Source: Salminus brasiliensis (taxonomy: Eukaryota; Chordata; Actinopteri; Characiformes; Bryconidae). Taken from it: 64,000 nt of DNA. Each line of letters begins with the position of its first letter. Within the stretch, counting starts at the first letter, position 1. Positions 1-64,000 of the stretch are shown one piece after another. Below the pieces are notes generated by a model that had not been told where the DNA came from, made no database searches, and was given only the letters and a program-made list of their open reading frames with translations. Position numbers and translations under genes: made by a program. The stretch spans positions 48,178,358 through 48,242,357 of the forward strand of contig NC_132881.1 in the NCBI RefSeq assembly GCF_030463535.1, read 5' to 3'.

Positions 1-577
1 GCTCCTCTCTTAGCTCTTAGCTTAATCCAGCCCAGTGACTGATCGTCCATTTAGCTCTTAAAAAGATGGTGAAGCTTTTCTCTATTAAAGCTTCTGTGCT
101 GGAGCTTCGTCGTGTTCCAGGCTAAAGTTCTCTAAACTACACTGAGAGATTATAAGAAAAAAGGATGGAGGATTCCTTTAGACAGTTTATTAGGCACCCC
201 ACCCACACCCTACATTTAGCTGCTTGTTCTCCCGCCCAAAAATTCAAGGACATGCCAGCTAGCATTTTAACTCGTGATTAATCAGAATTAATCAATCACA
301 GAATATTGTTGTGATTAATGTCATTAATCTTTTAATAGACTGACACCACTCCCATAAACACATGTCCAGCCATTTCATCACTGCACGGCTGACTTCAGCC
401 AGTCAAGCAGTTTCTATGACACCAGTTGGACCAGTTAGGCAGGGAGGACCACCACCACCACCACCACAGCACAACAAAGGCATGCAGGTTAGCTGATATT
501 GCTATGGAAACCACAGACCCCCGAACAAAAGATATGAGGCAAGGTCCTACCTAACTAATCAACTACACTATTAATGA
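1..577. other. Intergenic, no gene recognised
   Basis: No coding segment, RNA gene or clear repeat unit stands out apart from a short (ACC)n run near 449-467. The segment ends where a transposon-derived element begins at about 578. Confidence 0.5.
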
Positions 578-668
578 CACTATATGTCCAAATGTTTGTG
601 GACACCCCTTCTAATGAATGCATTCCGCTACTTTAAGTTGCACCGATTGCTGATACAAATGTGCAAAT

Positions 669-711
<43 letters not shown>

Positions 712-960
712 GCTTGTCTAGAGCCTGTAGAGAGGAAGTACTGCCAATAGAATAGGACTCTCTGGAGCAGATCAACCTGATGACCCTATTGGCTCCATGC
801 TGCCTAATAATGCCAGGCGTGGGCTAGAGGGGTATAAAGCCCCCCAGCATTGAGGAGCTGAGGAGCAGTGGAAGAACTGTGTTCTCTGGAATGATCGTGG
901 TGGAGCTTCATCCAGTACATTGAATGGGATGAGTTGGGGAGCTGGGGGTGATGAGCTGGT
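578..960 (+). mobile_element. Non-autonomous TIR element, family A, 3'-truncated copy
   Basis: It starts with the family A terminus CACTATATGTCCAAATG and carries the family's internal landmarks, including TGCCAGGCGTGGGCTAG and CCCCCCAGCATTGAG. The 3' part with the opposite terminus is missing. A (CA)n run lies at about 670-706. Family A occurs at least ten times in the window, in both orientations. The full form is roughly 400-500 bp, with imperfect ~28-bp terminal inverted repeats beginning CACTATATG and no coding capacity. I cannot name the superfamily with certainty. Confidence 0.7.
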
Positions 961-1002
961 GGGGTGGTGGCCTCACCAGCCTCTTCACACCTCCACCCCA
1001 TA

Positions 1003-1035
<33 letters not shown>

Positions 1036-1610
1036 TCTGCACCCTGCACTTATTTACTTACTGGAACTGTGACCTATGCTCGGTCACACTGCACCCACCA
1101 AAGACTCCTCCCCACCCACGCTACACCTGAGTTCACACCTGATCCAGCCTCTTTATGTTAATAGTAATGAAAACATTTCATATTAAACCTGTATATTTTA
1201 AACAGTGCAGTAATGTGTGTGCAGTGTATCTATACTGTGTGTAGTGTGTGTATAGTGTGTGTGTGTGCAGTAATAAAAACATATATATTTCCATTTATTT
1301 AAATTGGGAATGGGAATTTAATCACATGGACAATTTCACCCAATGGAACGGAATAAATAATATTTGTTAGCAAGCCACTGAGACCTCTTAAATCTTAAAT
1401 CTGAATGTATTTTCTTTCAAAGAACTGTTTATTGTACCTCTACGAGGCTTTGTCCTTAAAATGTTTAATTAATAAAAAAAATTAAAAAATTAAAAACAGC
1501 AAATAAATAAATAGTTAGCAAGCTAATGCACGCTAAAGGAACTAGCTAGCTCGATAGCAGATAGCCAGTGCACAATAGCTAGCTATCTATTGGTATCAGC
1601 TTTATACACT
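961..1610. other. Intergenic, AT-rich with CA/TG microsatellites
   Basis: There is a (CA)n run at about 1004-1034 and a degenerate TG-rich stretch at about 1216-1268. The rest is AT-rich with repeated AGCTAGC-like words around 1515-1590. No gene seen. Confidence 0.5.
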
Positions 1611-1823
1611 AGCGCAGCAACGACAATGTTATACCGTTGAACTTGCTAATAAGTAAATATTAATGAATAAATATTCATAAATATTTATTTAATAAATAGA
1701 TATTAAATGTGGAGATAAAAACTGCTCAGTTATGATCAGTAAATATCTTTCAATTTATTGATTAATTAATCTGGCATATAAGTATGACAGCCGGTGAAGA
1801 TAGGCATCTGTGTCACCGGTGTC

Positions 1824-3168
1824 GTGACACATCCTATTTCCCTGGACACATTTTACCCTTCTGGACACATCCTATCCTCCTGGACACATCCTATCCCCCC
1901 AGACACATCCTATCACCCCGGACACATTTTACCCTCCTGGACACATCCTATCCTCCTGGACACATCCTATCCCCCCAGATACATCTTACCCTCCTGGACA
2001 CATCCTATTCCCCTGGACACATCTTACCCTCCTGGACACATCCTATCCCCCTGGACACATCTTACCCTCCTGGACACATCCTATCACCCCGGACACATTT
2101 TACCCTTCTGGACACATCCTATCCTCCTGGACACATCCTATCCTCCTGGACACATCCTATCACCCCGGACACATTTTACCCTTCTGGACACATCCTATCC
2201 CCCCAGACACATCCTATCACCCCGGACACATTTTACCCTCCTGGACACATCCTATCCCCCCAGACACATCCTATCACCCCGGACACATTTTACCCTCCTG
2301 GACACATCCTATCCTCCTGGACATATCCTATCCCCCCAGATACATCTTACCCTCCTGGACACATCCTATCCTCCTGGACACATCCTATCCCCCCAGATAC
2401 ATCTTACCCTCCTGGACACATCCTATCCTCCTGGACACATCCTATCCCCCTGGACACATCCTATCACCCCGGACACATTTTACCCTTCTGGACACATCCT
2501 ATCCCCCTAGACACATCCTATCCCCCCAGATACATCCTATCCAGCTGGACACATTTTATCCCCCTGGACACATCCTATCCCCCCGGACACATCTTATCCC
2601 CCTGGACACATCCTATCCCCCCGGACACATCTTATCCCCCTGGACACATCCTATCCCCCTAGACACATCCTATCCCCCCAGATACATCCTATCCAGCTGG
2701 ACACATTTTATCCCCCTGGACACATCCTATCCCCCCGGACACATCTTATCCCCCTGGACACATCCTATCCCCCTGGACACATCCTATCCCCCCGGACACA
2801 TCCTATCCCCCTGGACACATCCTATCCCCCCGGACACATCCTATCCCCCCGGGCACATCCTATCCCCCTGGACACATCTTATCCCCCTGGACACATCCTA
2901 TCCCCCTGGACACATCCTATCCCCCCGGACACATCTTATCCCCCTGGACACATCCTATCCCCCTGGACACATCCTATCCCCCCGGACACATCCTATCTCC
3001 CTGGACACATCTTATCCCCCTGGACACATCCTATCCCCCTGGACACATCCTATCCCCCCGGACACATCCTATCTCCCTGGACACATCTTATCCCCCTGGA
3101 CACATCCTATCCCCCTGGACACATCCTATCCCCCTGGACACATCCTATCCCTCTGGACATATCCTACT
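1824..3168. repeat. 19-bp minisatellite, about 70 copies
   Basis: The unit is close to GGACACATCCTATCCCCCT. It repeats head to tail with substitutions such as CATTTTACCC or CATCTTACCC. The unit length is not a multiple of three, so reading it in any frame gives a 19-residue periodic peptide. The long open frames across it are therefore products of the repeat, not a gene. The array lies between the arms of the inverted-repeat element. Confidence 0.92.
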
Positions 3169-3340
3169 AGGAACTCGGCTGGCTAACCAGAAGCATGCTA
3201 GACTAGCTAATACAATCGAAGGGGGATCAGCTGGACTGGTTAACTAGTAGCATGATAGCTAATACAGTCGAGGGGGTGAACCAGCTCAGCTGGCTAACCA
3301 GTAGCATGCTAGCCAATCAGCTGGCTAACGCACTGGGTCC
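3169..3340. repeat. Short imperfect ~55-bp repeats
   Basis: Three loosely similar blocks share the words GGCTGGCTAACCAG, AGCATG.TAG and CTAATACA.TCGA.GGGG. They follow the 19-bp array inside the same inverted-repeat element. Confidence 0.45.
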
Positions 3341-3640
3341 TAAATGGTCCTTCTGTAAGGTGACGTCAGAGGGGATGGGATGTGTCCGGGGGGAGATAAG
3401 ATTAGTCAAGACAAATCCTATGTCCTGGGATGTCGTGACACACCTTATCCCCCCGACTGTTCCATTGGTTAAAATCATGCATGTGATTAATGGTCCATCT
3501 TCCCGCAGCTGTCGTACTTATCTGACAGATTAAAATAATCAAAAGATATTGATCAAGATATTGATACTGATCATTACTGAGAAGTTCTTTATGTTAAACA
3601 CTTATTAGCAAGTTCAACAATATAATATTGTTGTTGCTAC

Positions 3641-4860
3641 TAGAGATGCAGCGATCCAATATTAGGATGGCATATTGGTCACGATATTAACTAAATTAGC
3701 TGGATCGGGTATCGGATGATTACGCAGATTCATGGAACCGATCCTTTCGCTTTAATTTGTCGGTGTGAGACTGAACAACATGTGCAAATAAATAAATGAC
3801 AAATGGCCATTTAGTTTATTTATGTCTGTGTTAACTTGTTTCATTATATAAAGTAATGATTAAGTCAATCCTGATGCCTTAAGTCTCTCCCACATGGTGA
3901 GGTTATGGTTTATTAATTCATCAATGATATCGGACTTCATATCAACCGATATGGAAGGTTTATGTATCGGTATCGGTATCAGTATCAGTATCAGTATCAG
4001 TATCGGTATCGTATCAGTATCAGTATCAGTATTGATATCAGTATTGATATCAGTAATAGTATCGGTATCAGTATCAGTATCAGTATCGGTATCAGTATCA
4101 GTATCAGTATTGATATCAGTAATAGTATTGGTATCAGTATCAGTATCAGTATCGGTATCAGTATCAGTATTGATATCAGTAATAGTATCGGTATCAGTAT
4201 CAGTATCAGTATTGATATCAGTAATAGTATCAGTATCAGTATTGATATCAGTATCAGTATCGGTATCAGTATCAGTATCAGTATCAGTATTGATATCAGT
4301 AATAGTATCAGTATCAGTATCGGTATCAGTATCAGTATCGGTATCAGTATCAGTATCAGTATTGATATCAGTATCAGTATCAGTATTGATATCAGTAATA
4401 GTATCAGTATCAGTATTGATATCAGTATTAGTATCAGTATCAGTATTGATATCAGTAATAGTATCAGTATCAGTATTGATATCAGTATTAGTATCAGTAT
4501 CAGTATTGATATCAGTAATAGTATCAGTATCAGTATTGATATCAGTATTAGTATCAGTATCAGTATCGGTATCAGTATTAGTATCAGTATCAGTATCGGT
4601 ATCAGTATCAGTATCAGTATCAGTATCGGTATTGATATCAGTAATAGTATCAGTATCAGTATTGATATCAGTAATAGTATCAGTATCAGTATTGATATCA
4701 GTATCAGTATCAGTATCATGATGCCTTAAGTCTCTCCCACATGGTGAGGTTATGGTTTATTAATTCATCAATGATATCGGACTTCATATCAACCGATATG
4801 AAACGTTTATGTATCAGTATCGGTATCAGTATCGGTATCGATATCAGTATCGGTATCAGA
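3641..4860. mobile_element. hAT-like element remnant with expanded internal hexamer array
   Basis: The left part (AGAGATGCAGCGATCC, GGATCGGGTATCGGATGAT) resembles the ends of fish hAT-type elements whose subterminal DNA is rich in TATCGG words. A related fragment, in the opposite sense, lies at 6905-7060 and shares ACCATGTGGGAGAGACTT and TAATAATTCATAAACC-like blocks. A 95-bp leader occurs twice, at 3872-3965 and 4719-4812, each followed by TATCAG/TATCGG hexamers. Assignment to hAT is an inference from end-like sequence only. Confidence 0.5.
3961..4717. repeat. Hexanucleotide array (CAGTAT/CGGTAT/TGATAT)
   Basis: About 750 bp of GTATCA-type hexamers. Recurrent variants CGGTAT, TGATAT and AGTAATAGTAT form a higher-order pattern. 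A shorter array of the same hexamers follows the second leader at about 4815-4857. Open frames on both strands encode only simple Ser/Val/Ile repeats and are not genes. Confidence 0.92.
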
Positions 4861-5089
4861 CGTTGTGTCCCCAGTAGTGCTAGCTGGCATGTCCATAGTG
4901 TGCCTATTCCACGTCATCAGCTGAAAGCGTGTGGGATGCATGAACGCGCCCACAGAGGCGAATCTGCGCAGGGACGTGAATGCGCGGATCTGCGTGAACA
5001 CACCCTGAGGTTTCGAAACGCAGCGCAGCAGCAGCGCACACCTACTTCCGCTCCCCAGCCTGCCTTTACCAGAATACACTCATGTAGTT

Positions 5090-5124
<35 letters not shown>

Positions 5125-5290
5125 GCACGCACACACACGCGCTGCTCTTACTGCGGTAATAATCTTTACCCGGAAAGTAACCATGGCGGCCCGTCGAGCC
5201 CTGCTCCCCCACAGACCGCAGTAACACCGGAACACCACGTCGACCGAGCAGCCGAGCGGGGCTCCACTGGGTAACGTTCAACTCCTGCAG
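4861..5290 (+). promoter_or_regulatory. irf2: Probable irf2 promoter and 5' non-coding exon region
   Basis: This CpG-rich block lies about 0.5-0.9 kb upstream of the first irf2 coding exon. That exon opens at a splice acceptor (AG at 5808-5809) seven bases before the ATG, so a non-coding exon must lie upstream. Candidate donors include GTAACG at 5271 and GTAACC near 5176. A CCGGAAAGT ETS-like word is near 5170. Neither the transcription start nor the donor can be fixed from sequence alone. A (CA)n run sits at about 5093-5122. Confidence 0.4.
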
Positions 5291-5316
5291 CCACACTCAC
5301 ACACTGTACAGCGGGA

Positions 5317-5358
<42 letters not shown>

Positions 5359-5809
5359 TCTGTGTATACTCTACACCGCCTCCGACCTCCCTCAACTGCT
5401 GCCACTGAGGGCAGGCTGCTCATAAGGCAGCTCTGTGGGGTTGGAGGTGGGCTTCCAGCTCTGTGGGGTTTGGGGTATTAATGCTTACCAACAACATCTA
5501 ATTCACACTGAAACAGAAAGACATAAACCCCTTTACCCAGCACTCAAACCAGTGTGGAAAAGTAACGCGAGGGCTCTCATCAGCATCATCTGTCAAACAT
5601 GGTGGAGGCACTGGTATTGCATGGGCATGTGTGGCTGCTATGGAGCTGGGTGGCTGGTGTGTATTGATGGTGCTCAGCAGGATGGGGTCTGAAATGTACA
5701 GAGCTTTACCACACTCCTAATTCTGGCTGATTGCTGTCGTTTGGGATCAGGGAGGACTGATGTTAGTTTTTTACTGACCTGCGAAGTAAAGCTTGTGTTT
5801 ATTAAACAG
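5291..5809 (+). other. irf2 first intron (proximal part) with repeat remnants
   Basis: It contains a (CA)n run at about 5319-5352. At about 5595-5690 there is a stretch beginning ACATGGTGGAGGCACTGGTAT that resembles decayed transposon coding DNA common in fish genomes. No conserved exon is seen. Confidence 0.35.
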
Positions 5810-5816
5810 GGTGAAG

Positions 5817-5903
5817 ATGCCTGTGGACAGGCAGCGGATGAGACCATGGCTGGAGGAGCAGATCAACAGTGGAAAAATCCAGGGTCTGCAGTGGGTTAAT
5901 AAG
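5817..5903 (+). CDS. irf2: irf2 coding exon 1
   Basis: Encodes residues 1-29, with Trp11 and Trp26. The exon itself starts at 5810 after the acceptor TTAAACAG. The ATG at 5817 is chosen because [16 protein letters not shown] aligns with the known IRF1/2 N-terminus. Donor GTACTT at 5904. Confidence 0.95.
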
Positions 5904-5958
5904 GTACTTTACATATACTGTTAGTAAAAGTGTGAAAGTGTGTGTGTGTGTGTATATG

Positions 5959-6013
<55 letters not shown>

Positions 6014-9000
6014 GTAATGTGTGTGTGTGTATATATTAAACCCACACATATTAAACCCAGCAGAAATACAATATACAGCTTGTGTAAAAGTTTTGGTCCC
6101 CTTTGACAATTAGAATGGAAGAGGCTGCTGATCCGGGCGGTACGTAGGGGTGTGACAGTACACAAACATCGTGGTTCAGTTCGCACCGTGGTTCAGACCT
6201 CACAGTTCAGTAGGAGTATGGTTACCATACTGGGGGAAAAAGTTACTTTTCCAGAGAAATTGAGAAAAAAATACATTCTTAACTCTTAATGAAAATTGTG
6301 CTGATATGTGTCATTTTGGGCCGATTCTATTGGTTCAGGTGTTCGCACAATGTAAAAAGTGAAGTGTTTTTAAATGAGATATATTCAAATTAAATTGTAA
6401 AGTTTTTAAACCAACACTGAATATATATATTGTGTCGTATCAGAAGGAAAATATGTAGCAGTGTAATTAAGTACTGTAATTTGTCCATATTCACCTTTAC
6501 AGAGCTAAAAAAGATTTTTTTTCAGTTTTTATTTTTCAGCAGTTTATCACAGAAAGACTGTTAACCCAAACCTCCACTTGTTTTGTTTAGGAGGAAAATA
6601 TTTTCCAGATCCCATGGATGCATGCGGCCAGACATGGCTGGGATCTGGATAAAGACGCTCCGCTCTTTATGAACTGGGCCATTCACACAGGTATCCCCAT
6701 CTCTCACTGTTCTTGTGCTGTAAGATTTATATTAAAAGGGCAGCTCACTATTTTTATCTTTTTTTTATTGCATAATTAAATGGTTTAGATTTAAACAACC
6801 TCATTAGCAGCGTTTTGGGAGCAAATGATGTGATGTGACACATTTAGGCTATTGTTTAGTTGTGTTTATAATAAAAAAAATAATAAAAACTTACTTGTTA
6901 AATATAGGGATGCACGATCGGACTTTTTCTGTTCCGATACCATTAAATAAACTTTGCAGATCGGTTTATACTGATCCGATACCTTTAATAATTCATAAAC
7001 CCTATACCCGACCATGTGGGAGAGACTTTAGGCATCGTGACGTCATTACCCCTCAGCTCAGTTCAGCCCTGGTGTCTCACTATTGCTAAAAAAGTGGCAG
7101 AAAAGTGGCTTTTAAAACAGAATTTACTGATATATATATATATATATCTAGTGGAAACTTTGGACCTTGTGGGACTGAAACAGTGTTGGGCCGGGTCTGC
7201 CTGCCTGCCTGCACTGCTTTAGAGTAAACAGAGCAGGCTGCCAAAGTGAGGTGTGCAGGTTTGATCTGTTTTTCCAGGCTGATAGTTGATGACGGGTTGA
7301 CGGTATAGTGCTGGTTAGATGGGGTAAGCCGGCTTGCCGTTTGCTATGATATGCATATCATGTCTGTAGATGAAGCCTAGAATAGCGGCGGTGCAGGAGT
7401 CGGGTTCAGTAACCGGATCGGTCCCATAGATCCACCTATTTATCCACCTTAACCACTGAAGTGTGCTGCAGACTCCTGTTGGAAATGTGTCCTCATGCTG
7501 AGACGCTGTTCTTCCTGCAGGAAAATACCATCCGGGAGTAGACAAGCCTGATCCCAAGACATGGAAGGCGAACTTTCGCTGTGCCATGAACTCACTGCCG
7601 GACATCGAGGAAGTGAAAGATAAGAGCATGAAAAGAGGAAGCAATGCCTTCAGAATGTACCGCATGCTTTCTCCCGCCGAAAAAGCTGCTAAAAAAGGTA
7701 TGGCTAACCTCAACCTCTGCTTCGTCCACCACACAGCACCACAAGCTTTGGGTCTGGTCAGAATCTGTTCCTGAGAAGAGTTGTGCGAGCAGAAGATGAG
7801 CTGATCTCCAAAAAGCAGAAAGATATGATTTTTTTTAAATAATGAAGAAGGAAAAGGGCTGGAAGCAAAAGTTTGGGTACCCTGCATGGTCAGCACCCTG
7901 TTGTTGAGTATCGCAGCTTATAAACACTTTCTGTAGCAGCTTCTTGGGACATCTTGCTGCTCTGCTCTTCTGCAAAGGTGTCAGAAGTAGTTCGAAGTGG
8001 AGATACTAGGGTTTAAAAGACTTCTATAGAAGCTGAAGTATCAACTGAAGCTTTTTACTCCAGTAAAAGTGTAAAAGTACTGGTTTCAGAACGACTTCAA
8101 GTAGAAAAGTAAAAGTAATGGAAGGAAAACAAAGGCTGAAAGCTTAGGCCGCACCACAGGGGTCTATAGTGCACTACAGACGTCTGCTGTGAGCTGCTGG
8201 AGAGGGACGGGACGTGTGCAGGTGTGATGGATCTCTTATAAACCAATAGGGAGTCAGAATGGTTTCTGTTTATACTTCTCATCCAATCAGGATCAGACTC
8301 ACACTTTCCGGATGGAGAGATTTATCTGGAGAGGGTTTTTATTGATGACGAGCCGGAATGAAAACAAAGGGAAATGAAATAGGAGGAACTGATTTTAAAA
8401 TATAAGGAGGAGAAAGTTCAGATAATTGGGTGAAAATGTGAGAAGTAGAAGTAAAAATTACTCCAGTAAAGTTTAGAGAACCAACATTTCTACTTAAGTA
8501 AAGTAACAAAGTATTTGTACTTTATTACTCGACACCTCTGTTCCTCTGGGGTCTGTCTACAGATTTTTCAAGATTTCAGCATTCAGCAGTCCCCAGGTCT
8601 CAGGTTTTATTCTGCTGACTTTTTCATGAAGGTGATATCAGTGCAGGAGTCGCTGCACAGTAGAACAGTGCTCCACCACTTCAGGGTCTGCTCAATCTTC
8701 CTTTTCCGTATTTTTTCCGTCTTCTTGGTCTTCCAGACCTCAGCCTGACCTCCACCGTTCACGTTAACTGACTTTTCTTAACTCTATTAGGAACTGAGGA
8801 CACGGCTCCTCACTTATGCTAATGTTCAGAGTGCTCAGCAGGTGCTTATTGGAGCCCATGGCTGCTGATCGTTGGGATGAGTTTTTTTTTTTTTTATAAA
8901 GCTTCTGAGCTTCTGAAGCGTCTGAGATCTTGTTCAGAGTTATCAGAGAGCTCCGATCTCTCGTGTTGCCAAGACGCGCGCATAGTACTTCCTTCCTTTT

Positions 9001-9982
9001 TCACTCTAAAAATGTACAAATCTAAAATAATAGAGGAGTCATGTCTCCATGGTGTTTTTTTTTCTTCTTAACGCTTCTAAAAGTGAATAAAACAATAGTA
9101 ACACACTAATGTTGCTTAAAATGTTTAAAAAGTGTAATCTAGATGTTTTGGAGATCAGCTCCAAACATCTTCTACTCACTTAACTCTTCACAGTCACAGA
9201 TACTCTGATCAGAGTGCCAAAAATTTTTATACCGCTCTATCTCTGGTGTATTCCTTATAGTAAACAGCAGGGGTGTCCCGATCCAGTTAGCTTCCCCCGA
9301 TCAATTCCGATCCCATCTTTGTGTGTGTATAAATGATCCAGCCCCACAGTTTAGATCAGCTGAGCTGCTGATTAATCCATTCAGTAAAATCCCTTTATGT
9401 TTAGTAGCAGTTTCTATAATCAGACATTCTGGGTCGATTGATTTAGTTCAGTTTTCTTAAAATTACTTTGGCTAAATGCAGTCAAATCCTCACAGCAATG
9501 TTCCTCCAAAATCTAGTAGAAAGTCTTCTTCCCTGGACAGCAGAGACAGTTACTCCAACAAAAGCAGGACAAATTTTAAAACCATTGATTTCAGAAAAAA
9601 CAGTGAAAGAGCAGGTGTCCCAATACTTTTGTCCATATAGTGTGTGTATTTGCGGTGCTTTGAGGAGCCTGCAAGGAACTCTTTTTTTTCCCCAAAGCTT
9701 TAAATTGAGGAACCTCCAAAGGTTCCTCAACAGTGTACGTCTAGAACATGTTTGTCTGTTTTGTGAATGTGGTTCTGTTGTTTTGGCATAAGTTCTTCTC
9801 ACACCTCAGAACTGTTCTTCTCTTTATAAATGATGCTGCTGGTTCCTCAGTGAAAAGGAAGATGGACCGGGAACCGAAACCGAGGGTAGGAGAACCTCGA
9901 CTCGACCACACTGTGGATTCTAGGTGTTTTTTTTTTTTTTTTAAGTTCTGGTCACTTACTTTCAGTCTAAACGTCTCTCTCT

Positions 9983-10050
<68 letters not shown>

Positions 10051-10056
10051 CTCTCT

Positions 10057-10099
<43 letters not shown>

Positions 10100-10102
10100 G
10101 CT

Positions 10103-10146
<44 letters not shown>

Positions 10147-12339
10147 CTCTCTCTCTCTCTCGCGCTCTCTCTTCAGAAACGGAGAAGTAAGAACGGTGAG
10201 CCTGACACAGAGTCCGATCCAGCACAGCCAAAAGAGGACACACTGCCTGACAGCACGGTCTTACTGATAGGTGAGTCCCACTCTCATCTAATTTACCCTT
10301 CCCCTGTCCCGCTGGAACACGCCCCCTTTAGTCGGACTGGGTGGTGGTAAAGCGTTCGGCAGCACGGCTGCGGCGCTTATTAGGGTAAAACGTTCAAACC
10401 GGGACCGAACCAAGCGACTATCTGCTCAAGTTAAAGGCAGCTGGACTCCACAGGGATCCGTCCACATTACCAAAGAACCAACGGTCCATCAACGTGTAGC
10501 CAGGACCGTCCAGCTACCTGAGGCTCAGATCACACCTGTTTAGAGGGTAAAGCCTCATATCTGAGAGCACCGGGTCGAGGGAATGCTCTTAGGAGAGGCT
10601 CAGGCTCAGTTAGTAGACCGGCTCATCCAGGTTTGCTTGCTTTCCCTTTTAATCAGACTTAGCATGTCGCTGAACTCACAGCTACAGTGGGCTTGTTTTT
10701 TTCCCACCTGTTTTCACCCTGTTTTAGTTTTACTCTGATTTTAGCAGGTTTTACTCTGCTTTCTACTGCTTTAGTTTTACTGTTATGGTTTTACTAATCA
10801 AAATTAAGTGTGTAACTGGTGTTGTGCTTCTCTGCAGCAGAACCCGAGCAGTCCCGTATTCCCAGTACGCTAAACAAGCTGGTGGGCAGTGATTCCCTAG
10901 ATGTGTGTGCTGTTGTTGAGATCACCACAGAGAAAGAGGAGTCTGCGGTCAGCTCCACTCAGCTTTACTACCCCCTACAGATCTCCCCTGCCTCGTCCAC
11001 CACCTCCTCCCACAAAGGTACGGTCCATCTACACAGCTTCCCCCGGGGGGCGCTGTCTTGGCACTGTCCTGTTTGGTGTTTTATGTTGATGATGAGCTGG
11101 ATGTGTTTCTGTTGACATGCTTTTGCTCCTTGTGCTCTTCTGACGCAGCGAACAGCGATGACGAGGGCACGCACAGTGAGGAAGACTGCATGGAGGTGTG
11201 TATGCTCAAGTTCAATATTCTTGTGTATTATTTTATTAATAATACTAATACCCATATTAAAAACAACAAAGTTTTTATATAATAATACACTGTAATTAAT
11301 ACAGTATAATAATTCAAATTAACTTCATTAAAGCTTCATACTGGATATTAATTTTATTAGAACTTCATACTGGATATTAATGTTATTAGAGCTTCATACT
11401 GGATATTAATGCTATTAGAACTTCATACTGGATATTAATGTTATTAGAGCTTCATACTGGATATTAATGCTATTAGAGCTTCATACTGAATATTAATGCT
11501 ATTAGAGCTTCATTCTGGATATTAATGCTATTAGAACTTCATACTGGATATTAATGTTATTAGAACTTCATACTGGATATTAATGCTATAAGAGCTTCAT
11601 ACTGGATATTAATGTTATTAGAGCTTCATACTGAATATTAATGCTATTAGAGCTTCATTCTGGATATTAATGCTATTAGAACTTCATACTGGATATTAAT
11701 GCTATTAGAGCTTCATACTGGATATTAATGTTATTAGAACTTCATACTGGATATTAATGCTATTAGAGCTTCATACTGGATATTAATGTTATTAGAACTT
11801 CATACTGGATATTAATGCTATTAGAGCTTCATACTGGATATTAATGTTATTAGAACTTCATACTGGATATTAATGTTATTAGAACTTCATACTGGATATT
11901 AATGCTATTAGAACTTCATACTGGATATTAATGTTATTAGAACTTCATTCTGGATATTAATGTTATTAGAACTTCATACTGGATTGCTATTGGCTGATAT
12001 CTTTTCCCCTGCTCTCTGCAGATCATCCAGCCTCAGGATTTGTCCACCGGCTCCTCTGTGAGTTTGTATTCGTCTGTGTTGAGGATTCCCTCCAGCCTAC
12101 CGAACAGAACTCAGTCTTTTATCCCATCTGGAAAGACGAACTTCTGGGTGACGAGCTGCAGGGAGGACACTCCACTCATTGCTTACGATGAACCGCCATG
12201 GCGTCCTTTCCTCAACTCTTTCCCTTTTGAGCCGGCGCCATCTCCGGATTTAAACACCAGCAGCAGCAGCACAGCATCCCGTGCCAGCGTGATCATGCAG
12301 GCCATGGACCTGTCCTCCACAGCAGGAAAGGCGCAGTAG
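5817..12339 (+). CDS. irf2: Interferon regulatory factor 2, complete, eight coding exons
   Basis: Nuclear transcription factor of the IRF family. IRF2 binds interferon-stimulated response elements and is known mainly as an antagonist of IRF1. Joining 5817-5903, 6591-6690, 7521-7697, 9851-9885, 10177-10270, 10838-11017, 11149-11195 and 12022-12339 gives 345 residues; mammalian IRF2 is about 349. All junctions are GT-AG and phases agree. Residues 1-113 form the DNA-binding domain with the five family tryptophans at 11, 26, 38, 46 and 58. The recognition-helix residues are Arg82, Cys83, Asn86 and Ser87. The C-terminal half keeps IRF2-type blocks ([25 protein letters not shown]), which separates it from IRF1. 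Teleosts may carry two irf2 copies; which one this is cannot be told here. Confidence 0.95.
5938..6032. repeat. (TG)n(TA)n microsatellite in irf2 intron
   Basis: A compound dinucleotide array starts about 35 bp after the irf2 exon donor. It runs from TG-rich to an almost pure TA tract. Confidence 0.9.
6033..6590 (+). other. irf2 intron with hAT-end-like fragment
   Basis: Around 6146-6240 the motif TAGGGGTGTGACAGTAC followed by several GGTTCAG words resembles the terminus of a fish hAT element. A Tc1-type terminus-like word (AAAAGTTTTGGTCCCC) is near 6086. No exon other than the next irf2 exon is seen. Confidence 0.4.
6591..6690 (+). CDS. irf2: irf2 coding exon 2
   Basis: Encodes residues 30 to 63 (last codon split). 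It contains Trp38, Trp46 and Trp58 of the DNA-binding domain and the block [12 protein letters not shown]. Acceptor TTTTGTTTAG, donor GTATCC. No indels relative to the family. Confidence 0.95.
6691..7520 (+). other. irf2 intron with hAT-like fragment
   Basis: A fragment at about 6905-7060 (GGGATGCACGATCGG, repeated CCGATACC) matches the element at 3641-4860 in reverse sense. A short TA tract lies near 7130-7146. The remainder shows nothing recognisable. Confidence 0.45.
7521..7697 (+). CDS. irf2: irf2 coding exon 3
   Basis: Encodes residues 63-121. It carries the recognition helix ([15 protein letters not shown]) and the end of the DNA-binding domain ([10 protein letters not shown]). Acceptor CTTCCTGCAG, donor GTATGG at 7698. 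The split Gly/Val codon joins the short next exon in frame. Confidence 0.95.
7698..9850 (+). other. irf2 intron, mostly unique sequence
   Basis: A family A transposon fragment occupies 9472-9642. Two short end-like words (AGGGGTGTCCCGATCC near 9270, GCAAAAGTTTGGGTACCC near 7866) look like transposon termini. No coding segment is supported in the rest. Confidence 0.4.
9472..9642 (+). mobile_element. Family A TIR element, 3' half only
   Basis: It carries the 3' landmarks CAAATCCTCACAGCAATG and GACAGTTACTCCAACAAAAG. It ends with the terminus GTCCCAATACTTTTGTCC followed by ATATAGTG. The 5' half is absent. Confidence 0.7.
9851..9885 (+). CDS. irf2: irf2 coding exon 4 (35-bp short exon)
   Basis: Encodes about 12 basic residues ([12 protein letters not shown]) just after the DNA-binding domain. 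This matches the lysine-rich linker at the same place in IRF2 of other vertebrates. Acceptor GGTTCCTCAG, donor GTAGGA. Its 35 bp restore the frame between flanking exons, which supports it despite its size. Confidence 0.85.
9977..10174. repeat. ~200-bp (CT)n array ending at an irf2 splice acceptor
   Basis: A nearly pure CT dinucleotide array with a few CG interruptions. It runs into the acceptor CTCTTCAG of the exon at 10177, so the array itself is the polypyrimidine tract. Confidence 0.92.
10177..10270 (+). CDS. irf2: irf2 coding exon 5
   Basis: Encodes a hydrophilic linker ([14 protein letters not shown]...) ending in DSTVLLIG, which resembles the conserved STV..V.G block of IRF2. Acceptor CTTCAG follows a long CT array. 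Donor GTGAGT at 10271. An internal GTGAGC at about 10196 could act as an alternative donor but would break the frame. Confidence 0.88.
10271..10837 (+). other. irf2 intron, no repeat or exon recognised
   Basis: Moderately GC-balanced unique sequence with a T-rich segment at about 10690-10790. Nothing else can be supported. Confidence 0.5.
10838..11017 (+). CDS. irf2: irf2 coding exon 6
   Basis: Encodes 60 residues including [15 protein letters not shown] and [10 protein letters not shown], which are diagnostic of IRF2 rather than IRF1. The acceptor is a tandem CAGCAG: the exon may start at 10838 (adds an alanine) or 10841. Donor GTACGG at 11018. Confidence 0.93.
11149..11195 (+). CDS. irf2: irf2 coding exon 7 (47 bp)
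   Basis: Encodes an acidic stretch, [16 protein letters not shown], matching the DSVPSDEES-like acidic segment of other IRF2 proteins. Acceptor TCTGACGCAG, donor GTGTGT. Phases fit both neighbours. Confidence 0.88.
11318..11985. repeat. 29-bp minisatellite filling irf2 intron 7, about 22 copies
   Basis: The unit contains CTTCATACTGGATATTAATG followed by TTATTAGAA or CTATTAGAG. It is tandem with mainly substitutional variation (AACTT/AGCTT, GTT/GCT). It makes up most of the 826-bp intron and ends about 36 bp before the last irf2 exon. Confidence 0.92.
12022..12339 (+). CDS. irf2: irf2 coding exon 8 (C-terminus)
   Basis: Encodes 105 residues and a TAG stop. It holds a serine-rich region and ends with [19 protein letters not shown]; the RASVI block is shared with mammalian IRF2 C-termini. 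Acceptor GCTCTCTGCAG. Confidence 0.92.
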   Translation: MIQPQDLSTGSSVSLYSSVLRIPSSLPNRTQSFIPSGKTNFWVTSCREDTPLIAYDEPPWRPFLNSFPFEPAPSPDLNTSSSSTASRASVIMQAMDLSSTAGKAQ

Positions 12340-12970
12340 AGGAGATCTGCTGACCTTCTAGACAGAATATCACCAGCAGCAACACGGAGGACCCATTGAA
12401 AGTGTCATATTTTAAGCTGAGGTCTTTGGATTGTGCTCGGCAAGCTGTTCCAGATGAATGTAAGAAGACGTGTTTAAGGCCATGCAGAGTTGATACTTGA
12501 TACTTTTTTACTGAGAACATAAGCAAGCTGAAAACAAAGTTAGAAGGATTTCGTCATTTCGTCTTTTAACGTGTCATGCATAGCATAGCTGGTACTTTCC
12601 TTTCACACCCTTGGCCTCTAAGGATGTCCCATCGTTCAGTGGTCAGTGTCGTGCCCAAATACTGGACATAACTGTAAGTCTAAGGCGTTTCTCTCTTTAT
12701 GGTGAAAATCCAAAAATAGGACCCCACTCTTTTTGGTTTGAGTGTTAGTTTTCTATGATTTTTAATCTGCATAGCTCTGCTAAATATCTAAATATTCACA
12801 TAAAAGCAAATAGTAAATAGTAAATAGGGTTAACTGTACCAGGGGAGTGCTGTAACGGTCACCAAGCAGTCTGGTAAATCCATATAAGCTCTATTAATTC
12901 AGTACAGTTCTATACTGTTTGAAGCAGACCAGCTTTCCCACCTAAACACTTAAAAAAATATAATAAATAT
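12340..12970 (+). other. irf2: Probable irf2 3' untranslated region
   Basis: Unique sequence follows the stop codon. The first good polyadenylation signal, AATAAA, is at about 12962. The true cleavage site is not provable from sequence. Confidence 0.4.
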
Positions 12971-14013
12971 CTGCGTCCAAATACTTATGACCAATGAAGA
13001 GATTGCTGTGTCAAACACTGTCATTTTATTTTACACCAAAGTAGAACAGCAGATATCAGCCCCATCAAACCCAACTAGATTTTATTACCATCAGGAGGAA
13101 TTTGGGGAAATATCCGTCCCACTGCTGGGAATACCGGTAGACGACGTTGTGATGGGAACCTGTTACTGGAGCCTGTTCGTTTACCCTACGTTAGCCATTT
13201 GTGACTTACTCTCCCTTACTCCCTTACTCCCTCCCTTATTTTTCCTCAGAATGTCGCTGGATCCACATTAAACCCAATTACCGGGCTCAAGCGGTCTTTG
13301 TCTGGTGGAGAGGGGTTTCTCTGGCAGTAGTAGAGACGTTTGAGTAGCTGGAGGTGTTCTGGAATCAGGGGTTGAGCAGTGTTTAACAGTAGTATGTAGG
13401 GACGGGCGATACCACTCATTAGGTAAACCAGGGCTCTAATCCCTTCAACAATACTTAAAATAATAATAATTGAACCCGTAAACGTGGACATCGACAATTT
13501 GAGTGAAAAATTAATGAAAAGTATAGCAGTAGTCTGAAGAGATGGGCGATACTATCATTATTTGTTTACATTTGATACCAAGTAACACTAGAGCTCATAT
13601 CCCATTTTCTGTTCTGATACTTAACAATAAAAGCTTCGTGTATACGTCAAAGGGGGGTAGTTAACGTAGATATCAAAAGGTGGGGTGTTTTTATACAAAA
13701 AAATAAATGAATAAAAAGAAAGAAAATAAGTACTATTTAGGGATGAGCAATACTCATTAATTATTATTATTGTTATGTTATTTGTATTTTTTCTCAATAC
13801 CAAGATATGATATTTCAAAAAGCCTGCTTGTAGATAAAAGTGAACATAAATGTCTAGAAAGTAAAAAAAAAAAAAGAGTAAAATAAGTTTAACAGTAGCC
13901 TTTAGGGATGCGCAGTACTATTCCTGCCTTTTTTTTTAAAACCAAGTAATACTATGGATAATATCCCAATATCTACAATAACGCTTATAAAAAGTCTGCT
14001 TGTAGATGTAAAC

Positions 14014-14048
<35 letters not shown>

Positions 14049-14892
14049 TATTTATTTATTTTGGCTTCTACAGTAAAAATCAGTAAACATGGACCTCAAA
14101 AAATGCCCTTGAAACCCTGTCCGTTTTCCCATAGAGAAAAACTGCGTAGACCTGGACGTCCTTATATGGGCATGACGCACCTCAGCGGTCCGTTATGTTG
14201 AAACCATTTCTTTACATACAGACATAAACATGAAGATTTTTTTTTACAGTATTAACTTTGTATGGCCTGAATGAAAACTAAAATACCTCATTATCCCAGA
14301 AGGTTTCTCAGATGTGTGGAATTACCTCATAGCCTGATCCTGGTTGTTGCACTTCACTGTAGCATTAATTACCCCCAACAGGATGGCCCACCCCCCTCCC
14401 CACCCCCCCTTTACTGCTGGGCTGCCTGAGAATGGACTGATTTTGGATCTTCAGACTCAACACACTTCGGTTTCACCACAGTCATGTGACGGATGAAGCG
14501 TTTCTGTTCAGATAACACTATTACCCGCAGAGCCGCTTACGGCCTCACAGCAACCACGGTTAATGATAAGCTCGACGCTAGATAGTAGCCTGGGAGGAAA
14601 CACGGCCTGGATCTTCTGAGCTCGGCTGTTGTTTTGCTTGTTGGGATTAATCTGGCTTTAGATGAACTGGGAGATCTGGAGCAGTCTCCTGATGAACTTT
14701 GGGAGTGGTCTACTGTTTATTCTCTATTATTTCCTTGCTTCCTTGGTTATTTATTCATCATGTGTGCAGACATGCAGTACACTGTGCACATGAGGTCTGG
14801 GCTTCCTCTAGGCAGTACAGTAAAGGGCCCAGATCACGGAGAACTGAGTTATTAAGAGTTAAGAGATTTGTTTATTTTTTCTTAAACTAATT
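12971..14892. other. Intergenic, several short transposon-end-like fragments
   Basis: Phrases such as GGGACGGGCGATAC (~13399), GATGGGCGATACTATC (~13542), GGGATGAGCAATACTC (~13741) and GGGATGCGCAGTACTA (~13906) recur about every 150-200 bp and look like decayed ends of one element family. A (GATT)n run is at about 14017-14046. No gene is supported. Confidence 0.4.
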
Positions 14893-15300
14893 TGGGGCCC
14901 GAGGTGGTCCAGCGGACTGAGGCGCTGTCACTGAGATCAGAGGGTCGCTGGTTCGTATCCCGATCACGCTGCTGGCCATCGGCAGCCCGGGCCTCGAGAG
15001 AGCGCAATTGGCCTTGCTCTCTCTCTCTAGGGTGGGTAGATGGCGCTACCCCCCCACCCACATCACTCTAGTGCAGTGCTGGTCGTCACTGGCGCCTGCC
15101 TCCCTCCAGGCGCGTTGGTTGGTTGCCTGGTGACGTCGCATCAGCAGCAGTTCGGAAAAGAGGCGTGACTGGCTGTGCACGTGTCGGAGGGGGCGTGTGT
15201 TGGCCTCGCCCTCACTAGTGTTGGGGGCGTTGCGTGTGATGGGTGGAGGGAGAGATTACGTACATGTTGGGTAATTGGCGATCTAAATTGGGGAGAAAAC
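14893..15300 (+). mobile_element. tRNA-derived SINE, near full length
   Basis: The head has RNA polymerase III boxes: A-box-like TGGTCCAGCGG at 14905-14915 and B-box-like GGTTCGTATCC at 14950-14960. The body carries CCTGGTGACGTCGCATCAG and CCTCACTAGTGTTGGGGG. The 3' tail reads GTAATTGGCGATCTAAATTG followed by an A-rich end. A second copy is at 63417-63699 and fragments occur near 18848 and 57682. It is a SINE rather than a tRNA gene because the head does not fold as a full cloverleaf and runs into a ~330-bp body. Confidence 0.75.
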
Positions 15301-15978
15301 TAACTGATTTAAAAATAAATCAATTTGGTGTTAAAGTTGAACTGCACGTCCATACAGTCCTTAACTGGAGATTAAACTGCATAAAATCAGCCCATTATGA
15401 ATTGGCTGTAGTTGTGATGTCATAAAAACAACTCATTTACATATATCTGCATATTCAGCATGAAGCAGTTTAGCTCCACCCATTCACACTGATGTTATAA
15501 GAAGTGTTTGTGTGGACTGCTTCCTGAATGAAGCACAGTAACAAGGTAGTTACAACAGAGTGTATTTGCATATCTTGCATGTCTTAAAGGCACAGTAACA
15601 GATTTTTTTTATTTTTAATTCTAATTCTAAAGCAGAGAGAGAGAGTCTGATAAAAGTGATTGGATAAATAAACCTCAGGGAGAACAATATGCAACAAAAA
15701 AAATACACAAACTGGTAAACTGTAAAAATTGGAGATAACAGGGGGCTGTTGGAGAACCCAGTAGAAGCCGTGAAGTGATTATTATGTTTAATGGATCACA
15801 GCTGGGGGAATAGCCGGAATACCAGAGTGCAAAGTGGGGAAAGTGAGCGCTCGTAAGATTTAGAAAGAGTCGTACCAGGCTACTAACTCCCTTTACAGTG
15901 GTTAGAAATGGTATTCTACAACTTTTTTAGAGACTTATTACCTTATTATAGGTACAATATGTTATTTAGAAGAAGCTA

Positions 15979-16387
15979 CACTATATGGACAAAAGTATTG
16001 GGACACCTGCTCATTTATTGTTTCTTCTGAAATTACAATGATTAAAGCGAGCTGATTCTGCTTTTGTTGGAGTGACTGTCTCTACTGTTCAGGGAAGAAG
16101 GCTTTCTGTTGAATTTTACTAGGAACATTGCTGTGAGGATTTGATTGCATTCAGTGACAAGCGCCATTGGAAAGGCTCCTAAAAGTATTTGATGGCGCTC
16201 CACCATCATCATACCAGAGAACCCAGTTCCTCCACTGCTTCACAGCTCAATGCTGGGGGGCTTTATACCCCTCTACTAGCCCACGCCTGGCATTATTAGA
16301 CAGCATGGTGCCAAATAATGGGTGTAACTTAAAGTAGCTAATTGCATACATTAGAAGGGGTGTCCACAAATATTTGGACTTGTAGTG
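15979..16387 (-). mobile_element. Family A TIR element, near full length, reverse orientation
   Basis: Both termini are present: CACTATATGGACAAAAG at the left and TGTCCACAAATATTTGGAC at the right. Internal landmarks (AATGCTGGGGGGCTTTATA, CCCACGCCTGGCATTATTAG) are the reverse complement of those in the 578 copy. Confidence 0.75.
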
Positions 16388-16600
16388 TATATGTTCGATA
16401 CGTTCACATTTGTAATGTTAGAGGTGTCAGTCCTGGGCTTTGGGCTTAGAGTTCCTGCTGATCTGATTTAACTCTCGAGGGGAAGCAGCTGGACCACCAG
16501 TGGTTATAAAACACCCATGATGGTCATTTGACTGATTATGAAATGAATGAATGAATGAAATCAGCAAATGAGTTTCAGTGGATTTAATTTATTCAACAAA

Positions 16601-17423
16601 TACAGTTCTGTACAAAACTCTTAACGGTTACCAAACATCTCTAAAATCTCAGCAGTGAGAGTGTCTACCTGTGATTAACTCTATATAACATTAGATTAAA
16701 CCCAAATAAACATAAAGTCAGCGGTCAGTGAGAGCGTCTACCTGTAATTAACTCTATATAACATTAGAATAAACCCAAATAAACATAAAGTCAGTGGTCA
16801 GTGAGAGCGTCTACCTGTAATTAACTCTATATAACATTAGAATAAACCCAAATAAACATAAAGTCAGTGGTCAGTGAGAGTGTCTACCTGTAATTAACTC
16901 TATATAACATTAGAATAAACCCACATAAACATAAAGTCAGTGGTCAGTGAGAGTGTCTACCTGTAATTAACTCTATATAACATTAGAATAAACCAAAATG
17001 AACATAAAGTCAGTGAGAGTGTCTACCTATAATTAACTCTATATAACATTAGAATTAACCCAAATAAACAAAGTCAGTGGTCAGTGAGAGTGTCTACCTG
17101 TAATTAACTCTATATAACATTAGAATAAACCCAAATAAACATAAAGTCAGTGGTCAGTGAGAGCGTCTACCTGTAATTAACTCATTAGAATAAACCCAAA
17201 TAAACAAAGTCAGTGCATTATAGTCATAATGAAGGGCTGGTCAGGTAAACTCGGGGTTAGGTGGAGCGCACTGGGAATGGTTAAGTTAACAGGCTCAGAA
17301 GTTTTTGTTTATTTGTATTTATTCTAATGTTTGTGTAAAGCTGAAGAGGTAAACTCCTCACTGCTCAGATGAACAGGTGTGTGTGTTTTCACAGGTGGCC
17401 TCTAACGTTTGCACAGTGCTGTA
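16601..17423. mobile_element. Tc1-like non-autonomous element carrying the 73-bp minisatellite (copy 1)
   Basis: The ends are inverted: TACAGTTCTGTACAAA at 16601 and GTTTGCACAGTGCTGTA at the right, flanked by TA as expected for Tc1/mariner. The DNA just inside the right end contains an inverted version of the minisatellite unit (compare TTTATTCTAATGTTTGTG near 17317). The unit therefore appears to be amplified subterminal repeat sequence. Confidence 0.55.
16650..17216. repeat. 73-bp minisatellite, about 7.5 copies
   Basis: Each unit includes CTCTATATAACATTAG, AATAAACATAAAGTCAG and GTGAGAGTGTCTACCTG. The same unit forms a larger array at 33030-34375. Confidence 0.92.
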
Positions 17424-18371
17424 TAGGGTGTTTATAAGGGCTAGTTTAGAACAGTAGTGCTTGTATTGGGGTCTGGATGAATGTTGATGAAGTGCAGGAA
17501 ATGCAGGGTCTACATACAGACAGAATAGCATAGCATTGCAATAATACTGCTGCATAGCAAGGTTATTAAACTTACAAACGTTGATATTTTTCAAAATTGA
17601 GATGGTTCAGATGTAAATAAGGAGCGTTTCGGGTGGAGGGATACGTGTAGGATGTTGTGACGTAAAATAGTCCCCAAAGAACGCATTTGTTCACCACCAT
17701 TCTGATTCGCCAGTACTTTACCATCATCCATATTCCATATAAAACTTGTGGAGATCCACTGGTTACCATAGTCATAACCACTGATGGCGGGTTCCATTCA
17801 CCCCCACTGTGAAGAAATCAGAGTCTGTGAGTTTGTCTACAGTGAACCTTAATTTCACTCCAAATCCCTACTCAGGGTGTGTTCATATCAAACACTGAAT
17901 TTCACAGAGAATTTCGAAATGTTGGTGGACTGCCCCTTTAAAGCCCTGGCTGCAATGGTTGGATAGGTGATGAGATTGGATTGGGCGTGGTAGGGTGTGG
18001 GGCGGGACAGCACAATGATAATTACGTGTAGGTAATTACTAATACTTTTAACTGACATAGTAATTTAGTAACAAAAAAAAAAAAAATGTTCATTTAAATA
18101 TAAAGAAATAATAAATAAATAAAGAAATAAAGGCAGTGCTGCAGCCTTTCAGGCCTAAACCCAAATCCCAGTGAGTTTATGTAGGTTTTGGCTTCATGCC
18201 AGTGCTCCAAACTGAGCAGGCCGAACTGAGTGAACTGGGGCATGTTCGCACGTGTGTGTGTTCAGGTTCCTCTACCCTACACACCCTCTTACACACGAGA
18301 CTGAAGGGGATTGCTTGTAACAGGTTAGGTGTGGCTGTAGCATGTGTGTAAATGGGCCTGCACTTGAAAGT

Positions 18372-18419
<48 letters not shown>

Positions 18420-18916
18420 AGGATTTTGACATTTTTATAGAAACAAGCTGCCTAACACTGTCTGGAAAAACCATGGACTAAATAAACCTTCTGCACGCAG
18501 CAGAACAAGCGTACGTGTGTCCGGCCTGTGTGTCTACAGGACGTTGTTGTCCATAAAGCAGGTTAGCATTAGCATAGCTGCAAAGAGTGGCAGCAGGAGC
18601 CTGAAGCCTAAGTTTAGGTCGGGTCAGAAAGCCCCTAATCAAGTCTATTACAGATCACTGAACACCACCACCCAGTCTGAGGAGAGTACCTACATACATA
18701 CACACACCATGTCCAAAAGTTTATGGACACCTGCTCCTCCAGAGCTGAAATCAGGGGCAATAATAGACAGTGTGTTTTCCCTGTAGTAACAGCCTCTAGT
18801 GAGTTCAGGTGGCGATGTTGGACGATTATATTCAGAGATCATATGTACGGGTTGGGTAATTGGCAAGGTAAAAAAAAAAAAAAAAAAAAAAAATCATTAA
18901 TTAAAAACTGATATTA
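17424..18916. other. Intergenic with (TG)n and poly(A)
   Basis: A (TG)n array is at about 18372-18416. A fragment resembling the family A terminus (CATGTCCAAAAGTTTATGG) is near 18707. A SINE-tail-like GGGTTGGGTAATTGGCAAGG followed by a long A run is at about 18849-18893. No gene is supported. Confidence 0.45.
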
Positions 18917-18923
18917 AGACATT

Positions 18924-19307
18924 AGCCATAACATTAAAACCGGTTGAGGAGAACACAGATGATCTGGTTGCAGTGGCTCCAATTAGGAGGTGGGATCTAC
19001 ATATTAGGCAGCGAGTGAACAGTGAGTCAGGTCTTGGAGGTGATGAAGGAGGAAAAATGGACAAGCGTAAGAATCTGACACTTAAACAAGAACCAAACCA
19101 TGATGTTCTAGACAATGACTGGGTCAGAACCTCTCCAGAACATCAGGCAGGTTCTTTGTGTGCAGTGGGCAGTGTCTACCAAAAGTGCTACAAGGACAAC
19201 CAGTGAACTAGTGACAGGGTCATGGCCCTACCTCAGAACTTATAGGACCTAAAGGATCCGCTTGTGGGGTCCGTGCATCGACAAGATGAGGTTTTAATGT
19301 TATGGCT
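18924..19307 (+). mobile_element. Deleted Tc1-like element with 18-bp perfect TIRs
   Basis: The ends are AGCCATAACATTAAAACC at 18924-18941 and its exact reverse complement at 19290-19307. The interior (CAAGAACCAAACCATGATG..., GTCTACCAAAAGTGCTACAAGG) looks like a decayed N-terminal transposase segment of the fish Tc1 type (compare VSIYQKW). Related copies: 31196-31480 (reverse) and 57203-57620. Confidence 0.65.
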
Positions 19308-20112
19308 GATTGGTGTATTTTCCAGATCATTTGCAGGAATTCTGGCAGCAGCACTGCCATAATCCATCACAGCTACGAAAGAGTGACTGCAATTTTAAAA
19401 GCAAAATATAAAAACTGGTTTATTGTAGTGTCACAATGATTAAAAAAAAATTACAAAAACATACACAGGATCTCTCGCTTCCGTACAGAGCGTCTGGAAG
19501 TACTCAGAGTTGTACAGTGGTTCGAGGGGTTAGTAGTGGTATTAGTTCATTAGAAACATTAAGAAACAGTGCAGGGAAACGTCATTTGGTTCGAGACTTC
19601 ATCTGTGATTTGGCAACAAAATTAACTTAAGACTGAGATCATCTTCCCCATCTTTTTATACGAGACTCATTTTCCCTCGACTTCCCCGACCTAACTGCAG
19701 TCAGATTAATGGATTCAGGGTCGTTAAGAAGTCAAATTCATTATCAGAGTAAAAATTGTGCTTAGAAAGAAAAACAAAACGAGAAAAAAATCTGAACTGG
19801 AACTCTCCTCAGCTGCTCGGCGGCCTGGAAAGTGGATGAGGCCGTCCTCAACACCGTCCTCCAGACGTACAATCCGTTACGTGCAAAGTAAAGCTCGGGG
19901 GTGCAGGTCTGCAGGTCTGCATCCTGAAATCTATGGACCTTTTTTTTTTTTTTTTTACAGAAATCAATGCTTTTACAACAACACTTCCAGAACCAGGGAG
20001 CTCCAAATTGAGATTGTACAAATAAAGCTTTCCATACTTCATATCGCTTCTGCATTTCCATCAACAGAACCATTAACCCCACCATTCGGACCCTGACTAG
20101 CAAAGAGGTTCC
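19308..20112. other. Intergenic / downstream flank of tmem134
   Basis: Unique AT-rich sequence with a T run at about 19940-19957. The part nearest 20112 may be tmem134 3' UTR: minus-strand AATAAA-like TTTATT words occur near 20022, but none can be assigned confidently. Confidence 0.35.
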
Positions 20113-20195
20113 TCACTTCTCAAAATAAGGCAAGTAAAAGAACTTGAATCCTCTCCGGCCCCTGACAGCACAGCTTATGTAGATCACATGGTAAA
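20113..20195 (-). CDS. tmem134: tmem134 coding exon 7 (C-terminus)
   Basis: Encodes VYHVIYISCAVRGRRG and the terminal FKFFYLPYFEK plus TGA. Preceded on the minus strand by a CT-rich tract and CTCAG acceptor. Confidence 0.95.
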
Positions 20196-20818
20196 CTGAG
20201 AGAGAGAATGAGAGAGAGAGAACAGTTATTAATACAGAGAAATTGTAAGGAACACTCTTTTGCACTATATAGACAAAAGTATTGGGACACCTGCTCATTC
20301 AATGTTTCTTCTTAAATCAAGGGGATTAAAAAGAGTTGATCCTAGAGCTGGGCTACGTGGAAATTATGTAACAATATATTTACGCTCTCCAAATACTCTC
20401 CCATACCATGATTTTTACTCAAAATATACTTCTCTCCATTGAATTTAATAAGACCGTACACTCTTTGTGATGAAATGTGCACATAAAAGCATACTGTGTT
20501 CCTTGATAGCACAACTGATCACAATACGATAAAATTACTATACTGCCCAGCTCTAATTGATCCTGCCTTTGTTGGAGTAACTGAAGACTACTTTCTACTA
20601 GATTATGGAGGAGCATTGCTCCCAGACTCATCCCAAAAGTACTGGATGGAGCTCCACCACCATCATTCCAGAGAACACAGTTCTTCCACTGCTCCACAGC
20701 TCCTCAATGCTGGGGGGCTTTTTACCCCTCTATAGCCCATGCCTGGCATTATTAGGCAGCATGGAGCCAATAGAGTCGTCTGGTTTATCTGCTCCATAGA
20801 GTTCAGAGACTAGACTAG

Positions 20819-20864
<46 letters not shown>

Positions 20865-22123
20865 ACGTCTGTCAGCAACGGGTCAGCAGATAACCCCCCC
20901 TGTGAGTCATGGGCCCTGTGACCAATTCACAAATACATGTGAAATACTTCTGATTCTGCATCTGGCTCATTACTCAGCAGTCACTCGTAAAGATTCTCGT
21001 ATGGTCTCTCCTTCAGTTGGCTTATTTAGCTGCTAACTCAGAATAAACAGACAGAACGTACCACCAGGAATGAAGAGAAGAAATCCGGAGACGAAGAAAA
21101 TTGCACTTGAAACTCCTGTAGAGAAAATCAAAACACAAAGCTGATCTTAAGTAAAACAGCCCAAAGCCCGAAGCCCGAGCGTGTAGCTCAGTGGTTCCCA
21201 GACTCGGTGCTGGAGACTTCGTGAATGGCACGCTTAGTGTTTTCCAGCTCGCTCAGTCCATGTACTCAAGTTCACACAGCTGGGCAAAGGAGCCCAAAAT
21301 AGGTCGTATGTGACACAGGTGTGTTCTCTCTCACTCTGTGTGGCAGAGTGATCAGCAAAAGCACACAAGGGCCCGATTTTAGAGATCTTTAGGCGAGCCG
21401 GCAACCGTGCAGCTTAATTTAGGGCGTGTCGGGGTGTCTGCTATCGTAGCGATGGGAAACATACGACTTGCGCTTCTGAAAGTGGGCAGAAGGCATGCAC
21501 TAAGTCTCTTAATTAATCATCGGTGTGTTTTGGGGCATAACGAGAGAGAGAGAGCGCGCGAGAGCAAGAGAGATGCAACCAATCAGAATCTCACCAAATT
21601 CTAGAGTTTTAAAAAGCGAACAGTTAACAAAGGAAATAATCAGCAGAATCATCAGCTGGATACTGAAGAGCTTCACCTCACACACAGCTTTCTGATTTAC
21701 TTTTCAGAAGGAAGATTTTAATAAAGAAAATATTTAATTTAACCCAAAAAAAGTGTTTTCTGTGCTAGAGGCACAGAGCAGAAGCAGAAGTAGTTGAGGA
21801 ATTGTGAAATGCTGTACACTGTGATTTTCTGAGACTGTAATCATATCCTGAAAATCTCATCCCACTGAGACCCAATTCAGCAGAGAACTGAGGGAATAAA
21901 AACCTCCCCTCTAGTTTATAATCTGGTATCTCCCACGTCCTCAACAGCACCAGACTTTAGATTAGAGGACTGAGCTGAACACTGATCCCAAAGAGCAGAA
22001 CTGCTGAAAAGCGCAGCATTATTACACACACTGAATATTCTTCAATGCTCTCACACACTTCAGTCATCAGTGATCTTACCTGCATGAGGGTTTAACTCGA
22101 CTACAATGCCTGTGAAAATCAGA

Positions 22124-22191
<68 letters not shown>

Positions 22192-23242
22192 TTACAAAAG
22201 GTAACAGCTTTAACACACAGCTGACTGTGAGGTTTACTGAGTCATGTGATTTCAGGGCCAAAGTTGGAAGTGAATAACAGAAAGTGCAGAGTCAGCAAGA
22301 CAGCAGATTCTGATTCAGTGTTCAGTGACTGAATCTACAACTGAAATACGGAATTCAGGTTATGACTGATATTGAAGTTCTGCAGATTATCGGCATCAGC
22401 AAGAAATTCTGCTGACAGAAATATTCTAATTTTCTGAGGTACTGAATTTGGGGTTTCATTATGTTGTCAGTTATAACCATCAAAATTAAAAGAAATAAAC
22501 ACTTGAAATATAACAGTCTGTGTGTAATGAATGAATATAATATACAAGTTTCACTTTTTGAATGGAATTACTGAAATAAATCAATTTTCATGATATTCTA
22601 ATTTTATGACCAGCACCTGTACATACACTAATATATATATATAATTTTTTATATACAGCCTATCGCTTTGCTACAAACGAAAAATATATACTCTGTTTCT
22701 AAAACAAACAGGAAATGCTAGGCTAACATCGCTAACAAACACCAGACTCCTAGACCGCCACCAATCCCATCTCTGTAAACACGCCCCCAAAATAGTTTGC
22801 CCATCAACCTGACTATCAAAACTCTTAAGAACCTTCCTAAAAAAAAAATAAAAATGAAGTGACAGAGACCAAAACTCAGAAGAGAACCTCTGTAAGAGCC
22901 TGAAGAACCACTGAGAGGAACCCAGAGCTCCTCCAGAGCTTCATCAGTTTGGTAAACTACTCTTTGGTTAAGAGCAGGATTTGAAGAGGCGTCTGTTCAC
23001 AGATATGAGATTGGTGACAATCCAAACACAGTGTGTTAGCAACGTTATCGTAGCATCTCCCTACAACGTAAAGCCTTGACAGAGCAGTCAGGTTTATCCT
23101 TCAGACTGTAGGAACAGAGAGGAACAGATGGAGACAGGCCTGTGACTGTGTTCAGGTCTTACCAACTCCAGTGATGAGGAGGAGAAATGAGGCCAACACT
23201 ACTTTCCTGTTCTTCTTTATTAAAGGATGAGATGTCCACCTG

Positions 23243-23283
<41 letters not shown>

Positions 23284-24993
23284 AAAACAATGTGAGAATA
23301 CGAGTATACATCACTTTTACTCCACTGTAATAAATACAAACGACACTATTAGCGCCCTCTCATGCGCGCCCATACACATGCATTTGTTGACAAGCTGGGA
23401 GAAACAGAAGCAGCATCTGATTTGAAAGCAGCTTTTGGAGATACATGGTATTGCAGTGTTTTGCAGTTCTGGCGAGCATTTTCCAGCCTGTTTTGAGCCC
23501 AGAGTAGCAACAATCTGAGGAGCCATTCTCCCAAACACCGTCAGCAGAGTGTCACAACGATTCTGGAGCTGTTCTCAGATATTGATTTTACATAATGTTG
23601 CTTTAAAGCAATAATTTGGTCAAAAATCTAATTTTAGTTTGCTCATTTGGGTGTCTGAAGTGTCTAGTGTGTGAGAGTGTGTGTACACATACCCGCAGCA
23701 GTGTGCAGACAGCTGTGTGACAGAGCTGAGGGTGCTGAAGGACCACTGGGAGCTGCAGTAGGACAGTGTGGCTGGATCACTGAAACACAGCAGTGATTAA
23801 AAAGCATTAAATCACAACAGAAGCAGAGTTTTTCTAAAGAAACCAAGACTAAATTATAAGTAAATCCAATGATTTTGCACAATTTCTGTGTCATTAAAAT
23901 GTCCACATGTAAAGAAAAAAAAAATCAAACTGACCTGATTTTGAAAAAGTTATTAAAGGAGGAATTCACAGGGCTGCCCAGGACCTCTTCGTTTTCCAGG
24001 TTCTGGGAATAAACACAAAACAGAGGGAGCTTTAAAACACTCTTACACCACAACCCAGCTGCACCAATGAGACCTAAAATTAATCAATCAATTAAACGTT
24101 AAACTAAAAGTTTTATCAACAAACAAACAAACAAATGAGTCTAATAAACTGATGAGTTTTGGTAAAGAACCTTTTGTAGATTTTTAATATCGGTTCTATA
24201 TGTTGCACCAAAAAGGATTTTACCATTGTCCGACAGAGGCAAAGAACCTACTGCATTGTTACATCCCAAAAGGGCAGAGCAGAGGCAACATACACACACA
24301 TACAAACAAACACTACAGGGACAAAAGTATTGGGACACCTGCTCTTTCACTGTTTCTACTGTCCAGGATTTTTCCTTCTATCAAATTCTACAGCACTGCT
24401 GTAGAGATCTGATTGCATTCAGCCACTAGAGCATTGTTAGTGAGGTCAGAATGTTAAATGATGATGATCACCACCCCACCTCCTCATCCCCAACTCATCC
24501 CAAAAGTACTAGAAGAAGCACCACCTTTATAGAGCTTTATACCCCCCTAGTCCTCGCTTGGCATTGTGCCAATAGGATCATCTAGTTGATCTACTCCAGA
24601 GAGTCCTATTCTATTGGCAGTACTTCTTCTCGACAGGGACAAGACAAGCTGTGTGTGCATTTGCACATCTGTGTCAGCAATGGGTGCAACTTTAAAGTAG
24701 CTGAATGCATTTATTAGAAGGGGTGTCCACAAATATTTGGACATAAGCTATTTTTAACACTGAGATCTTTACTGGTCAGTCGGTACCTGGTACTTCAGGT
24801 TGCTGTGTTCAGCGGAGCCGGCCGAAGCTGAAGGAAGACTCTGTGGCTTGGTGAATGAGAGCGGGCCGAAGGTCATCTCACCATCCCGGTCCTTCTCTCG
24901 ACCCTTCCATCCATCCAGACTTCCCTCTGGCCCCACCCCCTCATCATCCCCCTCCAGTGAGAAGGCATCGTCGATGGTGAACTGCGTCGCCAT
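20113..24993 (-). CDS. tmem134: Transmembrane protein 134, complete, seven coding exons
   Basis: Small two-pass membrane protein of the TMEM134 family, whose molecular role is poorly known. Joining (minus) 24993-24787, 24002-23935, 23779-23693, 23239-23163, 22124-22080, 21115-21062 and 20195-20113 gives 206 residues; human is about 195. All introns are GT-AG and phases agree. Residues 1-120 are hydrophilic and probably cytosolic, opening with QFTIDDAF as in mammals and holding SSQWSFSTLSS. Then come HPLIKKNRKVVLASFLL, a first membrane helix at about 134-155 and a second at about 163-188. The C-terminus GFKFFYLPYFEK is nearly identical to the mammalian one. No disruption is seen. It converges on irf2, with about 7 kb between the stop codons. 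Confidence 0.95.
20263..20884 (-). mobile_element. Family A TIR element, reverse orientation, interrupted by a nested insertion
   Basis: It begins CACTATATAGACAAAAG. After AAAAAGAGTTGATCC it is broken by a 213-bp insertion, then resumes with TGCCTTTGTTGGAGTAACTG. The right part includes the (TG)n array at about 20820-20862 and the CAGCAACGGGT landmark, but lacks the last terminus. Confidence 0.7.
20335..20563. mobile_element. Nested hAT-type MITE with target duplication
   Basis: A 213-bp insert (20343-20555) starts TAGAGCTGGGC and ends with its exact reverse complement GCCCAGCTCTA. It is flanked by GTTGATCC and ATTGATCC, an 8-bp duplication with one mismatch. Eight-bp duplications and TAGAG-type termini fit the hAT superfamily. 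It interrupts a family A element, so it is the younger insertion. Confidence 0.75.
21062..21115 (-). CDS. tmem134: tmem134 coding exon 6
   Basis: Encodes GVSSAIFFVSGFLLFIPG, most of the second membrane helix. Acceptor CTCTACAG, donor GTACGT on the minus strand. Confidence 0.94.
21372..21608 (+). mobile_element. Fragment of a Harbinger-like MITE
   Basis: It starts GGCCCGATTTTAGAGATC and shares GGGCGTGTC, AGCGATGGGAAA and AATCATCGGTGTGTTTTGGG with the longer copy at 30423-30970. The right end is missing. Superfamily is tentative. Confidence 0.45.
22080..22124 (-). CDS. tmem134: tmem134 coding exon 5 (45 bp)
   Basis: Encodes ALIFTGIVVELNPHA, the end of the first membrane helix and the inter-helix loop. 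The acceptor CTCAG lies at the end of a ~60-bp CT array (plus-strand GA run 22125-22188). Donor GTAAGA. Confidence 0.92.
22125..22188. repeat. (GA)n array; (CT)n splice-acceptor tract of tmem134 on the minus strand
   Basis: About 32 GA units. On the minus strand they form an uninterrupted CT polypyrimidine tract directly before the CTCAG acceptor of the 45-bp tmem134 exon. Confidence 0.92.
22189..23162 (-). other. tmem134 intron, unique sequence
   Basis: No exon or clear mobile element is seen. A short TA run is at about 22631-22642 and an A-rich stretch near 22841. Confidence 0.45.
23163..23239 (-). CDS. tmem134: tmem134 coding exon 4
   Basis: Encodes WTSHPLIKKNRKVVLASF and LLLITGV, the start of the first membrane helix. 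The acceptor TTCAG follows a minus-strand (TG)n run (plus-strand CA 23245-23282). Donor GTAAGA. Confidence 0.95.
23245..23282. repeat. (CA)n array beside a tmem134 acceptor
   Basis: About 19 CA units start four bases upstream (minus sense) of the tmem134 acceptor AG at 23241-23240, so a TG tract replaces part of the usual pyrimidine tract. Confidence 0.9.
23693..23779 (-). CDS. tmem134: tmem134 coding exon 3
   Basis: Encodes DPATLSYCSSQWSFSTLSS and VTQLSAHCC; SSQWSFST is a family signature. Acceptor TTTCAG, donor GTATGT. Confidence 0.94.
23935..24002 (-). CDS. tmem134: tmem134 coding exon 2
   Basis: Encodes NLENEEVLGSPVNSSFNNFF and KI; NLEN is shared with mammalian TMEM134. Acceptor TTCCCAG, donor GTCAGT. 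Confidence 0.92.
24311..24746 (-). mobile_element. Family A TIR element inside tmem134 intron 2, reverse orientation
   Basis: The left end reads CACTACAGGGACAAAAGTATT and the right end TGTCCACAAATATTTGGAC. It carries the family landmarks but is more diverged (AGAAGAAGCACCACC). It lies between tmem134 coding exons 1 and 2. Confidence 0.7.
24787..24993 (-). CDS. tmem134: tmem134 coding exon 1
   Basis: Encodes residues 1-69: MATQFTIDDAFSLEGDD, a Gly/Asp/Lys-rich stretch, then MTFGPLSF and NLKYQ. The ATG at 24993 is chosen because FTIDDAF aligns with the mammalian N-terminus. The exon extends to 25037, where a CCCTGCAG acceptor shows that a non-coding exon lies upstream. Confidence 0.95.
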
Positions 24994-25037
24994 AGCTACA
25001 CACCCTCAGGCACTCACTGGGTGACGGACGGCGATCA

Positions 25038-26167
25038 CTGCAGGGAAGACGGATGAACCAGTTTCATTACTAAATAAAACCAGTTTCAATTAACAAGACA
25101 TCGAGCTCCTAAAGCCCCACTCCAGACCCAGAGCGTAGCTGGGTCGGTTTGTTTACCTCTCCTGGTCTCACTTCAATTAATGTTTACAACGGCTTTTAAA
25201 TCCAGAGCATCAGATAATGTAGCTAACAAGTAATAATAATAACAATAATAATAACAGTCTCATTGATTTGACAGAACAGACAGAGTTATACAGCGTTGGA
25301 TTAGTTGATTCCTAATGGTTAATAGTGGTAAATCTGACAGCCTTCAGTTCTACCAGTGAAGGCCGACCACTGGGAGAGCTTATTTAGATAAATCTGCCCA
25401 GATACCACGGAGAGAACAATCCTGATTGGACAATTTTGTGCTACAGAACTAAATACTGTAATATCGTGGCGTTTGGCCTGACTCTGGCCTACAAAGCCAA
25501 GACTGGACCGGCCAGCTCCTCCGTACTTGATGGCGATGGTCAAAAGCCGATCTGCACCAAGAGCCCTTCCAGCTTCAAGTACGGCTCGGCTCGACCCGCC
25601 ATCCTTTAAGATCCACGGAAGACGAGCGTCCAGACTTTTTACTGTCCTGCACCGAAGTGGAGGAACGAACTTCCCCTGGGTGTCCGAACAGCAGAGTCCA
25701 ACGCTCTCTGTCCTCAAACCCAGACTGATATTGACTTGTGTTTAGTAGTGTCTTAACTTGAACTTTAGTCTATTTAAACTAGCTGAGTTTTTCTTAAGTA
25801 AACAGCAAAGCACTTTTGTAAGTCGCTCTGGAGAAGAGCGTCTGCTAAAGGCCATAAATGTAAATGTTTAAACAGCAGCTTCATTCTACAGAAGATCAAA
25901 AGTTATTTTTTTAATTCACAGAAATCTATAGACCTTCTCTAAAGGCACTGAAGGCTCCTCACTGGTTAAGACCCTTGTTTTATTCAGTTTAGTTCAATTC
26001 AAAGCAGCTTTGCAGAGATCCGGGTTGGAGCCTCTTTAGAGCGAGCTAGTGGCAACTCCTTAAAGTCGAGAGGAACCAGGACTTAAAAAGGGGAACCCAT
26101 CCTCTTCGGGTCGACACCGGATAAAAAAACAACAACACTAATGTATGCGTGTGTGTGTGTGTGGGTG

Positions 26168-26204
<37 letters not shown>

Positions 26205-26700
26205 CATAAATAAAGTAAATTGTAGGCTTTGCCAGAGTTTCATCTGAGAGGTATTGCCCCATCTGCTGCAGTAACAGCCTCCATTCTTCTTTAAAGGCTC
26301 TACTACTCCATTTGTTGGAAACATTGCTGTAAGAAGTTGATAGCACTCAGCCAAACACAGCACTAGTGAGCTTAGGTTGGATCATTAACGACAGGTCATG
26401 CAGTCCTACAGTGTGAGGAAGCACAGAATCCAGTGTATTCGAGGCGAGCTGCTGATCACCTGCTGCTCAGGCTGTGAGAAGAGTGTGCGGACCTGCAGGA
26501 CTAGCAGTTAGCATCATGCTAAATGGTGTACATTGGCTTCCGTTGATTGTTAGCGACGTTAGCTTCGGAGCTCCAGGGTAAAACTGAAGAAGCTAGCTAG
26601 CTCAACTGACTGGGGGGGTTTAGGGTGGGAGGGTTTGGGATCAGGGCTGTAAACAGGTGCTTGGTTTAATGAGTCACAGGTTACTGCAGCACCTGACTGA

Positions 26701-26758
<58 letters not shown>

Positions 26759-26917
26759 CCCAGTAAAAGAAACCCGTAAACCCTTCACTGGGGAAGCCCA
26801 GCTCTGGAGGTCCGCAGCAGGGAGAGGAGGGCCGTGTGTCCAGGGGAAGCTCAGCCCGACCCCGGAGCTGTAGCCTCGGCTCCGCGGATCCGCAGAAAAG
26901 CCAAACTCCAGACTTAC
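25038..26917 (-). other. tmem134 first intron with SINE tail and microsatellites
   Basis: A V-SINE-like 3' tail (AAGTCGCTCTGGAGAAGAGC) is at 25817-25867. A TG/TA run is at about 26145-26200. A pure (CAA)n array lies at about 26702-26757. The 25,320-25,720 segment is unique GC-balanced DNA with an open minus-strand frame, but it shows no recognisable domain. Confidence 0.45.
26702..26757. repeat. (CAA)n trinucleotide array
   Basis: About 18 uninterrupted CAA units, just inside the first intron of tmem134. Confidence 0.9.
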
Positions 26918-27158
26918 TGTCGAGGTTCCTCCTTCTCAGAGCGCCACACGCCGACGCTTAGGCCCCAGTCCTCCTCCTCGCCATGTAAACTAACCTAATA
27001 AACAGACTTTAAGTATTAAAATAATAAAGTTTATAAACTTTCCGCAGCTGCAGCAACTTTCCTCCAGCGCCGCAGATCTCGCTCTCTGTCTCGCTCAGCG
27101 CTTCCCTCGCCGCCCGCAGCAGCGCGGAGCTCCGCATCGCCCCCAGCGGCCTGGAAGC

Positions 27159-27192
<34 letters not shown>

Positions 27193-27240
27193 GAGGACAG
27201 GAGCGAGCCCAGCTCTTCTTAAAGGTGAACTCGGGGCCCC
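26780..27240 (-). promoter_or_regulatory. tmem134: CpG-rich tmem134 promoter and non-coding first exon
   Basis: GC- and CpG-rich block. On the minus strand a good donor GTAAGT follows base 26918, matching the need for a non-coding exon spliced to the acceptor at 25037. The exon would lie at about 26918 to 27000, start unknown. A (CAG)n run at about 27157-27190 lies just upstream. Confidence 0.45.
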
Positions 27241-29006
27241 ATGCAGATTTCCATTTGGACCCCCCCCCCTGCATTTGCCCAACAGGGGCAGCAGCCAGCA
27301 GCAGAAATTGATTAATCTAGTATATATATATATAAAAAAAAAAATTAAAAATGGCTTTTACCTGTTTAATACTGTTTCATTTTATCATTCAATGTTATTT
27401 TTAAATATATATATATATTTTTGCATGATATCTTGGTGCTCTTGGGGGCCCCCTGATGGCACTGAGGCCCTAAGCAGCCGCCTAATTCGCCTAAATTATG
27501 GGTTTAAAAAGTCATTCAGAGTGTTTTGGTGTGAAAATTATTTATTTAATTAATTTATTATTTATTTATTGTGATTATTATGTTATGATATTATGGTTAT
27601 GCTGCACACCTGAGCAGTAGAGCTGTCTTATGTGGTGGTTCTTTGACTTATTTATCAATAACTAATAAATAGTTCTGATCAGAGGAGGACGGGTCGAGTT
27701 TCTTCCTCCAGCTCTGAGGGAGGTTCTCCTGCACGGTGGTCTTCACTGGCTGCTCACTGGGGGTCTTAGGTTTTCATGTCTTCTTATGATGTTGATTTCT
27801 TGTCTGTTTACTAATTTGATTGATAAATAAGGAGTGTGAACCTCAAACACTGATGTTTCTCCTTCCCAGAGACCCAGAACCTAAACAGCAGCTGTAAAAC
27901 AGGCCAATGCGAAAACCCCGGAACTGCGAGGTAACAGTCCTGACTCGTTAAAGTTACACCCCCAACAGTTCCAACATCTCTAGAGAAAGCTCAAGTCAAA
28001 GCTGGTGAAGTGGTAAAACGCGACGGCGACCTCAGGAGAACATGCTGTTGTTGATACTGGAGAGCAGCTCATCACCTCCAGACTGGGCTAGTTATGAGAA
28101 CAGGGGGATGGGCATTACTGATACCGAGTGCTGATTGGTTGGCTAGCTGACGCTGGAGTTACGGCCGGTTACGACACCACTGCTTCGTTTGGTGATAACA
28201 ATGGCCAGCAGTTAAGGTCCTGGCCAGATAATCTACTCTCTACATGCTCTCTGCTACACCTTCTGTAGTTCTGTCTGGCCCTCTGGTGGTCAGGGCCCTG
28301 GGCTTGGGCCCCTAATGCGCACTAGAGAGACACTAAAAAAATCTTAAAGGGTCCCCAGAGTTTAAATATTGAAGATTTCCTCTTTACGTCTGTTTTTTAC
28401 AGGGTTTTACACCCTTTGTTTTTCTGTCTGAGGGTTCAGTAACATTATTTCTGCCTGTGTGTGTTTTTCAGTCTCACCGCTAGATGGCACCATTACATTG
28501 TCAAGGAAATGGAAAGGTCATTTCAGTGCTTTTGATACTGAACACTGAGCTCCCCTCAAATAACAGCTGTTCAAGCTAGGTTCTGCTGTATCTACACTCC
28601 TACAATAAAGGGCACTACAAAGGGTGGTTTGTAGAGTGATGTAGATTTATTTTTTGTCCCATAAACCATTTTTGTTGTTGTTGTTGTTAAAGAGATGTGT
28701 GTGATGAACCTTTTAAAGATTTATATATATATATTTAATATACTGCCAGCCCCCTCAAAAAACACACTCTAATATTTCAATGGACCGCTTTTAGCTTTTC
28801 AAACGATTCTCAAATGGGGTTCAGGTCTGGACTCTGTGGTGGCCAATCAACGTGTGCAAATGAGCCATAATTCCCCCCAAACCAGCCTTTCACAATTTGA
28901 GCCCGGCAAATTCTTGGGGACCCCCTGATGACATTGCGGGCGTCTAATTTGAATATGCCTTGAGCCGGCACCACCACCACCGAGTTTTTTTAGACTGAAT
29001 TGAATA
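27241..29006. other. Intergenic with LINE-tail-like repeat
   Basis: A ~230-bp segment at about 27510-27740 (TTTTGGTGTGAAAATTATTT..., GATCAGAGGAGGACGGGTCG) recurs at 29007-29260. It resembles the 3' region of a fish non-LTR element. The rest is AT-rich, with no gene. Confidence 0.4.
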
Positions 29007-29260
29007 GATTAGTGTTTTGGTGTGAAAATTATTTATTTAATTCATTTATTATTTATTTATTGTGATTATTATGTTATGATATTAAGGTTATGCTGCACAT
29101 CTGAGCAGTAGAGCTGTCTTATGTGGTGGTTCTGTGACTTTTATTAATAATTTATCAATAGTTCTGATCAGAGGAGGACGGGTCGGTCCCCCTTGCGAGT
29201 CTTGGTTCCTCCCAAGGTTTCTTCCTCCAGCTCTGAGGGAGGTTGTCCTGCACTGTGGTC
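29007..29260. repeat. Second copy of the 27510-27740 dispersed repeat
   Basis: It shares TTTTGGTGTGAAAATTATTT, GAGCAGTAGAGCTGTCTTAT and GATCAGAGGAGGACGGGTCG with the first copy, about 1.5 kb away in the same orientation. A related tail (AAGCGGCTTTGTGACGACAG) appears at about 35610. Confidence 0.65.
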
Positions 29261-30015
29261 TGTGGTCTTGCATTGTCATCTTGGGATGTGCCGGTGCCAC
29301 CAGGGAAGAAAAAAAAAAATCCACTGATGGACTATCCTGGGCCTTCAGTGACCTTATTTTTTAGGCTTATAACGCTGCTGAACCTCGACCTGACCTCCTG
29401 CAGCAGCTCCAGATCAAAGCACTGCCCCCACGGGCTCGTACAGTAGGCACCAGACATGATGAGTGCATCACTTTAGCCGCCTCTCTTCTCACCCTGACAT
29501 GCCCATCGCTCTGGAACAGGGTAAATCTGGACTCATTAGACCACATGACCTTCTTCCATTGCTCCAGAGTCCAAGCTTTATGCTCCCTAGCAAATTGAAG
29601 GCGTTTCTGCCGGTTAGCCTCACTGACCAGTGCTTTTCTTAAGGCTACACAGCTGTTTAGTCCCAATCAAGATTCACTCCTCAAAGAGGAGGTTTCCCCA
29701 CCATCCTTCCACTTTTTAATAAGGCATTGGACTCTTCTTAACCCGATTTCAGTAGTTTCAGCATCGCCTTAGTTGTTTTCTCTGCTTGCCAATAATCTGA
29801 CCCTTCTGAAACAGGTGAACAGCTTTTCCTCGACCACAGGATGTGTCTTTCCACCTGGTTGTTTAAGAAAGAGAAGCTGCTCACTGCATCAGTCAGGGTT
29901 AAATAACTTGTTGCCAGCTGAAACATAATCACCCATGCAGTAATTATCCAATGGGAGGCTCTTACCTATTTGCTTAGTTAAATCCAGGTGGTGACCTTTT
30001 TTTGGCCACTCAAAG
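29235..30015 (-). pseudogene. Decayed Tc1/mariner transposase
   Basis: Minus-strand frames at 29666-29367 read SEANRQKRLQFAREHKAWT, LEQWKKVMWSNESRF and HSSCLVPTV, matching the catalytic half of Tc1-type transposases. Further on, around 29310-29250, a separate frame reads GTGTSQDDNAR, from the second-aspartate region. The first catalytic aspartate (usually WSDESRF) is Asn. The N-terminal part (around 29940-29700) and the link to the second block are broken by frameshifts, stops and a deletion. The upstream edge carries CCAGGTGGTGACC, typical of the element's end. It cannot encode an active enzyme. Confidence 0.75.
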
Positions 30016-30422
30016 AACCCATTGTAGAGTCTTTATTTCTAAGAATGTGGATCTGTAAATGTGTCTTTAGCTTTACGCTTGAGCTACGAGGCTAATGTAG
30101 TAGTGTAGTAATGAAAGCCTACACCCTACCGTTACATACTGGCTAAATCATCACAGTATTCTCAAAGTATGAGGAGGTGTCCAGTAATCTCTACCTGTTT
30201 ACTGACTTGATTGTGTGCTTTCTGACACTGTCAGACTCTCTGTCATTTATATGAAGGATAATATGATACAGCGTTAGAACTCATTAATACTCCTGTGGCT
30301 GAATACAATCAAATCCCCACAGCATGTACCAGCATTTAAAAATAGGACTGCAGTGGAGCAATACCCTAGAATTCAGAAGAAACTATGGAGGAACCTATGA
30401 TTTTACTAAAACATTTTACAAA

Positions 30423-30970
30423 GGGCTCTACTTTAGCGATCTTGATTTAGGGGGCGTGTCAGTGTGTCTTTGCTATGGTAACGATGGGAAAAGTTTGCCT
30501 TGCTTGGCTCGAGATGCTCAAAAGTCATGTACTGAGTCTCTTAATGAATCATGGGTGTGTTTTTTTGGGCGTAACATGCAGTAATAAACCAGAGAGCCTT
30601 TAAGAGCCAGGTGCGGTCTGACTGACCTTGGCGGATTGCTATTGCAGTGGTGTAAAGCGTGGGGGCGGGGGTACGAGCGACGGGCTGCACGTGCCTGTGT
30701 TGACAATTCATTGCCGAGATAGCAACGACCGTCTGATTGACGAACGTCTGTGTAGGCTTTCTAGGTTTTCAGTCAGTGGTGCACCTCTGGGCCGAGATAC
30801 ACAGCAATACTCCAGAAACTGACCTGAACACCCCTCATTTCGAGACACAATTCACAATCAACGCTGCTGATGAAACGATGCAGGCGGAAGGACTGAAAAT
30901 AGACTGTTAGCAGGGTGGAAGATAGCAATGAGCATCGCAACACGTCTTGCGCAGGGTGTAAGATAGGGCC
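30423..30970. mobile_element. MITE with GGGC(C/T)CTA termini, Harbinger-like
   Basis: It begins GGGCTCTACTTTAGCGATC and ends ...GTGTAAGATAGGGCCC, so the ends are imperfect inverted repeats. It shares internal sequence with the fragment at 21372-21608. No transposase. The Harbinger label rests on remembered end sequences only. Confidence 0.45.
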
Positions 30971-31063
30971 CATAAAGTGTTACACAAGCTAAACTGAATA
31001 AAACAAGGGTATTACCAGTGAGGAACCTCCAGGGCCTTCAGAGGTCTAATGATTTCTGGGGAA

Positions 31064-31094
<31 letters not shown>

Positions 31095-31195
31095 GTATCT
31101 GTAATTGGTTGAGAGTTCACTGGTAGAACTAAAGAATTAGGAACCAACCAATCGTGTTCTGATTTACAGCAGGTAGAACCAGTTTCGAGGCATGG

Positions 31196-31480
31196 ACTCT
31201 ACAAGACCTCTGGTATCTGGACACCTTCAGATGTTAGCAGTAGATCCTGTAAGTCCTGTAAGGTGTGAGGTGGGCAGGGCCTTCATGAGCATCACTGAGC
31301 CTTAGACACCCATGACCTTGTCACCGGTTCACCGACTGTCCTTTGTTGGAGCACTTTTGGTAGATTCTGACCACTGCATACGGGGAGGAACACCCCACAA
31401 GACCTGCCTGATGTTCTGGAGATGTTCTGACCCAGTCATTATCTAGAACATCACAGTTTGGTTCTTGTCAAAGTGACTCA
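31196..31480 (-). mobile_element. Tc1-like derivative, truncated copy in reverse
   Basis: It is the reverse-sense relative of 18924-19307 and 57203-57620: GATGTTCTGGAGATGTTCTG, GACCCAGTCATTATCTAGAA and CACTTTTGGTAGATTCTGAC are complements of their landmarks. The TIRs are missing. Confidence 0.55.
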
Positions 31481-31915
31481 GTTTCTCACTCCGTCACTAA
31501 ACTGAGCACAGTACTAATAATACAATACCCCCCTACTGGCTGTATGCTGAACTGCAAAAACAAGCATATGTAAAAATACGGTTAAAGCAGTATTGTGTGA
31601 GAATTGGTACTTTTTGCTCATGGGCAAACCATGCTTTGAGCGCCCCCTTCACGAGCAGCTGTACACATGCAACTTGCTCATGTGGGGTTCACATGGGTGG
31701 AACTTCAGGAGGGCATGAGCTCTCAGTGGGTTTGTACATCCATTTGGCGTCCCATCTAGGTCCCATATAATGTTTAACCCCTTCTGGTGCTATCACTAAC
31801 CCTGGTGGCACCATGGTGGGCTTCCACATTTAAGGCCAACATGGAACCCATGGAAAAAACATCCCAGGCTACTCATACAGGAGCCACAGGCCTCACATGG
31901 ACATGCTATCTGGGA

Positions 31916-32171
31916 GTTGATGGAGAAAGATCTAGGGGGGGAAGGTCTAAATTTCACCAGCTGACTTGTTGTTGTTGGTGCAGCGGTGTCTCCTATTACA
32001 TACAGAACCACGCTGGAGTTCAGTGAGCTCTTCAGAACCTCCCGTTCTTTCACTGATGTGTGGAATAAAGATAGACTGCAGGACTAGGGGCTGGATTTTA
32101 TACACCTGTGGTGGCAACGGACCTGAATTCAAAGATTAAGAGGTGCGTCCCAATACTTTTGTCCAATAACG
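31916..32171. repeat. Dispersed ~260-bp repeat, family B (copy 1)
   Basis: Very similar to 62616-62871: both hold TTCACCAGCTGACTTGTTG, CGGTGTCTCCTATTACATAC and AACCACGCTGGAGTTCAGTG, and end near CCAATACTTTTGTCCAA. That end resembles the family A terminus, so B is probably a related non-autonomous element. Confidence 0.7.
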
Positions 32172-33000
32172 TGTCTCGGAAGATGCTGTTTTTTTAGTAG
32201 ACAGAGCGCTCAGGTTCCGAATGATACACCACATTTAAAACATATAACCAAACATGTTATTTTATTGTCTTAAAAAGTAACACAATCTCCCAACTGGGTA
32301 TATCACATACACTACAACAACAAGTAAACACCAGTACTACACAAATAGGGACTTTTTTCAAATATTATAGACATTACAAAAGATCCCTCGTATCTTTCAG
32401 TTTTCTTTTTGAAGTTATTATACTAAGCATGGCAGATCAACTTCGTCAACAGCATGACACTGTACACTGTCACCATTTAGAAACAATGTTGTCTGACGCT
32501 GTTCTAAAATCCATAATGTTAAGGGAAGACATTTCATGGACTTGTCATTTTATTTCATATGAAATAGTTTACAATATAAACAAAGCATCCTTCTTGGATG
32601 GACTTTACAGCAACCAGAGACCAGGCATTTCAGTGCAAACGTTTTGTACAAGGCAGTCTTGGCTGCAATACTCCCTTTTGTCTATCAAAAGCTAAGACGA
32701 GGAAATGAAAAAGAATAATTGCAATAATCATAATAATAATAATGGTGGTGATCATGTGACTGGGAGGGTTAAACAAACGATAAACAAAGCTTAACAAGAA
32801 AATGCGACAGGAATTGTAAAATGCATCCTTGGACAGAGTGTGTGTTTGAGTCTGGGAGACTATAGATAGATAAGACTAAGCCGTCTGTAAGCCCTCGGCT
32901 GGGCGCTCAGTAACCCAGTACACAGAATTAAAGCTACGACCTGTAGGATTTTACTTATTTGGTTCAGAAAATAACATGGAAAATATATCTGTCTGTTCAT
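32172..33000. other. Unique AT-rich block, possible UTR-like sequence
   Basis: No tandem or dispersed repeat is visible apart from (AAT)n at about 32729-32744. The texture (long unique AT-rich sequence, minus-strand AATAAA at about 32262) is like a 3' untranslated region, but no gene can be attached to it. Confidence 0.25.
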
Positions 33001-33002
33001 TC

Positions 33003-34692
33003 ACAGTTCTGTGCAAATATCCTGGCCTGTAATGAACTCTATATAACATTAGAATAAACCCAAATAAACATAAAGTCAGTGGTCAGTGAGAGTGTCTACC
33101 TGTAATTAACTCTATATAACATTAGAATAAACCCAAATAAACATAAAGTCAGTGGTCAGTGAGAGTGTCTACCTATAATTAACTCTATATAACATTAGAA
33201 TAAACCCAAATAAACATAAAGTCAGTGGTCAGTGAGAGTGTCTACCTGTAATTAACTCTATATAACATTAGAATAAACCCAAATAAACATAAAGTCAGTG
33301 GTCAGTGAGAGTGTCTACCTATAATTAACTCTATATAACATTAGAATAAACCCAAATAAACATAAAGTCAGTGGTCAGTGAGAGTGTCTACCTGTAATTA
33401 ACTCTATATAACATTAAAATAAACCCAAATAAACATAAAGTCAGTGGTCAGCAAGAGAGTCTACCTGTAATTAACTATATATAACATTAGAATAAACCCA
33501 AATAAACATAAAGTCAGTGGTCAGCAAGAGAGTCTACCTGTAATTAACTCTATATAACATTAGAATAAACCCAAATAAACATAAAGTCAGCGGTCAGCGA
33601 GTGTCTACCTGTAATTAACTCTATATAACATTAGATTAAACCCAAATAAACATAAAGTCAGTGGTCAGTGAGAGTGTCTACCTGTAATGAACTCTATATA
33701 ACATTAGAATAAACCCAAATAAACATGAAGTCAGTGGTCAGTGAGAGTGTCTACCTGTAATTAACTCTATATAACATTAGAATAAACCCAAATAAACATG
33801 AAGTCAGTGGTCAGTGAGAGTGTCTACCTGTAATTAACTCTATATAACATTAGATTAAACCCAAATAAACATAAAGTCAGTGGTCAGTGAGAGTGTCTAC
33901 CTGTAATGAACTCTATATAACATTAGAATGAACCCAAATAAACATAAAGTCAGTGGTCAGTGAGAGTGTCTACCTGTAATGAACTCTATATAACATTAGA
34001 ATAAACCCAAATAAACATAAAGTCAGTGGTCAGTTAGCGTGTCTACCTGTAATTAACTCTATATAACATTAGAATAAACCCAAATAAACATAAAGTCAGT
34101 GGTCAGTGAGAGTGTCTACCTGTAATTAACTCTATATAACATTAGAATAAACCCACATAAACATAAAGTCAGCGGTCAGTTAGCGTGTCTACCTGTAATT
34201 AACTCTATATAACATTAGAATAAACATAAACTCAGTGGTCAGTGAGAGTGTCAACCTGTATTTAACTCTATATAACATTAGAATAAACCAAAATAAACAT
34301 AAACTCAGTGGTCAGTGAGAGTGTCTACCTGTAATTAAGTCTATATAACATTAGTATAAACCCAAAAAAACATAAATACAGGTCTTCCTCCAGGCGAGCT
34401 CTGGTAATGGGTAACACACTCACTCACAACAGTGAAATAAACCCTTTCTGTCCAGATAAACAGCTGTGTGGGGGTACTGCATCATATCACTGGAAAATGA
34501 TATTTATAAGCTGTTTATCCAGAAAGTAAATGTTTATTTGCTCAGAAAAATATTAGAAATCTTTGTGGCAGCTGGAGGCATCGAGGTGTGTTTTATCTTA
34601 CTGTATCCTAATGAGTTTTTAGAATATACACTTATTACCCCCCATGGTTTCAGACAATCTGCTGAGGTGGCGAAGACGTTTGCACAGTACTG
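33003..34692. mobile_element. Tc1-like non-autonomous element carrying the 73-bp minisatellite (copy 2)
   Basis: The ends are CACAGTTCTGTGCAAA at 33002 and GTTTGCACAGTACTGCA near 34680, matching the ends of the 16601-17423 element. The interior is about 18 copies of the same 73-bp unit plus about 300 bp of right-hand sequence. Confidence 0.5.
33030..34375. repeat. 73-bp minisatellite, about 18 copies
   Basis: Same unit as 16650-17216, with CTCTATATAACATTAG and AATAAACATAAAGTCAG. Variation is mainly substitutional, with a few short deletions near 33595 and 34220. Confidence 0.93.
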
Positions 34693-35463
34693 CACAGCAT
34701 ATACACTACATTCACTTCCACTTTATCTAGTCATTTTGAAGCGTTCCTATTGGTACACTGCACAGGTACATTTTTGCTCACCAAGGTACAAACATTGTAA
34801 AGGTACAGCGTGGTCCCTCAGGCCCAACTGTGCCCCTTCAGAAGTAGAGAAATGGCCCCAATTAACCCAGCAGAAGGTGTTTATTCGCCATCATCCAATA
34901 TCCGGTTTGGCCCATCAATACTTCATTTTAGATCTGGTGGAGAAAAGTATAAGATCCCTGAGGAACCTCTGAAGGTGCTTTAAGGAATCTTCAGGGAACC
35001 CTTTCCTTCTAAAAAGCTGGTTTCTTGAAGGTTCTCTTAAATTGAGGAACCTCTGCTTGGGCAAGTTCCTGAGGGATCTTAGACTTTCAACAGTGGCACA
35101 AGACACTAACTTGTCCATTCATACTGCATTTATGTTTATTATATAAATGTTATACATTATAGGCAAGACTATGCGTCTGCACAGTAATATATATATATAT
35201 AAAGTAATATAGTGGTCTAATAAAGTAATATATATATATTGCTGCAATAAAAAACATGTATCTCCATTTTTGTCCATTTTTTACTTTTCCTTATCATTTG
35301 AACCCTGTAGCTGCTTCTGTACACTGTGTAATTAATTCTGAACGAATGGACCAATAGAAATGCTCCAAAATGGCTTGGAATATATTTTTTTACATTGACT
35401 TCCATTGAAAGCTCTATTGAAAGGATTTTTCTTTCTCTTGTAAAGGTTTTCATTGGACAGTGA

Positions 35464-35515
<52 letters not shown>

Positions 35516-36440
35516 TTTTAACAGTGCCGTTGGCTTGCTCACTTTGATCCTTCATGTCTTATGTTATTTCTTTTTTGTCTCTGTCTTTTACTAATGACTA
35601 ATTATGTAAAGCGGCTTTGTGACGACAGTTGTAAAAAGCTCTACAAATAAATTTGACTTGAATTGACTTGAGATATATATATATATATATATATCGGTAT
35701 ATATAAGGGTAATATAGGCTATATCATCCTCAGTACTCAGTATATCATCCTCTGAACTGCATCAGGAACAATCTCTGCCACCAAAAATATGATTTAACAC
35801 CAGAACCATACAGGTTGTAGCTTCAGCCCCTTTCTCTGGGATAGTCAGGCTGCCGTACTGCCACATAAATGAGCTCATCCTTAAAAGACTTTACTACAAC
35901 TATCCTGTTCTTCTTATAGGCTGTAACTGTGACTACATCTCACTGTCCTAGGGAGAGAATTTAGAGGTACATCTACATCCACATCTGTTTGTTTGTTTGT
36001 TTGTTGATGATGTTTAAGGTGAGTAGCGCCTCCGTCCAGATGCATTTTAATGGTGCGTATGGTTTAGTGGTAGATCGCTGCACTCTGGGTGCTGAGCTGG
36101 ACTCATGGTGAGAGCGCAGAGAGCTGGGGGACGGCTGCACAATGATCATAAAAAATAAAATAAATAATAATAATAATAATAAAAAGGAGGAGACTGTAGG
36201 TTTCTACACAGCTGGCAAATGAGAAGAAGACACGTCTGTCCAGAAAAACAAAGAAGAACAAGGAGAAACTAAAGCAAGTAGGTTGAGATTGAACGACAGC
36301 ACTTAGTACTGAGTAAAGTCCGCTTAGTTACGACGTCCGCCGCTCCATGGAAACATTCAGAGAGGAGGCTGATAGCACTGTGGTCCACAGACAAAGCATC
36401 CACGCTCAACCTTGCCTTATACACAGGTGGTGGAGGTAGC
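34693..36440. other. Intergenic, TA microsatellites and repeat fragments
   Basis: (TA)n runs at about 35465-35513 and 35672-35705. A half copy of a fold-back MITE (GACCAATAGAAATGCTCC, CATTGACTTCCATTGAAAG) is at about 35340-35445. A LINE-tail-like word is near 35610. A tRNA-like A-box word (TGGTTTAGTGG) near 36061 precedes an (AAT)n tail at about 36160-36182, possibly a decayed SINE. No gene. Confidence 0.4.
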
Positions 36441-36472
36441 TAGTTATGTGCATGTAAGTGGGGTTTTGGACC

Positions 36473-36518
<46 letters not shown>

Positions 36519-37230
36519 CAGGGAGTGCTGTATTGTAGTAAATGTCCTCAAATCAAAACACAACGAGAAGTCTCGTCTGCCTGAACACTGATGAAACAAC
36601 CGAAAAACAAGAAGCATGAAAACCAGGAGGAACGTCACACCGGTGCTACTTTCTTCTTCTGGACCGTCCACTGCGTCCCACCAGCCTTAAGTACAGCGTC
36701 CGACCCCCGCAGAGAGTGAAGCAATGGTTCGAATGGTTCCACAGATCGATTGAACGTCAGCAGGCACCGAAGATTTCTAAGACTCGTGTCGTTTGAACAG
36801 TGAGAGGGACGCGGGTTATGAAACAGGGCCTCGTCCCCCATTCCATGACCTTCTGCTGTTTAAGAAGCGATAGCTGTCAGAAGCTTCATCGCATCTCACC
36901 ACACCTTCTGTGTCGACTCGTTTGGGAGCTCAGATTGAGCTCAAGCTCAGACAGGCTGAGGAGGTTCTGAGGCCGTATCGCCGGGCCTGTTCACACCTTG
37001 CATCAACATGTGCCTTCAGGATCATATATTCAGAGGAGATGAACAGTCCCATCATGCCATGACTACGTTTACATGCAAACCGCAGCCAGACTTAAGCCCG
37101 GGTGAGAATCTGGAGCAAAGCGAGATGCTGTAGGAACGTCCAATATAGCTCAATTTCTGCTGTTTTTCACTTTTCTCCATAATGTGAATCTGGCAGTTGT
37201 TCTTCATGCTGTTTTAGAATTTCATGATGA
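36441..37230. other. Intergenic with (TG)n array
   Basis: A (TG)n array is at about 36473-36517. The following 500 bp is unique and moderately GC-rich, but I see no exon-like segment with recognisable homology. Confidence 0.4.
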
Positions 37231-37234
37231 ATGG

Positions 37235-37505
37235 ACCAATAGAAATGCTCCAAAATGACTCAATTATGAATAAAATATTTTCCCATTGACTTTCATTGAA
37301 AGTTAAGAAGGTTTTTCCTTCTCCTGTAAAGTTGCCATTTTGGAGATACAAGGTTCTGTGTGACAGTAGTGATCTATTAGTTTGTTAATAATTGTTCATA
37401 ATTATGAATTTATCTTTACAGGAGAAGAAAAGGCCCTTCTGAACTGTTGGTCAATGGAGGTCAATGTGAACAGACTTTATTCCCAGTCATTTTGGGTCGT
37501 TCCTC
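37235..37505. mobile_element. Fold-back MITE with ~90-bp inverted arms
   Basis: The left arm at about 37235-37332 (CCAAAATGACT..., CCTTCTCCTGTAAAG) and right arm at about 37418-37505 (CTTTACAGGAGAAG..., AGTCATTTTGG) are imperfect inverted repeats around a short AT-rich centre. Related half copies lie near 35340 and 41700. Confidence 0.55.
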
Positions 37506-38522
37506 AGGAGATACGGTGTAAAGAACATCTGATGCTTTCAAACGATGCAAAGATAAATTAATAAATAAATCATGACTAAAATGGAGATGATTTTTGTTCC
37601 AACAGTGAAGAATTGTTTCTTGTACACTAATATATCAGCACTGTCACACAAAAACCTCATATCTTCCAAATATCATTTACTTTATTTATTCATTTTATTT
37701 ATTAATTTATTTCAAATTTTCCCTATTTTTTCTACTCAATCTAGAAGGCCAATAGCCCAATCCTCCACTTATGTGAACCCCCCCCATCACTAGCAATATG
37801 CCCAACACTGGAGTGAATGGTGCATTCACTCTGCATCCGCTGATGCAGCATCGCTAGGTAGCATCTGCGCCAGGTAGCATCACGCTCGGAGGAAAGCACA
37901 GCTCCCCAGCTGCAATACAACAGCTAACCAAGGCCTGTGCTGACCATCATCACAACAGGAGTGATGTGGGGAGGAGGAAATGCCATCAACCCACCCCTGA
38001 GAGAGCGAGGCCAGTTGTGCTCTCTTTGCCTCCGGCTACTGATGGCAAGCAGCATGGCCTGGGATTCGAACCAGGAAGTCCAGGACGATTTCATATTCGA
38101 AGTCATATTGGAGCATTTCTATTGGTCCGTTCATCATGGAATTTAATGGCAACTATTATATAACGTGAATGTTGCTGTGTATATTGGTCTGGCTTTATAA
38201 AGCTAGACGCCCCCTTCTGGACACATCAGCAGTTTGAGTTTCCTGCTGTTCAGAAAGATCTGCATTCTTTTTATCTTTCCTTTTAAATATCGAACGCCAT
38301 CCATTTCTGACAGAATATTTAACGTGATTGACGGCTCACCCTCTCCGCAGTGCGGCTCTTCTGCCGTTAGTTTTGCTGTTAAAACACTGCTGTTAGGCCA
38401 GGGGTAATACCACTGTGTGAGACAGGGGGTATATGTGTAATGCCTCAGACTATGAGAATACACAGCACCTCAGTCAGACTATGAGAATCACAAGACCACT
38501 GTCGCGTGTGTAAACACACACA
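37506..38522. other. Intergenic, no gene recognised
   Basis: AT-rich to 37760, then mixed sequence with a partial fold-back-MITE word (ATTGGAGCATTTCTATTGG) near 38108. An open minus-strand frame at 38463-38203 has no recognisable domain. Confidence 0.4.
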
Positions 38523-39212
38523 CACTATATGTCCAAATGTTTGTAGACACCCCTTCTAATGAATGCATTCAGCTACTTTAAGTTGCACCAATAGAATGAA
38601 CCCAGACAACAGAGAACGGCTCCTCCCAGCCCCGCCCATCCTGTCCTGGTCTCAACGCAGAGGGCACCCCATTAGTATCTCTAAAACATCATGGTTCTTT
38701 AAAGAGTCAAATGACTCTAAATTAATCATTCACTATAATGATTCATTCATTCTGAATCAGTTACAGATGATTAGGCTGCTAAGTAGCACCCATGGCTGGC
38801 ACAGCTGTGCAAATGCACACGCACAGCTTGTCTAGCCCCTGTAGAGAAGAAGTACTGCCAATAGAATAGGACTCTCTGGAGCAGATACACTAGATGAACC
38901 TATCGACACCATGCTGCCCAATAATGGCAGGCGTGGGCTAGTAGAGGGGTATAAAGCCCCCCAGCGTTGAGCTGTGGAGCAGTGGGAGAACTGTGTTCTC
39001 TGGGATGATGGATGGTGGTGCTCTGTCCAGTACTTTTACGATGAGCGGAGGAGTTGGGAATGAGGTAGGATGGTGATTGTCCAAAATCAAAGCCTTTCCT
39101 GGACAGTAGAGGCAGTTACTCCAACAGAAGCAGGGTGAACTAGTTTTCATCCCCTTGACTTCAGAAGCAGCAGTGAATGAGCAGGTGTCCCAATACTTTT
39201 GTCTATACTGTG
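38523..39212 (+). mobile_element. Family A TIR element with internal insertion
   Basis: Starts CACTATATGTCCAAATG and ends AATACTTTTGTCTATACTGTG. About 200 bp of unrelated DNA (about 38590-38788) separates TTGCACC from GCACCCATGG, suggesting an insertion with a short GCACC duplication. Confidence 0.7.
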
Positions 39213-39719
39213 TAGCAGATATGTAGGAACAGGGTGGAAGGGGAGGTGGATCCCACTCCATATCCAAATGGGCTGTTGTATATGTTGTAGAAGAAGCAGG
39301 TGTGCAGGTGAGGAGATGGGAAGGTTTACATCAACTGAACGTCTTCACAGATCTCAGGCAGATCTCAGATTCCACAAACAGGGTTCGTCATGGAAACGTG
39401 GTTCTTCTTAGGGCTCAAAGAACCCTATGTAGCACCTTTATTAATTTGATTTAAGAGAGTATTCAATGCAAATTGTTCCACTGTTATTGTTAGAGCAGTG
39501 AAAGGCCCTGATCACACCTGGCATAAACATACGCCTCAGATGATCCGATCTCAAGGGGGCGCTGAACACAGAGCCAGTGACCACATGTGAAGGGATTTCC
39601 ACTGGAGGAAGAGCCGAGTCGTGTGCTCTGCACCCAAATCATGCATGAGCTGGAGACGAGATGCAGCTGCTATGGATGCTGACTGCTGCTGTGGAGGATA
39701 AAACACATGAACAGTCGGA
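39213..39719. other. Spacer between two family A copies
   Basis: Unique sequence, no gene seen. Confidence 0.4.
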
Positions 39720-40259
39720 TACTGTATGTCCAAATGTTTGTGGACACCCTTCAAATGAATGCATTCAGCTACTTTAGGTTGCACCCATTGCTGATACAAA
39801 ACACACACACACAGCTTGTATAGTCCCTGTAGAGAAAAAGTACTGCCAATAGAATAAGACTATTGGGAGCAGATAAACTAGATGAACCTATTGGCTCCAC
39901 GCTGCCTAATAATGCCAGGCGTGGGCTAGTAGAGGGGTGTAAACCCCCCCAACATTGAGCTGTGGAGCAGTGGAAGAACTGTCTTCTCTGGAATGATGGT
40001 GGTGGAGCTCCATCCAGTACTTTTAGAGTGGTGATCATCTTTGAACATCCTGACCTCACTAACGCTATTGTTAGTTCTGGTTGAATGCAATGAAATCCTC
40101 ACAGCAATGCTCCTCCTCCAAAGTCTAATAGAAAGTCTACTTCTCTGGACAGTAGAGACAGTTACTCCAACAAAAGCAGGAGAAACTCTTTTCAATATCC
40201 TTGATTTGAGAAGAAATAATGATTGAGCAGGTGTCCAAATACTTTTGTCCATATAGTGT
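39720..40259 (+). mobile_element. Family A TIR element, full length
   Basis: The left terminus is ACTGTATGTCCAAATGTTTG and the right ends ACTTTTGTCCATATAGTG. It retains nearly all family landmarks, making it one of the best copies to define a consensus. Confidence 0.78.
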
Positions 40260-41368
40260 ATCTTCATGGCTGTATGACTACAATACGCTCTTACCGCTGA
40301 ATGCTAAACACACTCTCCCAGACAGAACCCCTGAGATGTGTTGTGTAGCCATGGAAAAACGTTGCTCCAGCGTGGAAAAGCACTTTCGCCATGGCTAACA
40401 TAGACGTGCTCACAGCGCCATCTTGTGGTAGATCTAAGCAAGTGTCTATTTTTTTCTTCTTCTTAACTTGGATTCCGAACTCCAAACAGGTCTCGCCCTT
40501 CTTATGTGTGCTGTGTGTCCTATGGCGTAGTTCTAGGTGTACTGTAGGTGGTACCGCATTACTGTTGAGGGTGCATCGAGCTGCTTTAGCGTTCACACTT
40601 CTGATGTCATGTGGTCATCTGAGTGCCTGACCGCCTCCAAAGGTGGCTTGAGTGATTAGATCACAAAGCTTCTCCAAATGCTCCCTACCCCATTCACCAT
40701 TGATAATCCAATCAGCTAAGATGCATGCTAATGCCAGGTGTGACCAGGGAACCCCTTTTCAGTGCTCTGTAGAAGCCTTTATTGTGGTATCTGCAGCAAG
40801 CCTATTGGGCAAATGGTTCACTAACAGATGAAGCTGATTGGCTCTCGTTATTGAAAGGCCGGACTTTCCATAATATAGCCACCATAATGAGGCGTGATTC
40901 ATATTTTAGTCTCCTCCTTTTATAATGTCAGATGAGGAACCATGGTTACAGAAGGACAGCTTGAGGTGCTTTTCTGCAGTGAAATCAGATCCCAGGGGTG
41001 GGCACCGGGAACCAGAGTCCAGCACAGTTTGCGGAGTCCCCTGCTAAACAGAGCAACTCAACCTGGCAATTAACAGGTGAGTTGGATCAGGTGTGCTTGA
41101 GCAGGCGAAGCCTTTAGAGTTTAGAGTGAACCCAACCACAGTACAGACATATGCAAAAGTTTTGGCACCCCTGATCAAAATACGTGTTTTGTGATGTTGT
41201 GTATATATTCTGTACAGAGACACTTCTGCACATTTTAATACACAATTACTGGTTTTTTTTTCATTGAACATAATGAGATAATGGGAAAAAATAAAATAAT
41301 AATAATAATAATAAAAAAAAATTAAAATCATTAATATAAAGAAATAAAATAAATGGGAAAAAGATTAA
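40260..41368. other. Intergenic, unique sequence
   Basis: No gene recognised. A Tc1-terminus-like word (GCAAAAGTTTTGGCACCCCT) is near 41154. The last 90 bp are (AAT)-rich. Confidence 0.4.
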
Positions 41369-41562
41369 TCATATTTTTTGCAAATTTTAAACACATTTTT
41401 ACAACTGAATTTAACAGATCAGCGCTGCTGTGTGTTGATTTTGTTTTGGCAGAATTTGCAACATTTACATTTTGTGGTTAATAATAATAATAAATTTTAT
41501 TACTGATTATTTTGAAAATATTGTCATTCTTAAATGTAGATCTATCTATCTATCTATCTATC

Positions 41563-41630
<68 letters not shown>

Positions 41631-41897
41631 TTTTTAAGAATCTATTTATTTCATTTTATTTTTTGTCACTGATGGAATAAAACCTGGTATCGTAACTTTT
41701 ACAGGAGAAGGAAGAAACCTTCTTACCTTTCAGTAGAAGTCAATGTAATATGACAATATTTTCATAGTAATCAGTAATAAAGTTGATTAACCAAAAAATG
41801 TAAATGTTGCAAATTCTACGAAAACAAAATCAACACAGCAGCGCTGATCTGTTAAATTCAGTTTTAAAAATGTGTTTAAAATGTGCAAAATATATGA
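41369..41897. mobile_element. Long inverted repeat (fold-back element), ~160-bp arms
   Basis: The left arm 41369-41531 (AACAGATCAGCGCTGCTGTG, AATTTGCAACATTTACATTT) is the near-perfect reverse complement of 41748-41897. The ~215-bp loop contains (CTAT)n, a (TA)n tract and a long T run (41540-41636) and a fold-back-MITE fragment. No coding sequence. Confidence 0.75.
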
Positions 41898-43130
41898 TAA
41901 TATATTCATTTTCCTGTAGAGATTTGTTTACTTATTTACACTCCGAACATCAACAACACAAAAACAAAGAACCACCAAAACCCGGTCATTTCAGTCAGGA
42001 GTGCCCAAACGTGCATCCCACTGTCTATCCCGACACCAGGGTGCACTGGAGCAGATCTGCTGATCCTGATACATGAACGTGATGCGAGGCAGAATTTGGA
42101 GCCTGGATATTAGCTCAGCTTGTGGAGAAAAGCAACATGTTGTCTTTAATGTAAAGCATCTTTACCAGCTGAAAAGGTTCTTCACACCCACACGTCTCTC
42201 TTACTACCACGGTTCCTCTAGGTTCCTCTAAAAGGGGACCTTCTGTGGCGTCACTTTAAGAACCCTTTGTAGCACCTTTTTATTTTTGACAGTGTATGAT
42301 ATGGTTCTTTACCACCAAAATGGTTCCACGTCTGTTAGGAGAAAGGCAAAATGTATATATTATATAAAAATGTACAGAAAATGTGTGGAATGGAGATCCT
42401 TTAGCACAGCAGCTCAAACCCCTCTGCTCCTCTGAAATTCAATAAATACATCGGCACATATCAGCTTCAAATATCGGGATACAAATCAGAATATTCGGAT
42501 AAATATTATTATATATATTTTTTACAGCAGTTATCTGCTGATTCTGATATGGTTCTGATATTATCGTGCACTCCTACTGGAGACACATTTCGATGCAAGG
42601 TGTAAACAAGCCCATTCACTGCCGGATTCAGAGCAGTTAGAAAGGTAGAGGTCAGAAAAAGCAACTAAATTCCTGTGCAACTCAACTTAAATAAATAAAG
42701 AGACATTTCAAAATATAAAAAAGTCCTAACACAGCAGCAAGGGGGCGTCCCACTGGCATCCCCATTTCCTCTTACCCAATCAGACTCAACCCCATCAGAG
42801 ACACACAGAGCTTCAGAGCCACAGAACTGACCAGCATGCTTTCGAACTGACAGCGACGTCCACAAAACGGCCCGGTGCTCGCAGCCAGGACCCCCGTTCA
42901 CCATCTCACCACAGAGGAGTAAACCGGACGTGACCCAGTGACCCTAAGGAGGTCTTAGGCATAAACACCTAAGTCAGTAAACGTAGCTAACCGACGCGTC
43001 CGCATCCACAGACGTCTACTTCCCCAAAGCCGTGACCTGGTGAACCGGGTCCTGGGCGGCGCGACCCCGGGTTGACTGATGTTGAGTTTGTTTGTTTTGT
43101 TTTCTTCTTTTCCTCCTAATAGAGTAACTA
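41898..43130. other. Intergenic, no gene recognised
   Basis: Unique sequence, with a more GC-rich part at about 42740-43080. Nothing with recognisable coding homology. Confidence 0.4.
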
Positions 43131-44194
43131 TTCATGACCTGAGATTAAATGTCAGATAGAAACTTTAATGAAATAAGTAAATTCAGTAAGTGATGTACAG
43201 TCACACACATTACACTTGTATCTGCTTTGCCTTGTCTGGGTTTTAAACAAACCAAAAAACAAACAAAGTAAGAAAAAAACAAACAAACAAACAAACAAAC
43301 AAACAAAAAAACAACAGTCCTTGTTTTTCCCTAAATGAATCCTTTAATTTCAGAATACGTTTTTTGTCACTTTTTTTTTTAGTAAGTCAATCTAAGCACT
43401 AGTTATTTTTTATAAGCATGAAAGTATGACTCCAGTTCTTATTACTTTATCAACAGAGCTAATGCTGTCGTGAAGAATGACTTTATTTTGGGGTTTATTA
43501 TACAACATTATGAATCATGAATTTTAATGTTGTTCAAATGAGAGAATTTTCTTTTTTATTACCAGGTTTCTTCCGTATGTCATCATCACAATTCTCGATT
43601 TACAGCCGCTTTCTTAAAGCCGCGATGCGCATCCGTACGTCAAAGAGTGCAATTCCTAATCCTTCGGCGGGATGATTTCTTTTCCATGACTGAAAAAAAA
43701 CGACTGTTATTACTGAAAAAATAAAAACCCAAAAAAATTAAAAACCCAAAAGCAAAAACCAAAAAAAAAAGGAAAAAAAGACCAGATATTTCAAGACTAT
43801 CCTGGGTTTAAGAAAATAACTGTTGATTCAAGGTGGAGAATTTCCTGATTAATCGCTTGTCGAGAGAAATCATGTCGTGATTAATTTCCTTTTTTTGACT
43901 TTTTTCCGTTTTTTTCTTCCGTTTTTCTCTTTTTTTGCAGTGACTTGTTTATGCTGTAGGAACAGTCTGTGGAAGCCATTACCTGTGGGTTTTAACAGTC
44001 CCCGTGTGGTTTGAGGTGCTTGTCTCAGGGCAGGTTGACATGGGACCCCCCGGCTCTGACACACACCCCCCGTATTTTTTGTTGTTGTTGTTTTTGTTGT
44101 TGTTTTGCTTTGTTTTGTTTTTTTCTCTGCAGACTCGCCCGACTCCGCGCCCGTCCGTCCGTCCGCCCGCCTCCCCGCCCAGCTGCAGCCCGTG
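43131..44194 (-). other. stox2: Probable stox2 3' untranslated region
   Basis: Directly downstream of the stox2 stop on the minus strand. Unique AT-rich sequence with minus-strand AATAAA signals, e.g. near 43482, and short A/T runs. STOX2 mRNAs have long 3' UTRs in mammals, so the end may lie further left. The (GTT)n-like stretch at about 44080-44125 is within it. Confidence 0.35.
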
Positions 44195-44396
44195 TCAGAC
44201 GCTGGTGATGGAGGCGAGGCAGTTGGGAGATTTCTGCAGTTTCTCAGCCTGTGTGGTGGGGGGCTCGGGGATGGTGCGGAAGGTGAAGGGTGGGCCGATG
44301 CTGGTGGTGCCCATGTGACCCGGACTCAGAGCGGGGTTCTGCCGCCGGTTACTCTCCACAATACTCGAGGTGTTGGACGCCAGGCTCTCCCGTGTG
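44195..44396 (-). CDS. stox2: stox2 terminal coding exon
   Basis: Encodes TRESLASNTSSIVESNRRQN, PALSPGH and the C-terminus LQKSPNCLASITSV, then TGA at 44197-44195. Very close to mammalian STOX2. The acceptor CGCCTCAG joins the split Arg codon of the large exon. Confidence 0.95.
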
Positions 44397-47300
44397 CTGA
44401 GGCGAGAGACAGAAAACAGATAGAGAGGGTGAGAGAGGGAAAAAATTATTAATATTATAAATGCAAATGCAAAAGTTTGGGTACCCCAAAAGATCTGAGC
44501 TCTCAGATAACTTTGATTCTTGATCAGCTTGTGATCAAGGGCTGTGGCTTGTTCACAGTCATCAATCGAGATTAAGCCATGCTCATAGGATGGCTAGAAC
44601 CCCTATTTGACCTCAAAAGGCCTTCAGGCCTCCAGTCCTCAGCGCCAAAAGGAAAGGAATATCTAATCAAGCCTTTTGGAAACAAGTTGGGCAGAAATGA
44701 TTGGGGTGGTGGTGGTGGGTGTAGTGCTGGTACGAGTGTGTATATATATATATTTTTACACACGTCAGGGTCACTGCCAGCTTGTGGGTCTCCCACCCAA
44801 AAATAGTCTCTGTGGTCAGAAATGGACCCCTGATGAAGGTTGGTGTGGCCCAACAGATAACACCCCTACCTGCCACTGAGTTACAACACCATGTGGGAGA
44901 CTGGGGTCCGGTTCCTGGTCTGGGTGACTATGCTGCGCTACACCAATAAGAGACCTTGGGCAAGACTCCTAACACTACATCAGCCCACCTCTGTAATATG
45001 AGTAACCCTGGAAGTCACTCTGGAGAAGAGCGTCAGATAAATGCCATAAGTGTAAATATAAATGAAGGGCTGGAGGATGGTTAACACAAAACTGTGCATC
45101 TACCAAACACCAGCAAGGTGGCGCTACAAGGACGTTTGGCGACGTGGCAGTAAGGAGATGATCAAATTCTGACAGCAGTAGTAGTTGTATTCTGTTGCTG
45201 GTGTAATAATGGACGACGTGGGGAGAGAGATGCATTTGGGAATGATGTCATAGCTAATTTGATGAGTCATCTGGGTAACAGTGGAAAATCGTGTGTGTGT
45301 GCGTGAGTACATGCGAGGAGGCATACATTGGCCTCTCATAAGCTCTCTGAGAGAATTAATTAACATACACAGCTGATCAAAGCCTAAATTAAGACTCAAC
45401 AACTGTGAGGTAACCCCCTAAAGCATGGGTGTGAGTGCACACTTCAGTTCATAACTACAGAACTGAATCATTCATAGCGTATAATAACTGTTCATAGTAG
45501 ATACTGAATATTTCATAGTTCCAAGTCATTTCGCAGGAGGTACTGAATAACTCTTAATTCATAGTAGACACTGAATCATTTATAGTATTTACTATAAAAC
45601 CCACAGTATATACTGAATAAATATAACATAGTGGAATGACTAAGCCATGATAGGTACTGAATAATTCACAATTCACAGAATTATTCAAAATAAACAGTGG
45701 AAACAGAATAAATCAGGGGATACTGAATGATTCACAGTAGGTACAAAATAATTTATAGTAGATACTGAACAATAGCAGGTATTGAACAATTCACAATTCA
45801 CAGAAGATACTGAATAATGTATTACTCAAAAGTAGATACTAAATTCTTAATAGATACTAAAAAGATACTACATATAATGAGAAATCTATAATAGATACCC
45901 AATACTTCATAGCAAATACTTCGAGCAGGTATATCATTTATAGTGGATCCTGAATAATTCAGAGTAGATACTAAAAAATATATAGTAAAAACAAAATATG
46001 AATAATTCATATTCAATTTAATTCATATTAATTCAATAAATCCATAGTTGATACTGAATAATTCATATTAATTTGTTGTTGCAGATACTGAGTAATTTAT
46101 CGTGAATATTAAATACTTCAAAGTAGATACTAAATGATCCACAGAGACTGAATAGATGAAAAGATACTGAATATACTGAGAAATCTATAGTATGTACTGA
46201 ATAATACACAGCAGATACTGAATCATTTTGTGTGGATACTGAATATATTACGGTACATACTAAATAATAGAGACCGAAAATATACTGAGTTGACTAAGAA
46301 ATCTGTAGTAAGTACTGAATAATTCATATTAATTCATAGTAGCAGATACTGAATAATTTATTGTGGATACTAAATACTTCATGGTACGTACAAAGTAATT
46401 AATATATATTGAAAATATACTAAGGAGATTAAGAAATCTCTAGCAAGTACTGAATAATTCATAGAAGATACTGAAAAACCCATAGTTGATACTGAATAAT
46501 TCATATTAATTTGTAGTAGCAGATACTGAATCATTTATTGTGGATACTGAACACTTCAAAGTAGATACTAAATGATCCATAGAGACTGACAAGATACTAA
46601 ATATACTGAGAAATCTATAGTAGGTACTGAATAATACATAGTAGATACTGAATTACAAGCAGATACTGAATCATTTATTGTGGATACTGAATATTTCATG
46701 GTACATACTAAATAATGAATAGAGACTGAAAATATACTGAGGAGACTAAGAAATCTCTAGTAAGTACTGAAAAATCCATAGTTGATCCTAAATAATTTAT
46801 ACTAATTCATAGTAGCAGATACTGAATAATTTATTGTGGATACTGAATACTTCAAAGTAGATACTAAATGAACCATAGAGACTGAAAAGATACTGAATAT
46901 ACTGCGAAATCTATAATAGGTACTGAATAATTCATAGTAGATAGATTAATAGAGACTGAAAAGATACTGAATATACTGCGAAATCTATAATAGGTACTGA
47001 ATAATTCATAGTAGATAGATTAATAGAGACTGAAAAGATACTGAATATACTGAGAAATCTATAATAGGTACTGAATGTACTGAAAGTACTGATGCTGAAC
47101 AAATTACAGTAGATATTGAATAATTCATAGCAAATACTAGATACATAATAATTGATAGTGGATCCTGAACAAGTTATAGTATATATTGAACAATCAAACC
47201 AAGTGGGTGTGACTTGAACCAGAAAGCAGTGTGAGGTTCTGGAAGTAATCAATAAACTTGTCAGTACATACATTTCTACAAGCATGCTTATTGGTTCAGT

Positions 47301-47825
47301 GAGTGACTGCTTAGGTATTGAAATTCAGTATTCACTGACGTAATGCTTCAGTACTGGGTAGCACTAAAGTGATTAATTCAGTACCATAGAAGCGTTGAAT
47401 TTTGGAAACGGCTGTAAGCAGGACCTCAGGGGGCCACTACCACACTTCCCTCCACCTCCATAAGACACCTGCATCCACTTTTACTGGAGGAACACTGATG
47501 AGGTGGCTGAGACACTATAAGCAGGTGAGCTGTAGGCTGATGTCCAGGCCTTCCTGCTCATATGTGAATTCCAGCATCAGTCAGAGAGTGAGGTCACAAG
47601 GTCATCACTGCAACTTCAACGCCACAGTCCGAGGGGCTGATCTAGACCTGCGGTGACTCGAACCTGAAGCCTGAAGGTAAGCGCTCGCTCTGTTTTTCCC
47701 CGAGTAAAAGACGTCCAGGGAGCTGCTGCATCGTACACACACACACTCACTCAGAGTGAGTCATACACACCCGGGGAGGCTATTTATAGCAGCTGAGGCA
47801 AGTCCTCAGCCTCTTGCTCATAAAG

Positions 47826-47864
<39 letters not shown>

Positions 47865-50800
47865 CTCAGGACACCCAATCACAGGCTGTCTATGCCAGTT
47901 CATGACCTTGTCTATGGTAAGAGGAGAATCCATACTACACACTGCAGCATGTGGACCGATGGGCCCTCCAGGCTTTTTAAGCTACAGTTAAAGGGATAGT
48001 TTAGCAAAAATAATGACCCCCCCCCTCCCCCACATTTCCCCACCACCTCACTGCAGCAACCTGGCATCATCTAGACAGCGCCATCCATAGACATGATCCT
48101 CAGCTGCTGCAGATTAACCTAGCAATTTTCCGAAAGCTACCTTAGATAGCTCTAAAGCCAACTCTCCATTCCACCTTAAATAGGGCCGCAGGAACTGCTG
48201 CGTTATTTAAGGTGGAACGGAAAGAACCACGCTCCTTTCTTTGGTTCTAAACCAGCTCTGAACGGCACTGTCTGAACCGATTAGGAGGCTAGTGCTAATG
48301 CTAATGCTAACACACTGAGTGATCAGACTGCAGAGCTGAGGGAGGGCTGAATGGTCAGGGAGGTCGGTCAGACTGGACTGTAAGATATTAAACCAGTGGT
48401 TTAAAAAGTTGCTCCTAACAAAGTAGATCAGATTAGAATTTAGTCTAAGATTAGATTAGATTTTAGAAACTGCTGGATCCTACCAGCGTGGATTAGCACA
48501 TCTTACCCAAGTTGTGAGGTTGTATTATTTACAGAAACACAAAGATCGGATTGCCCAGTGGTCAGCATTAAGAGACTCGGATCGGACACGCCTTGATTGG
48601 GACACGCCTATTATTTGGGCCAGTGTGTGAGCTTACCGTGGGGAATTAAAGCCGCTGTCTACAGTCACGCTGCTGCTGTCCATGCTGTCCAGCCGTGCCG
48701 AGTGTGCGGACTTCTGGCTGCTGGTGTTCTCGTTCTCCTTAGGGCTCAGCAGAGTCAGGTTGGTCTCGAATTTCCTCTGTAGATCACGCTCCTTCTCTCG
48801 TTCCAGCAACCACTGCATGGTGCCGCCCCCAACCCCGCCACCAACCCCGCCACCACCCTCTCCACCCCCAGCTCGTCCCTTTCCTTCCGCCGGCGCTGCC
48901 TCCTTGCGGGAAGAATCTTCCACCTCCTCCTCGTCGTCATCGTCCGACACGTTGTAGTAGTCAAACGTGGCTTCCGAGGCAGAGGGGGCACCCTGCTCCG
49001 AACCTGTGGGGGCCGGGGCTGAGGCGGGTGACGGGGCAGAGTTAGGCGGCGGTGGTTGGGGCTCGAGGGTGTCAAGCACCTCCGACGATTTCATGTGAGG
49101 GGTCTTTCGCAACGTGCCCGATTTTGAGTAGCCACTGTCCACATAACTCATAGTCAAAACATTGTGTGGTGGCTTGAACAAAGTGTCCTTACTGAAAATC
49201 TCTTTCCGCTTATCCACCACCAATCCACTGCCACCAGTGCCCACACTGCCCCCTCCCCCACCCCCTGGGTCGGCGTTGTGTTGATGCTGTATCAAACGTC
49301 CATTGGACATGGGCTCTGGCGTCTGGCTGGGTGTGGGTTTACCCGAGCCGTTGTGGCCCTTAGTGGAGGTGTCCTCTTTGTAGTCCATAGGGTGCGGGGA
49401 GGTGAGGTGCGGCGTCTGCCGGTCAGCCGGTGATCCCTTACGGATCCCGTCTGATGGCGTTAAAGTGTCGTGATCGGATTTGCCCAGCGGCAACGGGGCG
49501 GTTAAGATTGTTTCGTTCGACGTATTGCACTGGAAGTAGTCGTCCGCAAGTGGCTTGGGCGACAGGGCCTTCAAATCGCTGTAGGCCGGCAAACTGTCCC
49601 TGCTCTTGTTCCGCTCCAGAGGGGTGTCCAGGCTCATCTTGCCCATATCAGGCACAGACATCTCAGAGTTGAACTTAGCAGCGGAGAACATGATGCGCGA
49701 GTAGTGCGATGCTTTCTGCGAGGAGGCTCGGAGCGTCCCGTCATCGGTATAGTATCGACTCCGATGGTCCGGACTGCGGTCGTAGTCCTCTGGAGTGCCT
49801 AGAGTTGAGCTTCCGCCTCCCAGTGGGCCCTTGGAGTTGTCCATGGATCTCGACCTCTCCTTGGCCTTGTCTGGCCGCTCAGTGCGAGACTTGCGGTCCT
49901 GCGTGTGGCTGTGGCTCCGGTGCACCCTGGAATGCGAGGTACCACGTGAAGGCTCTGGGAAGGGCATTTCCGTCCGTCTCTTTGCAAGCTCCCCCGACAC
50001 GTCCCATTCCGGTGTAACAGGGAAATATGACTCTGCGATATTGGGGTTGCTGTGGACAAGGTAAGCAGCACCACTCCTGCGCTCCACTGTGTACATTCCC
50101 TCCCTAGGAGAGCGCACCAGAGAGTGACTGAAGAAGCGGTAGTCCCTCTCCAGGCCCACCGCAGCAGCCAGGTCCAGGTTAGAACCCTCGGACGGGTCTC
50201 CACGAGAGGTTTGGCGGGTCTTGCTGTGGGATCGTGATTTGCCATGCGGGACGCGGCGGTGACCCCGGCTCCGGCGGCTGCGGGCACTGCTGTGCTGCGC
50301 AGACGAGCTTGCCTTGCAACGCTGAGCACGTTCCTCCTCCAGCCGCTTCATCACGGCCGTGTGCCGCGCCACGTTCTCCACCGTCAGGTCTGGGTTGATC
50401 CGCCGGATGATCTCCATCTCCACCTCGCGGGGGATAGCCGTGGAAGAGGGTGTGTCCTCGTCCCGAAGAGGCCACTCTTCTGGCGGAAACTGGGCGGAGA
50501 AGGTGGCCAACTGCTTCGTCTTGTCTTTCCTGAAGCTGAGTCGGAAAAGCTTCAGCCCGAACTTCTTGGATTGCCTCTCGCTGCTGCCCCCGGCGCTCCC
50601 CTCTTTCTTCTTGGTCAGAGTGTCTGTCTTGTAAGAGAAGGAAGGGTTGCTCCTGTTCTTGTCTGGATCGGGTGGGTGTTGTGTGGTGGGTGGAGGGGGT
50701 GGGGGCTGAGGGTATGAGGGGGGATCTCCTTTGGGCTCCTTGGGGGACTTCCTCTGAAGAGTAGTGTGATTGCTTGGCACCTCGTCACGGTACGAGTTGT

Positions 50801-50943
50801 ACGAGTCGCAGTGGTTCTTGTGGTTTAGCCTTTCCCGCACGCAACCGGATGTAGAGGGGGTGATGGTGCCAGACTGGGGTGACGTACACTGCTGCTGCTG
50901 CTGCTGCTGCTGTGTCTGTTGCTGCTGCTGCTGTTGCTGCTGT

Positions 50944-50975
<32 letters not shown>

Positions 50976-51911
50976 CGACTGCTGCTGGCGGTCCGGGTGC
51001 CGATCGTCCAGGTGGTACCATTTGCTGTTGGTGCGGATGAGGGAGGGGGTGATGAAGTAGGTCTGGGGCGTGACAATGCAGTAGCCCTCAGGCGTGGGGT
51101 AGATCTTCCGCTCCCGAACCAGCATGTTGAGCGTGTGCCGCAGGATCTCCGGACTCGGTGTGGGTACACCTGAGGGGAGGAAGGTGGAGAAGAACGATCA
51201 GGTCACACAAATCCTCCATGATCACGTTCCAGAACGTCTACTTACTTCTACATAACCTCTAGAAAAGAGGCGACCGACAGTGTCCGTGATTCATTTTGCT
51301 AAATTAGAAATTGACCCATCATTTACTGCTAATTATGTATTTTGCTTCTGAGTAATAACTGCGTTTCTAAAACACTGAGCAGAAAAGGAAGAATAAAAAT
51401 GAGAAAAAAAAGAAGGATTAGAGGGTTCATGCTGAGGTTAGCGTTCTTCAGCGTAGGTTTGGTGTTACCAAAGGCATTCGTGTTGCCAGAAGCAGGATTA
51501 ACCAAGAGTAGGTGTAATTAAACAAACAACCACCGAAGGCCAATCAAAAGCAGCGCTTCTCTTGCTGATATCCACAACCACCAGGACATCCACCAATCAG
51601 AGTGGACGAAGCATTACCTCATCTTTCATCATTGGGTCTGTAAGCCCCTCAATCTGATAATGGCTCTAAAACTGGCACTGCTAGTCTGACTAAATTGGTC
51701 CTCCCTCATAAGATTAGCTCACACGAGTGACAGTGAGCGCCGCCGAAGCGCCTGCGAAGCCCCCTTCTCAGCGGTTCAGCTGCTGCCCGTGGTATGATAA
51801 GTTATAAGGGTTTAAATGGACCAGAGCTCTGAGCTAAAACTGCAGACAACCCTGTTACCAGGTCATCGCCCAGGATGACGACTGTCTGAGAGAGACTGTC
51901 CGGGGTGGGGG

Positions 51912-51944
<33 letters not shown>

Positions 51945-52398
51945 CGGGGGGGCGCATAGCAAACACTGTAAAGAAATAAAAGTATTGGGACACCTGCTCA
52001 TTTATTGTTTCTTCCAAAATCAAAGGTGTTTCAAGAGTTTTGACTTGTCCAGGGAAGATTTTTTTACTGGATTGCTGTGAGGATTTGATTGCAGTGGTGA
52101 GGTCACCACTAATGCTGGCAAGGTCGCCGCCATGGCAGTATTGGCATTATTTCTCTACAGAGACTGGTTAAGCTGTTTGTGCATTTGCTGAATGCATATA
52201 TTAGAAGGGGTGTCCACAAACATTTGGACATACAGTGTATGGTAACATTAATAAACTCTTATCACTTTTACTTCCATTAAGACTCACACTGCTTCTAGTG
52301 AAGGATCTACAGGTTCAGATATTTTATTTGATGGTTCTTTTAGGACCAAAAGTGGTGATGATAATAATATAAGAGGTCATAACAACAACAACAACAAC

Positions 52399-52440
<42 letters not shown>

Positions 52441-55400
52441 CAGTATTTATATAGCACCTTTCATACAATGCAGCTCATAGATAACATACAAGGAAAATTT
52501 ATTTCAGAAAATAAATCATTTTAAAAAATGGTAAACATTAAAACCATTGAAATAATTCAACTGAATAAATAACATGGAATAAGGTAAAAATAGAAGCCAC
52601 AATGAAACATAATACATAATAAAAATGCAAAAAATAAAATGAATATAACACTATGGAGAAGCTGGGGTAGATGGATAAGTTTAAAGCTGCTTTTTTAAAA
52701 TGCTGACTGGATGCTTGTCTCATGTCTTCTGGGAGGGAATTCCAAAGTTTAAGGGTGTCCAAACTAAATACTGCCTCACCTCTTCTTTTATGTTTTGTTC
52801 GTGGAACAGAGAGCCAGCCTGACCAGCCTCATTAAAGAACACCTCTCCACCTTCTCAAAATATCCTAACCAGTAAAATCCCCTCAAATGTAGAATTAATA
52901 TCTAATATTTCTCATTTTGAGATATTTGATATTGTAGTAATATGAGATTCACTTTTTTCTTTTTTTCTTATTTTTTTATTTCCTACTTTTTTATTTACAG
53001 ATATAGAAACTTTACTAGTTTCAAACTTTACATTTCAAAGTGCAACAGTGTATGTATAGTGTAAGGTAACATGTATTTTTAATTTCATATATATTCTGTA
53101 TTTTTTGTTTTGTGTATGTTCTATATTTATATAATATATATAATTTCATATGTATAGTTTGTATTTTTTATTGTGTATATATTCTGCCTTTTCATTTAAT
53201 ATATAGTTTGTAGTCATTTATTGGTATACATTCTGTATTTTATATTTTCTATATATTCTAAATTTTGTATATATATTATATTAATTTCATGTGTATATTT
53301 TGTCATTTGTATTTTGTAACTTTAGATATATTCTGTATTTATTTTGTATATATTCAGATTTTTTTATTTTATATATATTCTTGATTTTCATTTGATATAT
53401 ATTTGATATTTCTAATTTTATGTATATATTTTGGGAATTTGTATTTTGTATATATTCTGCATTTTTTATTTTACATATATTCTGCATTTTTGATGTTATA
53501 TATATTCTGTATAATATTTTGTACTATATTTACTTTACTTACTATATTTTGTATATCGTAATTTGTATATATTTTGTATATATTGTGTATTTTATATATA
53601 TTTCAAATATATTTTATGTTTTTTTAAATTTTGTATATAATTTTTTTCAGATATATATTCTGTATTTATTGTGTATTTGCTACTGTGAGGGACAACGCAC
53701 TTAAAGTCTCTCACTTAATGCGAAGTGACAATAAACCTGATTTAGATTTAATTTGTTTTGATGTTCTTACAGCAACGTAAACATTAGGAATAAATTTAGG
53801 AACGGTTCACTTGCTAAGAAATCATTTTTGCCAGTGACTCTCTGGCAGGTCCGTGGATGCGGTCACTGCCGTCCCTGTACTCGTTAGCGCCGTGGATGAG
53901 TCTTTAACTAGCGTTCAAAAAGTCTGCACAGCAACCAAACAAGGCCTGAAGTCTGCAGACACGTGACTCCCACAGACTAGACCGGGCGCCACAGGGTACA
54001 CCGTGTCCTCTCCTCACTCTGGTCCTTATGTTACCTCAATCAGCTTTACTACACACACATACACACACATATGCTCGCACACCGTTGAAACAAGCATGGA
54101 TAAAGCAGAAGATAAGCTGTAACTAGTCTGGGTTAAGTGTTGCTTGCCATTACATCATACCCCGGCAGTTGCCATAACAACATGACGCAACCATGGAGAC
54201 TCGGCTCTTTTTCTCTGCTTTTTTGTCGCCTCCCTCCTCCTTTGTGAGGAGGAATCACGGCGCTCCTCGCAGTCCAGTCTGCACAATGTGTGCTCTGATT
54301 GGTCCGTTCCCGTGAGCCGAGCTGTGCATTCTGCATGCTTATTGGCTGAGTCTCTGCCAGGGTGGTGAATCCTTTTCCACACATGGTCGTAACGCTACAG
54401 GCCAGCCATGCTGATCTTACTGTCCAGAGGGCAAAGGGACTAATACTCACTCTAATAAACTAATAGACTTACTACACCACTCCGACACGGACATCCCAGC
54501 GGCCTAGGATGGTTAACACGGGGGGACGGGGGGCTCCTGAAGGGCTCTGAGGTTAGAAATGCACAAAAACACACAGAGTACATCTCCAAAAGTTTGTGGA
54601 CACCCCTTCTAATGAATGCATTCTTAGCTACTTTAGGTTGCACCCATTGCTGACACACACACAGCTCGCCAATAGAATAGGACTCTCTGAACCTATCGGC
54701 ACCATGCTGCTTAATAATGCCAGGCGTGGGCTAGAGGGGTATAAAGCCCCCCAGCATTAAGAAGCTGTGGAGCAGTGGAAGAGCTGTGTTCTCTAGAATG
54801 ATGGATGGTGGTGCTCCATCCAACTTCTGGAACGAATTGGGGATGAGGTGATCATTCAACATCTTGAGTCCTCACTAATGCTCTTCTTGCTGAATGCAAT
54901 CAAATCCTCACAGCAATTCTCCTCCAAAACCTAGCTGAAAGCCTTCTTCTCTGGACAGTAGAGACAGTTACTCCAACAAAAGCAGGATCAGCTCTTTTTA
55001 ATAACCTTTATTTCAGAAGAAACAACGCACAAGCAGGCGTCCCAATACTTTTGTCCATAAATATTTATTGGTAACAATCTAAAACTGCTTATCCTTTAAC
55101 CTCACGAACCCAGTGGAGCTTTGCAGGAACCAGGAGTTCAACATCAAGACATTGACCAAACGGACTCCAGGCTTTCCTTCAGCTGAGAAGGAGCTTGATG
55201 ATGAAGATGAAGATGAGGAAGCCACTGACTGTGAATGAAGCAGTACTTCACACAACCAGCAGATGGCAACATATAAAATTTACCACGTCTGCAAAGCAGG
55301 ATTTAGCAGTTAGCCTGCTAATCTAGGCCTAAAACCGAGCCCGTCCATACATTAGAACAACGGCCTAGAACCATATAGACGCTTAAATGGTTCTCTGACT

Positions 55401-58400
55401 GGTTACTTTGATCTTTTTGTACAAAGCAAAGCACCAAAAAGGGTTCCACCATTGTTACTAATCAAAGAACCTGTTTGTAGAACCCTTTTTGCTGGGAGTG
55501 GGACATTCCTATTGGACGATCCTCGACTCTATTAAGGGAAAACACTGAATTTCTCTTGATTTGACAACATACTTTTAAAAATGCCGCTTGTCCTGCTTAG
55601 CTCAGTGCTATTTTCATACCCATCCATATACAGTCATGGCCATAAGTATCTGGACAGAGGCTAAAAGAGAAACTTTTTAATGACCTTTTATGAAACTGTC
55701 CATTATTTTAGTGATCTAGAAGATCCCTGTTGCTCATAATCTCATTTAATAATGAGTTTTTACAGTTTATTAAATTAGTATTGTGATAAAACACCTTAAT
55801 CCAAACCATGATATTAAAAGATGACCTGTAGTAAAGGTAAGCAAGATAAAAATTTAAAGGACGAGACCAAGGTAGAACAACCTTCTGGGATGCCAAGCAA
55901 ATGTCCTCACCAGCTCTGACCAGCGAGACCCACTATGGACAGCTCTGGGTCATTTGGGGTCATTTGGGGTCAATTGGGGTAGGGGTTTAGGTATAGTCTT
56001 AGCAAAAAGGGTTCGAAGAGTAACAACAGTGGAACCCTTTTCAGAGCCATCTTACACATCATCATAGCCAGTCAAAGCTCATGCCATGGTTCTGACCCAT
56101 TGTGTTGACTGAGGAACCTATAGAACGAGGAACCGCGGCTGTCTTCACATTTTCCTTATAAAGCCTCTTCCCAAACATTTTTAGAACTTCAGCAGCTGGA
56201 GAAAAAAGACAGTCATTACAATAACCACAGCATTAAAATAAGAAATAAAATTAGATACAATATATGGACAAAAGTATTGGGACGCCTGCTCATTCACTCA
56301 TTCAGTTTTTTGTCACGGAAATCAAGGGTATTAAAAGAGCTGATCCTGCTTCTGTTGGAGTAACTATCTCTACGGTCCAGAGAAGAAGACTTTCTACTAG
56401 ATTTTGGAGGAGGCTTGCTGTGAGACTTTGATTGCACTCAGCGACAAGAGTGTTAGAGAGGTCAGGATCGATCATCCCCAACTCATCCCAAAAGTACTGG
56501 ATGGAGCTCCACCACCACCATCATTCCAGAGAACACAGTTCTTCCACTGCTCCACAGCTCCTCAATGCTGGGGGGCTTTATACCCCTCTAGCCACGGTGC
56601 CAATAGGTTCATGATGTTCATCTGCTCCAAAGAGTAATATATGATCATTTAATTCCTTTTTAATAATTCAGAAGGTCAAAAGGTCAAATAATCACTTCAG
56701 TAAAGTAAAGATTTAACGGTTGAGGCTTTAAAGGGTTAAAGTCGTGTGGTCAGAGAACGGGGAAGCTCTGACTAAAGGTTATGGCCTGTTTAACAGCTAT
56801 CGAGAAAATTATATGCGTGTATTTAGTCAGCAAAGCCCCCCTCCTGCCCTCCCCGGTTCTAATGGGATATTGACAGAGCCGTGGTGAAGCTCCTATGATG
56901 CAGTCATCACACACTGTTTCTCCACCTCAGCAAAATCCAGAGCTCACAGCGCCTCACACTGCACAAGGTTACACAGGAGAGACATTAACGTCTACCTGCA
57001 AGCACTGACCACTTCTGATCAATATTTAATTGTAGAAAACGCCCTTTCATCACCTTCAGACGCCTCCCCCCGACTTACACCAGCAGCCGGAGTAAGCCTA
57101 TAGAGACGTATAGTCGGACATCAATCATGCAGCAAACAGAATTATGGGTAATGCTCTTCTATAAAAACTAACAACTTTCTATGAAGCGACGACTGAATAT
57201 CGCCCATAACATTAAAACCACTGGCGGATTAACACTGAACAACACTGATGATCTGGGTCCAGTGGGTCCTGTCAGGCAGCGGGCGAACAGTCAGTTCTTG
57301 AAGATGATGAAGGTGATGAAGGTGATGAGACAGGAAAAATGGACAAGTGTAAGAATCTGAGACACTTCGACAAGAAGAACCAAACTGTGATGTTCTAGAT
57401 CTTGACTGGGTCAGAACATCTCCAGAACATCAGCAAGCAGGTCTTGCAGAGGTCAGTACCTACCAAAAGTGCTCCAAGGAAGGACAACTGGCAAACCTGT
57501 GGACACCCAAGGTTCACTGATGCTCTTGGAGGTCCCACCGCTCAACTTACAGGACTTACAGGATCTGCTGCTAATGTCTCAAGGTGTCCAGATACCACAG
57601 GACACCTTCAGAGGTCTCACGGCGTCCATGCCTTTACAGTCCATACTCATAAGTATTGGTGCAGACGTCTAAGCCTTGGCCATCCGCAGCTAGGAGTCTC
57701 GAAGAGCGTGACTGGCCTTGCTCTCTATGGGTGGGCAGGATGATGTAGCTGACGGATCTGCTGATTGGCTCCTTATATGCGTCACCTTTGTGCCACAAGA
57801 TCTGGGGACTGTATCTTTTACTGTATCCTCGTCCAACACCGCTACCGCTGCATTAGCACGGCCCAGCTAACAGGCTCGTCCAACACCGCTACCGCTGGCA
57901 TTAGCACGACCCAGCTAACAGGCTCGTCCAACACCGCTACCTCTGCATTAGCACGGCCCAGCTAACAGGCTCGTCCAACACCGCTACCTCTGCATTAGCA
58001 CGGCCCAGCTAACAGGCTCGTCCAACACCGCTACCTCTGCATTAGCACGGCCCCAGCTAACAGGCTGTCCAACACCGCTACCTCTGCATTAGCACGACCC
58101 AGCTAACAGGCTCGTCCAACACCGCTACCTCTGCATTAGCACGGCCCAGCTAACAGGCTTGTCCAACACCGCTACCTCTGCATTAGCACGGCCCAGCTAA
58201 CAGGCTCCTCCAACACCGCTACCGCTGCATTAGCACGGCCCAGCTAACAGGCTCGTCCAACACCGCTACCGCTGCATTAGCACGGCCCAGCTAACAGGCT
58301 CCGTCCAACACCGCTACCTCTGCATTAGCACGGCCCAGCTAACAGGCTCCTCCAACACCGCTACCTCTGCATTAGCACGACCCCAGCTAACAGGCTCGTC

Positions 58401-61400
58401 CAACACCGCTACCTCTGCATTAGCACGCCCAGCTAACAGGCTCGTCCAACACCGCTACCGCTGGCAAGCTAGTCAACGCGGAGCGGCCCAGCTAACAGGC
58501 TCGTCCAACACCGCTACCGCTGCATTAGCACGGCCCAGCTAACAGGCTCCTCCAACACCGCTACCTCTGCATTAGCACGGCCCAGCTAACAGGCTCGTCC
58601 AACACCGCTACCGCTGCATTAGCACGGCCCAGCTAACAGGCTCGTCCAACACCGCTACCGCTGCATTAGCACGGCCCAGCTAACAGGCTCCTCCAACACC
58701 GCTACCTCTGCATTAGCACGGGCCCAGCTAACAGGCTCGTCCAACACCGCTACCTCTGCATTAGCACGACCCAGCTAACAGCTCGTCCAACACCGCTACT
58801 ACTGCATTAGCACGGCCCAGCTAACAGGCTCGTCCAACACCGCTACCTCTGCATTAGCACGGCCCAGCTAACAGGCTCGTCCAACACCGCTACCTCTGCA
58901 TTAGCACGACCCAGCTAACAGGCTCCTCCAACACCGCTACCGCTGCATTAGCACGACCCAGCTAACAGGCTCGTCCAACACCGCTACCTCTGCATTAGCA
59001 CGACCCAAGCTAACAGGCTCCTCCAACACCGCTACCGCTGCATTAGCACGACCCAGCTAACAGGCTCGTCCAACACCGCTACCTCTGCATTAGCACGACC
59101 CAGCTAACAGGGCTCCTCCAACACCGCTACCGCTGCATTAGCACGACCCCAGCTAACAGGCTCGTCCAACACCGCTACCTCTGCCATTAGCACGACCCAG
59201 CTAACAGGCTCGTCCAACACCGCTACCGCTGCATTAGCACGGCCCAGCTAACAGGCTCGTCCAACACCGCTACCTCTGCATTAGCACGGCCCAGCTAACA
59301 GGCTCGTCCAACACCGCTACCGCTGCATTAGCACGGCCCAGCTAACAGGCTCGTCCAACACCGCTACCGCTGCATTAGCACCGTCCCAGCTAACAGGCTC
59401 GTCCAACACCGCTACCTCTGCATTAGCTCGACCCAGCTAACAGGCTCGTCCAACACCGCTACCGCTGCATTAGCACGGCCCAGCTAACAGGCTCCTCCAA
59501 CACCGCTACCGCTGCATTAGCACGACCCAGCTAACAGGCTCGTCCAACACCGCTACCTCTGCATTATAGCACGCACCCAGCTAACAGGCTCGTCCAACAC
59601 CGCTACCGCTGCATTAGCACGACCCAGCTAACAGGCTCGTCCAACACCGCTACCTCTGCATTAGCACGGCCAGCTAACAGGCTCGTCCAACACCGCTACC
59701 TCTGCATTAGCACGACCCAGCTAACAGGCTCGTCCAACACCGCTACCGCTGCATTAGCACGGCCCAGCTAACAGGCTCCTCCAACACCGCTACTGCTGCA
59801 TTAGCACGGCCCAGCTAACAGGCTCGTCCAACACCGCTACCTCTGCATTAGCACGACCCCAGCTAACAGGCTCGTCCAACACCGCTACCTCTGCATTAGC
59901 ACGACCCAGCTAACAGGCTCCTCCAACACCGCTACCTCTGCATTAGCACGGGCCCAGCTAACAGGCTCGTCCAACACCGCTACCCTCTGTATTAGCACGA
60001 CCCAGCTAACAGGCTCGTCAACACCGCTACCGCTGCATTAGCACGACCCAGCTAACAGGCTCGTCCAACACCGCTACCTCTGCATTAGCACGACCCAGCT
60101 AACAGGCTCCTCCAACACCGCTACCTCTGCATTAGCACGGGCCCCAGCTAACAGGCTCGTCCAACACCGCTACCTCTGTATTAGCACGACCCAGCTAACA
60201 GGCTCGTCCAACACCGCTACCGCTGCATTAGCACGACCCAGCTAACAGGCTCCTCCAACACCGCTACCTCTGCATTAGCACGAACCCAGCTAACAGGCTC
60301 GTCCAACACCGCTACCGCTGCATTAGCACGGCCCAGCTAACAGGCTCGTCCAACACCACTACCTCTGCATTAGGCACGGCCCAGCTAACAGGCTCGTCCC
60401 AACACCGCTACCTCTGCATTAGCACGGCCCAGCTAACAGGCTCGTCCAACACCGCTACTCTGCATTAGCACGGCCCAGCTAACAGGCTCGTTCCAACACC
60501 ACTACCTCTGCATTAGCACGGCCCAGCTAACAGGCTCGTCCAACACCGCTACCTCTGCATTAGCACGGCCCAGCTAACAGGCTCGTCCAAACACGCTACC
60601 TCTGCATTAGCACGGCCCAGCTAACAGCTCGTCCAACACCGCTACCTCTGCATTAGCACGACCCAGCTAACAGGCTCGTCCAACACCGCTACCTCTGCAT
60701 TAGCACGGCCAGCTAACAGGCTCCTCCAACACCGCTACCTCTGCATTAGCACGACCCAGCTAACAGGCTCCTCCAACACCGCTACCTCTGCATTAGCACG
60801 GCCCAGCTAACAGGCTCCTCCAACACCGCTACCTCTGCATTAGCACGGCCCAGCTAACAGGCTCCTCCAACACTGCTACCTCTGCATTAGCACGGCCCAG
60901 CTAACAGGCTCGTCCAACACCGCTACCTCTGCATTAGCACGGCCCAGCTAACAGGCTCGTCCAACACCGCTACCTCTGCATTAGCACGGCCCCAGCTAAC
61001 AGGCTCGTCCAACACCGCTACCTCTGCATTAGCACGGCCCAGCTAACAGGCTCCTCCAACACCGCTACCTCTGCATTAGGATAAGTATGAGCATCCCACC
61101 GCCTCCCACTTTCCATCCAGACTGGGTCTAAAAACACAGTGATGTCATTTCCCAGCCTGCCAATTCTGCCCACTCCGCACGTCCCACAGTGCTACATGAT
61201 GGACAGCACCAGGATGACATCATCCAGCTACAAAACCCTCGTCAGCAAAATATTGATTATGGATTTGTGCTGGGGTTGTTATTCCTGAAAAGCCGCAGCA
61301 GCAGCAGCAGCAGCAGCGTCGGCCAGCGCAGTGAATCGCTGTAGCACCAGCTTCGGTCGGGCCGAGGAGCGTTACGGCCCCTCTGAACACGTCTGGAGGG

Positions 61401-61559
61401 AGGCGCAAATATGTGCTCTTCAACACTGAAAAGAGCCAAACTGTGTCCGACAGAGGGCCCAGACTTCCAACCTAACCCAACACAGGGACAGAGAGGCCCT
61501 GAGAGCCCCCTGTAAGGTTTATGTGGGTAAAGACATCTATATATATATATATATGCATT

Positions 61560-61600
<41 letters not shown>

Positions 61601-61758
61601 ACCTGGGAAGCAGGTGGTGAGGTGCCTCCATCAGGGGCGTCCTGTGTGACGGCTTGCGGGCGGAGTTCATGGCCGAAATCGCCAAACACAGAATCTCTCC
61701 CAGCGGAATAAACTGAGACTGGCTGATTGGGACGACATGCTGATGGGAGACACATCAC
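44195..61758 (-). CDS. stox2: Storkhead-box protein 2, last three coding exons (5' end outside window)
   Basis: STOX2 has a storkhead winged-helix domain, DNA-binding-like and related to forkhead folds. The family is linked to differentiation and trophoblast biology, but its targets are unclear. Minus-strand exons are 61758-61603, 51169-48637 and 44396-44195, all GT-AG with matching phases, giving roughly 960 residues; mammalian STOX2 is about 926. The winged helix spans the first exon and the start of the second (PTPSPEILRHTLNML, TNSKWYHLD). Conserved blocks follow: KKFGLKLFRLSF, PPEEWPLRDEDTP, EMEIIRRINPDLTVENV, TPEWDVSGELAKRRTEMPF, FDYYNVSDDDD and MQWLLEREKERDLQRKFE. The C-terminus ends ASITSV. 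Oddities are a 33-codon Gln-rich insert and frame-disturbing differences in the 61.6-kb exon. The upstream first exon is not in view. Teleosts may have two stox2 copies. Confidence 0.95.
44397..45439 (-). other. stox2 intron, proximal part with a SINE
   Basis: Apart from the SINE at 44843-45061 and a Tc1-terminus-like word near 44469, nothing recognisable. Confidence 0.4.
44843..45061 (+). mobile_element. V-SINE-like element with tRNA-derived head
   Basis: A-box-like TGGCCCAACAG at 44846-44856, B-box-like GGTTCCTGGTC at 44910-44920, and a tail reading AAGTCACTCTGGAGAAGAGC then ATAAATGCCATAAGTG. The tail matches the conserved 3' end of vertebrate V-SINEs and the fragment at 25817-25867. Confidence 0.65.
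45440..47190. repeat. Degenerate AT-rich tandem repeat with higher-order structure
   Basis: Words such as GATACTGAATAATTCATAG and AGAAATCTATAGTAGGTACT recur every ~20-25 bp, organised in longer blocks of roughly 200-220 bp (compare 46180-46400 with 46610-46830). Three successive ~75-bp near-identical copies lie at about 46900-47060. It sits in the stox2 intron. Confidence 0.8.
47191..48636 (-). other. stox2 intron, distal part
   Basis: Mostly unique. A (CA)n array is at about 47828-47862. No exon is seen before the large stox2 exon. Confidence 0.45.
48637..51169 (-). CDS. stox2: stox2 large coding exon
   Basis: A 2,533-bp open exon coding ~844 residues. It starts with the second half of the winged-helix domain (GVPTPSPEILRHTLNML, TYFITPSLIRTNSKWYHLD), followed directly by the Gln-rich insert at 50987-50889. 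Conserved basic and serine-rich blocks come next, then the acidic FDYYNVSDDDDEEE, a fish-specific Gly-rich run at about 48870-48825 and the MQWLLEREKERDLQRKFE helix. It ends with SVTVDSGFNSP. Acceptor CCCCTCAG at 51171-51170, donor GTAAGC at 48636. No frameshift over its whole length, in contrast to the 61.6-kb exon. Confidence 0.96.
50889..50987 (-). repeat. stox2: CAG/CAA repeat coding a polyglutamine tract in STOX2
   Basis: 33 codons: three Gln, one Ser, 20 Gln, one Thr, eight Gln, using mixed CAG and CAA codons. It sits just after the winged-helix domain, where mammalian STOX2 has no such tract. Confidence 0.93.
51170..51963 (-). other. stox2 intron, unique sequence and (TG)n
   Basis: (TG)n at about 51916-51942. 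No exon or other feature is supported. Confidence 0.45.
51964..52238 (-). mobile_element. Family A TIR element, internally deleted
   Basis: Both termini are present (AAAAGTATTGGGACACCTG left, TGTCCACAAACATTTGGAC right), but the middle is shortened to about 275 bp, lacking the CCCAGCATTGAG region. Confidence 0.65.
52239..54574 (-). other. stox2 intron, LINE-tail-like and AT-rich low-complexity sequence
   Basis: (CAA)n(TAA)n at about 52383-52441 is followed by ATTTATATAGCACCTTTCAT, a common fish LINE or derived-repeat landmark. About 52640-52800 looks like decayed repeat coding DNA. From about 53040 to 53690 the DNA is a degenerate TATATTCTGTATTTT-type repeat. It ends with a GTGACAATAAACCTGATTT tail near 53726. 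Confidence 0.45.
54575..55060 (+). mobile_element. Family A TIR element, near full length
   Basis: Left end ACATCTCCAAAAGTTTGTGG, right end CGTCCCAATACTTTTGTCC. Family landmarks are retained throughout. Confidence 0.72.
55061..56257 (-). other. stox2 intron with a Tc1-terminus-like fragment
   Basis: ACAGTCATGGCCATAAGTAT near 55632 resembles a Tc1-type terminus. The rest is unique sequence without an exon. Confidence 0.4.
56258..56632 (-). mobile_element. Family A TIR element, truncated
   Basis: Starts CAATATATGGACAAAAGTAT. It continues to the TGCCAATAGGTTCAT landmark and then stops before the opposite terminus. Confidence 0.7.
56633..57202 (-). other. stox2 intron, unique sequence
   Basis: No recognisable feature. 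Confidence 0.45.
57203..57620 (+). mobile_element. Tc1-like derivative, left end present
   Basis: Starts GCCCATAACATTAAAACC, like the TIR at 18924, and shares ACTGGGTCAGAACATCTCC and CTACCAAAAGTGCTCCAAGG with that element. The right TIR is absent. A SINE-body fragment (GACTGGCCTTGCTCTC) follows at about 57682-57745. Confidence 0.6.
57832..61077. repeat. 47-bp minisatellite in stox2 intron, about 69 copies
   Basis: The unit includes GCCCAGCTAACAGGCTCGTC, CAACACCGCTACC and TCTGCATTAGCACG. True-looking variants are paired substitutions (GGCCC/GACCC, CTCGTCC/CTCCTCC, CCTCTGC/CCGCTGC). On top of these many copies carry lone one-base gains or losses, mostly in C or G runs. Frames read across it are not genes. 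Confidence 0.94.
61078..61562 (-). other. stox2 intron between minisatellite and exon
   Basis: Unique sequence with a short GCA trinucleotide run near 61294-61316 and a TA run near 61538-61553. No exon other than 61603-61758. Confidence 0.4.
61563..61597. repeat. (TG)n array; (CA)n at the stox2 5' splice site on the minus strand
   Basis: On the minus strand the donor GTAAACACACAC runs directly into about 17 CA units, so the repeat begins within the 5' splice site consensus. Confidence 0.92.
61603..61758 (-). CDS. stox2: stox2 coding exon 2 with four apparent one-base indels
   Basis: Encodes the first half of the storkhead winged-helix region. Segments in three frames match STOX2: DVSPISMS, then ISQSQFIPLGEILCLAISAM plus NSARK, then VTQDA, then LMEHLTTCFPG-like codons. 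To join them one base is missing near 61729-61731 and one near 61651, while one is extra in the G run at 61634-61637 and one at 61625-61626. The net change is zero, and the length (156 bp) and phases fit the next exon (GGT codon across the junction). Acceptor CTGTAG and donor GTAAAC are intact. Sequence error is more likely than gene loss because the 2.5-kb next exon is fully open. Confidence 0.85.
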
Positions 61759-61765
61759 CTACAGA

Positions 61766-61766
61766 C

Positions 61767-61800
<34 letters not shown>

Positions 61801-61832
61801 CAGAGAGAGACACAGAGAGCAGAGAAGAGAGA

Positions 61833-61865
<33 letters not shown>

Positions 61866-61899
61866 CAGAGAGAGAAGAGAGACAGAGAGAGAGAGAGAG

Positions 61900-61947
<48 letters not shown>

Positions 61948-62000
61948 CAGAGAGAGAGAGAGACACAGAGAGAGAGAGAGAGACACAGAGAGAGAGAGAG

Positions 62001-62066
<66 letters not shown>

Positions 62067-62097
62067 AGAGCGAGAGAGAGAGAGAGAGAGAGAGAGG
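61766..62097. repeat. ~330-bp (GA)n array; (CT)n upstream of the stox2 acceptor
   Basis: Long GA array with CA interruptions (ACACAGAG). On the minus strand it is a CT tract ending eight bases before the stox2 exon 2 acceptor. Open frames giving Arg/Glu or Leu/Ser repeats are artefacts of the repeat. Confidence 0.93.
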
Positions 62098-62615
62098 TTT
62101 ATTTCAGCTGTTATGAGACAGAGAAATGATGTAATAGACTGTGTTGATTTTATTATCTGAACTGAGCTGCTCTGATCAATTAAGTCCCCGTGTGGATTCA
62201 CATTAGGGGTGTCTGAAAATATCGATACATCAAAGTATTGCGATATCATGTTCTGTAATACTGTATCGATTCTCAAAAAACCCTGTATTGATTCTTACTG
62301 AATAGTTTACATGTAAAGATTGGTGTCAGACAGTGGTTCATTTAGTGTTGTGTTTAAACCCTGACCACTAGGGGCAGCACTGTACTATGTCTTCAGATCC
62401 CACTGTTCTGATCAATCACTTTACCTCATTAAAAAATCACAGTCTATCCTTCTTGCTTAACCTTTCTGCACTCTGCTCTGAGCTCAGCACTCGGCCCCTG
62501 ACCCCGCTCTGTAACGTTACGTGGTCTGACAGACACTCGGTGGACGCTGAGCTGCTCTCTGTGAGCTGTTTCCTCCTAAACTCTTCCACTGTTCAATAAT
62601 AACACCACTCACAGC
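62098..62615. other. stox2 intron with hAT-end-like fragment
   Basis: TAGGGGTGTCTGAAAATATC near 62202 followed by GATACATC and TATCGATTC words resembles a fish hAT terminus. The rest is unique. Confidence 0.4.
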
Positions 62616-62871
62616 TGATGGAGGAAGATCTAGGAGGAAGGTCTAAATTTCACCAGCTGACTTGTTGTTGTTGGTGCAGCGGTGTCTCCTATTACATACA
62701 GAACCACGCTGGAGTTCAGTGAGCTCTTCAGAACCTCCGTTCTTTCACTGATGAGTGGAAGAAAGGCAGACTGCAGGACTAGAGGCTGGATTTTATACAC
62801 CTGTAGTGGCAACAGACCTGAATTCAATGATTAAGAGGTGTGTCCTCCAATACTTTTGTCAAATAATAATG
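62616..62871. repeat. Dispersed ~260-bp repeat, family B (copy 2)
   Basis: Close match to 31916-32171 over its whole length, same orientation, with few substitutions. Confidence 0.7.
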
Positions 62872-63207
62872 TATGTCTATGATTGGATATGTGTGGTTGG
62901 TTTTGACCTTAGACAGATGAGTTCAGCATATTTAGCTATAGTGCACATGTCAATACCACCCCCCCCCCCCCACACACACACACACACACACACACCGCCC
63001 CTTCCCCCCCACCCTATAAAAACGAAACACTCATATTAGATTTCTACAGAAACATAGAGGGCAGTAAAAGTCGGCCCACTAGTATTAAATCAAGCGCTGG
63101 GCTTTATAGCTTTAAAGAGATCAGTGTAATATGTATCAGAGCAGGCAAGCTGCGGTCCAGAACACCTAAGTGATCCGGCAGAGCAGATAATGGTTAGATG
63201 GGATTAG

Positions 63208-63259
<52 letters not shown>

Positions 63260-63416
63260 AGCTCATAGCACAGAGCATTGTTATGGAACTGATCATATCC
63301 GTGTGTTGTGTGTGTGTGTGTGTGTGACAGAGAGAGAGACCCCAGAGGGCCGAGGTTAAGGACAGGAGAAAAGTTAAGGCTATGTTTTTTTTTTTTTTGG
63401 ACCTGCTTTAACTTGG
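62872..63416. other. stox2 intron with CA/TG arrays
   Basis: (C)n(CA)n at about 62958-62994, (CA)n at about 63209-63256 and (TG)n at about 63308-63328. No gene. Confidence 0.5.
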
Positions 63417-63699
63417 GGGCACACTGGGTGGTCCCGTGGACTAAGGCGCTGTCACTGTGATCAGAGGATCGCTGGTTCCTATCCCGATCACGCTGCTAGC
63501 CATCGGCAGGGTGAGTAGATGGAGCTATCACCCCCCCCCCCCCCCCCCATTGGTTGGTTGGTTGCCTAGTGACGTCGCATCAGCAGCAGTTAAAAAAACA
63601 GGCGTTTCAGAGGGGGCGTGTCTGGTCTCGCCCTCACTAGTGTTGGGGGGCGTTGCGTGTGATGACGGGGGAGGGGGGGTAACTGGCGATCTAAATTAG
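63417..63699 (+). mobile_element. tRNA-derived SINE, second copy, internally deleted
   Basis: Same family as 14893-15300. A-box-like TGGTCCCGTGG at 63429-63439, a damaged B-box GGTTCCTATCC at 63474-63484, a poly(C) run at 63531-63548 in place of part of the body, then GACGTCGCATCAGCAGCAG and the tail ACTGGCGATCTAAATTAG. Confidence 0.7.
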
Positions 63700-64000
63700 T
63701 GATCTTTAACTTGATGATCCGGAAAGTAAAAATCCACCTCAGGATTTTGTACCAACTGCGTGGAAGGCCCTGCAGCAGCTCCGGGAGCGTGCTCCAGTTC
63801 CAGTTAAAGCCGCAGAGTCTCTGCTACACGTATTTTGCAGCAGTGGCCTGTCACTGTAAGATTATCGCTGCTTAAGAATTGTATAAAATCTCATGAAATG
63901 ACAATTATGGGGACTTTTACTTTCACACGGCGGATACAGGAAGTGCGGACGTGATGAGGCACAGAACAGCAGCAGTGGCTGAGCTCTGCAGCTCCAGCTA
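63700..64000. other. Right edge, no feature recognised
   Basis: Unique sequence. The final ~60 bp is more CpG-containing, but no stox2 first exon could be identified. Confidence 0.4.

Follow-up and report, generated by a model that had tools for sequence, protein, structure and literature searches.

The window analysed here, a stretch of 64,000 nucleotides from Salminus brasiliensis, looks like it contains exons 2 to 4 of a normal stox2 gene. The label stox2 comes from the initial annotation, and it is this label, together with the human sequence, that leads us to take the gene to be STOX2 rather than STOX1. One study counts STOX2 as a member of a pair of winged-helix paralogues in mammals and reports orthologues throughout the vertebrates (PMC7765495). 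The following exons were located in the window:

61603..61758, minus strand: stox2 exon 2, encoding the first half of the Storkhead winged helix, its frame broken in the assembly (frame translations, Pfam)
48637..51169, minus strand: stox2 exon 3, 2533 bases, open (frame reading, Pfam)
44195..44396, minus strand: last exon of stox2, open, with 202 coding bases counting the stop (frame reading)

Exon 2 comprises 156 bases (61758-61603, read on the minus strand) and is flanked by CTGTCTGTAG on its acceptor side and GTAAACACAC on its donor side. Both splice sites are intact, as had been claimed from the start, with TAG immediately before the exon and GTAAAC immediately after it. The Storkhead peptide itself, in contrast to this and to the known family, is distributed over five consecutive pieces in three frames, with offsets of 2-1-0-1-2 counted from the start of the exon:

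61756-61733, offset 2: piece 1, DVSPISMS
61730-61650, offset 1: piece 2, PISQSQFIPLGEILCLAISAMNSARKP
61647-61636, offset 0: piece 3, TQDA
61634-61626, offset 1: piece 4, LME
61624-61604, offset 2: piece 5, HLTTCFP, joined in phase to exon 3 by the codon split as G and GT

Together with three split-codon bases at the ends of the exon, these pieces leave only six of the 156 bases unaccounted for. The initial annotation had held that the exon can be read as Storkhead only through four frame changes, and this is what we find (at 61732-61731, 61649-61648, 61635 and 61625, reading in the direction of the gene). The frame changes and the stop in the native phase are as follows:

61731..61732, minus strand: frame change 1, with either one base missing or two in excess (peptide pieces, Pfam; preceding phase partly from human sequence)
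61648..61649, minus strand: frame change 2 (peptide pieces, Pfam frame-path scores)
61635, minus strand: frame change 3, within a C run (peptide pieces, Pfam frame-path scores)
61625, minus strand: frame change 4, beside G (peptide pieces, Pfam frame-path scores)
61667..61669, minus strand: TGA stop in the acceptor (native) phase of exon 2, with a second TGA at 61633-61631

At frame change 1 two bases are left over, corresponding either to one missing base plus one codon or to two extra bases, and Pfam expresses only a slight preference (91.8 bits as two extra versus 89.7 as one missing). The same two-base remainder separates the pieces at frame change 2, which we take as one missing base only because the human sequence has a residue at that position. 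The phase of piece 1 likewise leans mainly on the human sequence, since the PF10264 profile starts only at the M of this piece; additional support comes from offset 1, which meets TGA as its first codon in exon 2. If piece 1 does give the entry phase, entry into and exit from exon 2 appear to be phase-symmetric.

The changes had been described as four one-base differences with a net change of zero. This is established modulo 3 only, as frame change 1 may consist of two extra bases. Were four one-base indels to arise at random, they would cancel modulo 3 with a probability of 0.375 (0.236 if insertions are favoured as in the neighbouring array, see below), so that cancellation, being common by chance, is no argument for or against error. 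Nor does it have functional meaning, because a reading in phase with the acceptor runs into TGA at 61669-61667 and again at 61633-61631. On these two grounds we rejected a compensated functional frameshift.

Profile scores across the frame changes

The Pfam profile PF10264 (Stork_head, length 79) has a curated cut-off of 27 bits. Two stretches each exceed this cut-off. In exon 2 it is the 39-residue offset-1 stretch that begins with SQF, with 27.1 bits (E 4.9e-6, profile positions 7-37); in exon 3 it is the frame by itself, with 31.2 bits (E 2.6e-7, positions 45-79). Stitched paths were scored by joining the exon 2 pieces to exon 3 and writing X at the breaks. The path with all four frame changes reaches 89.1 bits (E 2.2e-25) and covers positions 3-79 of 79, whereas single frames of exon 2 joined to exon 3 reach 79.8 (offset 1), 43.1 and 35.5 bits, with 35.4 bits for exon 3 only in that comparison. 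A path with frame changes 1-3 only scores 86.1 bits and one with changes 1-2 only 73.5 bits; since the latter falls below the unbroken offset-1 frame, changes 2 and 3 bring a gain only as a pair. When all 27 frame combinations are considered for the last three pieces, keeping head and break points fixed, the STOX path ranks first (89.1 bits), followed by a runner-up at 86.1 bits and descending to 66.7 bits. The weakest piece is LME, whose margin is just 3.0 bits over an alternative in which a stop is written as X.

Judged from these scores, the match of the exon 2 frame pieces to Storkhead is more than chance. In common with STOX2, the pieces and exon 3 fill positions 3-79 of the PF10264 profile, and exons 3 and 4 follow in phase to the stop; the window departs from the known family in that exon 2 is broken at four places as assembled. 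No single continuous frame carries the domain over exons 2-3 of the assembly, three frames being required and two TGAs lying in the native phase. We attribute this discontinuity to consensus error.

The remainder of the gene

Exons 3 and 4 form one open frame of 911 codons from the split codon to the stop, with no stop or shift in 2735 coding bases, in agreement with their initial description as clean. Disabling changes of the kind that would mark a pseudogene are, in other words, absent from the coding sequence of both exons. This is despite the presence of 35 runs of at least four C or G, 17 of them of at least five, compared with one run of four in exon 2, so that run length alone does not explain the exon 2 breaks. 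Breaks number 4 in 156 bases of exon 2 versus 0 in 2735 bases of exons 3-4 (Fisher p 8e-6), a p-value that is descriptive only because exon 2 was selected for its oddness.

A long glutamine repeat (CAG/CAA, 50889-50987) lies in frame inside exon 3. The exon 3 protein has no relative in viral contigs (600 pattern matches) or genome contigs (591), as expected for an animal gene, and a sequence search of the PDB returned nothing meaningful (best E 0.043). Among the literature matches listed, no title or abstract start concerns this exon 2.

A minisatellite in intron 2 as internal control

Intron 2 contains a tandem array whose copies can serve as each other's reference:

57828..61079, no strand assigned: 47-base minisatellite, intron 2, 69 copies, used as a marker of local consensus error (array alignment)

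Across the 3252 bases of this array we count 33 one-base indels, 24 insertions and 9 deletions. This count excludes the indels of one odd copy, unit 14 (58441-58499, with 12 inserted bases in the alignment), which is nevertheless kept in the array length; the partial last copy, which is free of indels, was omitted from the analyses of indel types and matched blocks, and an extra C beside a G/A variant was recoded for typing. Counting every one-base event instead gives 37. The indels fall into 24 types, 20 of which occur once. The 74 substitutions, on the other hand, fall into 11 types, only 5 of which occur once, and 63 of the 74 represent just three variants found in 16-26 copies each. One-of-a-kind types thus comprise 20 indels versus 5 substitutions, an excess of indels over substitutions that is our mark of an error zone. 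Because inherited changes spread with the copies and read errors do not, single indels alongside recurring substitutions point to error. By the same token, we disfavour the view that true minisatellite mutation alone produced the indels, most indel types being single while substitutions recur.

In or creating a homopolymer are 25 of the 33 indels, a figure that comes with no chance level. Some indels do recur (an extra C six times at one run, an extra G three times at another, and one indel common to two sister blocks), and a few of these may be real or systematic. No blocks of at least six units share identical substitutions. With blocks of at least four units there are two such pairs, in which 1 indel is shared versus 9 private, some of them double-counted as one pair overlaps.

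Copy 14 of the array also harbours an unrelated stretch (58463-58486) and is 12 bases longer than expected. Words of 10-12 bases from this stretch occur nowhere else in the window, and the stretch could be either an error or a real insertion.

Indels and substitutions elsewhere in the window

How unusual is the array? A 19-base array at 1826-3166, similarly GC-rich (0.59 versus 0.54 for the 47-base array) and with many C runs, shows 0 one-base indels in 1341 bases (33/3252 versus 0/1341, p 2e-5). Six comparison arrays, this one among them, together contain 2 one-base indels in 4838 bases (p 2e-11), keeping in mind that the six were our own choice out of 86 tandem-repeat rows. Four degenerate arrays, initially omitted, give a different result:

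3174-3317: 4 one-base indels in 144 bases, 11 substitutions
53149-53597: 23 one-base indels in 449 bases, 71 substitutions
46521-46713: 7 one-base indels in 193 bases, 35 substitutions
46914-47034: 3 one-base indels in 121 bases, 11 substitutions

These arrays are AT-rich and old, and although their density of one-base indels is above that of the 47-base array, their substitutions are more numerous still. The rate of one-base indels in the self-referencing sequence beside exon 2 is therefore raised relative to the selected arrays but lower than in the four degenerate ones, and the mere occurrence of one-base indels does not distinguish the 47-base array. What sets it apart is only the excess of one-of-a-kind indels over one-of-a-kind substitutions.

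A cleaner yardstick than any of these arrays is provided by an interspersed family, whose copies lie at the following positions:

699-942
9463-9645
15974-16315
20260-20810
38816-39216
39801-40263
54688-55062
56253-56596

Over 2837 bases compared, private changes in these eight copies amount to 84 substitutions and 2 one-base indels, the reverse of the balance in the 47-base array; in the copy at 56253-56596, the private changes are 5 substitutions and 1 one-base deletion. Taken together, the degenerate arrays and the interspersed family weaken the plain comparison of rates and strengthen the comparison of indels to substitutions, leaving the odds given to consensus error as they were.

Unit choice matters for such counts. 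Read with a 29-base unit, the stretch 11318-11984 has 23 one-base indels; read with a 58-base unit, it has none, so the 23 are probably an effect of the chosen unit. Two 73-base arrays contain longer indel blocks, and a 73-base satellite unit is common to 16653-17183 and 33026-34376, 16 kb apart. The hexamer array at 3964-4718 (GTATCA and variants) has several open frames and, by alignment, a one-base deletion at 4010. In the 19-base array at 1826-3166, which has ~70 copies, three plus-strand frames are open over long parts, with ORFs of up to 452 codons; these are a mechanical effect of the unit and no gene. The sole match in the window at the Rfam gathering score is a UnaL2 LINE 3' element (RF00436, 25805-25858, 58.4 bits).

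Simple repeats around exon 2 and the extent of the proposed zone

On both sides, the short exon 2 is framed by simple repeats:

61562..61598, no strand assigned: TG tract, lying four bases past the exon 2 end
61763..62096, no strand assigned: AG tract of 334 bases (CT when read on the coding strand), preceding the exon 2 start at a distance of four bases

The polypyrimidine tract of exon 2 belongs to the long CT microsatellite (61759-62096), and on the other side the sequence passes from the donor into an AC repeat.

We judged the extent of the zone from the array and exon 2, which lie on either side of a spacer of ~520 bases. At the array's indel rate, exon 2 should contain 1.6 breaks, and at least four would arise with a probability of 0.076; the observed break rate is ~2.5 times that of the array. 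Three repeat pairs have one side past exon 2. Those at 62613-62866 (13 mismatches, 3 gaps) and 63427-63509 (7 mismatches, 0 gaps) look ordinary, while the one at 63553-63675 looks indel-rich but diverged (7 mismatches and 9 gap openings, the majority of these openings concentrated in a single diverged stretch and one lying in a G run).

Explaining the broken exon

There are a number of scenarios under which the breaks would be real. Imagine a stox2 copy, possibly a fish duplicate or one allele, in the first stages of decay after the recent loss of its winged helix. Genes of this kind are often retained in duplicate in fish, which would permit the loss of one copy, and exon 2 does present two TGA stops in its native phase. 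However, a decaying gene would hardly be expected to remain open over the 911 codons of exons 3-4 or to score well between the breaks of exon 2. Moreover, pseudogene substitutions usually outnumber indels, and four indels without visible amino-acid decay would reverse this order of damage. Decay also leaves the indel-rich array unexplained, and we regard it as improbable. Alternatively, real breaks might be tolerated if exon 2 were skipped or replaced, yielding a STOX2 without the first half of its winged helix and with its C-terminal part intact. The exon lends itself to skipping in that its 156 bases would leave the frame unchanged, having the same phase at both ends if piece 1 sets the entry phase, and its splice sites lie against simple repeats that could vary; exons 3-4 also stay clean. 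Yet the two splice sites appear intact, and between the breaks the peptide has stayed conserved, a state that would hardly be expected to last under relaxed constraint; the indels of the array are again left unexplained. We consider this scenario highly improbable, and it is just as doubtful that the animal, by skipping exon 2, makes STOX2 without its DNA-binding half, a C-terminal protein that would no longer bind DNA.

A programmed frameshift, RNA editing or some other decoding device might restore the frame, in line with the frame changes summing to zero modulo 3. Such a sum would, however, arise by chance with a probability of 0.24-0.38, and a device would have to act on four changes within 156 bases, in both directions and at ordinary short C/G runs. 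We know of no such device in vertebrate winged-helix genes and give this idea practically no credence.

The breaks are instead very probably uncorrected consensus errors, the real exon 2 being intact and in frame. This had been proposed at the outset as the best explanation, and it gains support from the clean exons 3-4 and from the excess of single indels in the minisatellite next door. It is favoured because the pieces rebuild the Storkhead domain and because the balance of substitutions to indels is normal elsewhere in the window. Under this explanation, the sequence from ~57.9 to 61.73 kb (minisatellite, spacer and exon 2) would be a part of low assembly accuracy, with ~10 one-base indels per kb, and the exon 2 breaks and the indels of the array would share one cause. 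We suggest that this cause might be low or single-source read coverage combined with failed polishing between the 3.25-kb array, the TG tract and the 334-base GA tract.

In a study on long-read bacterial assemblies, residual errors are mostly in homopolymer lengths and persist in repeats, where short reads are hard to place (PMC8812927). The changes seen here resemble such errors: they involve single bases, mostly lie within homopolymers or create them, and occur inside repeats or next to them. That account, however, concerns bacterial genomes, and insertions exceed deletions in our array (24 to 9). For the human T2T assembly, HiFi coverage is reported to have been absent over GA-rich sequence, an earlier ONT-based assembly supplying the sequence for those gaps (PMC9186530); in another human assembly, GA-rich repeats are reported for 10 of 15 ONT-filled gaps (PMC9668749). 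The 334-base GA tract four bases from the start of exon 2 recalls the sequence context of these dropouts. Finally, vertebrate assemblies are reported to require correction from transcripts where stops occur prematurely or indel errors shift the frame (PMC8081667).

The approach is reusable: tandem arrays act as their own reference, and the balance of single indels and substitutions hints at local consensus quality even where reads are not to hand. For the organism itself, the frame breaks are most likely an ordinary artefact and no real feature. As a practical warning, a scan for gene loss or selection could call stox2 broken in this species or drop its winged-helix exon.
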